Source of the DNA: Phorcus lineatus
Lineage: Eukaryota; Mollusca; Gastropoda; Trochida; Trochidae
Assembly (NCBI GenBank): GCA_921293015.1
Contig: OV121091.1
Coordinates: 32,162,839 to 32,226,838, forward strand
Length of the DNA stretch: 64,000 nucleotides
Direction: 5' to 3'
A model generated the notes under the pieces. The model had not been told where the DNA came from. It saw nothing but the letters and a program-made list of their open reading frames with translations, and made no database searches. Numbering within the stretch: the stretch's first letter is position 1; each line of letters begins with the position of its first letter. Below, piece by piece: positions 1 through 64,000 of this stretch. The position numbers were made by a program, and so were the translations under genes.

Positions 1-205
1 CCCCCATATTGAGGTTGAACCTAAAGATTTCAAGTTAAATATTTTAAGCACCAAAGATTATCATTAAATAAAATATGCAAATGACATTATGTTCATCAGT
101 GACGTTAACTGTGAAAGAAAAGCTCATTCAATGAATGTTGTTTCGACCTTTTTTCCAAATATTTTATCTCATATTAATGATCTCTATTTTCCCATTTTCA
201 TCAAG

Positions 206-3200
206 GTTTCCACGAGGCTGTAGGAGACGTGCTCGCCCTGTCAGTGGCCACTCCCAAACATCTGCAGCAGATCGGCCTCTTGTCTAACATGCAGGAGGAC
301 ACAGGTGATAAATGAACACTAAAAGTTAATTTTAGATATGACCTCTCCCCTCAACTCGCATCCAAAGTTGAACTATGTTATGATCCTTTATCCAGAAAGA
401 ACTTCACATCGTCAAACAAAGATAACTAGTAATGGAGTTTGTATTGACGTGTAATTCAGTTTAAAGGCACTAGTGCACGTTTTTCGGGCTCAAACTAGCT
501 AATTTAAGGCTTACGAGGGTATATATAGTCACTTAAGCTTCCTATTGATGAAATAAAATACTTATTATTCGTTAGAATGAACCTGAATTCGTTAATAAAA
601 CCATCGTAGCGGATTGCTCGGAATACGCCTACATTTGCCATATATGGAATGTAAACAATTGCTCCGCACATCGGAAAGTGTCGCACGCGGTGTTGTGATG
701 ATTATCAAACTGGTTTGCAATCATTGCGCATACGGTTTTGTGTCAATCAGTTGATCGTCGACACTTGTTGAATCGCTGTTTACAAGAAATTCATCTTATA
801 ATTGATGTTATAGTTTCGATGAAATATGCAACACGATGCCCTACCGAAACTGAAACATGATTTTTTTAATTGCTTATTATTACAAATCTTTTCTCGATCA
901 TTTTGGAACTGCCAAGAACAAATAGGCTAGTATAGGGCCTACTGAAGTCTTAAAAATCACAAGGCCTAAAATTTGTAAAATCTATATGTGAATGATGTGC
1001 TTTTAAATCCCCATGAAGTATTTCGTTGTTATATTACATTTCCAAAGATATATAAACTGGTCTGACCGTTACCATCTCGAACATTGCAATAGGTTTTCAC
1101 AGAAGATGGAATGGTAATGAAAAACCTACGTGATGTCGAAATATAAACCTAATAGTGCATGTTCTAATTGATGTTACAATCAGAAATACGTAAGATGAAA
1201 GCGCCCTTCGTTTGAAAGTATATCTGATGTCCTGTTTGTATTTATAAGTTGTGAATTCATAACGGCACTCTAAATTAGCTGATTATTTGTTGGCAATGAC
1301 AATCTTGAGATGATGTGTTCTCCAAATTATTGAGAATGCAAACTGAGAAATGTTTTAATATAGCTGCTGTCTTTGTAGCTACAGTTGCTTCGCCAAAACA
1401 GGCTCTTTGATACCCTGACGTCGCCTTCTAAACTCGGTGACACTGGTGGAAGAGGTTATATATAGCTACCGTCTTTGTAGTTCATCAGTTTTTTCATGAT
1501 TTTTGCTTTTATCTTGGATTGAAGACTTAGGGAATGATATCCAATGAGCCATCACAAAACATGCACTTATAACTTGCTTCTCAAAATACGCCTACATACG
1601 ATTTCAGCATTCTAAAGTAGTAGTGTTCCTGGAGGGGTGTATAATATTTTCCTCCTTTTGTATTCACCAACCAAGGTGACTTGACTTTCCCACACTGGCA
1701 CTTAACGTTCTCAATAAATCGAGAACATATATTTAGCATGTATTCGAGTTATACGCTGAGAATGCTTACTAATTGGCTGAGCGAAATAAATAATGCAGAC
1801 ATCAGTTTTGGATGTTATTTTAAATTTCTCTAAAAAGCTATTTGTTTGAGACAAACAGACAATTCTAGTTCATATTTATGTGAATTGTATACAATTTGTA
1901 GCGTCCATCAATTTCCTGTATGACCTGTTTACTTGAGAGAAGTCAAAGGATGGCTTATGTTTTGACCAATGGCCTGAATTTGAAGAAGTGTGAATACCAA
2001 ATCCTTAATAAATTACTGTCATCATATATGAGAGATAGTCAGGACATTGAGCTCATGTGAATTGGCTTTGGTGAAGAAATCCTTTGTTGACAATGCTCGA
2101 CCAGACCAAACTTGTGGGGAAATCAGGACATAACGTACAAAGTTGACTCAGTTGCACACTATCATTTCCTGCATTTTTTAAAAGCATATCACAACCGAAA
2201 TCAGAACACCACTGCTGGATGTCAAAACTTGTAGTTGGTTTTCTTTTCAAACCTAATATATATAAGGCCACCCCTCCTCCCTCCCTGCTATTTGAAATAA
2301 ATATCTTAAAACATAAACACTATTTACTTTATCATAATAAACTTATTGATCACTATACATGCCAGATTGCAAATGACATTGAGAGTAAACTAAATTGAAG
2401 TAAGAAAAACAAAACAATAAATGTCTCTCTTGTGAAAATATTTATTAACAGACATAGGATGGTTCAAAACAAGACCTTTGATAATGTATAATGTAAGTTA
2501 ATGTAAGAGAAAGGAAAAACAATTACTTTTCTCTTGCATATCAAATGTGTTTAAATACTTATACTAGTTAATAATAGGTGTTTTTCCTAGTCACTTCCTC
2601 TTTATACCTCTCCAGCCCCTTCCTCTCTTCTGCCCCTCCAGGTCCTGTATAAGAATTATCATTTATGCTACACAGACGTGTTATTTACCTCATCTGAAAT
2701 TTCATGTGCCATCCTACTTGTTTACATTCAGTATTTTATCACAGCCCTGAGGGTTAAACACTCCTAGTGCCCCTGCCACACTCTTATTTCCATAGCACAA
2801 GAATGAAATAATAGAAATAGGAAATGAAGGACATGCCCCATGGCCCTCAGGTGGGTCATAAAGTTTACAATGCAATGAACATGTGCACAAGATTTCAACC
2901 TTCAAGGGCTTTTGGGTCTGGAGAATATGAAATACTTTTCTATGACCCTCATTGGGGCCATAGAGTCACCAAAATCCACAAATCATAATCACCCTTGGCC
3001 AGGGTACCTTTGCACAAGATTTCTGTCTTTATGGGCTTTTTGATCTTGAGGAGATGACTCCCAAGGCCCTCATTGGGGCGAAAGAATCACCAAATCTTCA
3101 ATTTATTCTCCCAATTGGCTAAAGGACCTGTACACAAGATTTGGGTTGCCTAGTGCCAATGGATCAATAGGTTCATGAAAAAATAAAATGAAAACATATT

Positions 3201-6200
3201 ACATTCTTACATTTGGAGGCAATAAAACTTGAACATGTTACATTTTGCTATCAATGATTTTAAAGGGAGGTAGCATATCACATGTATATTCATTATCGTT
3301 ATTATTCATAAAAAACCTTTGTATTCCTTAATTACAACAAAGCAAACCCTGTACAGATGATTTAAGCTCTGAAAACCAAGTGATTCTTTGGAAGAACTCA
3401 AAAATAGATCCATTGGCTCTTTAGTACATTAGAATTCACACAATTTATATAATAAGGCGGAAAAGAGGCTCTATTTGTAGGGTCATAAGGTCATCAAAAC
3501 CTGAAATATTAAATTCCATTACCTAAAAAAGAAAAGACCCAATTTCAACAGGTAAATAATGTGGTTGATGTGGTTCTTATAAATGTCAAGGTGTGGCAAG
3601 AGCAATTATTTCAATAAGCAAGAGGTCTGTAAACCATCTTTTGCTTTATAGGATAAATGCTCCTGGTAAAGAAGATGAAAATAGGTTTTGTGGTTAATAT
3701 GGCCCTATTTGGGCTACAGGGTCACCAAATACATTATTATGAATACAATCTTCATGAGGGAGTTGTCTTGACACTACATTTTATGTTTCTAGGGCTTTAT
3801 TGAAAATTTTGACTTTAGGGAGTTGCCCTTGTGCTCTTTATTTGGGACCACAGAAACACAAAATCTACAATTTATATTCCCATAGGCCAAGGTACATGTT
3901 TACACATTTTCAGCTCTTGAAAGGCAGGGGTTCATGCGAAGTACAAAGAGCGAAATATTTACGGACTAATGTATGGACGGACAGACAGACACCAGTTGCC
4001 ATGCCATGCCATGAGCCCAACCGGCCAGCCAGATTTGATAAAAAGAAGATTCATGATAAAGAATACTAATATCAATGAACATATATATTCTGCATCTTTC
4101 ACATAAAAGGTTTTGTCTGTATTATCATATGGTGCTTGGCGTGCACATCCTTCTTCGGGAAAAGATTATGCAGTCACTGTTAACCTGTAAAATACAAATA
4201 ATGCATTTAGAATTTTAATATGGAAATGTGATCTGGCAATTAAGGTGATAGTGAGCACAGTTATATAAACTCCCTTGAGTTTGATCACTTTTACATGACA
4301 TGCATTGATATGAACCTTTTGTAATCAATGAAGAGGGCAGATAGCTTTAATTTCAAATTCTGGGGGTTTTTTTTACCTAAAAGCTACATCACATTGGTAA
4401 TTTCAACAGCTAAAGGGAATTTAAAATTAATGTATAGCTTTTTGGCCATTACCCATCAAAGTTGCAAGTTGCAACTCCTAAAAGAATAAATATCATCAGG
4501 TAGTTGACACTGATAAAAAAAATTCATATCAAATACATTTTGAATTACAATCAGGAAACTATTTCAGACTGACAGAATCATTGAAATCTAGATACCTCTG
4601 AGTAAATAAAAGCTGGGGAATATACATTAGTACAAGTCAGTATTATTCAGAATTGACTTAGTATTGTTACTTCATTATAATTAAATCCTTTTGACAATAA
4701 TAGAATGAATCAATACTCTTTCTGCAATTGTTAACTTACTAAAGCTCTGAAGTTGATAACATAGTAGAAGAAATTGAGCAATGGTTGTCCAGGTCCAATT
4801 CTTGTCAATCAGTTCTGTGCATAGAGAAAAAGGAACTTGTCATTAAACTTTACATGCATTCAGAGTTTAAACATTTGCATCTCATATTAACTTATTCAGT
4901 TATTATAAAATTTATTTGACATTTCTTTTACTAGCCAAGTAGTAACATTTTTGTACAATGCCTGAATGGCCCACAGAAATTAATTTCTTACATTTGGCAA
5001 TTGTAACTGACATAGAAAGACAAAAATGAAATTCCACACAAGCTACTAATACACAACCTCAACAATGTTGAAAAAATTAATGCTATAACATACCCAAAGT
5101 GACACTTCTGACACTACGTCCATTGCTTCGTGTTCAAATTATTATTTCTATGATGTGCACTGAGACTAGTCATGTCTCAGAAAGGCATCATTCCTGTCAA
5201 CAAAACAAGATCTAATGTCAGATAAAAATGTAACAATTTAAGACTCTTTACAGAAAACAATTTTCTTTGGATGCTGTTACTGAAATTGTTGATAGCACCT
5301 TTAACATAACTTAAGTTTTAAAAAGCTGGCACTTTGTTGCTTTTCATTTCAGAGATTAAAGGAAGAAATCCTATGTATTGCCATTGATAATCTTGAAATC
5401 ATATTTCTGAGGGTAGGACTTTGGTTGCGCATAGTTTGTAAAAGAAACTTTTATTCATAAAAATAAGTAAAATTGAGAATTGAAACATGTGGAGAGTCTT
5501 TTAAGGAGTTACGGTAATGCAATCAGCGCTATAGCTCATACAGCTATCTTCAATTTGTTTCAATAATGGTCACGGGATCACCATACGAGCTGCAATAGGC
5601 CCACCAAATCAATTATTTGAGCTTGGTAGTTGGTACACAGGATTTGACCTTCCTAGGCCTTTTTAAAAAGAGCAAAATGTAGTTTTGGGGGTGTGCTCTC
5701 AGCGACGCTTATTAAGGTCACATGGTCACCAAATCTATGAAAAAAAATTATCCAAGGAATCTGCACACAATGTTTCAAGATTCTAAGATATCTTTGAAGT
5801 CAGAAGAATATGATGAAAATAGGGTAGATGAGGATGGAAATAGGCTTTTAGGTTGTGGCCATTGTAAGGAGTCAAGGGATAAAGAAATCTATAAATCAAG
5901 AACCTTAAGGACCTAATTAGGAGTCGTTATAACCAGATTTCAGATTTCTAGAGTCAAATGTTCTGTTGAAGAAAATTAAAAAGTAAAGAGTTCATGAACA
6001 GATAAACAGACGCCAGATAAAATGCCATGCCCTAAGCCAATCAATCACAACCCATAACCAGGGATAGGGAAAGGCAGGGACCATGGGCCATTTTGCACAT
6101 TGGATGAAAATATTGCCCATTCAAATTATAAATTTTACCATTATACTGAGGGGAATCGACCGAATGGCCCATTCAAAATTCTGAGAAATACTCAAAGCCC

Positions 6201-9200
6201 TGAAATGGCCCATTGTCAAATGTGTCTTTCCCAATCCCTGCATAACAAATCAGTTTCTAAGAGTTCCAAACCTACGGTTTTGTAGTCCTGTATGATTTAT
6301 CTCCCAAAATATGAAAAGAGTCTTGTTTTGAATCGACTAGGAGTCTCAATTGTATCCCGGGGCTAAAGGTTGTCTGAAAAAAAAGACAGAGGGATGCTTA
6401 TTCCGGGGAAAACAGTATAAGCAAATCGATCAATAAAATTGACTTATTGCAATTACGAGCATTCGGAATAATTCATATTTGTAGTGAAAATAGCAGTATT
6501 GACTATTTGGCACTGAAAGAACAATGATAGATAGGCCTAGATCTACAGTAATAAATGATATAAACAGTAATTTGTTTAGTTGTAGGTAATATATCCCAAT
6601 ATATAGAAAATCTATAAAGTATATATGTAGGGATACGGACATCAGAGCAAAGATAGTGTGCCTTTTAAGGTCATAGGTTTCGTGTACACAAATCAAGCCT
6701 GATTTTCAAAAAACAATGTTTATTTTCTGATATACATTGCTCATAATAAATAAATATGACGTAGTGTTTCATCTTCGTGGATCTCGTATTTCAGAAAAAA
6801 ATAATGAAAATATTTTTCATCATGAGAACGAAATTAATTCATTGATGCGATGACATACAAGGAAGATTTAGTGAATGAACGATTGACTGGAACATTGAAG
6901 TTTTGCTCACCTGTCACTGTCAGGGCTAACATTTCGTCTGTCATCATCGACATCGTGCCTCTCGCTTCGATCCAGCGTTGCATTGCCGTCTTCCTAAATA
7001 CACCGTTGTTTACCTCGTCCTTATTGAGCAGCATCTGGTCCCAAGGCATTTGTATTCGGCGAATATTTTGCAGGGATGCGTAGCTCGACCATAAACATAA
7101 ACATTAACCGCCATTTCGGTCCAGACCGAGTTTTGTCTGCAGCGACTTTTGTAGTGCCGACCCCGAGCAATGCCAAGGGAGAGAAATCCATAGGTTTCGC
7201 TTTAGTTCCTGGTTGTCCGACAGACGGCGCGGGAGTCGAATTAGTGTTACGGTCCGTATTATTGTTTTGAGTTTTATTAAATATATTTAAAATTTGAATA
7301 CGCACATTTGTTCCAAATGTACCATATGAAAGAGTACCTTGAGGCTGATAGATTCTATCATCAAAAGATGACCGTAATCTACGCGTAAGTCTATAAAACG
7401 AAAAAAGGGTGTGCTATAGTGCTTTTAAATTGATTCAGCTCAAGACTCGTAGTAATGTTCCATAAATACGTGGTTGTGTCTTTAACTCGACGAAGGCCCA
7501 CCATAAAATATCTTTCAGTGGCTATGCAAGAAAGTGTATATTGACGGAGTACATCTTGACATGAAAGAACCTTTTAAGTTGTTGCTTGAATACTGAGACA
7601 TTTCCAGAGAGTGATATCAACTTCCTCATGTCCATTGCTCTGGACAAGATCGCCTTCCTCCCGTTTAGCTACCTGGTGGACCAGTGGAGATGGAGTGTGT
7701 TCAGTGGAGAGACGAGGCCGGACATGTACAACACCAAGTGGTGGCAACTCAGGTAAAAAGGAGAGATAATAAGGGCTAATGACAATTCAGCACAACGTTG
7801 GGAATTGATATTCGTCTTATTAAGTAGTCAGTTATTATTCAACATTTTTGAATTATTGAAATGTCTATATTTTTCTTCAACAAGATCAGAAAATGGCTTT
7901 TCACGTTTAATAACTGTCGCCGACTCCCTGACCAGTGTTAAAATCAAAGATTGATATATGTGGAAGGCGATTCGTTTAAAATGCAAGACTTCTAAATTAC
8001 ATTATTAAACCTAAAGAAACATTTAGTGGAACATGCTCTCAAATAAGCGTAAATTTTTACACATTGATGGTACATGTCAGTTAAACCTTATTGGACAAAT
8101 TGTCAACAGGCCAACATTGTAATGTGTCCAATCTTATTGAAAGCTTCAAATGCCGTGTTTAGATGCAGATTTCAAGGGATATCACCACCCGTTACTCGAT
8201 CTGAAGATGATTTCGATCCAGCTGCAAAATATCACATCGCAGGAAATGTTCCGTATATAAGGTAGGAGTTGTTTAAAATATTGATGTTTCTGAATGATTA
8301 TTTTAGTTAGTTTAAAATTCTACCATACACAATTAATAATGATAATTGCCGTATAATCTCAGATACAGATTTTATCAGATGCGAGTTGAAAATAGCCAAA
8401 AGGGTCAATGACAAGGCTTCTTTATCACAGATCATAATTGATACATTATCAATGATTTGGAAATGTAAAAAATATTTTAACTCAATTACCTTTTTGTGTT
8501 ATTCGTACTAAAATTTAATTGAAAATATCATTTCTTATAGAATACAGACATATAAGAATGGTTTCATTTACGTTTAAAACAATATATTTGCTCTCCACAG
8601 ATATTTTGTGAGCTACGTGATCCAGTTCCAGTTCCACAAGGCTCTGTGTGAAGCTGCTGGACACTCAGGACCTCTGCACAAGTGTGATATCTACAACTCA
8701 AAGGAGGCTGGGGCTCTCCTCAGGTTTGAGATCAGTTGTTTTTTTCAAGTTTCGTAAAGAAAGATCAATATCTGTCATACGTCTTGCCGAGTCTGATGCG
8801 CTGATATTGAGTAGTGGTCATTGTTACGTTCTAATCGTAGCTACCAAACCTCCTCATATGGTCCGCTCAGTGTTCAGGCGAAGAAAACTATTGATTCAAG
8901 CTCGAAACCTTTGAAAAATCCAAATATAATCTTGTTTATAATCTTATTGGAAAATAATCTGAAATCAGTTAAAGTAATATATATTAATAAGTTTGAGGAA
9001 ATCATTGAGAAACTTAATTTCTAAATCAATGGAATCAACTTCTAAAACACCATTTGTTTGTTAATTATTTCTTCTAAACAAAGATGCTTTGTTCAAACAC
9101 TGTTTCCCTCTTTGTAGTCGGGCACTGTCGCTTGGTTCTTCTCGACCGTGGCTGGAAGTTATGCGCATTATCACTGGACAGGACAAGATGGATGCCGGGC

Positions 9201-9409
9201 CTCTCATGGAGTACTTCGAACCTCTCACCGATTGGTTGACAGAGCAGAATAGAGATCATGGGAATGGTTGGGAACACAAATGCCCTGATGGTTTGATTAA
9301 AGCACATGGATCTGCCTCTTCCCAAAAATCTAATTTCACATGTCTGTATCTATTTTTTCAACTTTTGTTGATATCATCAAATTTCATTTCAGTCATAGCT
9401 ATTGTTTGA
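206..9409 (+). CDS. ACE-like (peptidase M2) gene, 3' part: last five exons, with hydrophobic C-terminal tail
   Basis: Exons: 206-304, 7608-7752, 8163-8261, 8601-8723 and 9118-9409 (stop at 9407-9409). All visible junctions are AG/GT and exon lengths 99, 145, 99, 123 match those of the minus-strand ACE domains. Exon 1 encodes the FHEAVGD segment with the third zinc ligand (Glu). The others encode the [11 protein letters not shown] segment, [17 protein letters not shown] (substrate-binding Lys, His, Tyr and chloride-binding Arg of ACE), and the Cys pair in [15 protein letters not shown]. The last exon gives SSRPW and GWEHKCPD, then a hydrophobic tail of about 25 residues to the stop, compatible with a GPI signal or membrane anchor. 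Exons with HEXXH and earlier parts lie left of the window, so domain number and start are unknown. A 7-kb transposon sits in the first visible intron. Family assignment is very secure; the substrate is not known. Confidence 0.93.
6059..6240. mobile_element. 182-bp MITE with CAGGGAT ends nested in the left transposon copy
   Basis: Ends are CAGGGATAGGGAAAG and CTTTCCCAATCCCTG. Direct repeat CATAAC at 6053-6058 and 6241-6246. The right transposon copy has the intact empty site near 58400. Internally it repeats GGCCCATT-like words. Confidence 0.87.
6915..7305 (-). pseudogene. GC-rich conserved segment of the left transposon copy: possible 5' exon or promoter
   Basis: This segment is markedly richer in G+C and CpG than its surroundings and is conserved with the right copy (56640-56945). 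Reading on the minus strand, one frame gives [20 protein letters not shown] followed by [11 protein letters not shown], and ends near CAG/gtgagc, a good donor. An overlapping frame gives [12 protein letters not shown]...[11 protein letters not shown]. The two copies differ by a 12-bp deletion next to that donor. It may be the first exon of the element's gene or captured host sequence. The product is not recognised. Confidence 0.35.
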
Positions 9410-9614
9410 TATGTTTTCCTTGCTCATGCTTTCCTTTATATTCAATATCTGCATCTTATATATAATATTTGTATATTTTTACGTAATATTTTTATACCAT
9501 GAATTAGATTTTTTGTATCATGTAGATTTTCATTTGAAATAACAAATCATATCTGTTGTCAGTTACATGTCAGTATAAACTTTCATTTCTAAGCAGTCAA
9601 AAGAAGCGTTTTAT

Positions 9615-9620
9615 TTTATT
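9615..9620 (-). promoter_or_regulatory. Candidate poly(A) signal AATAAA of the poly-ACE gene
   Basis: TTTATT on the plus strand is AATAAA on the minus strand, about 100 nt past the stop at 9723. A second one overlaps at 9610-9615. The assignment rests on position and motif only. Confidence 0.5.
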
Positions 9621-9700
9621 CACTGCACTTACCAAAAACAAACACCATGACAATTATAATCCATTTAATAGTAATCTGTAAACCAAAATTCCAATATTCG

Positions 9701-9706
9701 AATAAA
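9701..9706 (+). promoter_or_regulatory. Candidate poly(A) signal AATAAA of the plus-strand ACE gene
   Basis: AATAAA lies about 290 nt past the stop at 9407-9409 and just short of the last codons of the convergent poly-ACE gene. The assignment rests on position and motif only. Confidence 0.4.
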
Positions 9707-9722
9707 ATAGGATTAAACACAA

Positions 9723-12700
9723 CTATAACATTCTTTTAAAAAACAAAAACATTGTCATCAAGATTAATGTAAAATGGATTTTGTGTTTATCTGAATCGTT
9801 CACGCCACCGGAAGAAGAATCTCTGTGATGCTCCTTTGTGGGTTGTGTCGCTACAATGGGTGTCATGGTCACTCTTTGACCGGATCTGCTGTATTCTTCT
9901 GGTCCTGGGCATGCCTCGCTCCATCCTGGTCGCTCCTCAGCGTTTTCCTTTTCCAGCCACTCGGTCAAAGGTTTAAAGTAATCCCTCAATGGTCCCGTGT
10001 CCATTTTACGTTGACCTGTGATGGCTTCCATTGCTTCCGGCCAAGGTTTCGAGCTACCCATCTTTAACATGTCTCTGTGAATAGAGAAGGATTTGGGTGT
10101 TCAGGTAGTGTAGGTAGTGAAAGATTGCAAACACATATAGCAAAACGATGGAATACAATGTATCTCAACCAAAACGTGTTTTCCAAGACAGTTCAGGATA
10201 GAATAATAAGGGGATACTTTTTTCATAATATATACATGAACAAAATGCAAAGTTCTTTCAAGTTAATTATTGTGTGTAGAGTATTTTAGTTGTTGTTATA
10301 ATTAATGCTAATCAATCACAAGACTTTTTCGATGTCATTTTTAGCAACACAGAGAGCAGTCCCAAGCTCCGATTTTATGCCGCATTCATACCTTAAGATA
10401 TAAGTTCTTTTGTACATGTATGCTTTCATCATTCAATAAAATAACTCACAATAAAATTCATTATATAAAATGAAAGTTTAAAGAATTAATGGGGTGTCGT
10501 TCTAAATTTGTGAATTAAACCACGTCCGTGTTATGAAGTAGTTAGTCAAAGTTAATCCTCAGCCAATCTAATCACCAGGAGGTGTAAACCCTTTACGAAG
10601 TACCATGTGGGATATAACATTAATTCTTTAACTTTACGAGATGAAAAACCCCATTGTTTTTATCAAAAAATAACAATTTACGCGTTTTGCACCATAATTT
10701 GTTCGACTAAAAGTTACATCTTTATAATAATAACAAGTTAGTTCTTAAAGCTTAAACTCTCCATGCTCATGTTAAAAATGCACAAAGTTGATATGCAAAT
10801 CGTTTAATTCTACCAAGAAAGAGTGCAAAATTTCAGAAAAAATTGATGAAAAATATGGCAGGAAAAAACTTCACAAGACGAGTACCCTTTCAGATGTCCT
10901 ATAGGGGTAAAAATAATGAAATTCATCCATTATCTGTTACGATAAATAATTTCAGTCTTTTTACATGGTGTTCAGTCATTAAAATATGAAGAAGCCTGTT
11001 TCAAATTAACCATGTGTTTATAGACTTTTGTCTACTCAAAATGATAATGACTATGAAGACAGCGCCATCTTTTGAACAAATGATAAAATTTCAAAGTTAC
11101 GACTGAAAACTAAGCTGAAACATGATTAAGATGCTGGAGAAGACGTCATGCATTTGAAGTGTATTTATACCCTAGCAGTTTCCCAGCCTCCTTGGACCTG
11201 TAGATATCACACTTGTGCAGAGGTCCTGAGTGTCCAGCAGCTTCACACAGAGCCTTGTGGAATTGGAACTGGATCACGAAACTCACGAAGTATCTGGAAC
11301 AGAGAATATCTGAATCTTATCAAAACTCTTTACGACCCAACATTACAAGCTCATGCATCTTTGGTAGTTATATCATATCAAACAATATCATTGAAATAAA
11401 TATCTAACTACTATCACACAGAGTTAAATTCTAACGGCTAAAACAGATACTGAATTGATATTTGCATGTTCGAGAATCTTCAGATTGTGTCTGTCAACTA
11501 AAGAATAATCCACTTACTGAAGAACAATTAAAAATGATTACCAAAACTGTCAATGATATTTTTTAACAATTGTTAATATATTTAATACGATGCTTAAAGT
11601 TTAGAATAGAAAATAAAATTCGTTTCCCGGGCATTTTTAAGGAAAGAGACATAAAGAAAAAATATCACAAAGTTTCGAAAAATATAAACCTGAGCGTACC
11701 TGATATAAGGTGTGTTGTCAGGGATATGATATTTTGCACCTGGGTCGAAGTCCGCTTCTGATCTTGAAACAGGTGGAGACACACCTTGAAGTTTGCATCT
11801 GTAAAACAACACTGACAAAGGTCAAACTAATGTCAGATCTGTAATATGAGAACATTTTACTTTTTTATTGTTCCTATCATGTAGTTTACGTTAATGCAAT
11901 AAACGTTTCTATACAGAAACATATACAAACAGCTTTTACAACTAAAGACATACAATGGATAGATAAATCTGCATCAAGCAGAGCAGGGAGCAATCAAAGT
12001 CGATTCATTTTCCTTGGACTGTCCATCCAAACTAGTAGCTACCGGCATTGAAAAACATAAATGAATAATATACAACTGGCAGTGGGTTAGATTATTGCAC
12101 ACGACAAGAGGCTGTTGATATTTTCCGTCAAAGTGATACAGTGCCAAATATCGGAAAATTCTTTGAGTTGATAAAGGAAGTGCAAACTGGAAGTGCAAAC
12201 CTTACCTTAACTCCCACCACTTTGTGTTGTACTCTGTGATTGGTGTCTCTCCACTGAACACGCTCCAGCGCCATTGGTCAATGAGATAACCAAACGGAAG
12301 AAATGCGATCTTCTCAAGGGCTGTTCTCATCAGGAAGTTGATGTCATCCACTGAAAAGTCAAGGGATGTTAACATATCTATTATCACGTATTGGATGAAT
12401 GAAATGCTTCTGAAAAAGGGAAATTTGTACTTCAAAATTTCGGTATTCTTCTCCGTACATAGGTTTCTTTTCTTTAAACTGGTTTTGTTAAATGGCCGAA
12501 AAGCAGCAGATTGCTTCTGTTAATCATTGTGTATTGTTACTTCAGCTAAGTTGAGCTGATTTGAAATCTGTTGTCAGTACGCTTAAATGTTCAAAGTAGT
12601 TTTTCTTTCTTCACACTTACTGTAATTATCCTGTACCTGGTCGAGAAGACCTATCTTGTTCAGGTGGGCAGGTGTGGAGGCTGATAGAGCCATTGTGTCT

Positions 12701-15700
12701 CCAATTGCTTCGTGGAACCCTGGGAAATGTCAACGATTAACTGTTTACCGATGAATCTTACTTTGTGGATCATGACGATCATTCAAGAGTTAATTGATGA
12801 GGTTGTAAACATATATTGTATCTGTATCAGTATTTTTGAAATATGATAATTTTAAAAATAAAAAATGTGACCTGATGATGTTGAGGTTAAATACAAAATT
12901 CAAAACATTTCAGAAATAATTAATCTTGTTTTTCCTTTGAGAGAAAATAGGTGCCTAATCTTGTATGTTATCAAAATAAAACAATATAACATCATTTGTT
13001 CAACAAATTTCCTTTCCCTAGCGCACACCCTTAATTATTGTCTTTTCACAGAGGTAGCTCCGTCATTATTACCCATACAACCTCTGTTCTAAAACGGCCT
13101 CTACTCGTTCTTCCGGCAGATTCCCCTGGCGGCAAAATATTGCAACATAAATTACCTTGCAATATTTCAGCCAATGAAAACACGGCATGCATGGATAACA
13201 TATTTGTTGTCACACAGGAATATGCAATGATGCAGTCCTAAAATAAGGCAAAAGTGGTCTTGAAAGAAGACTCAAATTTTAAAGTGTATATTCGAATAAG
13301 ATTTAGCTTTCCGAAAGCATACGGAAATAACTGAAGCGTTTTGAATTATAACTTTTGAAACGGCGTTGCTGATTGGAACCAATCAGGTTTATATATATCT
13401 CTACCGAGAAACGTTCGTATTAACACAGAGGTTGTATAGGAATTTATGAATGATCCATAAGAAGACCTCTCTACTCTAAAATGTTTACTACTACTATTTT
13501 TCAGTCTGTGTTTCTTATTTCAAAATCAAAACAATAAGCAATCATAATACAATATGGTTATTATGGTTGGAAATTTTAATTCTAGATTGTTGAACGACGT
13601 ACTTGGGGAAGTCAACGAAGGATATATAATAACAGAGATGCCGATAAAGGCATCTAGTCTTCCGAAGCGTTCAAAAACTAAATAAGTTCTTTTCCATAAG
13701 GTAAATGTATTTTACGTTACTCAACTTAAGCGATCTCAAGTTGTTATATCAACACCAAAACATCAAACTTGTTACACGAGAGATTGATAATCCTTAGCAA
13801 ATATTCTGGAAAACACTCGAAACGTATGTATGAATGAATTGGACACAAATAACAACAATGTTACATTACCTGGGTTAGCACCGTCCCTAAAGGCCTGGGG
13901 TTGGTTTCTATACGACATGTAATACTCAATGTGCCCCATCTCGTGGTGGATTGTGATCAGGTCTACCATGTTGATGTCAGTGCACATCTTAATCCTGTTT
14001 GATAAAACAGTTCTTATAATAATGTGGATAAGACGTTTTCAAGATACCAATACCTACTCAAAGCGCTTTTACATAATCAACCTGAAGGAATTGTACCTTA
14101 AAAGCAGGTACTGCAAGTAAAGTGAGACTATATAGGTCTGTACAGTCTCTTTTCAGGTACCCCTTGATTTTATACATTAATTAATATCATCAACGTCAAT
14201 TCTTGTGGCATCAACATGAAGATTCACCTCAGCTACTCTTAGTAACACTAGCGAGCAAAGCCAAAACTAACCTGAAATCCTTTCCATTGTAAAAGTCCCA
14301 GGCAGAAGGATGACATACCACGTCACGGTTTGGAGGCTTCCTGATCATTGAATCCGTCCAGAAAGTGTCCACCATCTTGAACAGACCAAGAGACTCGAAG
14401 AATCCCTCAGCTGTTCGAAACATCTTCTCTACAGTGTAGTTCTGAAACATAATTTGACAAAGAGCTCATGGAACCAAAAACACAATGACATGAATAATCA
14501 AACTTGTTCAGCAGTATTGACTACTGTTATTGTGTCCAAACCAAACTTGACGTTTAGAACGTTTCTCTTGATCAAACCCTAACAAACTACCAAGTTATTG
14601 CTGCACAGGGATCAAGTTTACCTGCCATGAAAGTGATCGGAGCTTAGTGCATCAAGGTTACATTTTATCTTTATAAATTCATTTTATTTTCTATAAATTC
14701 TCAAAGATAGTGACTGAACTCTGAACTTCCTGATGCCCATGTTTTAAAAAAGTCCAAAATAGGTCAGTTCAAAAGAATTTTCAACAATGCCGGCGCGGGA
14801 TTTTGATTTTCATTTCTCCCCATTATGCATCCTGATAGGAATATTGCATTCTCAGTGGGTGAGACAGACCTGTTGGTTCATCTGCGGAGTGATGTCCATG
14901 CTGGTCCTGTTTTTGAATGGCTGGACGATGTCAAATATGTTCTCCATTGTCTGACCCCACATGTTACCTGAACGACGTAACATGTAATGTGATAAAAACT
15001 GGGTAAAATAAGTGAAGTGAATTCGAACATTTGAACTATATACTTCAAATACCTCGAATAGCGTTATGCTTCTGACGTAATTTAATTCTTAACGCTAAAT
15101 CGCCTACATGATACGCAGGATATAAAATATATTTAGATACACTGTTTTACAGTTAGGTTTACACCAGGACGTATATGAATATAAATTAAGTGATTCCTAG
15201 ATATTTATTACTCGAACATGTAGGATTTAATATGTATAGGGACATATTAAACTAGTGTAATACGTACCCCCGTCTCAATGGCAAACCAGTCGCGGGAAAA
15301 GTTAGTTTCGGGCCTCTTTCGGCAATTATGCTTAATGTACGTGGCCAAGTAATAAACATAATACTAAACTTTCTACCTGTCAATACTATTTTTTATTAAA
15401 CTCGTTAATGATTAAGTGTCAGATTCGTTTACGCTCGTTGTATATTAAATCATTAACGCGTTTAACAAAATCGTATTGGATGGAAGGTCGTTGTAACCGA
15501 CCTACTTATTATCACTGACCTAGAATGTGAGATGGAATGTGTCCAGTTGAAGGGAACCTCTGAGCTCCGTACTGCTCCATCAACTTCTTCCTTACGTAAG
15601 TGTGGAGTTGTGTATACAAGGGATGTAACTCCACCAACAGACCCTGAATGTCCTCCTGGAAGGTGTCGCTCTCGTAACTGGACCGCCAGTAGTCGCCAGT

Positions 15701-18700
15701 GTCCGTGTATCCTGTAAACGACAGTGCTTGATAACTTGAGCTTATAGGCATCAAGTCTTAATTTGAATTTGCTTTTGTGTATTTTTTTAAGCGTTAATGA
15801 CTTCACATGGCACAATTACTCATGTGACTGAAAATAATCCTGTTTTCAGAGTAAAAAAAAACATGCTTAACTAACCTAGTTCCCTCACTGCCTGGTTGCT
15901 GAGATCAGCCAACTCACCTAGTTCACTCACTGCCTGGTTGCTGAGATGTTAACTCACCTAGTTCCCTCACTGCCTGGTTGCAGAAATCCGACAACTCACC
16001 TAGTTCCCACACTGCCTGGTTGCATAGATCTGCCAACTCACCTAGATCCTTTACAGCCTGGTTATTGAGATCAGCCAACTCACCTAGTTCACTCACTGCC
16101 TGGTTGCTGAGATCAGCCAACTCACCTAGTTCACTCACTGCCTGGTTGCTGAGATCAGCCAACTCACCTAGTTCCCTCACTGCCTGTGTAGCTGAGATGT
16201 TAACTCACCTAGTTCCCTCACTGCCTGGTTGCAGAAATCCGACAACTCACCTAGTTCCCACACTGCCTGGTTGCATAGATCTGCCAACTCACCTAGATCC
16301 TTTACAGCCTGGTTATTGAGATCAGCCAACTCACCTAGTTCACTCACTGCCTGGTTGCTGAGATCAGCCAACTCACCTAGTTCACTCACTGCCTGGTTGC
16401 TGAGATCAGCCAACTCACCTAGTTCCCTCACTGCCTGTGTAGCTGAGATGTTAACTCACCTAGTTCCCTCACTGCCTGGTTGCAGAAATCCGACAACTCA
16501 CCTAGTTCCCACACTGCCTGGTTGCATAGATCTGCCAACTCACCTAGATCCTTTACAGCCTGGTTATTGAGATCTGCCAAATCACCTAGTTCCCTCAATG
16601 CCTGGTTGCAGAGATCTGCCAACTCACCTAGATCCTTTACCGCCTGGTTGCTGAGATTTGCCAAATCACCTAGTTCCCTGACTGCCTGGTTGCAGAGATC
16701 TGCCAACTCACCTAGTTCTCTGACCGCCTGGTTGCTGTGATCTGCCAACTCACCTAGTTCCCTCACCGCTTGGTTGCTGAGATCTACCAACTCACCTAGT
16801 TCCCTCACCGCCTGGTTGCTGAGGTCAGCAAACTCCTCATACAGTTTCTTCATCTTCCTCCCCGTGTCGTTCCTCCAGTCCCTCCACACCTTCAGCAACA
16901 GGTCATAGTCACGTGATGAAGACATTATCCTCTCCAGGTCTGAAATCAATCATTTTAATGGATGATACAATTTTACAATGATACATAATCATGAACCTTT
17001 ATTTAACTATTTGATTGCAACTGTGAACGTATTGTAGTGTTAAATTATAACATGGTTAAGATTTTAAAAAAGAATCTCTAACAACACCTGGTGCAAAGAA
17101 ATAGTACAAAATACTTTGGCAGTAAAATATGTCCATATTATATAAAAGCCCATTGCGTAATACCTTAAGCTTGATGGACTAATTGTGAATAATAAGTGTA
17201 TAGAAGATAGTAACCTTTCGATCTCTTCAATACAGATTTAAAAAAAATTCATGCTCTTCTTTTCCGTCTGATCGATATATGTCATGATAAGGTTCTATTT
17301 GGTCATTAAGTGCATTCGACTATTATTGTCATCCTAACTTTGGTAACTTCAACTTTACACTTTTCCGGTTAATTTTCACACCATTTTCTTCATCTAAAAT
17401 AAATTAGGCAAGTACGTATGTATGTACGTTTTGAATCATTCAAGAAATACAGCCATACACTCAAATATGGTTATCATATGCCATGGCATACATTCTCAAT
17501 TATTATCTTCATAAACCATTTACTCCATGTAAATCAATTTCCCCCTTGTCTTCAGTTTAAAGAGCCACTCCGTGATTTTCATAACATATTATTTACTTTT
17601 GACACGAACCTAAATGTCGTATGTGGTGATATCAAATTAAAAAATCTTAACTTTTCATGACCAAAAGACATATATATGACAAATACTGGTTTTCCCATGA
17701 AAATCTAAAAGGAGCCTTATAAATGCACAGAGGTGTAAATATCACGTCCAATATACATGGATACTAGTTATATAACCTAACAAACGCTGTCAACTCCTAA
17801 CTGCCCTCCTGCCTGTTTTAGAAAAGTCTTCAAAATAACGTTTGACTATTTGACGCGCGCCACCGTCCGGTTTTCGATCATTATTGCGACGTTGATCTTC
17901 ATATTGTCACTGTAAAAAAACCCAATAAGCTTTAAAATGTTTCTTTTCGGTAACAGTCGATACTTCGCGATCAAATGACACCATTGATTAAGTTTGGCAT
18001 ATAAGACTCCATCAACTCACGGAGTGGCACGTGGGCGAACTGACCTGGTGTAAGAGTGTGACAATCTCCCTCGCTCAGACAAACTTCTCCTTTTCCATAC
18101 ATCCCCTCCATCGTATTTTGGAGTTTTTCCATCTTAAAGTTGAGAAAAAGAGTAAACATCAATATCTATTGGTTAACAAAATTGCAATTTCCTATCTCAT
18201 AAATTCTTTATCTGTTGGTAATGTATATCTTTATTGAAGTTCATATTTCAGATTCCAGATACACTTCATATTCTTTCATCCTTTCTGTTAACCTATATTA
18301 TTCCGTGGACTTAACTTAAAGAAACAATATTAGAAGAAGTATAATTTGAAAGGATCATTCTGTGGAGAAGAGTGAAACATAATTATTTTTATCTTGAAAG
18401 TTATTTTCACAAGAAATGTGTTATCAATATATATTAACATAATATAACAATCCTTAAGGGGCATTTTAGAAACTGGATTGATGAAGACGAACGAGTTCTT
18501 ATGGATAGTCAACTTCTTTATTGCATGGATTGCGACGTTTCGGTGATGCTTGATAACGGTGTTAGTATCTACACCGAAACGTCGCAATCCATGCAATAAA
18601 GAAGTTGACTATCCATAAGAACTCGTTCGTCTTCATAATATAACAAAATAGGCGAGTTTCACTGTTATGAATTTATCTGACAAGTGCTACTCTCCTAGGA

Positions 18701-19126
18701 GTGGCTGACGTGTCTGAAGGAGGAAGCGTACACATAACAGGTGTGTGTACGGTTATATATATTTCATGTAGATGTAAGCTTTTTCATGACTCTATGATGA
18801 TAAATAAATTTTTAATATGGTGTCTTTTTTGTCTATCGAGGTCTAGTTGTGTACAGTATATCATTATATGCACATGGTGTTGTTGTAACAAGACATATCA
18901 AAACAAAATTATATTATTATAATTATTATTATCATTATCATCATCTCTATGATATACTTTATACCTTCTGTAGTTTGGAGCTATCTTTCATGGCGCTGGT
19001 GCCGATGTCTGTGATCTTCCGGAACTGACGCTTCATTGAGTCGTCCGACAAACTTCTCCAATTAATCTTGTTGGCTTTTCCAGCAAACTCCTTGTCGAAC
19101 TTGGCCTTAGCCAACCGCGCAGCAAC
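9723..19126 (-). CDS. Poly-ACE domain E and C-terminal tail (last domain)
   Basis: Exons: 18965-19126, 18045-18132, 16796-16939, 15520-15711, 14870-14967, 14272-14441, 13870-13994, 12621-12719, 12206-12350, 11700-11798, 11171-11293, 9723-10074. Motifs: [14 protein letters not shown] (Cys pair); [119 protein letters not shown] is HPSAW here (Ala354 position of human testis ACE). After GWSEACPG there is a hydrophilic Ser/Gly/Thr-rich stretch, then about 14 hydrophobic residues and a KRML end, which fits a GPI-attachment signal or short membrane tail. The third exon listed ends at the edge of a large minisatellite, so its 3' boundary could vary (see 15871-16840). Confidence 0.9.
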
Positions 19127-22100
19127 CTGTGAACAACAGTTAATCAGCCAAACAACGTAAAAAGCTGTTGGAAAATCATAAACCCTAATTCCTCTCTATT
19201 CTTTGATGTTATTAAAACTCCAGACCTCCTTACATGGGTAATCACTAATCGTCACTAATTTCGAGGTATTTTACACTACAGCTGCTTGCCAAACGTTTTT
19301 TTCAACATCTAGAGAAGTTCAGTGCAAGCATCGTGTTATTTTGTCGTTTGGACATTATGTTTTACTTCATCTTCACTGACAAAAGTTAATCTTTTTTTCA
19401 ATTCATATGATCCTTAAGTCAATTGGGCCTTTTTTCGTATTTCACGATAGCATTATGAAAAAAACAAAAGGGGTTAAATTTGTCTAAATTCATTCATTTT
19501 TTAAAGAATAAAAATCAAAATTTGCATCATTACTACATCGATTTAGCTTAAAATAACAATTATTATTTATGTATGGCGTTGTTGATCGAGAGGAGAGTTA
19601 TGATTGGAATTATTAACATTTGTACCTTTGGTCACGGGAATAACAAAATTGTTTGATTTAATTGGGAGATCGAAAATCAGACTATGTTATTGAACATTAA
19701 ATCGTTACTTTGAGATTGCACTAAACCTACATTAATGATTTAAGATCACTGCAAAAGGACCCAGTTCTTACCGACTTTTCGGAGTTATCATCTGTAATGT
19801 TGGTCTGGTAGTTCCAATCTCCTACGACTTCTTTGAAGGTCATCTTCTCCGCCTCAAGGTTGTATTCCTCCAGGAACGCGCTCGCGTCCACCTCATCCTC
19901 GGAGGGACACCCCTCACTCCAGCCTATCTCCTCCCCCTCGTTCTCCTTCTTCAGCCAATCGATGAGCGGCTGGAAGTACTCCATCAGCGCCCCCACGTCC
20001 ATCTCGCGACTCCCCGTCACCATCTCGAAGGCGTCTGGCCAGGGGAGGGACGAACCTTGCTTTAGCATGTTGCTGGTGAAAAGAGAGCCGTTTGTTTCAT
20101 ATAGAATATATAGGGAATATTAAACGATATCCCGTTTGATATCACTTTTATGAAACGAATGAGTGGCCTGGGTTGGTATTCAACGTGCAGAAACTGAGTG
20201 TTTGAGAGTTTTTTGTAAAGTTTTCCGACACATATCACAGTTAAACATGTAATTAATTACCCCAACTTTTCTCCTGCCTCTTTAGAGTTGTAGATATCAC
20301 ACTTGTGCAGAGGTCCTGAGTGTCCAGCAGCTTCACACAGAGCCTTGTGGAACTGGAACTGGATCACGTAACTCACGAAGTATCTGTGGAGAGCAAATTT
20401 ATTGTTTGAACGTAAATGCAAACCTTCTTATATGTCTCTATTCTTTAAGAAATGATATTTTCATTTAAATTTGTTCTGAATCTTTCAAAAGGTTTGGACA
20501 AATGACACTTGCCTGATGTACGGGTAGTTGGAAGGTACGTGGAACTTGGCACCTGGGTCGAAATCATCCTCACTTCTCTGTATAGGAGGAGACACTCCTT
20601 GATATTTGCACCTGCAATCAACGTCTACATGTAGTCATTTGTAATGAGATACATGGTAACCTTTACAAATATATACATTGTAAAACATCGTTCCTCATAG
20701 TTAACAAGGATTAAGATTGTTTTCGTACTTACAATAAGTATAAATAAAGCATAGAATCACCCATTAATTTATGCCGTATAACATAAAAAGAACTTTTCTG
20801 AAATCATTTAGAAAGTTCTAGCTTCTTAAATGGAGGACGATTATTACTTTGTATCTTCATTCTTGGTTTCATGAAATATTTGTAATAAAAATTAAAATAA
20901 ATTTAGTTGGCCAAAGTGCTGTAGATGTTATTGGAATATTTATCCCTCCCTCTCCTTTGTGTTTTAACCTTTACTTCACTTGCTCGAATCCTTTATACAA
21001 AATCTGGAGCGTCATTTGGTTTGGCCATATCTAGTACTGTTTATATATTAATCTTTTCCAAGCTCTGTACCTAAGGTTCCACCAGTCCTGGTTGTACTCA
21101 TCTATCGGCGTCTCTCCACTGAATACATCCCACCTCCACTGGTCAATCAAGTACCCGAACGGGATAAAGGCGATCTTGTCCAAAGCAGTAGCCATCAGGA
21201 AGTTGATGTCACTCTCTAAATTTACATATGTTCGATGAGAAGACGAAGTACATTGATAGTCAACCGTAGATACAACCTCGAATATTTGAAACTGTCAGTG
21301 TATAAAATATTACACATAGATTTCGTAGAAACATATTCCGTGGACTTTAGATCTTGATTCATTTTCATAATTCAGTGATAATCAAAGAAAAATAGAGGCG
21401 AACTCATGATAAAGGAAAAGACGAGACTGATTGTATTGCTCAACACGCTCTAAATGAGAGATAATTCAATATGCTCTAAAGAGAGTTGGTGACCTCTAGT
21501 GGGTTTTTAATTCTAGTTGGCTATATTTTACAACGATTAATCATTTCAACGTTATCACCTGGATCGTCTTCCACTTCTCCCAAGAGGCCGATTGTTTTTA
21601 GGTGATTCGGTGTTGATGCTGACAATGCCATGACGTCACCAATTGCCTCATGGAAACCTTTAACACGAATAATGTGGAAAACTTGTGAATAAATCCATTA
21701 GACAGGGTCACATAAATCGACAGATTGTCGTACATGATATATCGAACAAATATGTACGTCACTTATCATCTTATATAAATAATATATATCGCTCGAAAAA
21801 ACTAATGTTTCGCACTCAGCTGATCTTCCGTTTCACTTATTTGGAAAATAAGTAGGTATTCATGTTAAAAAGTTCTAAAAGAACGTAGTTATTTTTTAAA
21901 CATTTGCACAAAATCCGCATATTCTTCGATGTCAGCGAGATTTAAATCCATTACAATATAAAAGCCAAACAGACAGACGCAATGATTATTGCAAAGGCAA
22001 TTATTATAGGCAGGCTGAAGCTAGCAAGTTTTTAGTTATTAGTTATTTATTATTCACATAACAAATAACTAACTGGTTAGTTATTCGATATTCAAATAAT

Positions 22101-25100
22101 GAATAACTAACTGGCAGTTTTTGAATAATGAATAACTAACTGGCAGTTTTGAATAACGAATAACTAACTGGTTAGTTATTCGATATTCAAATAATGAATA
22201 ACTAACTGACAATTTTGAATAACGAATAACTAACTGGTTAGTTATTCGATATTCAAATAATGAATAACCAACTGACAGTTTTTGAATAATGAATAACTAA
22301 CTGGTTAGTTATTCGATATTCAAATAATGAATAACTAACTGGCAGTTTCTGAATAATGAATAACTAACTGGTTAGTTATTCAATATTCAAATAATGAATT
22401 ACTAACTGACAATTTTGAATAACGAATAACTAACTGGTTACTTATTCGATATTCAAATAACGAATAACTAACTGGCAGTTGTTGAATAATGAATAACTAA
22501 CTGGTTACTTATTCGATATTCAAATAATGAATAACTAACTAGCTATTCGTTTTTTGATAAAGCACTGGTGACTCACTTCATGGTCTATTTGCGTATCTTA
22601 AAGTTTAGCATTGGTAACTTTAGGGGGTAAGGGAGGGGTCGGACATGTATCACAGCTTTCTCACTTCCAACAGGTATTACCAGTTACTTGTAGAGAAACA
22701 TCTTTTCAATCCACCCGCTCTCATCGAAACCCACTGCCCTGATCAACGTCCATCCCGGCCCAAAATAAAAATCCTTTTATCCCATTTCATGCAATGTCTA
22801 TTACTTGCATAGACATATATAGAAAGTGCACGTAATGAATACTCAACTGGCAATTTTGAATAACGAATAACTAACTGGTTAGTTATTCGATATTCAAATA
22901 ATGAATAACTAACTGGCAGTTTTTGAATAATGAGTTACTAACTGGTTAGTTATTCGATATTCAAATGATAAACAATTAACTGGCTACTTATTCGTTTTTT
23001 TAATAAGGCACTGATGATTCATTTCATGGTTTATTTTACGTATCTTAAAGTTTAGCATTGGTAACTTTAGGGGGTAAGGGAGAGGTCAGACATGTATCAT
23101 AACTTCTCACTTCCAAAAGGTATTACCAGTTACTTGTAGAGAAACATCTTTTCAATCCACCCGCTCTCATCGAAAGACACTACCCTGATGAACGTCCATC
23201 CCGGCCAAAAATACAAATCCTTTTATCCCATTTCATGTAATGTCTATAATTTGCATAGACATATATAGAAAGTACACGAAATGAATAATCAACTGGCAAT
23301 TTTGAATAACGAATAACTAACTGGTTAGTTATTCGATATTCAAATAATGAATAATTAACTGGCAGTTGTTGAATAATGAATATCTAACTGGTTAGTTATT
23401 CGATATTCAAATAATGAATAACTAACTGACTATTTTGAATAACGAATAACTAACTGGTTAGTTATTTGATAGTCAAATAATGAATAACTAACTGACAATT
23501 TTGAATAACGAAAAACTAACTGGTTAGTTATTCGATATTTGAATAATGAATGACTCACTGACTGTTTTGAATAAAGAATAACGAACTAAATAGCTAGTTA
23601 TTTGTCTTTTGAATAAGGCACTGATAGAGAAACAAGTTTTCCTTCCACACTGCTCCCATCCAAACCACTCTCAATTCCAGATATATAGTTGTTCTCATTT
23701 TAGGTCAATCCTACAAATTACACAAACATAGAGAAAATTGGATTGTTTAGACAGGTATCGGTTCTTTTTTACTTTCAACGATTAAGTGCCTTGTTTGCGT
23801 ATGTCGTTTTAATGTTTTTGTGCATGACTTGTCCTTATTGTTCCTCAGAATTCAATGCAAAACAGTTAACATGAATATTATCAGCACTTACACATAAGCT
23901 TCCTATAAGACCAAAACTAATAGCACTTTACTTAAACAGTTATTATATCAAGAGAGAAGCCAAATATCACCTGCTTCTGTAAAAAACGAATAAATATTTT
24001 ATTACTTCGTTCTTTGAGGGTATTTGTCAGTTAAGGATGATAAAGTTCACATAATACCATACGTATCTATCTATGTTGAAGTTGATGTGAACCTCAAGAT
24101 ACAATACGCCCTACCTTTGAGTGTTATTACTAAGTATATATCTGATCTGACCAAAGTAAGTAAAGTGCCACTATAACCTTAGATATGGTGTCAACACATT
24201 TTAAACATTTGTCGTTTTGATAACATGTAGTGACATCTATTGAAACTGAAACGGACTGATCTTTGTTGACCTAAGCAGCACCATACGAGGATGTACATAC
24301 TCCATACATGCGATACAAATAAACGGTTTGAATGCAATTATATAATACAGTTATTATACAAATCTAAATATGAGTAAAGCATATTCTTTAAGAAGCTTTT
24401 AAAAGTTGTAGAGTTAAGATAAAACAAAGTTTATGGATAAGGATAACCATCTTTTTAGTGCAACAAAAGTGACGTTTCATCGTTTAAACAAAGTAGTCAT
24501 ATTTTGGTTTAACCAAAAAAGTATATAATGCTATAATTAGTGATAATGTTCAATAAATAAGTTCAAAGTACTCTTCCATCACTGAGTATCACCTTATTTT
24601 CCGTGATTATTATTCTATTTCTCAAGCACATGTCTTTACTACTAACCCCTCGTCCATCCGCGTGATAATTTTCTCCAATAATATATTTTAATATCACACG
24701 TAAAATTAATTGAAATAGAGAAGTTGACTATCTGTAAATTTGAATTTCTTTCAAGAAAAGGGATGGTATAAGTAAATATGCAAATAAACCATAGGAACAT
24801 GATCTGTGATGATATGATCCGATTAAAGACCTATTTAACATAACATTACATTCAAATGGTGTGTTGGGGTTCGAGTTTAACATGTTTACCTACTATTTAA
24901 CAACTGAAGGTGATGGTAAAGCATGAAGGGAGATGTGATTGGAACATAGATAGTACTCTCTGCTCGCCCGCGTCAGTGTCAAGGATAGACTACAGTTGAT
25001 TCTTATAGCATCAGCATGCACTATTAATCAGAATTAAGAACAATATGATTGGCGAAGCGGTTAAATGTTGGGAAAATGAATAATACTGCAAACAGAGGTT

Positions 25101-28100
25101 AGCTTTGGAAGATTAACTAAACGGATTAATGACCACTAGCTAGTAGGCAGTCTATATGCCTCAAGCACATTATTTTGCAGTTTACAGCAGTGCAGACATA
25201 ATTCACAAAACTTTCATGTACACAAATTAACGATGAAATGAGTCAACAGAACATGATTCAAAAAACGAAAAACTCGCCCGTTTCTACATCATTATTAGAA
25301 GAATAAATAACTAACCAACTAGTGATTTATTATTCAAAACTGGCAGTTAGTTATTAATTACGTTAACTTTCTGTTTGTGTTCATGTACAAAATAGAAATT
25401 GCATGAAATGGGATGAAAGGTTATATACTTTAGTCTAGGGTGGACATTGATCCTGTTTTGGATGCGGGTGGGGCGGAGGGTTGTTGAAAGTTAGTTATTC
25501 ATTATTCAAAAACTGCCAGTTAGTTATTCATTATTTGAATATCAAATAACTAACCAGTTAGTTATTCGTTATTCAAAACTGCCAGTTAGTTATTCATTAC
25601 GTGTACTGCCAGTTAGTTATTCGTTATTTGTATATCGAATAACTAACCAGTTATTATTCGTTAACTGGTTAGTTATTCGTTATTCAAAATTGCCAGTTGA
25701 GTATTCTTTACGTGTACTTTCTATATATGTCTATGCAAGTTATAGACATTGCATGAAATGGGATAAAAGGGTTTGTATTTTGGGCCGGGATGGACGTTGA
25801 TCAGGGTAGTGTGATTCGATGGGAGCGAGTGGATTGAAAAGATGTTTCTCTACAAGTGACTGGTAATACCTTTTGGAAGTGAGAAAGCTGTGATACATGT
25901 CCGACCCCTCCCTTACCCCCTAAAGTTACCAATGCTAAACTTTAAGATACGCAAATAGACCATGAAGTGAGTCACAAGTGCCTTATCAAAAAACGAACAA
26001 CTAGCTAGTTAGTTATTCATTATTTGAATATCGAATAAGTAACCAGTTAGTTATTTATTATTCAACAACTGCCAGTTAGTTATTCGTTATTTGAATATAG
26101 AATAAGAAACCAGTTAGTAATTCGTTATTCAAAATTGTCAGTTAGTTATTCATTATTTGAATATCGAATAAGTAACCAGTTAGTTATTCGTTATTCAAAA
26201 ACTGCCAGTTAGTTATTCATTATTTGAATATTGAATAACTAACCAGTTAGTTATTCATTATTCAAAAACTGTCAGTTAGTTATTCATTATTTGAATATCG
26301 AATAACTAACCAGTTAGTTATTCGTTATTCAAAATTGTCAGTTAGTTATTCATTATTTGAATATCGAATAAGTAATCAGTTAGTTATTCGTTATTCAAAA
26401 ACTGCCAGTTAGTTATTCATTATTTGAATATTGAATAACTAACCAGTTAGTTATTCATTATTCAAAAACTGCCAGTTAGTTATTCATTATTTGAATATCG
26501 AATAACTAACCAGTTAGTTATTCGTTATTCAAAAACTGCCAGTTAGTTATTCATTATTTGAATATTGAATAACTAACCAGTTAGTTATTCATTATTCAAA
26601 AACTGTCAGTTAGTTATTCATTATTTGAATATCGAATAACTAACCAGTTAGTTATTCGTTATTCAAAATTGTCAGTTAGTTATTCATTATTTGAATATCG
26701 AATAAGTAATCAGTTAGTTATTCGTTATTCAAAAACTGCCAGTTAGTTATTCATTATTTGAATATTGAATAACTAACCAGTTAGTTATTCATTATTCAAA
26801 AACTGCCAGTTAGTTATTCATTATTTGAATATCGAATAACTAACCAGTTAGTTATTCGTTATTCAAAATTGTCAGTTAGTTATTCATTATTTGAATATCG
26901 AATAAGTAATCAGTTAGTTATTCGTTATTCAAAAACTGCCAGTTAGTTATTCATTATTTGAATATTGAATAACTAACCAGTTAGTTATTCATTATTCAAA
27001 AACTGCCAGTTAGTTATTCATTATTTGAATATCGAATAACTAACCAGTTAGTTATTCGTTATGTGAATAATGAATAACTAATAACTAAAAACTTGCTAGC
27101 TTCAGCCTGCCATTATTATACTGTAAATATAATCAATTAGTGAATAACACATATACTTTGATACAAAGATATCACCCATTTTGTTCTCACGTAAGGAAAT
27201 AATATGTAAACTGAAACATGTTTAGTTAAGCCTTTTTCAACAAAACATATTTCGCTTTTGTGCAGATCTGACTTCAACTATATCCCTGAAAGACTCCGAC
27301 CGTCTTTACTCTTTCATTATTGATTGCAAGTGAACTTTAAAGAATAAGAAGAATTTTTTTGCATCGAGAGAGAGCTACAACATTCGCACATGCCCTTCTA
27401 ATCTGAGCCTTGATTTTCGAAGCTCTCATAGCACTAAAATTGTCCTAAGTACCTAAATGTAACATAAGCCAATAACTATCTCGGCACTAAGAGAGCTTTG
27501 AAAATCTATGCCCTGAGCCATAATCTGGAAACTGATCACCATGCATTAAATCAAATGCCAAGATGCCTACCGACAATATGAAATGTTTCATCTCATTTGC
27601 TTTTCTAAATGAAAGTTCTACAACAAAGATATAAATTTCAATAAATCAATAAAAACGGGTGTTCTGACTTTCCCCACCTGGATTGGCCCCACTCCTGAAA
27701 GCATGGGGTTGCCATTTGTACTGCATATAGTACTGTATGTGCCCCATTTCGTGGTGAATCACAATCAGGTCTTCCATGGTGATGTCGGTGCACATCTTGA
27801 TTCTATGGTAAAATATCACAAAAATGATAGAATTTGTGTTCGTTTATTCATAAGCACAATAATTCCGATGCCTTAATTACTTAAATAAGAGACCTAAAAC
27901 ACGAGGAACTATATGTAAATATTTCGTTCGAAACCATACTCCATCAACAGCGATGACAATATCTTGTTCGTTTAACCCTCCTAGTTGAAAAGTCGAAGGT
28001 CGAGAAAACAACCTCACCTCTCACCATTATGTATGTGGCTAGGTCCATCAGACTCTCTCAATACGCATCATCCACAAACACGACCGTGACCTCCTCATGG

Positions 28101-31100
28101 TTTGAAAGGTTCATGTTCGAAAGAAACCAAACCTCAACCCTCTGTTAGCAAGTAGCTTCTTCAAAGAATTTTACCAATGATAAGCTGAGCCCTACAGATA
28201 TCATCCAAGCACAAACCTGAAGTCTTCTGAGTTGTAGAAGTCCCAGGCCGAAGCGTGACACACCACTTCTCTGTCTTCAGGACGCCTCATCATCGAGTCC
28301 TTCCAGAAACTCAGCGGCATCTGCTGTAATCCCAGCGACTTGAAGAAGTCCTCAGCTGTCCAAAACATCTTCTCGACCGTGTAGTCCTTTAATCAAAGTT
28401 TTATGGGTGCTTAACACAGCGATGGATTACCACATTCTTGAATTAGATAATCAGACTAAAACGGTTTTTGAGACGTTGTATTATAAATTCTCACACTTTT
28501 TAACACTCAAAAGTTAAAATCATTCTCTCCCAACAGAGGTAGGCAGCTCCGTCATAAATTCCTAATGTACAGGAATTTATGACGGAGCTACTCTGTTGGG
28601 AGAGAATGGTTAAAATAGGATATGAGAAGTGAAATATTTTGTTGAATATGTACAACGTCCATCCAAATTTTTTTAACAAATCGATATAACTTCAAATGAA
28701 CACTTCAATTTCATCTTACTTTCATCCGATAAAACTATTTACGGGTAACCTGTCTTACAGACAGCAGCGGCCCCTTCAGTTCCATAAAAGGTATTCACGA
28801 CGTACCTGTCTCTTCATCTCGGGCGTAACGTCCACGCTAGTTTTGTTCTTGAAGGGCATAACAATATCATAGATGTTCTTCCACGCCTGTGCCCACATGT
28901 TGCCTGAAAATAAGGTCACCTTTAAAGTCTGTTTAGGGAGGGCCATGCAGACAGACAACTGCGAGGGTTCTTATAGTAAGCAATGAAGTCAATGAAAAAG
29001 GATTTATTCAATCCTCTGTTTTATGTGTTGATATTTGACTACATATCATATATCTTATGATGAGTACTGTAAGTGTGGAGACTTTATAAGATAGCCTTAT
29101 AAATTCAACAAGAGTAAGCGCTTGGTTCCTTCATTTCGTTTATGAATGTGTCTTCGATGAGCTTAATATCCCTCAGTTCACATTTCTAAATTAACAAGTT
29201 AACCAATATTCTACCAATTTCATCAATGGTACATAGCTTAATTACTTTGAAACAATGCCGCTTGTTGAACTAAAACAACATTTTGAAATATATATGCCTT
29301 ATTCATACGTACAGGCCTCTAATTGCAAATAAATAAATATCCCCATGATTCACAAGACAAAAAAGACCAGCAGGGCCCTGTTCCACAAACCAGTTGTAGA
29401 GTTATAATCAATTGTAAATGTTTTGTGGAACGGGCCCTTCAGCACGTTTCTTTAACGTACCCAGGAGATGAGCGGGTATATGTCCACTGACAGGAAACTT
29501 CTGTGCTCCGTACACGGACTTTAACTTCTTCCTCACATAGGCGTGTAGATGTTGGTAGAGCGGATTTAGCTGCTCCAAAAGCTTCTGGAGATCTTCCCTG
29601 AAGGTCGGGGACTCGTACCAGGACCTCCAGTACTCTCCCGTGTCGTTGAAACCTGCAAAGGGTTTTGAGTAAAGCAAACTGAAGACTTTTATGCCCATAA
29701 AGTTAACATTATTTGTGTTAAACTTCTCACTCCTGCATTAATGCACATGTCATATTTTCACAAATTCACATCTTAACTTATTGACATTAGTGTCATTAAA
29801 TTTGAGTTTATGTTAAACAAGTTTTGTTTATATCTCTTGCAATAATATTTGTCGGTTATTATCTCACTCAGGCAATAGAGAAATGAACACTCGACACCCA
29901 AGTCATATGGCCTACTCTCTTTTTGCGGAATATAAGCAGATAACAGAATCACACCCCTTCAAATTCTCTAAGTAATCAATGGAGTCTAACCAAGTGCTCT
30001 GCTGGCCATGTACTTTGGTGAATAAACTTTTCAAAGTTATTGTGACTCATAGCATGTTGTAATTATTAATTTATATTAACTTCATATTGTAAAGTTAAAC
30101 CCTTTTCATCAGCTTCTTTCCTCGGAAGAAGTTAACCCTTTAAAAATGATGGCTGCTATAAACGAACAGACCTAGCCAAGCCTTTCGACGTCGATTATCA
30201 AGCGTCAAAATTTTGCCTTCAACCAGGCGGGGGTGCATATAGTCCAAATGCAAGGAGACATTTGCATACTGTCAATGTGCTGGCGAGGTGACAAAGAGAT
30301 GACAAGGAACCGACATCTCAAAAGAAGCGCCCGTAAATGCTCAACCTCATGAGTGGAGATAACACGATACACATGTCGATCTCTCAGCTTTACGGTATGC
30401 AAAGTTTCTTTATCGTGTGACCATTATTCACATCGTTCTTCAAGTGCATGATTCTTTCACAGCGAACTCTCATTTCAAGCTAACAAATTGTTCATGTTCG
30501 ATGAAAACATTTCCTGCGGATATTTTACACGTTTTGGATACTTTTGATACAAAATATCTTTTTAAACGTAAACACGTACAACACTTGCTTTACCTTAAGA
30601 TCTCATGTATATGGGTGTTTAAGAGATGCCCTTAAGGCAATATACCACGACCATTTATTAAGACTCTTTTGGGACTTTTCTTTAGAACGACAGTACATTT
30701 GATTATGCATACCTAATTCTTTTACGCCAAGATTACTCAGTGACGCAAATTCTTCATATTTCCGTTTCATCTTCTTCCCTGTTTCATCCCTCCATTTCTG
30801 CCAAGCTTCCAATAGTTGGTCGTAGTCGCGTGAAGACGCCATCAATCTCGTGAGACCTAAACCAATCAACTCAGTGCTAAGTATACTAGTCAGCAATATA
30901 TATAATGGGGGTAATGTACTTCTTTATTCAATGGAAACGGGTATAAAGTTACTAAAAGATGTAAAAACACAAGATTTAAATTCAGTTTTACCACTATCTT
31001 CTTCTACGTGAAACCAAATCGAATTTTGTAAAGAAAAGGTATCTTTATACGATTAGAAAATTGATGTTCTTAATCATTGTCTGATATAAGAAACTAAGTG

Positions 31101-34100
31101 GGAAAAAAACCTAGTTTGTAGCCAAAAAACTTTGATCTTTCTTTCACTGGCGCCTCCTTTACAGGCGAACAACTTCTTCATTTTGAATATTCACGACGTG
31201 TTTCCGTATTCCTTCAGGAATATGTGACAGATTGTTAAGCATAAGAGGACCAGCGTAAATAGGACACATCGTCATTGTCGATCGTGATGTGAAAGCATTG
31301 TTTACGAAATGACGTAAAACTGAAAAGGTGATAGTTTCCCTTTGGTTATTGTAAAAAGGAATATGACTATCCTCGTAGATAATATTCCTGGTCATTACAA
31401 AACTAGAGTAGCTGTAGAAGCTCACCAGGTTCCAGTTTGAGGCACTCCCCAGAAGCCATGCAGACCTTCCCCTGGCTGTATATACCCTGCATCTCTGAAG
31501 TTAGTTCCTCCAGCTGAAAAAGAACAACATTACTGGATATTGTTTATGAAAATGTTATCAAATATTTATTCAATTTGCTATTTCATATTAGATAACAATC
31601 AATCGTATCGCAAGTACACAATATGTACGACTTCGACCATGACTACGGGATAACTGGGCCATACACGTTTAGGAAAACGTTATCAAATTTATTCATTAAC
31701 AATTATTGTTAATAAGCTATGAATTCTTTGGCACTAGTACATTATTTACGACTTAGACCATATATGATATAGATAGTTTTCTTATTGCTGAACAAATTCC
31801 GTAACAAGTATTAAAGTGACACAGAGATATCTTTCAAGATTTTTAATGTGGCTTGGTAAGAACCAGAATACCATAAACTTAAAATTGTCACCCTAAACTT
31901 GCATCTTTATCTCTCAAATGCCAAAATTATGATATTTTCTTATTTTCATTGATAAATAGAAAACGGCCCTATAAATGTTAAGTATTCGAAATTTTACGTC
32001 CAATTAATGTGTATATCAGTTGACCTACTTAACGATTTGTCTTTGTGTCTGCTGTAAATAAGTTTCCGAAATTATGTTTGAATCATTGGCGCGCGCCACT
32101 GTCCAGTTTTCGATCACAAATCACAACACTAACTCGTTTATTGACACCATACTGAACTGATAAGCATTGGGATACTGATTTTCGGAAACAACCACTACCT
32201 TTCGATAAAATAACGCTATTTATGAAGTTTGACATATTTGACTCCATCAACATACTCTGTACCCCTTTAAATCCATTTAAAGATGCCCATATCAATAAAA
32301 ATGAAGTAAATCTTATTTTTCATAAACAAGAGTTTCTGTTTATTCATGATACTTTTTCATTTAATCTACAATGAGAAATCCATCATCTGCATGGAACAAT
32401 GATTTATATCGTATCTGAGAAACCAAGGTTACAATTGCAAACTTGACTTTATTACTGTGATTAATGGACAACTCAGAAGCAGCGTTTGCATGCATCTAAT
32501 TTTTTTCTTTAAGATTATATCATGTGCCAAATAAGATTTAGATAAATAATCATTTTAATATTTTGTCATGCTGCATATCTTACATTGTTGTATGAGACTT
32601 TCCTATTCAACTTTGACATTTAGAATGGCGTGAACCTCCTAAAGACTCAAAACATCGTAAGGCCGTTTGATGGTGCATGAAGTTTACCTTCATTTAGGGA
32701 ACACCTAACCAAACTGTCCATCTTGATTAATTACAGATTCACTGTTATCCATACAACTTACCCTGGCTAGTCTAGTCTCGTCTTTCATTGCGCTGGTACC
32801 AATGTCCTTTATAAGTTTGAACTCCCGTTTCAGTTTGTCGTCTGTAAACACACTGGTGTCGTACTTTGAAGCGTTTGTAAAAGCCTCCTTGTCGAATTTT
32901 GCTAATTTAAGGTTTTCTTTAACCTGCAATCCAATCAATACATTATTACACATGGAAGTAACGATATTAACCATGTTTTATTCTTTAAATTAAAAAATAT
33001 TGGCCAGAATATAACATTTGTCCATTATTCGCAAGTGTTTATTCATAATAGAAAATAATAGAAGAACTTTAAATGTACTAGAGCAAATTTAACTCTTGAA
33101 ATCTTAACAACTTTAAACAATCTGGCACATTAGAAGCTGCTCATAAGAACACAAGCCTAATTTGAATATTAAGCTCACAAAGTACAATAAGTGAATTGAT
33201 ACAATGCCATTAATTAAAATTTAAAGCAATCATTGTTAATCTTTTGTATAAATGAACTCATATTAGACAACTATATTTTCTAATTACAATTTTTAATTAC
33301 TAGGTCACATTTCATTCAGACTCTTTAAATTTAAAATCTGTTCAAAGAGTAGAGTAACCGTTACTCAATGAGCAAATAGCCAAGTCCAAGAGAACTTTTC
33401 TTTGGAGATGTGCAATGCAGGTTAATCACTGATACATGTCATTTAGATAGTGAACAGATTAACATTGTCTTATTTGGGACGACGCTCTTAAACTCATGAA
33501 TTCTTTTCATATAAAATACAAAGATTGTGAAACAAGGAGACTCCTAAAATATAATCAATCATACTTAAAACGTCATATATATTTTATACAGATTTTCTTA
33601 ATTTTAATGATAAAATAATATGTATTGAAACACCAAAATATACATTATTTATTTTTTCTTTTCATTTATTTAAGAAATAAAGTTCGCTCTACCCCAATGT
33701 GTTTTGTAATAAAGTATAGTTTTGCCCTGAACTATTATAGTTAAAGCACGAGGACGGTAGTCCGAGTGCTTTAACGTTATAATAGTTCAGGGAAAACTAT
33801 ACTTTATTACAAAACACATTGGGGTAGAGCGAACTTTATTTCTTTTCTAAGATGCTTAAATAATCTGTACAGGGAACACTCTGATTTTAATCATCTCGAA
33901 ATAAATATAGTGTTTACATTGCTCACATTAATAATCCATGAACAGGGCTAACTGTTCGCTATTCCAAGTATGGAACTCAACCCCTAGTTTAAGACGACAT
34001 TTAGTTGGTTAAAGCTTTGATTACTGCAGTTTTGCACTTAAACTTTTTCATTCATTCAATTTTGAATTATATTTTCTTCTTATTTTTTTCTTTAAAAACT

Positions 34101-37100
34101 TAAACAAACAAATTATCACCCTTTTGTTTTTAAAAAAAACCTTTACTTTTACAAACTCGTGTCGTGCGATTATGCAGGGCTTATCACGTGGTTAACATTC
34201 CACAAAGAATTATGGGTATTGTTTGTGTTGGAAGCGTGATGGCGGACTGGATCCGGACATCTATTTTTTTGCTGCTGTCATAAACGTTGAAGGTGATGCT
34301 TTAGTCTCTTATATAAGCAGACTGTTGGGGCTGTACACCTAGAATTACTTAATTATTAGGTTGTCCATATCACATTGAACCTGGTAGAGACGGTTGACGT
34401 GAACCAACGTCACAGTCCCACGGGGCGCCGTGACCTGACGTGAAACAACGCGGTCACTCGACGGTAGACAAGCATTTTCTGTCCATTCTTCTTTACGGTA
34501 AATAGAAATAGATGATTCGAAACTTGTATCTATTAATAGAAACATTAATACGATTATGTCGTTAGACCTTGATAGGGGGATAAGCCATGTTGTTCGAAGA
34601 ATCGAGATGAAAGGTTACCATGGACGCGTGATCACGAGGGGGCAGCGGGGAAGAGCGGATATAACGTCATTCAATTGTTACGTCATGAAAAAACTATACC
34701 TTTATTGTCTCATAAAGTACTTTTTTTTCGATTGTTCTAACCGCTAGGCATCTTAGAATCGTCAATATGAAGAACACGACTTACCAGAGCCTTGCTATTA
34801 TGGTCAGTGATATTAGTGTTATAAGTGTATTCTGCCTCCGTCGCATTAAAGTAGACGTCGGCAGCTTGATCATCGTAACTCCTAAGCCAGTCCCGGGCCA
34901 TCTGTTCATCCCTGACTAGTCCAACCATATCAGAGGGGCACTCTTCATCCCATCCCTGTGTCTCTCCGGCGTTCGTCTCCTCAAGCCACATCAACAGGGG
35001 CTGAAAGTACTCCACCAGGGGCCGTACATCCATCTTGCGCTGACCAGTTATGGCCTCCATAACGTCGGGCCACGGTTTGGACGAGCCCATTCTCAGCATG
35101 TTGCTGGAGGTATATTTCGTAAAGATTATAAAGCAATGGTATCTTCGATTTTCAATGATGTTAGGAATAAAGAAATAACCTTTTAATCGAAACCGACAAA
35201 GTGGTTAAAAAAGAAACAATTAACCTTAATTCATTTGTAATAATCAAAATATCTAATCATTTATTTGTTGAAGGTAAATACACTTAAGCATTATATCACA
35301 CATTCGGTTTTGGATAAAACTCTTCCTACAATTCTGTTTAATACAATTCTTAGAAAATAATAGCGCTTTATTTATTTAGATCAAATAAGCCGGAATTTCT
35401 CCCTGATCAGCAATATGAATGATCTAGACAATAAAAACGCCTCCTATCATCTACAAGTATAATCAATTGAAAACAAATCCTAACAAATGAGTAATAATGG
35501 ATCTAACACTGCAGTAGTAACGAAGGGAAGACAATGCGTGCTCTCACCCAAACTTCTCCCCAGCAGCTTTTGAATTATAGACGTCACACTTGTGTAGAGG
35601 CCCGGTCTGACCTGCTGTTTCACACAGGGCTTTGTAGAACTGGAACTGGATCACGAAACTCACGAAATACCTGGCGGAAGATTATTGGAATGTCGGAATA
35701 TTTTTTACAACTTTGATGCTTATAAAATTGATATCGTATTAACGGGTTTCTTGAGGGATTTTGAGGAAGAGTGAGGTAGGTAAGGAAAATGCCAAAGACG
35801 ACGACAGCTTTTGTATTTACTTTGTCCTCGGTTAATATCTTTTTCTTTGTTCTTTCAACCAAATACTGACCTTATAGTGATTGTAAAATATTACACTTTT
35901 CAATAGAAGAAGAGAATATGTACAACAAGAAAACCAGGCATTTATATTTATAACCAACTTTCATTTAAGAAATTGATAAAATGATTAAGAAATTAATGTA
36001 AAATTTTTCTGACCTGATGTATGGGGTATTGGCAGGTACATGGTACTTGGCTCCGGGATCAAAATCATGTTCATCTCTATGTATGGGGGCCACAATGCCC
36101 TGGTGTTTGCACCTGTATATCGTTTATAAATACTTTATCAGACAAACATATTAAAAACAATTATGGAATGAAGAAATCAAAGATGATGAAATACTAGACA
36201 TAGTGTAGAGTCACACATTAAGCGAGGGACGAACGAGAGAAAAATAACGAAAATGTGGATTGCTTTTTTGTAAATTAATGAATTAAAACTCCCATCGTCA
36301 GACTAAGGGTAGCAGTATATGCAACGATATATTTCAAATTCAATACCCTCTATAAGAAAGGGTCAGCAAAACAGGTCAGTATCAAATACAGCATATTTGC
36401 ATATTGATCTTTACAATGAATATTCAGCAAAAGGGAACTGAATAGAGTCAGGGTTATGGTTATTGCCCAACAAAAACGGTATTAATTATAAATCAAAAAC
36501 ACTATTTTTGTTAAGACAACAAAGAACAATCAATGTTGATACTCAATCAGAACATTATCCAAGAGAAATTGTGAAATAAATATAAGGGCTGAAACCCCAA
36601 CCTTAGTTTCCACCAGTTTCTGTTGTAGTTATCAGGTGTAGTGTCCCCATTGAACACTCCCCAGCGCCAGTGGTCGATCAAGTAGCCGAAAGGAAGGAAG
36701 GCGATTTTTTCCAGAGCCATCTTCATCAAGTAGTTGATATCGGTTTCTGAGAGCAAACAAATTTTATTGTGAAATATGTTATTAAAAAGGACCTCATTTG
36801 TCACCTTATAGCCTATTGGACGTATTTCTGTGGTTCTGATTTGATGTTTTAGGTCATATGTGGACGTATCACTTTACTTTCAATACAAAATAATCTTCAC
36901 AATCAATAATGGAAAATTAATTTTTCCGTATTAGGAAAATCAATATACATTTTGAATAGCAATGTCTTATTTCTTATGTTAAACCCTAATATTGTATCTG
37001 AAAATAAAAAAAACCGAATGACAACTAACAACATGCACATTTATATTGGGAATGTTAATTTCTTTTTCAAAACTAGCTCTTTTCAACCTTGTAATGATTA

Positions 37101-40100
37101 ACGGGTGATCCATTAACTAAAGGATCAGGCAAAGATAAATGAACATCGATGTTACGGTTAAATAAAGGAATGTGTAGAAGACCTTGGTCGAGCTAACGTA
37201 AAACGAGGGCTCCTTTAAATTATGAAAAACATTTAAATCACCGTCATCATCATCCAAGTTCTTGATGAGTCCAATCTTGTGAAGATGTTTGGGTGTCGCA
37301 ACAGAGAGAGCCATTGTATCACCGATAGCCTCATGGAAGCCTGTCAAACAAAAAAGGGAAGTCTATAATAATAGATGTGACAGGACAGGATAAAACCGAT
37401 GAAATAGTAGGATATCACCAACTTTTTACCGAATAACTGAATTCAATACCATATAAGAGTACTGAGCTTTATATGAGCTGATACTGATTACGAAAATACC
37501 TCTTTCAATATCTTGATTGCAATAAATATAATGTTGATATCTTGAAACACTTCTTCTCAATGTAAGGTTGTAAGGTACGACTTTTGAATTTAAAAAAGAG
37601 TGTACGTTTTATTTCCATACCAATTGTAGGTGTGTTCGTATGCATTGTTTTTTTAAAATCAGAATTCAAGAAATGTACATTTTCTGACATGATCTTTCCA
37701 GATAAACAATTTCAGATAAATTAGATCCTTATCAATCGAATATTGATATTTTAAAAAAAAATTATAAAATGAAAATTTTAAATGTAATATTTTCTTCTTG
37801 TATTGTTACTATCATGAGTACTAGTCAAGAAAGGAATTTTCCGTTTAACAAAATTCAATTTATTGACGTCTGAAATTTAATTTCATTGTTAACAGCTAAT
37901 AACACATTATTATTACAGAATTTGGCGATGTACATATATTTTGCAATGGCGTTTAGAAGAAAGATTGTATTAGAAAATAACTGATAAGTGACTTAATACT
38001 CATTATACATGTAATGTACTACAGGCCTGTGGCCTCTTCAGTACTGAATACAGATTGATTGATTGACGTCTGATGGGTAACAAACAAATTCTCCAGCAGA
38101 TACCAAGATTATCAATTCTAAAACAGTCATCGACGTAATGAGATTGCTCTTTTACTGAATATAACATTGAACCGTCTGCGAGGCCACAGTTAGTTTTGGT
38201 AATGCATTTGGAGAAGAGGTCTTGCAAAAACTGGGACCTTTCATGTTTCAGATGGGTTGCAGATCATAAGAAGATATCGATAAAATTGACATTGCGAACT
38301 TTCTTCCCACCACATATACACCCCATGACATATTGTGTATCTACTATAAAGGTACATTTGAGCAATTTTATAACGCATGGTCACCTGGATTTGCTCCTCC
38401 TTTCAGTATGGTGGGCAGGTCGTTGTACTGCAGGTAATACTGTATGTGCCCCATCTCGTGGTGGATTGTGATCAGGTCCTCCATAGTAATGTCGGTGCAC
38501 ATCTTGATTCTATGGTCAAATAATTTTGTCATGTTAATCTTTCAGTATGACTGACACTTGTAGAAACATGGTACATGTATCGATCTACTGAGGATAGTGT
38601 ATCAACTCTTCATGGTCTCGTGGTGAATCACAACATGTCTCCCTTTGTATCTCGTGAGTTTAAATATTTTTTCATTTTTCAAACAACATTGCCAGCAGTC
38701 TTTATATCATACAAAGGTCAAAAAATCGAAATTGTATAAGATTCAAGCTCAATGGAGAAAGTACGTTCATTAGCAAAATATGATCTCTTGACTTGTCTTG
38801 TACATTGACGTCTAAATGCGCTTTTACTTGTTGACATGTATATCTTGTTCTTTAATCATTTCACCGATTGAGGTACATGGTTCTGAGCCTGACAGACACC
38901 CCACGAGTACCTGATAGACACCCCATGAGTACCTGACAGACACCCCGTAAGTACCTGACAGACAACCCCATGAGTATCTGACAGACACCCCATGAGTACC
39001 TGACAGACACCCCATGAGTACCTGACAGACACCCCATGAGTACCTAACAGAAGTACCTGAAGTCCTTTCGGTTGGAGAAGTCCCAGGCTGAAGCGTGACA
39101 CACCACGTCTCGGCCATCTGTCGGCCTCTTCATCATCGACTTGTCCCAGAAGGTTTGAGGCATCCCCTTCAGCCCCAGGGACAAGTAGAAACTCTCCGCA
39201 GTTTTAAACATTTGCAGTACTGTGTAATTCTGTGAAATCGTAATAGTTTTGTAAATATGTAGTGATGCAAAGTATCAAAGAGAATCAATGATAATATTGA
39301 TAAAATTTATGTAGAATTCTCTTCAAAGCAATCATACTAAACCTTTCTGCTTGCTTTAACAAAGCAACGGAAGACTACATAGTACTGAGATTACTCATGA
39401 GTTGTTAATTCCGTACATTAGTCAGAAATAATGAAAATTACACATAATCGATTAACTCTTGTACACAAATCAAGACAAAAAATGTGGACTTTAACACTCA
39501 ATGTAATTCTAAATTCGAAAACGTTGTCTTCTATAGAAAATCATTAACTATAAAGTAAAATTACATTTCATCAGACACGATATAATGACTCTTGTAGGAG
39601 TCCCACGACAGGTGGGCGTTTGTCTGATTTATTGATTCGAAAATATACGTATTCAAATTAAAACACTTTGGATTTGACAGTGTGAAAAATTCTAGATGAT
39701 ATCAGAAGCTTAAAACCTGTGAATTGTGTAATTGAAAAATCAGAGTTTAACAAATGAGTGTTCTTTGAGGACTTTCAAGGAGATGAAAATTAAATGGAGA
39801 TTTTCTCCCATTTGGACGTTTCTTTTTGTTTTGAATCGTCATCAAAGTCGAATGAAGAAGCGGACACTTTTTTATAAAGTTTTTCTTGTGCTAAATATAT
39901 CATGCATTACACCAATAACAACCTTTCGTCTAAGGAGACAGTATATAATTTTAAAGCAAAAGGCGAGGAATTGTTAAACGAAATGTACCTGTGCTTTCAT
40001 CTCAGGTGTGACGTCAACAGCAGACTTTCCCTTAAAAGGCTTGAGAATGTCAAAAATGTTTGTCCATTCCTGTGCCCACATATTGCCTTTAAGAAGTAGA

Positions 40101-43100
40101 AATATCAAAAAAACTCTAATCAAAATATTTTAGATTTTTTTAAATCAAGAAACAAATATTATTTCCGCATCAAATAATTTAAGCATGCCCCGACCCCTGG
40201 CATTTATTTTAATCTATCACAGAATTGTAGCTTATACAAGTGGAAATTGAAGATTGGTGTGAGCGTAAGAAGGAATATATCCAACAAGTAACCAATTCTA
40301 ACACTCTTCTTTTATCACCAGTCCTTCACACAATTTTACTGATTGTGTACATTGTTGTGTATTTACCATAAATACAACAGAAATGTGTATGGGTACTTAG
40401 AGCTCAATCAAAACCTTAATGAACGCATATTTTGAACGCACACGTTTGCTCTAAAGAAAGCCTATCGATCGTTTAGAAGGACACAGAGTATGCTATTTGA
40501 TTCAAATTTGTCAACTTTATTCATGATTTTAATTCATTAAGGAACATTGGTTGTTTCTAAAATAACAATCTTTGTGCTTATTAGTTTAGTAAAGTGACAA
40601 TGTTGTAATTTGTGATCGAAAACCGGACAGTGGTTCGCGCCAATGACTAATAGGTAATTATGAAAACTTTTCTACAGCAGGCACAAAGACAAATATCAGT
40701 TGATAGTGTTTAGAAGGTCATTCAACTGATTTTCATGTAAAGTGGACGCATTATTTTGACTTAGTAACAACTACATGCATGTCTAAGGCTGTTTTTGTAC
40801 TATCAATGGAAACAATTTTCGCAATTTTGAGATAAAGATGCAAGTTTTGATGTCCTAATATGCATTAGAATAGCCTTTTTGAACGCGGAAATGCGTGCTG
40901 TCATGCCAGGTGTTTTTACCGATGTGATATGATTTGGAAGACTCGTAGTGTCTTGCACACGAAACATCAGTTGAAATAATGTCTTATTCACCCTGTAGTG
41001 CAATGGGTAACTGGGGCAGTTTTTTAAACGCTGGAAAAGACCAGGGTAATAATGCAGGACGCGTCTTGAGCATACATCCATGTGGTGTGGATATGTGTTC
41101 ATGACTATTACCTTATTTTTTTATCATAAAGCAGTTCAACTTTAAATATCGTACCGAATAAATGAGCGGGTATGTGTCCAGAGGCTGGAAACCTCTCCGC
41201 TCCATACAGCTTTTTGAGTTCCCTCCTGACGTACGTATGCAGCTGTTGGTACAGAGGTTTCAGCTGCTCCAGAAGCTCCACCAGATTGTCCTGGAAGTCC
41301 GAGTCTGTGTAGTTCTCACTGGTGTAGGAGCTCCGCCACGCCTGGGCCAGGTTGCTTACATCTAGGATATATGAAAAATAATAAAACAAATTCAACGGCC
41401 TGAATCAATTGATCTGGGATTGAAGACAGAGCTTCTTTCAGTCAAGTTTTCTGATGGCAGTTTTGGTGTCATTGATCGAGAATGAAAAAACAAACAACAA
41501 CGCTTCCCTTGAAATTGATAACAATTATTATCATTAATCATTTTTTTATCATATCATATAATTTCACAAATCTAAAATGTGAAGCAGCAACATCCAACCC
41601 TTTGTTTTACAGCGTAACGCCTCATTGACTTAGCTTTTAAAGCTCATTAAAAAGAATACAATTGTGTGATATGCATGCAAAACCTCATGACCTTAGAGTC
41701 AAGATTCGTGACCTATGGACGCGGCTCTTTTAACAACAATTTTGTAATTCAATAAAAAGAATCCCTTCATCATAAAAATCATCCTCCCCAAACAGACTCT
41801 AGGAATGGAGAAGCTTGATTTGATGCAGTCAAAGTTAGTTGTGTAATCAGCGACGCCGTTTCAAAAGTTATCAATCAAATCACCTAAGTTATGCTAAACT
41901 TTATTTGAATATGCAGTTTGCACTTTCAGTCTTCTTTACAGAACACATAGGCCTTATTTAGAGACTGCAACACATATGTTATTCATGCATTCGGTGTTTT
42001 CATTGGCTGAAGTATTGCAAGGTAGTTTATGTTCCAATATTGTGCCGCTAGGGGGAAACTGTCAGAAGCTCCAGAAGAGAGGTAGTATATATAGGAATTT
42101 ATAACGGAGCTACATCTGTGGGGAGAGAATGTACAATAATGTGATATAAATGATATACACGATTGGCGTAGCTCCTAAATTAATAAGACAAGACGATAGT
42201 TTGTATACTTCGCTGTTAAATCCTAGTATTCCATTATCGTTATACCATTAAATAATAACCGTCACCGTCATAACTCTATAAAGAATTTAAATGTCTTTTA
42301 ACGTTATTTGCAAAAATCACCAACAATATTTGATACAAAAAAGTACAAATGTAGGGACTGACCCTGGTCTTGTACATTGATGTTGCTGAGTCTGGCGAAT
42401 TCTTCATACAGGGGTTTCATCTTGGGTCCAGTTGCGTCTCGCCACGACTTCCAAGCCTCGGTAAGAGCATCGTAACTTCGGTTGGACGCGAAGTATTGGG
42501 TCAGTTCTGAGTGCGATTTAGATAATGTAAGGAATGCTTAATGCAGGATTTAATCCTTCCACGATTTCATTTAATGCAAAGCTGAATGTATGGATTATTG
42601 CATGGATGAATGTAATAGACGATTGCATTGATTGATTAAATGGGAGCGATTTTTGAATTAAATAGGGCATGAATTAAGGAGGAGTGCATGGACATATACA
42701 ATAGATGATGTAAGAATATATTAAATTATTGGATAATTGGGTGAACGCTCGGTTAAATGGCATGATACATTTAAGAGGAATAATCATTAAAAAAACACTA
42801 TCGAATAAACTAGGGAATAAACTAGAACAAGTCATCCATCATACGACATATTAAAAAAACACTCAAGGACTGGATGTTGAAAACAATTGATATCAAATAC
42901 AATAATGAGTAAAACATTTAAAAATTAACGTTTTACTGAAGAAGATTTGTAGGGAATGAAAAATGAGAAGATGTGACGAAATTTAATGTGCGGTAATGAA
43001 GATACGGATATGTTTGCTGGGTAAAATATCTAAGATACACGAGAAGAACCAATAAATTATTCCTACCTGGTTCCAAGTGAACGTCTTTACCATTGAGTTT

Positions 43101-46100
43101 CACCATAGCCTTGCTGTACAAACCCTCCAGCTGAGAGGATATTTGAGCTACCTGTTGGGATATCAACATTTTCTCTTCATTCGTAGGTGTAATAAATGTT
43201 GGGTGGAGTTAAATTGTGGATGTGAGATTTATATCAAATTTATTTCTTAATTTTGCATAAGACTTGAATTTCAGTTGGTTTCAGAAATAAACATTATAAA
43301 ATTTCACAAATTTTCTAAACTTATAATGTAAATACTTCACAGGGCAATTACCTTAACCGTAACTAATAAAGCGTGAGTTAATAGGCACCAGTGCAAACCA
43401 ATATTTCGTAGTCACAACCAATGCACAGATAATGCATACATGTATCTCTCGATCTTATTTACGATCCGCACTAAAGCAATCCATCTCGTAAGTTATTCAA
43501 GAAACCTGTACATATTCGGGTTACAGAGGTGATTCTTAAAGACCGGGCGTATTTAATGCAACGTTGGCTTAAATCTTGAATTACGATATCGGAAATATTC
43601 AAATTTGGATACAGCCAGAAGAGCGAAAACGGCAAACGCTCTCACAATCCAATACCAATGCTTATACTTCATATTTGAACTCGGTAAAGTTATAATATTG
43701 CTTTAATAAAAAAATTTAATCCTTTATTTTCAGTTCAGAGTTTGAGTAAATTCAAAAGCTGCACACATTACTAGTATATTTTGACAGGTCAATGGTAAAG
43801 AATAATAAGTTTTGCACCGATAGAAATCTTAAGTGAGTGCCTATGTCCACAAATGCCTTAAAAAAGCACATTTGGCCCGAAAAAAATGACTTTAGTGCCT
43901 ATAAACGCTGATTATAAATTATGCTTAGAGATTATGAACAATATATCAGTAATATGGAAAACTTTATTCATATGTTTTTAGAATTTTAATATTACAATTC
44001 CAATAAATTGTTTATAACATAACTACTTTTCTTTTATTATCAAATATTGATGACATTGAGTGAAAGGTTTTTGCCGTTATCTGTATAGACATATGCATGC
44101 ATATACATGTACATGTTCTGCAGTTCAAATATCACTCATCATTGAACTTCTTCAAGTCTTCTTTTCACGTCAATAGTGCTTGTTATTGAAACGGCATCTA
44201 TTTCTAGGGTTATTACCTTTTTGACATTTTCGGGATCGGCTTCACCAGATCCTGAGTGGAACATGAACATTCGCTTCAGTGTCTCGTTCTGGAAGCCCCT
44301 CCACGCATACATATTCACCTTTCGTGTGATTCCGTTGTGAAATTTTTGTGACTCCAGGCTTGCCTTTATCTGCAGATATTTACATATGTTTGAGTTTGTC
44401 AACTCAAATTGCACAGAAATAACGGTCACTGTTGAGTTATCCCTGTCACCGTTTAGAAACCAGTAGCAAATACATATTCGAGCCCATCACGTGCGATCTC
44501 GTGTTATACGTACATTGTCGAGTTTGACCGGGTTAAGAGATTTCTGTTATTTTGATAGATATCAACAACGTCAGTACCAGATATACGTTACACTACGCTA
44601 AAATGCATTACATTATTAGGCAGCGGGATAGGATGGGGGTGCAACGATTGGTTTATTCGATAATTTAGTTACTTTTAGATAACTTAGTTTTTTGAGACCA
44701 TGTATCCATAAACATTGTTACATTTTATTTCTACTCCCCAATATAAAACCATAAACATTGTTACATTTTATTTCTACTCCCCAATATAAAACCAAACTCA
44801 GCTGTAGGAACCCTGGTTTGTGAAACACAATCGGCACCCATATATATCAGTCAGTTAAGTTCACCTCCATCCGACTGTTGTAATCCGTCAGGTTTGTGTT
44901 GTACGTCCAGCTCGCTTCAGCAGCCTTGTAGTCCACCTCCACAACCTGCTTGTCGTATTCCTGCATGAACTCTTCCGCCATGACCTCGTCCGTGATCTTC
45001 CCGGAAGGATCCGGACAAATGTCTGTCCATCCGGGTTCATCCATATCAGCTGTCAGCTTATTCTGTTTGGCCAACCTGGAAGAATTGTTAACATTTAGAA
45101 CATTTATTCAAAATAGCATCAACATTCTGAATTCAATTTCTCTTCACACTTCACATCTCAAGTTCGAAAACTTGATAATTATATACCGGTGACATCTTAC
45201 CTCTTTTTTAAATAAAAGGGGAAGTACTTAAAAGGACAGTGCTCTCGGGGTATAATTTGTTGAAACGAAATTCAAGAAGACACTCCCGTTTATTTATTAT
45301 GTTATGAGTACATGACTATGACATAACCAAGGTGAAACTTGTTACTTTGGATAACATTAGCTTGATTTACATTTATAAAACTATAACTATAAAAATACCC
45401 TTGGTAAAATAAAATTAAGATAAAAATTAGAAACGAAGCCTTTAATCAATATCGGCGCTATGAGTGTATAAGTCTTGCTACGGCATTACAAGACATTGTT
45501 GATTAGTCTTATCATAAGTATTTTGTAAAATGTGGATATTCTATCAATTAACTTAGTTTATTTTAACAATAATGTAAAATTTGTTAAAGTACAGCGACTT
45601 TTCTCATGCCATCTTCCCTTAAAACACGGTGGCAGACCGAACCGATTGATCAGGGTCTTCGATTAGAAATTAACGAACCATGTTAATAACTTATTTGCTT
45701 AAATGATAGTTTACTAATACCGTTTGTGCATCCAGAGGTCTACAATAAAACCTATGTACGAGCTTATGACGGCCCTCTTTGTATGAAAACTCAGGCAGAA
45801 CATGGGTTATTTCCGAATTTCTGAATATACGAGGATTGTTAAAACATTGCCTCGTTATCAATGTGATTTCATGGTATATGCAAACCTAACAGCAAGTTTC
45901 ATATGAACCCTCTGAATACCAACCAATCGGTTAGAGGTTTAAAGTACTCCATCAAGGCACTGGCGTCCATTTTCCTCTGTCCAGTCATCAGCTCCATCGC
46001 CTCTTGCCACGGTTTGGACGCACCAAGTTCCAGCACCGACCTAGATTCATTTGTCAAACATACTTTATTTCATACAAAATTATAACACAAGTGTTGTTAA

Positions 46101-49100
46101 AACACAACAACTCTATTATGAGTAAACTGGTGTAAGATCGATCATCAGATAAGACGTTTTGTTGTAAATGATAAATGTAAAATATAGTCGCAAGCGACGA
46201 CAAACGGATTCAGCGCATTAAAAGCACATTCATAACGCACATACTGATGTTAACAATCTTGCAAAGTTATTGCCTATCGTTTTCAAAAAAGTTGCTAGTC
46301 TTTAAGTGCTTTTTGAAATAAAAAGCCAATGTTAATTATTCGAACTTTGAGTGGTACTGTTCCTTTAATGCAATGTCCGATTTGACTCAAACGTTTCGTC
46401 GCGAGTTCGTTGTAAGGGCTATAACATCGTAAAGTTTGGTTGTATTTGAATCGTTATTTGGCTGAATCTTGTTCACAAAAATCGTCGAATAATAATAAAC
46501 ACGCCAATAACAAAAAGGATTAAACCCTAAAGGCTGAATCCTTAATGACGGATGTAAGGATAGGATCCTGTTGTCTTGATTACTGTAGATACCTTACTTT
46601 TATTTTTCATACAATGACTAAATTTGACAACAGTAATTGTCCTCGAACCTTAGTTTGTCCCCGGCTGCTTTAGATTGGTATATATCGCATCGATTCAGAG
46701 CTCCCGTCTGCCCTGCTGCCTGACACAGAGCCTTGTGGAACTGGAACTGGATCACGAAACTCACGAAATATCTGGAAATAATTTCATGATTCAATGAGCC
46801 ATGAATCATGTTCTGAAAGATCGTTCGCAGACAATGCCTTTTTTAAATACACCACGCCAACATTTTACAGACAGTCAGACAATAGTTTATTTACGTCTCA
46901 CCTTTTAAATTACATAAAATATATCTACATTTGTAGATGATATCGCGGCTTTTCACTTGCGCTAATTGACTTGGTATATTATCGCATGACATTAAGAAAT
47001 ATGACATTAAGATTACGATTAAGATTAACGAATAGAAAACTGCAAATCAGCGGTGGTTTAAAGGTGAGGTTCAAAGTGTTAGGTCAATGCACTGTATATC
47101 TGTCTATTCACTGAATGTTTTAGTTAGGGTCCCACACTGGACTCGTCTAAAAAAGTAAAAGCATTTAGGGCATATCTTGTTACAATACTTCATCTAGACC
47201 AAACTAACATCGTAATCAAAGCAACACTTCATTTTACGTTGAATATTTGGTTTAATCAACATGCTTAAATGTAACTAATGTCTAAAATAAAGCTATCATG
47301 ATTATAAATGAAACTACCACAGTCATACTATTAAAACTTTTAGCTAATGTGATTTGACATGTTTATCATCAAACTGCTAGTAAAATATCGCTTCCATAAA
47401 AAGTCCAAAAGAACAATGAAATCATAAGTGATGATATTCTCATATCTCTTTAATCAATCCACACTTGATTGAAGGAGAGGTTCTACCTTATATAAGGTAC
47501 GTTGGAGGCCACGTGGTATTTGGCGCCAGGGTCGAAGTCCTCTTCAGAGCGGTTGACAGGCGCTGAGAGGCCCTGGAACTTGCACCTGTCAGTTGACAAA
47601 CACATAACTGATGGCAAACACTTGAGATCACGTGTGAATCATATAGGCCTAAGGTAAGTACATAAGACTTAAAAATGACCCGTCTTATATTTATATTCAT
47701 CAGGCGTCTTCATATAAGAGATACTCATGACAATGGTGTAGATAAATGCTGTTCGTAAATAGAAGTTCTTCTCCGGAAAACTAATTATCTACTAATCATC
47801 CATCTTATTATTGTGCAATATTTCCCTTGATCAATAATAAAAGTCATAAACGGTCAATACCACTCAGACATATATATGATTGTAAGAATGCACCATGTGT
47901 GTCTGTCTCACTAAATCATTGACTTTTCAAAACCATCTACAACAAATAAAACTAAACACTTTATTGAACAATTCGGTAAAAAAAAATCAAACTTTATTTA
48001 CACCCTTGCTTCAGTGTGAAAAAATGAGTCGGTGCGATTATAAGATGGACTGAGGAACCTTTATGAGCTTTTTGAATGTATTTGAATGCATAAGATCAGT
48101 GGAGCCAGTAAACATTACAATGGTGTAATGTGAAATACTAACTTCCTTTAATTTGGGTCACTAGATATCTGAATCTGAAAATATAGGTGCGTGAGGTATA
48201 CAGTTGTTCATAATTTCCTATAAAAAGACATTTTGAAATTTTCGTAAATCCTTAACAGAAAAATTTTCAAACCATACTTTTGGACTAATAAGTTTTGTAC
48301 ATATCTACACTACATATACAAGGTACACACATGTACAGCTGCACACAGAAAGTTTGTTCATATACCTGAGTATCTTTGTAATTTGGGATATCTATGAGGC
48401 ATCGTAGCATTGCGAAAAGAAACGCATTCTCAATTTTCAATACAGAAGTGAAATTCCATTGCACCTTTAAGCAATCGTATATCTTACCTAAAAGTTAACC
48501 GTAACAGTGTTTGCAAGTCACCGAAGTGACCAGGGGTCAAAATTTTGAAAATAGTTATTTTTATTTTTCTCCACAAAAAGTTTATAGGTGATCAACAGCC
48601 TGAAACACAAGTCGTGTTTGTTTCTTTGCATTAATCAATATGATTGTGCTGAATTGTTTCTGAGAAGATCAAAATCGAATTTTTTAATCGATATTTAAGG
48701 AAATCGGAAATTCGAAAATATGACCCCTTCATCATGCGAAAATTCGAATCATGTGCACGAGAGACTGTACAATGCCAAAATGATTTAAAGAATGACCATG
48801 TCAGTTCTGCTAAACCCAAATAACATGATATTTGCACTAAGATACAGTAGTAAGTAAACAAACGTTTGGTATGCAGCTGTATATGTAGGATTCAGGGATA
48901 ATTCTTGGATGGGGTTAAAGTGAACAAATTCCGTTTTTCATAATTTTGCAAAACAATGTAAACATTTGCGGCAAAGTTCTAGTTACATACAGTACTACAT
49001 TCTAGTACTAGTTTACAGTATAATATATTTTTAAAAAATGGCGGATCACGAAATCTTGAAATCACTAAATTCCTAATACAGATGAATGGGGAATCCTTTT

Positions 49101-52100
49101 TGCCGGCAATTCATAATTGAAAAATTCCATCCAATGTAACCTCTTCTTCTTGTCATACAGTCATACAGCTATGCAAGGATACCATTTCAAAGGTTGGTAA
49201 AACAATATATCAAATATAAAATATTCTCGTCAATTATAGAAAACATGACATTGGCCAAGAACATAAATCCAAAATGAACCAGACGGACTCACCGTAAATC
49301 CCACCATTTTTTGTTGTAATCCTCGGGAGGAGTTTCCCCACTGAACACGCTCCATCGCCATTGGTCAATCAGGTAACCGAACGGGAGGAAGGCGATCTTA
49401 CCAAGTGCAATTTTCATAAGAAAATTTATTTCACTCTCTGAAATGGATATTTGAGTACAAGGAGTGTGCATTAACGGATAAGTGCTCATCGTACTGTGAA
49501 GGATTTATACATATCAAACTTTTCACACTTATCGCAATATATATCAATCATAAGTACCCTTTCAGCACCTAAATCTGATTATCAGAGGCAGATTTCAGTG
49601 TATAAACTAAAAAAAAACTTTTGTTGACCATGATAGCAGAAGTACATGTATAAGAATAATATCATAATTAGACTTGAACAATGATATAATTCTTATACAT
49701 GATAACAATGATATATTATGAAGATACCACTTCAATATGTCTGAAAGAAAACGCCAATATATATCAAACTTACCAATGTCGTCATCACCTGGTGCCAGAA
49801 GACCAACACGGCGTAGATGTTTAGGCGTGGAAACAGACAGCGCCATTGTGTCCCCTATTGCCTCGTGGAAACCTAGCGTATGATGTATGTATATATAATG
49901 GATTGATGCCATGTTACGAACGTATTTCAGTACTCGAGAGCAATTCTACTGTTCATTGTTGTTCCGGTTGATAGGATTGATAGATTAAAAGGTGTTCTAG
50001 GATTAATTGCCAAACTTGAAAGGTAATTCCGGGTCGATAAAATACCATAAAATATTTATTTTTCTTTGAAGGATGATTCTTTAAGGGTAGGCTAATGTTC
50101 CTGAAGTTTTCTTTGAAGGATGATTCTTTAAGGGTAGGCTAATGTTCCTGAAGTTTTCTTTCAGGATGATTCTTTAAGGGCCGGGTAGGCTAATGTTCCT
50201 GAAGTTTTCTTTGAAGGATGATTCTTTTAAGGGTAGGCTAATGTTCCTGTTATTGAAAAATAGTATGGTACATAAGATAGATTTAAAACGATGAAAACCC
50301 TTTTAAAATAAGTTTAAAAAAAAGTTATGACAGACATGATATGCATGTATGTTTTGATGTATACAATATTTGCATCTTTATCCTTTTACGAGTACTTCAA
50401 AAGCTACTATCAGAATATCTTTTTGAAGGCATTGGTTACAATTTGCGCCTGTAAAATTTAGTAAAAGTTAAAAATAGTTGTGAGTCACAAACTGAAAATG
50501 TTTCGATTAGTAGTTATAAAGGAAATTCAACTGAGAAAATCATAATTCAAATTCTAAATTCTATAAAGAAGATGTTAGATTTTAAAATGATTTTTACTGC
50601 AATTCAAATTGATGTAAAGATCAACGTTGCAAGATATCATAAATATTTCGAATAACATCAAACCCTATTCTCCTGAATATTACTGTTTAGTGCTAAGATC
50701 ACTTAATTTCAATGTACAAGACATTTAAAATGTTATTTTTTAAATCGTAATCAAGGATTAATTCTTATCATTGCAAGCACCCACAAATGTATTTTGTGAA
50801 ATATACAATCTTACATTAACAATGCAAAAGATTGAACTACCCCTAAATCAGAATATGAGAAATAAATCAACCAACTTTTCATGATTTTGGATACCCGTAG
50901 GGTGTTCTAGCATTGTGAAATCCAAGTTACCGTGGTTTGCCCCTCCCCTGAAGAGAATGGGCTGATCTTTGTACTGCAGGTAGTACTCGATGTGCCCCAT
51001 CTCGTGGTGAATTGTAATAAGGTCCTCCATCGTGATGTCAGTGCACATCTTGATCCTAACAAAACATTGGAACATAGGTCAGCGTGTTACAATATTTACC
51101 AGGATTTGCTCCGCTTCTGAAGATGATGGGTTGATTCTTGTATTGCAAGAAATATTCAACGTGGCCCATTTCATGGTGGATTGTGATCAGGTCCTCCATG
51201 GTTATGTCTGTACACATCTTGATCCTGGTCATAGACATCATTCAATGAAAGAATTCAATTTTCAATAAACGTACATTTAGGTTTCATCATGTGAACTTTG
51301 ACAGTGCCTTTAAAAAAGCGTTGTGACTTGGAAGAGTAACTTTTTTAAGTATTAAAATAGTGTAATTTTACCAATGACTACAGACTCTCAAATGAATCAT
51401 TTAGCAAATCGGGTCAAAGTAATTTAAAGGTATGAAGTGTCGATTAAGATAAAAAAAACAGACACTGAAACTATTAAATATTCACATTTAATATTGAAAA
51501 CGTATCAAAATCGGGTTGAAGATCAATTTCAGTTTATAGAGTTTGAAAGGTCATATAAATAGTATTCTTGTAAATGTGTGATTTCAGCTCGGGTACATAT
51601 CTCATAAGGGTGCTGTTAATTCTTTTATCATGAAACCAATAACTGATATGCATTTTGCATTTTTGGATGAATAAGGGAGATGTTTTCATAAACATGAAAA
51701 TGTCGGGGTTTCTTTCTAAAGTCATTCTAGAGTACGTGCGATGCATATGGTTAGAACGCGAATATCAATTAACATTTTTCATCAATCATTCTTCATTTTT
51801 GTTATTCAATTACCATTTGGTGTCTGATCTACTCATGTAAATAACAAGTACGTTGTAGATAAGCAGACACAGAGAAGACAAAAGTGACTACAGCCTTCAA
51901 AACATAATACGAGTATGTAGCTTATCATATAAATGTTCATTTTCAGAAGTATGGTTCTTTTATTTCTTTTCCATCGATTTAAAAAATCAGAAGAGTAAAT
52001 AGAAAATGCCGAGGAATTCATCAAAGAATCACTGACAAGTTCAACACATCCACATCAGTAACATCTATACCATTTTTCTAAGAATTCAGAAAATTACTAA

Positions 52101-55100
52101 ATCTTTCTGATATCTCATAAACCCAAAACAAGGTGAAAAAGACGAGTGTATAATTTTTTCCATGTCTGAAAGGTCTTAGTAGTATTTAAGCTAAAGGTTA
52201 GAGATCTGATTTGAAAACATTTAATCTTTATGATTTCCAATATCACTAGCAGGAACATACATGAGGATCTTGGGTAATAATTTTGAAATTTAAGCCAAGG
52301 CTTAACACATAAAATTATCCACATTTTCTTCTTCACTGCTTTGTTAACTTTGGTAAAAAATAACAAATTGTGAACCTAAAATCTTTCTGATTCCCCATAT
52401 CCCAAGCCGAGGCGTAACACACGACGTCTCTTCCATCAGCTGGTTTCTCTAACATGGAGAAGTTCCAGAAGGTGTCCGGCATTGGAGTAAGTCCTATGGA
52501 CTTGTAGAAGTCTTCTGCTGTCCGAAACATCCGCTCTACCGTGAAGTTCTGGTGAAAAGGTAATGATAAAGCTGTTTAACGTCTAACTTAGGTTATGTGT
52601 GTCTTGATGGTTAGATTTACACCTGTCACAATTGTTGTTAATATTAATGCATTAACGTTCAAATGAACTTCATCATGCCTCTACATATACTGCAAATAAA
52701 AGCAGGAAGACGAGGAAAAAAAACGAGGAAAATTTACTCACAGAATCAGATTATATGTCAGGTGCTGTTTAACCCCTTTCAATACTAACATAAATGCAGT
52801 TTTTAATGAAATCTATTTTGTATCTAGCCACTAGAGAAGTGGTACCTTAGCTTTCATTGTTGGTGTAATGTCGACACTCTGCTTGTGTTTGTAAGGCTGC
52901 ATTATACTGTAGGTGTTGTCCCAGGTTTGGGCCCATAAATTACCTACAGAGGTAGAAATACACATCAATAAATGTGATCACGTATCTCGCTGTAAATGGT
53001 GCATTCTATTACATTTATTTCGATACAGACATATCGATTCATCAAATATCATTGAACATATCTTAAGCAAACCAAATTCTCGTTCCATACCTACCCTTTA
53101 TCCATTTTTCATTAGCTCTTGACAATGTTTATTATCTAAGTTTTGCAAGGATATTATGTCTTTTTAACATAATCAAGTTTTGTCGTCACGGTAAAATACA
53201 TTAATTCAACAGTTTAGCATGTTGGAGCGGTATTCATATAATTTGTTTTTACGAAGGATGATCACAATCGTAATCTTTTACGAGGGTTATGAACATCAAA
53301 ATCATATTTTCTTGTCTTTACCCTAAACATTCAATCTCAAAGGGACCATTGGTTAAAACCTAAGACTATTGAATACCAGTCAAGTGTCGGTAGACCAGAC
53401 TCCTGGGAATATCAAGGATGAGCTTACCTAAGATATGTGCAGGAATGTGTCCAGTGACTGGAAACTTGTCCTTGCCGTACACCTTCTTGAGTTCCCTTCT
53501 GACGTAAGTGTGCAGCTGTTGGTACAGAGGCTTCAGCTGCTCCAGAAGCTGCTCCAGATCTTTCTGAAAGTTGTCGCTCTCATACCATGATCTCCAGTAT
53601 TCGCCCGTGTCGTTGTGACCTAGAACAAAAACACATCTCTATTAATGGCGATGCTATCTTAGAACATTCTCTATATAACGTTTTTTCCCAGACATGTTTC
53701 AAGAGATCGAATAGCTTCCCCATTGAATGATTGGAGCGACGCTGTTGGACGTGATAGAAGGGCTTATTTTCTATTCAAGTATACCTATTTAATAGCCGCT
53801 TTGATGCATTCCTATTTAGATTCATATTACCCCAGAATAATTCAATAATTGAATATTATCATTGACAAGGCATATTTCACAGCAGTATCACGTGGTTGAA
53901 TTGTCATTCGTACCCAAAGGTCCGAATGTTTGAACTTTAAATCATTTATTCAATGATGATGTCACAGTAAGTTTGGCTTCTGGCGCCACATCGTTTACTA
54001 TCGGTATTATGGTGAATATGTTCATTACCTATAATCTGTATTTATTTGGACACGAACGTTAAAGGCGTTACATGTAGTGGCGAATAATTATATTTAGTCT
54101 AGGAAATCGGTTTTCTTTTACCACCGTCATTACACTGCGTAATATCATTGCTTTACTATATAATAACCATAAGTTATTATGGATTGTCAACTTCTTTATC
54201 CATAGATACATATATTGTCATTATTTTTGTAATACAACTTCAGAATGCCTCTCAAGCAATGTAAGGTAACATGCCACGTTGCACCATATGATAAACATGT
54301 ACCTTCATATATTTGTCAACAAGAGCAAAGTTATCAATGCCACCAACACACATCGACAGTACTCGACCTTCTATGCTCAGAGCCTCGTTACTCAGTTCCA
54401 CCATTTCTGTATACATGTCCCTCATTTGTTTCCCAGTAACGTCTCTCCACCCCTTCCAGATCGCCTCTAGTTCCTCGTAGTTTCTAGAGTTGGCGAACTT
54501 CCTGGCAACCCCCGGCTCCAGCTGCAGACACTCGTCCGGCTTGTCAGGATCCAGACATACTTTGCCTTTGCTGAATATTCCTTCCATCTTTGAAACAACT
54601 TCTCGCAACTGAGGAAAAACATATGCTTGAATTTATGATATCTAATTGTTCGGTATTTGAACTGCCGTTGGTCCTTCATAGCCAATATTTACTACTGATT
54701 TAAATGAAAAGAAACCATCTGAATGAAAATCATTTCAATAATGTATTTTATGATCGAATCAAAAGATATATTTTCAGTTGTTTGTCTTTCCATAAAGTAT
54801 CAAACTTCAAGCCCTGACGTGATGTAATGTGACGTACCCTCCGTAGCTTTGCCTCATCCTTAAGTGCGTCTGTACCCAAGGTCTGCACGCTTTCAATCTG
54901 ACGCTTCAGCAGCGGATCCTCGATCCCGCTGACGTCGAATATACTGGCATTGGCTGCAGCCTCCTTAGCGAACTTGGATTCCACAAGACTCATCTCCACC
55001 TGTTACCATATAAAGGATTACAAAGGATTTAAAGAGAATGGCCTGTAAATTCTGAACTGAAAAAGTCGTACATGCATGCATTCCTAACAGTCCATATGCG

Positions 55101-56315
55101 CTTCAAGGTCATAAAAACTGTCCAAAATTGTTTGAATCAAAGACAAATGGAACCTACGGATTTTTGTTGATTGTAGTCTGTTATGTTGGTACTATATGCC
55201 CAACTGGCGAGGGACCCCTGGTATCTCAGTTCCTGAGCCTTTGCATCATACTGGTGAAGCCATGCTCTCATCGCACTAGGCTTCCTCTCCGGACATCCTT
55301 CTGTCCAGCCAATCCTCTTGTCCGCGTTCTGTACCTCCAACCAATCAGTGAGAGGCTGGAAGTACTCCATTATTGGTCCAACGTCCATCTTCTCTTGTCC
55401 TGTAAGCATATTCATAACTTCCGGCCATGGACGTGATGACCCGAGTTCCAATGCTTGTCTGAAGTGATTCAAGCAAGACGTTCTTAAAATACTTTTTGGG
55501 TTATCGCTCAAAAGTTTGAAACGAACGACTCGAAGAACACAAAGAAACATTCTTGATTTTTTTTATCAAGATTTAGATAAAAACCGCAAATTTACCATTT
55601 AAAAGTTAATAAGTTTTAAAATCTTTTAAAAGTTTGAATAGTATCCAATGAGTATGGGGGAATAATGTCGGTTTTGGCATACAGGTTGCTTTCTCCATCC
55701 ATCTTATGTTGCCTGTAGGATCGTTTTCACTTTTAAAGGCGCGTTTCTTTCTTTAAAGGGACACATACTATGTTGTTGGAATGTAATATGTCTAAATTTA
55801 TGTAGAAGTAGTGGTTATTTCTAAAAATCACAATCGTAGAGCTTATGAGTTTAGTACAGAAACATTTAAACAGGATTAAGTTGTAATTTGTGATCGTACA
55901 CCGTAAAATGGCGCGCGCCAATGATTCAAACGTTATTTTGGATACTTATGACGGAGACAAATATTGTTTGGAAGCGTTTGGTAGGTCATTCAACTACAAT
56001 GTTATAGTCATGTAAACTGGACACAGAATGTCGACTTATCAACATATATATGTCTGTTTTTGTACAATCATTGAAGGCAGGAAATTATCCTAATTTTGGC
56101 AATTAAGAGATTAAGATGCAAGGTTTGGAAGGATATTCGAAATTAATTCATGGTAGATTGTATGTTTCATTTAATGTACATGAGAACACTACCTCAATTT
56201 CAATCCAGCATCCTTTGAGTTGTAGATATCACACTTGTGCAGAGGTCCTGAGTGTCCAGCAGCTTCACACAGAGCCTTGTGGAACTGGAACTGGATCACG
56301 TAGCTCACGAAGTAT
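9723..56315 (-). CDS. Poly-ACE gene: four complete and one partial tandem peptidase M2 domains (5' end outside window)
   Basis: About 50 exons on the minus strand encode consecutive ACE domains A (partial), B, C, D, E, in transcript order from 56315 to the stop at 9723. Every domain uses the same exon pattern (for D and E: 162, 88, 144, 192, 98, 170, 125, 99, 145, 99, 123 nt, then a linker or tail exon). Domain junctions are open reading frames inside single exons (55158-55458, 34785-35103, 19772-20072) or an exon pair (45924-46040 plus 44865-45075), so the domains are fused in one protein rather than being separate genes. With the coordinates given per domain, each complete domain closes in frame. 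No start codon or signal peptide is visible; the 5' end lies beyond 63850. ACE is a zinc dipeptidyl carboxypeptidase, usually extracellular and membrane-bound or secreted. Vertebrate somatic ACE has two domains and many invertebrate ACEs have one. Domain architecture is seen directly; that one transcript spans all of it is inferred. Confidence 0.9.
10075..11170. other. Intron before the last poly-ACE exon
   Basis: 1.1 kb of AT-rich DNA between domain E exons. No repeat or coding segment recognised. Confidence 0.6.
13040..13440. mobile_element. MITE-like element (CAGAGGTAGCTCCGTCAT family), copy in domain E intron
   Basis: CATACAACCTCTGTT near 13073 is mirrored by ACACAGAGGTTGTATA near 13422. 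The interior (GCAATATTTCAGCCAATGAAAA, GAAACGGCG...) matches 41810-42131 in reverse. It lies in the intron between the HEMGH and FHEA exons of domain E. Boundaries are approximate. Confidence 0.5.
15871..16840 (-). repeat. 42-bp minisatellite expanding from exon end into intron; each unit carries a splice donor
   Basis: About 23 tandem copies of a 42-bp unit run from inside the domain E exon (coding [15 protein letters not shown]) across its donor and through nearly all of the following intron. On the minus strand each unit reads CTAG/GTGAGT or CTAG/GTGATT, a good donor, followed by a 14-residue unit of the type [15 protein letters not shown] higher-order repeat of 251 bp (six units minus one base) starts near 15950, 16201 and 16452. 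Read through from the exon, eight extra units stay in frame until a stop at 16428-16430, where the 251-bp block breaks frame. The first donor (exon end 16796) restores the usual 144-nt exon. Confidence 0.93.
17561..17931. mobile_element. Diverged TTAA MITE-like element in a domain E intron
   Basis: Flanked by TTAA at 17557-17560 and 17932-17935. It contains ACGCGCGCCACCGTCCGG, the core shared with the other TTAA MITEs, but its start (AGAGCCACTCCGTG) differs. Boundaries are inferred. Confidence 0.5.
18481..18636. repeat. Perfect hairpin, 65-bp arms (foldback MITE)
   Basis: Arms 18481-18545 and 18572-18636 are reverse complements around a 26-bp loop. The word TCAACTTCTTTAT in the arm also occurs alone near 54187, suggesting a dispersed family. 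It lies in the intron between the first two domain E exons. Confidence 0.9.
19772..20072 (-). CDS. Poly-ACE linker exon joining domain D to domain E
   Basis: This 301-nt exon runs from [19 protein letters not shown] through [12 protein letters not shown] and [11 protein letters not shown] to [11 protein letters not shown]. Acceptor cag at 20073-20075; donor gtaaga. The coding strand is GC-richer than the flanking introns, and no stop is present across the junction. Confidence 0.93.
20261..32923 (-). CDS. Poly-ACE domain D (complete; one intron holds a 5.1-kb foldback element)
   Basis: Exons: 32762-32923, 31426-31513, 30713-30856, 29461-29652, 28806-28903, 28217-28386, 27678-27802, 21559-21657, 21071-21215, 20513-20611, 20261-20383. 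Motifs: [14 protein letters not shown] (Cys pair present); [108 protein letters not shown]. This is the most ACE-like domain by inspection, with every expected zinc, substrate and disulfide residue in place. The exon ending at 20513 is followed by gcaagt, a GC-AG intron. The HEMGH and FHEA exons, which together build the zinc site, are separated by a 6.0-kb intron. Confidence 0.93.
22000..22008. repeat. Target-site duplication, left copy (9 bp)
   Basis: ATTATTATA immediately precedes the left terminus of the foldback element; the identical copy lies at 27112-27120. Confidence 0.92.
22009..27111. mobile_element. Foldback DNA element, 5.1 kb, with minisatellite arms and 9-bp target duplication
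   Basis: The element begins GGCAGGCTGAAGCTAGCAAG at 22009 and ends with its reverse complement at 27111. It is flanked by the perfect direct repeat ATTATTATA at 22000-22008 and 27112-27120. The arms (about 22009-23610 and 25290-27111) are arrays of a ~65-bp unit containing GAATAACTAACTGGTTAG and its relatives, itself partly palindromic, in inverted orientation between arms. A ~300-bp module (22545-22855, again 22985-23290; inverted at 25700-25985) is nested in the arrays. The centre (23611-25290) has no open frame of 60 codons or more, so the element is non-autonomous. This structure and 9-bp duplication resemble Drosophila FB and MULE-type foldback elements. It lies in the intron between the HEMGH and FHEA exons of domain D. 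Confidence 0.93.
27112..27120. repeat. Target-site duplication, right copy (9 bp)
   Basis: ATTATTATA immediately follows the right terminus of the foldback element; it is identical to 22000-22008. Confidence 0.92.
28521..28608. repeat. Short hairpin with CTCTCCCAACAGAG ends
   Basis: CATTCTCTCCCAACAGAG pairs with CTCTGTTGGGAGAGAATG, and AGCTCCGTCATAAATTCCT with its reverse complement, around a 7-bp loop. Related ends occur at 42090-42131 and 13045-13065, so this looks like the internal-deletion form of that family. Confidence 0.85.
31815..32266. mobile_element. 452-bp TTAA MITE in a domain D intron
   Basis: Flanked by TTAA at 31811-31814 and 32267-32270. Ends are AGTGACACAGAG and, on the other side, CATACTCTGTACCCCT, matching the 57202-57681 element in reverse. 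It contains the shared GGCGCGCGCCACTGTCC core. Confidence 0.8.
32924..34784. other. Intron of domain D with hairpin and a GC-richer patch
   Basis: 1.9 kb between the C-D linker exon and the first domain D exon. It holds the palindrome at 33672-33844. A GC-richer stretch at about 34380-34660 (for example GTCACAGTCCCACGGGGCGC) has no ACE homology that I can see and no convincing gene. The rest is AT-rich and unrecognised. Confidence 0.5.
33672..33844. repeat. Long near-perfect palindrome, ~80-bp arms (foldback MITE)
   Basis: Outer ends AAGAAATAAAGTTCGCTCTA and its reverse complement; the arms meet at a tiny loop near 33755-33762, with only small mismatches. It lies in the intron between the domain C-D linker exon and domain D. 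Confidence 0.9.
34785..35103 (-). CDS. Poly-ACE linker exon joining domain C to domain D
   Basis: A single 319-nt exon runs from [19 protein letters not shown] through [12 protein letters not shown] and GWDEECPSD to [11 protein letters not shown] of the next domain. Acceptor cag at 35104-35106; donor gtaagt. It is six residues longer than the 301-nt linkers, the extra length lying in the spacer between the domains. Confidence 0.92.
35548..44369 (-). CDS. Poly-ACE domain C (complete; most divergent N-terminal part)
   Basis: Exons: 44217-44369, 43067-43151, 42363-42506, 41155-41361, 39989-40086, 39057-39229, 38385-38509, 37242-37340, 36602-36746, 36014-36112, 35548-35670. Motifs: [101 protein letters not shown]. 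The first exons are the least like ACE. The segment that has a Cys pair in B, D and E (VC...C) reads [13 protein letters not shown] and lacks both Cys. The usual DQWRW is DHWRW. The exon at 41155-41361 is 207 nt rather than 192, adding five residues after WRSSY. Zinc ligands and the catalytic Glu are intact. Confidence 0.9.
37341..38384. other. Domain C intron, nothing recognised
   Basis: 1.0 kb of AT-rich DNA between the FHEA and HEMGH exons of domain C, with no evident gene or repeat structure. Confidence 0.5.
38888..39056 (-). repeat. 22-bp minisatellite of donor-like units directly after a domain C exon
   Basis: Seven tandem units of 22 bp (one of 23) plus a shortened one follow the exon 39057-39229 on its 3' side. 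On the minus strand each reads approximately GTCAG/GTACTCATGGGGTGTCT, so the real exon end CAG/gtactt is followed by a series of CAG/gtactc look-alikes. A 22-bp period is not a multiple of three, so use of later donors would mostly shift the frame. Confidence 0.88.
40476..40860. mobile_element. TTAA MITE relic in a domain C intron
   Basis: Starts GGACACAGAGTATG and carries ATCGAAAACCGGACAGTGG and the AGATGCAAGTTTTGA end region shared with the other copies. The right end is not clear, so the boundary is approximate. Confidence 0.65.
41785..42131. mobile_element. MITE-like element, same family as 13040-13440, in domain C intron
   Basis: TCCTCCCCAAACAGA at the left pairs loosely with CTGTGGGGAGAGAATG at the right. 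The GGAATTTATAACGGAGCTAC word is shared with the 28521 hairpin, and the interior is the reverse of 13100-13440. Boundaries are approximate. Confidence 0.5.
43152..44216. other. Domain C intron, nothing recognised
   Basis: 1.1 kb of AT-rich intron between the first two domain C exons. No gene or repeat seen. Confidence 0.5.
44706..44791. repeat. 43-bp direct duplication
   Basis: The unit starting CCATAAACATTGTTACATTT occurs twice head to tail, identical by eye, in the intron after the linker exon 44865-45075. Confidence 0.9.
44865..46040 (-). CDS. Poly-ACE linker region joining domain B to domain C (two exons)
   Basis: Exons 45924-46040 and 44865-45075. The first ends domain B ([29 protein letters not shown]). 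The second begins LAKQNK, continues through [12 protein letters not shown] and ends with the next domain's [10 protein letters not shown] motif. In the other three junctions this is one exon, so an intron of 848 bp (45076-45923) is extra here. The two exons together (328 nt) match the other linkers (301, 319, 301) modulo 3 only if the first ends at 45924. The donor gttggt is weak, and a better-looking gtattc four bases on would break the frame. Confidence 0.8.
45924..54999 (-). CDS. Poly-ACE domain B (complete catalytic domain, with duplicated zinc-motif exon)
   Basis: Exons in transcript order: 54838-54999, 54368-54608, 53428-53619, 52846-52943, 52376-52548, one of 51100-51224 or 50931-51055, 49774-49872, 49293-49437, 47487-47585, 46649-46771, 45924-46040. 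Motifs: Cys pair in [107 protein letters not shown]. The HASAW motif of ACE reads YASAW here, replacing the His that in human testis ACE (His353) contacts substrate and inhibitor. The second exon (241 nt) is equivalent to two exons in D and E, with the intron absent. The last exon ends at 45924 on frame grounds (donor gttggt), giving DWL continuous with the next exon. A zinc peptidase is very likely; altered specificity is an inference. Confidence 0.9.
46772..49292. other. Domain B introns around exon 47487-47585
   Basis: Two introns (46772-47486 and 47586-49292) of AT-rich DNA. Apart from the exon between them I see no gene, tandem array or clear element. Confidence 0.5.
50060..50248. repeat. 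47-bp tandem repeat, four copies, in domain B intron
   Basis: The unit contains GGATGATTCTTTAAGGGTAG and TAATGTTCCTGAAG; four copies with small indels lie in intron 49873-50930. The rest of that intron shows nothing recognisable. Confidence 0.9.
50931..51055 (-). CDS. Domain B zinc-motif exon, copy 2 (downstream alternative)
   Basis: This is a second 125-nt exon with the same phase, encoding [18 protein letters not shown], then [11 protein letters not shown] and FRGGANHG. Both splice sites look usable (acceptor tag at 51056-51058, donor gtaact). It differs from copy 1 around the active site (VEYF to IEYY, N to D, S to G) and replaces the usual Pro of GANPG by His. Using both copies would add 125 nt, not a multiple of three, so only one can be used per in-frame mRNA. 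It could be a decaying duplicate, but the intact frame, zinc motif and splice sites argue for function. Confidence 0.85.
51100..51224 (-). CDS. Domain B zinc-motif exon, copy 1 (upstream alternative)
   Basis: This 125-nt exon encodes [18 protein letters not shown], then [11 protein letters not shown] and [13 protein letters not shown] is the HEXXH zinc site of peptidase M2. It ends GANPG, the usual ACE form, and splices in phase to the FHEAIGD exon at 49872. Acceptor cag at 51225-51227; donor gtaaat. It lies 44 bp upstream of a second copy of the same exon. Confidence 0.9.
51225..52375. other. Intron upstream of the duplicated zinc-motif exons
   Basis: 1.15 kb of AT-rich intron. I see no third copy of the HEMGH exon and no clear repeat. 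This is where sequences controlling the choice between the two exons would be expected, but none is identifiable by eye. Confidence 0.45.
55158..55458 (-). CDS. Poly-ACE linker exon joining domain A to domain B
   Basis: This 301-nt exon carries the end of one domain ([19 protein letters not shown], then [12 protein letters not shown] and GWTEGCPE). It continues without a stop into the N-terminal motif of the next domain ([12 protein letters not shown]). In ACE a YNTNIT segment lies at the start of each catalytic domain. It is both a family signature and an N-glycosylation sequon. A single open exon spanning both domains is direct proof of tandem fusion. Acceptor cag at 55459-55461; donor gtaggt. 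Confidence 0.92.
55757..56140. mobile_element. TTAA MITE relic between domain A exons
   Basis: Preceded by TTAA (55753-55756); begins AGGGACACATACTATGTTG and carries the TGGCGCGCGCCAATGA core and the AGATGCAAGGTTTGGA end region. The right terminus appears lost, so the end is approximate. It occupies most of the intron 55459-56192. Confidence 0.65.
56193..56315 (-). CDS. Poly-ACE domain A, penultimate exon (partial domain)
   Basis: This 123-nt exon begins [19 protein letters not shown] and ends in the [13 protein letters not shown] segment. It has the conserved ACE Cys pair (LCEAA...HKCD) and starts with the Tyr that follows the chloride-binding Arg in ACE. Acceptor cag at 56316-56318; donor gtagtg. 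Earlier exons of domain A would lie upstream, beyond the 7.4-kb transposon that fills the intron from 56458. The exon is nearly identical in protein to the equivalent exons at 8601-8723, 20261-20383 and 11171-11293. Confidence 0.9.
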
Positions 56316-56639
56316 CTGTGAAAGGTAGTTTGTAGCATACAATAAAATCTCGACATAGAGGTCTTATAGAAGTGAATTGTATTCAAAGAATCTTTTAACA
56401 GACATATTGTTACTTAAACGTAAAGATCGATTTCATCCTATTTCTTTGACATATTAAAAGCACTATAGCACACCCTTTTTTCGTTTTATAGACTTACGCG
56501 TAGATTACGGTCATCTTTTGATGAAAGAATCTATCAGCCTCAAAGTACTCTTTCATATGGTACATTTGGAACAAATGTGCTTATTCAAATTTTAAAGATA
56601 TTTAATAAAACTCAAAATAGGAAAAGGACCGTAACATTA

Positions 56640-56945
56640 ATCTGTCGGCCAACCAGGAACTAAAGCGAAACCTATGGATTTCTTTCCCTTGGCATTGCTC
56701 GGGGCCGCCGCTACAAAAGTCGCTGCAGACAAAACTCGGTCGGGACCAAAATGGCGGTTAATGTTTATGTTTATGGTCGAAGTACGCATCCCTGCAAAAT
56801 ATTCGCCGAATACAAATGCCTTGGGACGAGATGCTGCTCAATAAGGACGAGGTAAACAACGGTGTATTTAGGAAGACGGCAATGCAACGCTGGATCGAAG
56901 CGAGAGGCACGATGTCGATGATGAGAGACGAAATGTTAGCAGGTG
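56640..56945 (+). pseudogene. GC-rich conserved segment of the right transposon copy: possible 5' exon or promoter
   Basis: Counterpart of 6915-7305 in opposite orientation. The [20 protein letters not shown] frame is kept, with R for T in MMTDEM and 12 bp missing before gtgagc. Conservation above that of neighbouring transposon DNA suggests it once had a coding or promoter role. The product is not recognised. Confidence 0.35.
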
Positions 56946-57201
56946 AGCATAACTTCAATGTATCAGTCAATCGTTCATTCACTATGTCTTCCTTGTATGT
57001 CATCGCACAATGAATTAATTTCGTTCTCATGATGAAAAGTATTTTCATTATTTTTTTTCTGAAATACGAGATCCACGAAGATGAAACACTTCGTCATATT
57101 TATTTATTATGAGGTTCAGAATTTTTAATGTAAATCAGAAAATAAAAATCGTTTTTTTAAAAATCAGGCTTGATTTGTGTACACGAAGCCTATGACATTA
57201 A

Positions 57202-57681
57202 GGGGCCACAGAGTATGTTGTTGGAGTCAAATATGCCAAACTTCATAAATAGTGTTATTCTATCGAGAAGTGGTGGTTGTTTCCAAAAATTAGCCTATTA
57301 GTGCTTATGAGTTCATTAAAGTGACAATAAAAAAAGGTTAAAGTCTAGATTTGTGATCGAAAACCGGACAGTGACGCGCGTCAATGACTCAAACGTAATT
57401 TTGGAAACTTATTTACAGCAGATTCAAATGTAAATATGGATTGGTATTATTAATTAGGACTTTTAACTAATATATATGTAAAATGTACGCAGAATTTCGA
57501 CATCCTAACATTTATATGGCCGTTTTTCATTTATCATTTAAAACATAAAAATAGCACAATTTGGGAATTTGGGAGATGAAGAAGCGAGTTAGGAAGGCGA
57601 TTTGAACTTAATTGATGACATATAGTAATTTGGCTCTTGTTTAAGGAACATAAAAAATCCTAAAACATACTCTGTGTCACT
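57202..57681. mobile_element. 480-bp TTAA MITE nested in the right transposon copy
   Basis: The element is flanked by TTAA at 57198-57201 and 57682-57685. Ends are GGGGCCACAGAGTATG and, reversed, AGTGACACAGAGTATG. The left transposon copy has the uninterrupted site (one TTAA, near 6668-6671), which proves an insertion. The interior contains the family's ATCGAAAACCGGACAGTG core. Confidence 0.92.
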
Positions 57682-57874
57682 TTAAAAGGCACACTATCTT
57701 TGCTCCGATGTCCGTATCCCTACATATATACTAATATATACTATATATACAAATTACTGTTTATATTATTTATTACTGTATCTATCATTGTTTTTTCAGT
57801 GCCAAATAGTCAATAATGCTATTTTCACTACAAATATGAATTATTCCAAATGCTCGTCATTGCAATAAGTCAAT

Positions 57875-58201
57875 CAGGGCTCCAGATAAGATGCGTATCT
57901 GCGTATAATACGCTCATGTAATTCAGATATACGCATTAAAAATGAAATCAATGAGTGACAGATACGCTCAACTTTCCCAGCATAGGAGTAAGATATTTGT
58001 TTACATGAGTGATCAAACTAAAGTGTCAAAATAAAGTTTCATTTGTACGTGTCTGATCTTTACATCTCGAATAGTAGCCAACTTGATGCCAACCTGTATG
58101 AAAACAAAGATTACCAAGTTATGTATTCTATCAAAAAGAAACCTCTGGTTCATTTTGAGGAGTGAATTACCCCTAAGTCCAAATAATTATCTGGAGCCCT
58201 G
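57875..58201. mobile_element. 327-bp MITE with CAGGGCTCC ends nested in the right transposon copy
   Basis: Perfect short inverted ends CAGGGCTCCAGATAA and TTATCTGGAGCCCTG. Direct repeat GTCAAT at 57869-57874 and 58202-58207. The left transposon copy has this target once, uninterrupted (near 6440). CAGGG ends recall hAT elements, but hAT duplications are usually 8 bp and this one is 6, so the superfamily is left open. Confidence 0.88.
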
Positions 58202-61200
58202 GTCAATTTTATTGATTGTTTTGCTTAAACTGTTTTCCCTTGAATAAGCATCCCTCTGTCTATTTTATCAGACAACCTTCAGCCCCCGGGATTGAATCGA
58301 GACTCCTAGTCGATTAAAAACAAGACTCTTTTCATATTTTGGGAGAAAAATCATACAGGACTACAAAACAATAGGTATGGAACTCTTAGAAACTGATTTG
58401 TTATGGGTTTTGATTGATTGGCTTAGGCCATGGCATTTTATCTAGCGTCTGTTCATCTGTTCATTTAATTTTTTTCAACGGAACATTTGACTCTGGAAAT
58501 CTGAAATCTGGTTATAACGACTCTTAATTAGGTCCTTTAGGATCTTGATTTATAGATTTGTTTATCCCTTGACTCCTTACAATGGCCACAACCTAAACCT
58601 ATTTCCATCCTCATCTACATTATTTTTATCATGTTCTTCAGAAGAAAGATATTTTAGAATCTTGAAACCTTGTGTGTAGATTCCTTGGTTGATTTTTGTT
58701 CATAGATTTGGTGACCATGTGACCTTAATAAGCGTTGCTGAGAGCACACCCCAAAACTATATTTTGCTCTTTTTTAAAAGGCCTAGGAAGGTCAAATCTT
58801 GTGTACCGACTCCCAAGCTCAAATAAATTGAGTTGGTGGTCCTATTGCAGCTCATATGGTGATCCTGTGACCATTAATGAAAGATACCTTTATGAGCTAT
58901 AGCGCTGATTGCATTACCTTAACTCCTTAAAAGACTCTCCACATGTGTCAATTCTCAATTTTACTTATTTTTATGAATATAAGTTTCTTTTACAAACTAT
59001 GTGCAACCGAAGAACTACCCTCAGAAATATGATTTCAAGATTAGCAATGGTAATGCATAGGATTTCTTGTATTTCTGAAATGAATAGCAACAAAGTGCCA
59101 GCTTTTTAAAGCTTAAGTTATGTTAAAGGTGCTATCAACAATTTCAGTAACAGCATCCAAAGAAAATTGTTTTCTTTAAAGAGTCTTAAATTGTTACATT
59201 TTTATCTGACATTAGATCTTGTTTTGTCAACAGGAATGATGCCTTTCTGAGACATGACTAGTCTCAGTGCACATCATAGAAATAATAATTTGAACGCGAA
59301 GCAATGGACGTAGTGTCAGAAGTGTCACTTTGGGTATGTTAACATTGTTGAGGTTGTGTTTTAATAGCTTGTGTGGAATTTCATTTTTGTCATTCTGTGT
59401 CAGATACAATTGCCAAATGTTAGAAATTAATTTCTGTGGGCCATTCAGGCATTGTACACAAATTTTACTACTTGGCTAGTAAAAGAAATGTCAAATAAAT
59501 TTTATAATAATAACTGAATAAGTTCATATGAGATGCAAACTCTTTATGGTCTGAATGCATGTAAAGTTTAATGACAAGTTCCTTTTTCTCTATGCACAGA
59601 ACTGATTGACAAGAATTGGACCTGGACAACCATTGCTCAATTTCTTCTACTAGAATGTTATCAACTTCAGAGCTTTAGTAAGTTAACAATTGCAGAAAGA
59701 GTATTGATTTATTCTATTATTGTCAAATGGATTTAATTATAATGAAGTAACAATACTAAGTCAATTCTGAATAATACTGACTTGTCATGCTGTATATTCC
59801 CCAGCTTTTATTTACTTGGAGGTATCTAGATTTCAATGATTCTGTCAGTCTGAAATAGTTTCCTGATTGTAATTCAAAATGTATTTGATATGATTTTTTT
59901 TTTATCAGTGTCAACTACTTGATGACATTTATTCTTTTAGGAGTTGCAACTTGCAACTTTGATGGGTTATGGCCAAAAAGATATACATTAATTTTAAATT
60001 CCCTTTAGCTGTTGAAATTACCAATGTGATGTAGCTTTTTAGGTAAAAAAACCCCCAGAATTTGACATTAAAGCTATCTGCCCTCTTCATTGATTACAAA
60101 AGGTTCATATCAATGCATGCCATGTAAAAGTGATCGAACTACAGGGAGTTAATATAACTGTCCGCACTATCACCTTAATTGCCAGATCACATTTCCATCT
60201 TAAAATTCTAAATGCATTATTTGTATTTCACAGGTTAACAGTGACTGCATAATCTTTTCCCGAAGAAGGATGAGCACGCCAAGCACCATATGATAATGAA
60301 GACAAAACCTTTTATGTGAAAATATGCAGAATATACATGTTCATTGATATTAGTATTCTTAATTCTGAATCTTCTTTTTATCAAATCTGGCTGGCCGGTT
60401 GGGTTCATGGCATGGCATGGCAACTGGTGTCTGTCTGTCCGTCCATACATTAGTCCGTAAATATTTCGCTCTTTGTACTTCTCATGAACCCATTGAAAAC
60501 CGAGCTGAAAATGTGTAAACAGGTACCTTGGCCTATGGGAATATAAATTGTAGATTTTGTGTTTCTGTGGTCCCAACTTAAGAGCACAGGGGCAACTCCC
60601 TAAAGTCAATATTTTCACCAAAGCCCTAGAAACATAAAATGTAGTGTCAAGACACTTCCCTCATGAACATTATATTCATAATACTGTATTTGGTGACCCT
60701 GTAGCCCAATAAGGGCCACATCAACCACAAAATCTATTTTCATCTTCTTTACCAGGAGCATTTATCCTATAAAGAGAAAGATGGTTTACAGACCTCTTGC
60801 TTATTGAAATAATTGCTCTTGCCACACCTTGACATTTATAAGAACCACATCAACCACATTATTTACCTGTTGAAATTGGGTCTTTTCTTTTTTGGGTAAT
60901 GGTATATAATATTTCAGGTTTTGATGACCCTATGACCCTACAAATAGTGCCTCTTTTCCGCCTTATTATATAAATTGTATGAATTCTTATGTACTAAAGA
61001 GCCAATGGATCTATTTTTGAGTTCTTCCAAAGAACCGCTTGGTTTTCAGAGCTGAAATCATCTGTACAGGGTTCGCTTTGTAGTCATTAAGGAATACAAA
61101 GGATTTCTATGAATAATAACGATAATGAATATACGTGATATGCTATCTCCCTTTAAAATCATTGTTAGCAAAATGTAACATTTTCAAGTTTTATTGCCTC

Positions 61201-62126
61201 CAAATGTAAGAATGTAATATGTTTTCATTATATTTTTTCATGAACCTATTGATCCATTGGCACTAGGCAACCCAAATCTTGTGTACAGGTCCTTTAGCCA
61301 ATTGGGAGAATAAATTGAAGATTTGGTGATTCTTTCGCCCCAGTGAGGGCCTTGGGAGTCATCTCCTCAAGATCCAAAAGCCCATAAAGACAGAAATCTT
61401 GTGCATAGGTACCCTGGCCAAGGGTGATTATGATTTGTGGATTTTGATGACTCTATGGCCCCAATGAGGGTCATAGAAAAGTATTTCATATTCTCCAGAC
61501 CCAAAAGCCCTTGAAGGTTGAAATCTTGTGCACATGTACCTTGCATTGTAAACTTTATGACCCACCTGAGGGCCATGGGGCCATGCCCTATATTTCCTAT
61601 TTGTATTATTTCATTCTTGTGCTCCGGAAATAAGAGTGTAGCAGGGGCACTAGTTAAGAGTGTTTAACCCTCGGGGCTGTGATAAAATACTGAATGTAAA
61701 CAAGTAGGATGGCGCATGAAATTTCTGATGAGGTAAATAACACTTCTGTGTAGCATAAATGATAAATTTTTTTACAAGACTCTGAAATTCTTATACAGGA
61801 CCTGGAGGGGCAGAAGAGAGGAAGGGGTTGGAGAGGTGACTAGGAAAAACACCTATTAACTAGTATAAGTATTTAAATACATTTGATATGCAAGAGAAAA
61901 GTAATTGTTTTTCCTTTCTCTTACATTAACTTGCTTAGATCAAAGGTCCTGTTTTGAACCATGCTATTTCAGTTAATAAATATTATCACAAGAGAGACAT
62001 TTATTGTTTTGTTTTTCTTACTTCAATTTAGTTAAAGATTACTCTCAATGTCATTTGCAATCTGGCATGTATAGTGATCAATAAGTTTATTATGATAAAG
62101 TAAATAGTGTTTATGTTTTAAGATAT

Positions 62127-62578
62127 TTATTTCAAATGGCAGGAAGGGAGGAGGGGTGGCCTTATATGAGGTTTGAAAAGAAAATCAACTGCAAGCTTTG
62201 ACATCCAGTAGTGGTGTTCTGATGTCAGTTGTGATATGCTTTTAAAAAATGCAAGAAGGTACTGTGCAACTGAGTCAACTTTGTAGGTTATGTCCTGATT
62301 TCCCCACAAGTTTGGTCTGGTCGAGCATTGTCAGCAAAGGATTTCTTCACCAAAGCCAATTGCCACATGAGCTCAATGTCCTGACTATCTCTCATATATG
62401 ATGACAGTAATTTATAAAGGATTTGGTATTCACCCTTCTTCAAATTCAGGCCATTGGTCAAACCATTAGCCATTCTTTGACTTCTCTCATTAAACCAGTC
62501 ATACAGGACTTTTTGATGGACGCTACGAATTGTATACAATCCACATAAATATGAACTAGAATTGTCTGTTTGTCTCAA
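62127..62578 (-). pseudogene. Broken coding remnant inside the right transposon copy
   Basis: Two overlapping frames on the minus strand: one includes [20 protein letters not shown] and [20 protein letters not shown], then ends at TCGEIRT; the next begins around [20 protein letters not shown]. The left copy (about 1850-2260, plus strand) has the same words ([26 protein letters not shown]) but with several stops. The regular composition and shared words suggest decayed protein sequence, perhaps transposase or a captured gene. I do not recognise the family. Confidence 0.4.
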
Positions 62579-64000
62579 AACAAATAGCCTTTTTAGAGAA
62601 ATTTAAAATAACATCCAAAACGGATGTCTGCATTATTTATTTCGCCCAGCCAATTAGTAAGCATTCTCAACGTATTTCTCAAATACATGCTAATTGTTCT
62701 TGATTTATTGAGAACGTAAAGTGCCAGTTTGGGAAAGTCAAGTCACTTTGGTTGGTGAATAATAAAAGTAGGAAAATATTCCCAACACCCCTCCAGGAAC
62801 ACTACTACTTTAGAATGCTGAAATCGTATGTAGGCGTATTTTGAGAAGCAAGTTATAATTGCATGTTTTGTGATGGCTCATTGGATATCATTACCTAAGT
62901 CTTCAATCTAAGATAAAAGCAAAAATAATGAAAAAACTGATGAACTACAAAGACAGCAGCTATATTAAAACATTTCTCAGTTTGCATACTCAAGAATTTG
63001 GAGAACACATCATCTCAAGATTGTCATTGCCAACAAATAATCAGCTAATTTAGAGTGCCGTTATGAATTCACAACATAAATACTTACAGGACATGAGATA
63101 TACTTTCAAACGAAGGGTGCTTTCATCTTACGTATTGCTGATTGTAACATCAATTATAACATGCACTAATAGGTTAATATTTCGACATCACGTAGGTTTT
63201 TCATTACTATTCCATCTTCTGTGAAAACCTATTACAATGTTCGAGATGGTAACGGTCAGACCAGTTTATATATCTTTGGTAATGTAATATAACAACGAAA
63301 TACTTCATGGGGATTTTAAAGCACATCATTCACATATAAATTTTACAAATTTTCGGCCTTGTGATTTTTAAGTGTTCAGTAGGCCCTACTTGCCTATTTG
63401 TTCTTGGCAGTTCCAAAATGAGAAAGAGTTTGTAATTATAAGCAATTAAAAAAATCATGTTTCAGTTTCGGTAGGGCATCGTGTTGCATATTTCATCAAA
63501 ACTATAACATCAATTATAAGATGAATTTCTTGTAAACAGCGATTCAACAAGTGTCGACGATCAACTGATTCACACAAAACGATACGCGCAATGATTGCAA
63601 ACCAGTTTGGTATTCATCACAACACCGCGTGCGACACTTTCCGATGTGCGGAGCAATTGTTTACATTCCATATATGGCAAATGTAGGCGTATTCCGAGCA
63701 ATCCGCTACGATGGTTTCATTAACGAATGCAGGTTCATTCTAACGAATAATAAGTATTTTATTTCATCAATAGGAAGCTTAAGTGACTATATATACCCTC
63801 GTAGGCCTTAAATAAGCTAGTTTGAGCCCGAAAAACGTGCACTAGTGCCTTTAATATTGCTATAACCAATCGCGACCACGGATATAAGGGAGAATAATAA
63901 ATAGGTCAAAATTATTTTGAAAAAAACATATGATACGAAGCAATTTTAATTTATCAAATAATTCAAAACTGTAACTATAGATTGCTAATATCTTTCTAAA

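Follow-up and report, generated by a model that had tools for sequence, protein, structure and literature searches.

Exon 6 of domain B in an ACE (peptidase M2) gene of Phorcus lineatus is present as two adjacent copies, for which productive mutually exclusive splicing is predicted and is probably the correct explanation. As a tentative extension, to which a little less than an even chance is given, splicing may switch domain B between two S2 pockets and so provide two peptidase specificities according to tissue or stage. Mutually exclusive exons had already been proposed in a sequence-only reading of this DNA; it is the proposal that agrees best with the frame and splice sites, with the length of the gap and with the selection on both copies, and it stays a prediction.

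The doubled exon 6 and its gene

The window, which is the whole stretch of 64,000 nucleotides analysed (positions 32162839-32226838 of the 49-Mb contig C17), carries repeated ACE domains on its minus strand. The last exons of domain A lie inside the window and its earlier exons just outside, followed by domains B, C, D and E; we infer that domains A to E, at least five in number, belong to one transcript. Exon numbers 3 to 10 were assigned per domain from the pattern common to the domains. Domains B to E share one exon chain, in which exon 6, the exon that encodes HEMGH, always measures 125 nt. The zinc ligands of the M2 family are present, with HHEMGH in both copies of exon 6 and the downstream Glu as FHEA in the common exon 7. 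Joined with exons 5 and 7, the copy 1 and copy 2 forms match Pfam Peptidase_M2 (PF01401) with E = 5.4e-68 and 2e-67, respectively; bit scores, reported for three of the five exon 5-6-7 joins, are 230.5 for B1, 228.6 for B2 and 233.8 for domain C, against a cut-off of 23. The residues Q281, K511, H513, Y520 and Y523, in a provisional numbering, seem present in the exon 4, 9 and 10 peptides. Searches for tRNA and Rfam matches gave none within the window.

Table 1. Location of the exons and of the gap discussed in the text; positions are those of the window, except where contig C17 or locus L058 is named
Feature	Position	Strand	Description
Domain B exon 6 copy 1 (B1)	51100..51224	-	125 nt, 41 residues
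Domain B exon 6 copy 2 (B2)	50931..51055	-	125 nt, 41 residues
Gap between copies	51056..51099	-	44 nt, GT...AG
Domain B exon 5	52376..52548	-	upstream exon common to both copies
Domain B exon 7	49774..49872	-	downstream exon common to both copies; FHEA = third zinc ligand
Domain C exon 6	38385..38509	-	single copy, comparison
Domain D exon 6	27678..27802	-	single copy, comparison
Domain E exon 6	13870..13994	-	single copy, comparison
Exon 7 pair of plus-strand gene	C17:32128121-32128219, 32128275-32128373 (L058 5122-5220, 5276-5374)	+	

Each of the two copies in domain B is preceded by AG and followed by GT with identical phases, and the gap between them starts with GTAAAT and finishes with TTGTTAG. 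The earlier description of two HHEMGH exons of 125 nt, 44 bp apart and each with splice sites, was exact to the base. A repeat search joins the copies in a repeat of 131 nt at 78% identity, and the pair shows homology, adjacency, equal length (125/125) and equal phase together. Twelve zinc-site exons were found in the genome, which comprises about 958 Mb in 74 contigs, and only that of domain B is doubled. A scan of the whole window for remnants of a further zinc-site exon beside domains C, D and E gave none: scores are 229-239 for the five known exons and 19 for the best of all other stretches.

Exon 5 ends two bases into a codon and exon 7 starts with two, so that the length of exon 6 must be 2 modulo 3, as 125 is. 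Either B1 alone or B2 alone joins exon 5 to exon 7 in an open frame, while inclusion of both copies, or skipping of both, leads to a stop in exon 7, and a gap left unspliced leads to a stop at its own last codon (open frame 51059-51241). The full protein is thus obtained from single inclusion only; that double inclusion breaks the frame had been claimed before, and the computed translation agrees.

Several other features of the gene were observed. Exon 9 of domain D (window 20513-20506, minus strand) has an apparent GC donor, CAG|GCAAGT, which gives the standard 99-nt exon, or else a GT donor 6 bases downstream. An exon of domain E (window 15869-16835, minus strand) contains an in-frame 42-nt tandem repeat of about 23 copies, encoding 14-residue units. 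In domain D, the long intron that separates exon 6 from exon 7 holds two 67-nt tandem arrays (22039-23587 and 25489-27062) of one family in opposite orientations, and a 47-nt tandem repeat (window 50060-50249) lies within the intron 3' of exon 6 copy 2. A large inverted repeat pairs window positions about 507-7430 (plus strand) with about 56460-63800 (minus strand), its arms being the minus-strand domain A region and a convergent plus-strand ACE gene. The open-frame fragments of the two arms match nearly throughout, and the introns match too; this looks like a fairly recent inverted duplication.

Divergence of the two exon pairs

B1 and B2 differ at 29 of 125 bases and at 6 of 41 residues (35/41 identical). 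By the NG86 method, 22.5 synonymous sites carry 22.5 changes and 100.5 nonsynonymous sites carry 6.5 (Fisher p = 4e-19). None of 20,000 trials in which 29 substitutions were placed at random on copy 1 gave six or fewer amino-acid changes; the mean was 19.7 and the lowest count 12, and 64% of the trials produced a stop. Among the degenerate codons that specify the same residue in both copies, 12 of 32 are identical, compared with 14.5 expected from independent draws from the ACE gene's own codon usage, and synonymous sites are therefore saturated. Selection favouring synonymous difference between the copies was considered and set aside, as p = 0.23 points to ordinary saturation. Polarised by domains C, D and E, the codons with synonymous differences are derived in B1 in 11 cases and in B2 in 7, with 2 unassignable; the six codons with nonsynonymous differences, treated in the same way, are derived in B1 in 2 cases and unassignable in 4. 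Both copies of exon 6 are under purifying selection, and the pair is old; the substitution pattern indicates that each copy has long been maintained as a coding exon. Trees of the 12 zinc-site exons did not group B1 with B2 and are too weak to establish sisterhood or origin, so that derivation of one copy from the other and import from another domain could not be separated by them. Relatives were looked for in viral contigs by means of a pattern; 5 stretches matched, and none of them encodes a relative.

The window is part of an ACE cluster (C17:32083000-32256838) that spans 174 kb and has 11 zinc-site exons distributed over the two strands. A further ACE domain lies 6 Mb away (C17:26071205, L065), with GCTTCC, not GT, after the usual end of the zinc exon. 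Mapping of exons 3-10 across the 174 kb of the cluster identified a second tandem pair, in which exon 7 (the FHEA exon, 99 nt) of a plus-strand ACE gene is doubled with a gap of 55 nt. The second copy reads GFHEPAGDFLVLS. The two copies are identical at 85 of 99 bases; of the changes between them 5 are synonymous and 9, among them FHEA to FHEP, are nonsynonymous. This pair is younger than the exon 6 pair and weakly constrained, and the two pairs differ in their ratio of synonymous to nonsynonymous changes (Fisher p = 0.018). Tandem exon duplication thus does occur in the ACE family, and the exon 6 pair is the retained one; the 55-nt gap of the exon 7 pair also cautions against reading function from a short gap by itself. 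Instead of CHASAWDF, the plus-strand gene that carries the exon 7 pair has CHATASDF.

The short gap and the residues exchanged

The 44-nt gap is the shortest among 68 ACE introns between exons 3 and 10 in the cluster, a count that omits the 55-nt gap of the exon 7 pair. The next shortest are 81, 87 and 118 nt, and the fifth-shortest is 123 nt, or 129 nt if a different donor is used. For about 15 chaperonin introns from other parts of the genome, sized by eye from adjacent profile matches, the length is about 108 nt or more. Copy 1 and copy 2 have donors of 5.1 and 6.1 bits, which rank 29th and 25th among 34 in this gene, and acceptors of 3.9 and 3.6 bits, which rank 30th and 31st among 34; low and similar scores in both copies would suit regulated exons, on a comparison of 34 sites. 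The weakness of both acceptors is also a point against the preferred explanation. The exon 5 donor, GTTCAC, is likewise weak within the gene (rank 31/34). Fourteen splicing-regulator or branch-type motifs were counted in the two flanking introns, without notable enrichment. Local RNA structure was also considered as a device for exclusivity and was discarded: a hairpin spans the gap, and its stability is ordinary. Folding around the exon pair gives z = -1.39 (361 nt) and z = -1.40 (67 nt) with local pairing, and of 1131 GC-matched windows 8.8% reach the stability of the 67-nt stretch.

CTGAC is the sole motif of the YTNAY type within 60 nt upstream of the copy-2 acceptor; its A lies 24 nt upstream of that acceptor and at a distance of about 20 nt from the donor of copy 1, as a motif match only. 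Any branch point inside the gap is necessarily less than 50 nt from the 5' splice site of copy 1. Introns of about 45 nt are spliced in some animals, which is a point against the preferred explanation. A minimum distance of about 50 nt between 5' splice site and branch point has been proposed, and in OGDH the exclusivity of exons 4a and 4b is achieved through branch points under this threshold (PMC7969005). From the gap length and this threshold, steric exclusion is taken as the likely device, and exclusivity is probably enforced by the over-short intron. Simultaneous binding of U1 at the copy-1 5' splice site and of U2 at a branch point in the gap would be impossible, so that copy 1 would not be joined to copy 2. 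One copy of exon 6 would then enter each transcript, and mis-spliced products with early stops would be expected to be degraded.

Residues are given in testis-ACE (tACE) numbering, anchored on HHEMGH with its last His as 387. Copy 1 and copy 2 differ at V/I388, F/Y391, N/D396, I/L400, S/G403 and P/H407, and positions 376, 379 and 380 (S1') and the HEMGH residues are unchanged. The sequence-only reading had correctly noted V/I, F/Y, N/D and P/H and had missed the exchanges at 400 and 403. Three of the six differing residues (391, 403 and 407) occupy positions of the S2 subsite, which in the C-domain comprises A356, D358, Y360, H387, F391, Y394, R402, E403, G404, P407, H410, E411 and R522 (PMC11880972). 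The selectivity of RXP407 for the N-domain involves contacts with Tyr369 (F391) and Arg381 (E403) (PMC11880972), and the S2 differences tabulated at 391 and 403 are F and T in Drosophila AnCE, F and E in the C-domain, and Y and R in the N-domain (PMC12025037, Table 3). Positions 391 and 403 are thus the two S2 positions that separate the human N- and C-domains, and the exon swap alters both. Exon 6 includes seven S2 positions, and the probability that six differences change three of them is p = 0.051 over 41 sites, or p = 0.031 over the 25 sites variable among the 10 other zinc-site exons; this modest enrichment is suggestive, not strong. Together with the change at both human-domain positions, it lends support, at a modest p, to the earlier idea that the swap replaces a substrate-facing wall of the active site.

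All six differing sites vary also among the other 10 zinc-site exons, and at 391 and 403 neither copy goes beyond the residues seen in the other ACE domains of the animal. Position 407 is P in 10 of the 12 zinc-site exons, A in one, and H only in copy 2. Among 44 bacterial sequences it is D in 43 and G in one, with no H; this prokaryotic M2 set, employed for site variability only, had 45 loci, of which L045 fell below the score filter. His407 of copy 2 is located four residues N-terminal of the third zinc ligand, and being singular among the compared sequences it could mean that copy 2 is impaired. Exon 5 of domain B has Tyr at 353 (CYASAWD), where the other exon-5 peptides compared have His (8/8). 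In human ACE, His353 contacts the inhibitor backbone (PMC11880972). With Tyr353, catalysis by domain B may be unusual in either form, and the domain seems to be a specialised site with predicted activity.

The two products would differ in the S2 subsite of domain B, with F391, S403 and P407 in one and Y391, G403 and H407 in the other. Such a change would shift the preference for the residue at P2, the second position N-terminal to the cleaved bond, while zinc binding, S1' and the other domains would be the same in both products.

Alternatives and known systems

The preferred explanation and its rivals partly overlap, and their probabilities do not add up to one. Both copies might be exclusive while their differences represent neutral drift at variable sites, giving enzymes that are alike and a choice that matters for regulation only. 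This is somewhat unlikely; the variation of the six sites in the other 10 zinc-site exons and the borderline S2 enrichment agree with it, but drift does not readily account for the joint change of both S2 positions that distinguish the human domains, nor for a residue at 407 that is absent from the other 11 exons and from the 44 bacterial sequences. Improbable, too, is a non-steric use of both copies, in which the joining of copy 1 to copy 2 makes a degraded off-switch and single-copy messages accumulate. The frameshift to a stop in exon 7 is what such a switch needs, and the gap does offer a GT and an AG, with a branch-like motif whose distance to the acceptor is normal, yet the gap is 37 nt below the next shortest of the 68 ACE introns.

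There is a similarly small probability that a single copy is used, with no splicing choice, and that chance or gene conversion has preserved the other as a spare. The unique H407 of copy 2 would suit a spare, and the exon 7 pair shows unconstrained duplicates to arise in the family. Synonymous saturation with 35 of 41 residues kept, and phases and splice sites intact in both copies, argue against it, and recent gene conversion between the copies is contradicted by the same saturation. An assembly artefact, or collapsed alleles, is scarcely credible in view of 23% base divergence, flanks that are dissimilar beyond the 131-nt repeat, and the 49-Mb contig.

Mutually exclusive exons that rewrite an active site are known from other enzymes, and their occurrence in ACE appears unreported in the open-access literature searched. 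No report of mutually exclusive or duplicated ACE exons came up in full-text searches of open-access papers, in line with the earlier remark that no description of such a pair in ACE was known. If mutually exclusive splicing of the exon 6 pair is true, a peptidase joins the enzymes whose active sites are rewritten in this way. It would also be a naturally occurring exchange, inside a single domain, of the residues on which designers of domain-selective ACE drugs rely, and splice forms six residues apart would be a clean natural test of 391, 403 and 407 in peptide preference. With the younger, less constrained exon 7 pair in the same cluster, an early stage of the process could be set against a late one.

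Among known systems, the nearest precedent is the pair of exons 6a and 6e of coq-2 in nematodes; these exons, with similar pairs in annelids and molluscs, are adjacent, mutually exclusive and of equal length (134 nt), and their choice, which controls rhodoquinone synthesis, changes two key residues close to the substrates in the active site (PMC7434440). That enzyme is a prenyltransferase, and its exon choice is demonstrated by RNA and exon deletion and occurs in several phyla, whereas the ACE pair is a prediction from a single genome. Exons 4a and 4b of vertebrate OGDH resemble the predicted ACE pair in having a branch point too close to the upstream 5' splice site; the intron between them measures 118-131 nt in birds and mammals, compared with the 44-nt ACE gap, in which the branch point is a motif match (PMC7969005). 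Branch-point-enforced exclusivity is likewise described for exons 2 and 3 of alpha-tropomyosin (cited in PMC2991248). Oyster CgACE is also an invertebrate ACE, with demonstrated activity, but it has one active site, and the word exon is absent from the available text of its paper (PMC3235092). A likeness in the residues themselves is seen in human somatic ACE, in which Phe/Tyr391 is accompanied by a change at 403 in S2 (PMC11880972, PMC12025037). In human somatic ACE these alternatives belong to two domains of one polypeptide and the residues at 403 are E and R, whereas here they would belong to two predicted splice forms of a single domain, with S and G at 403.
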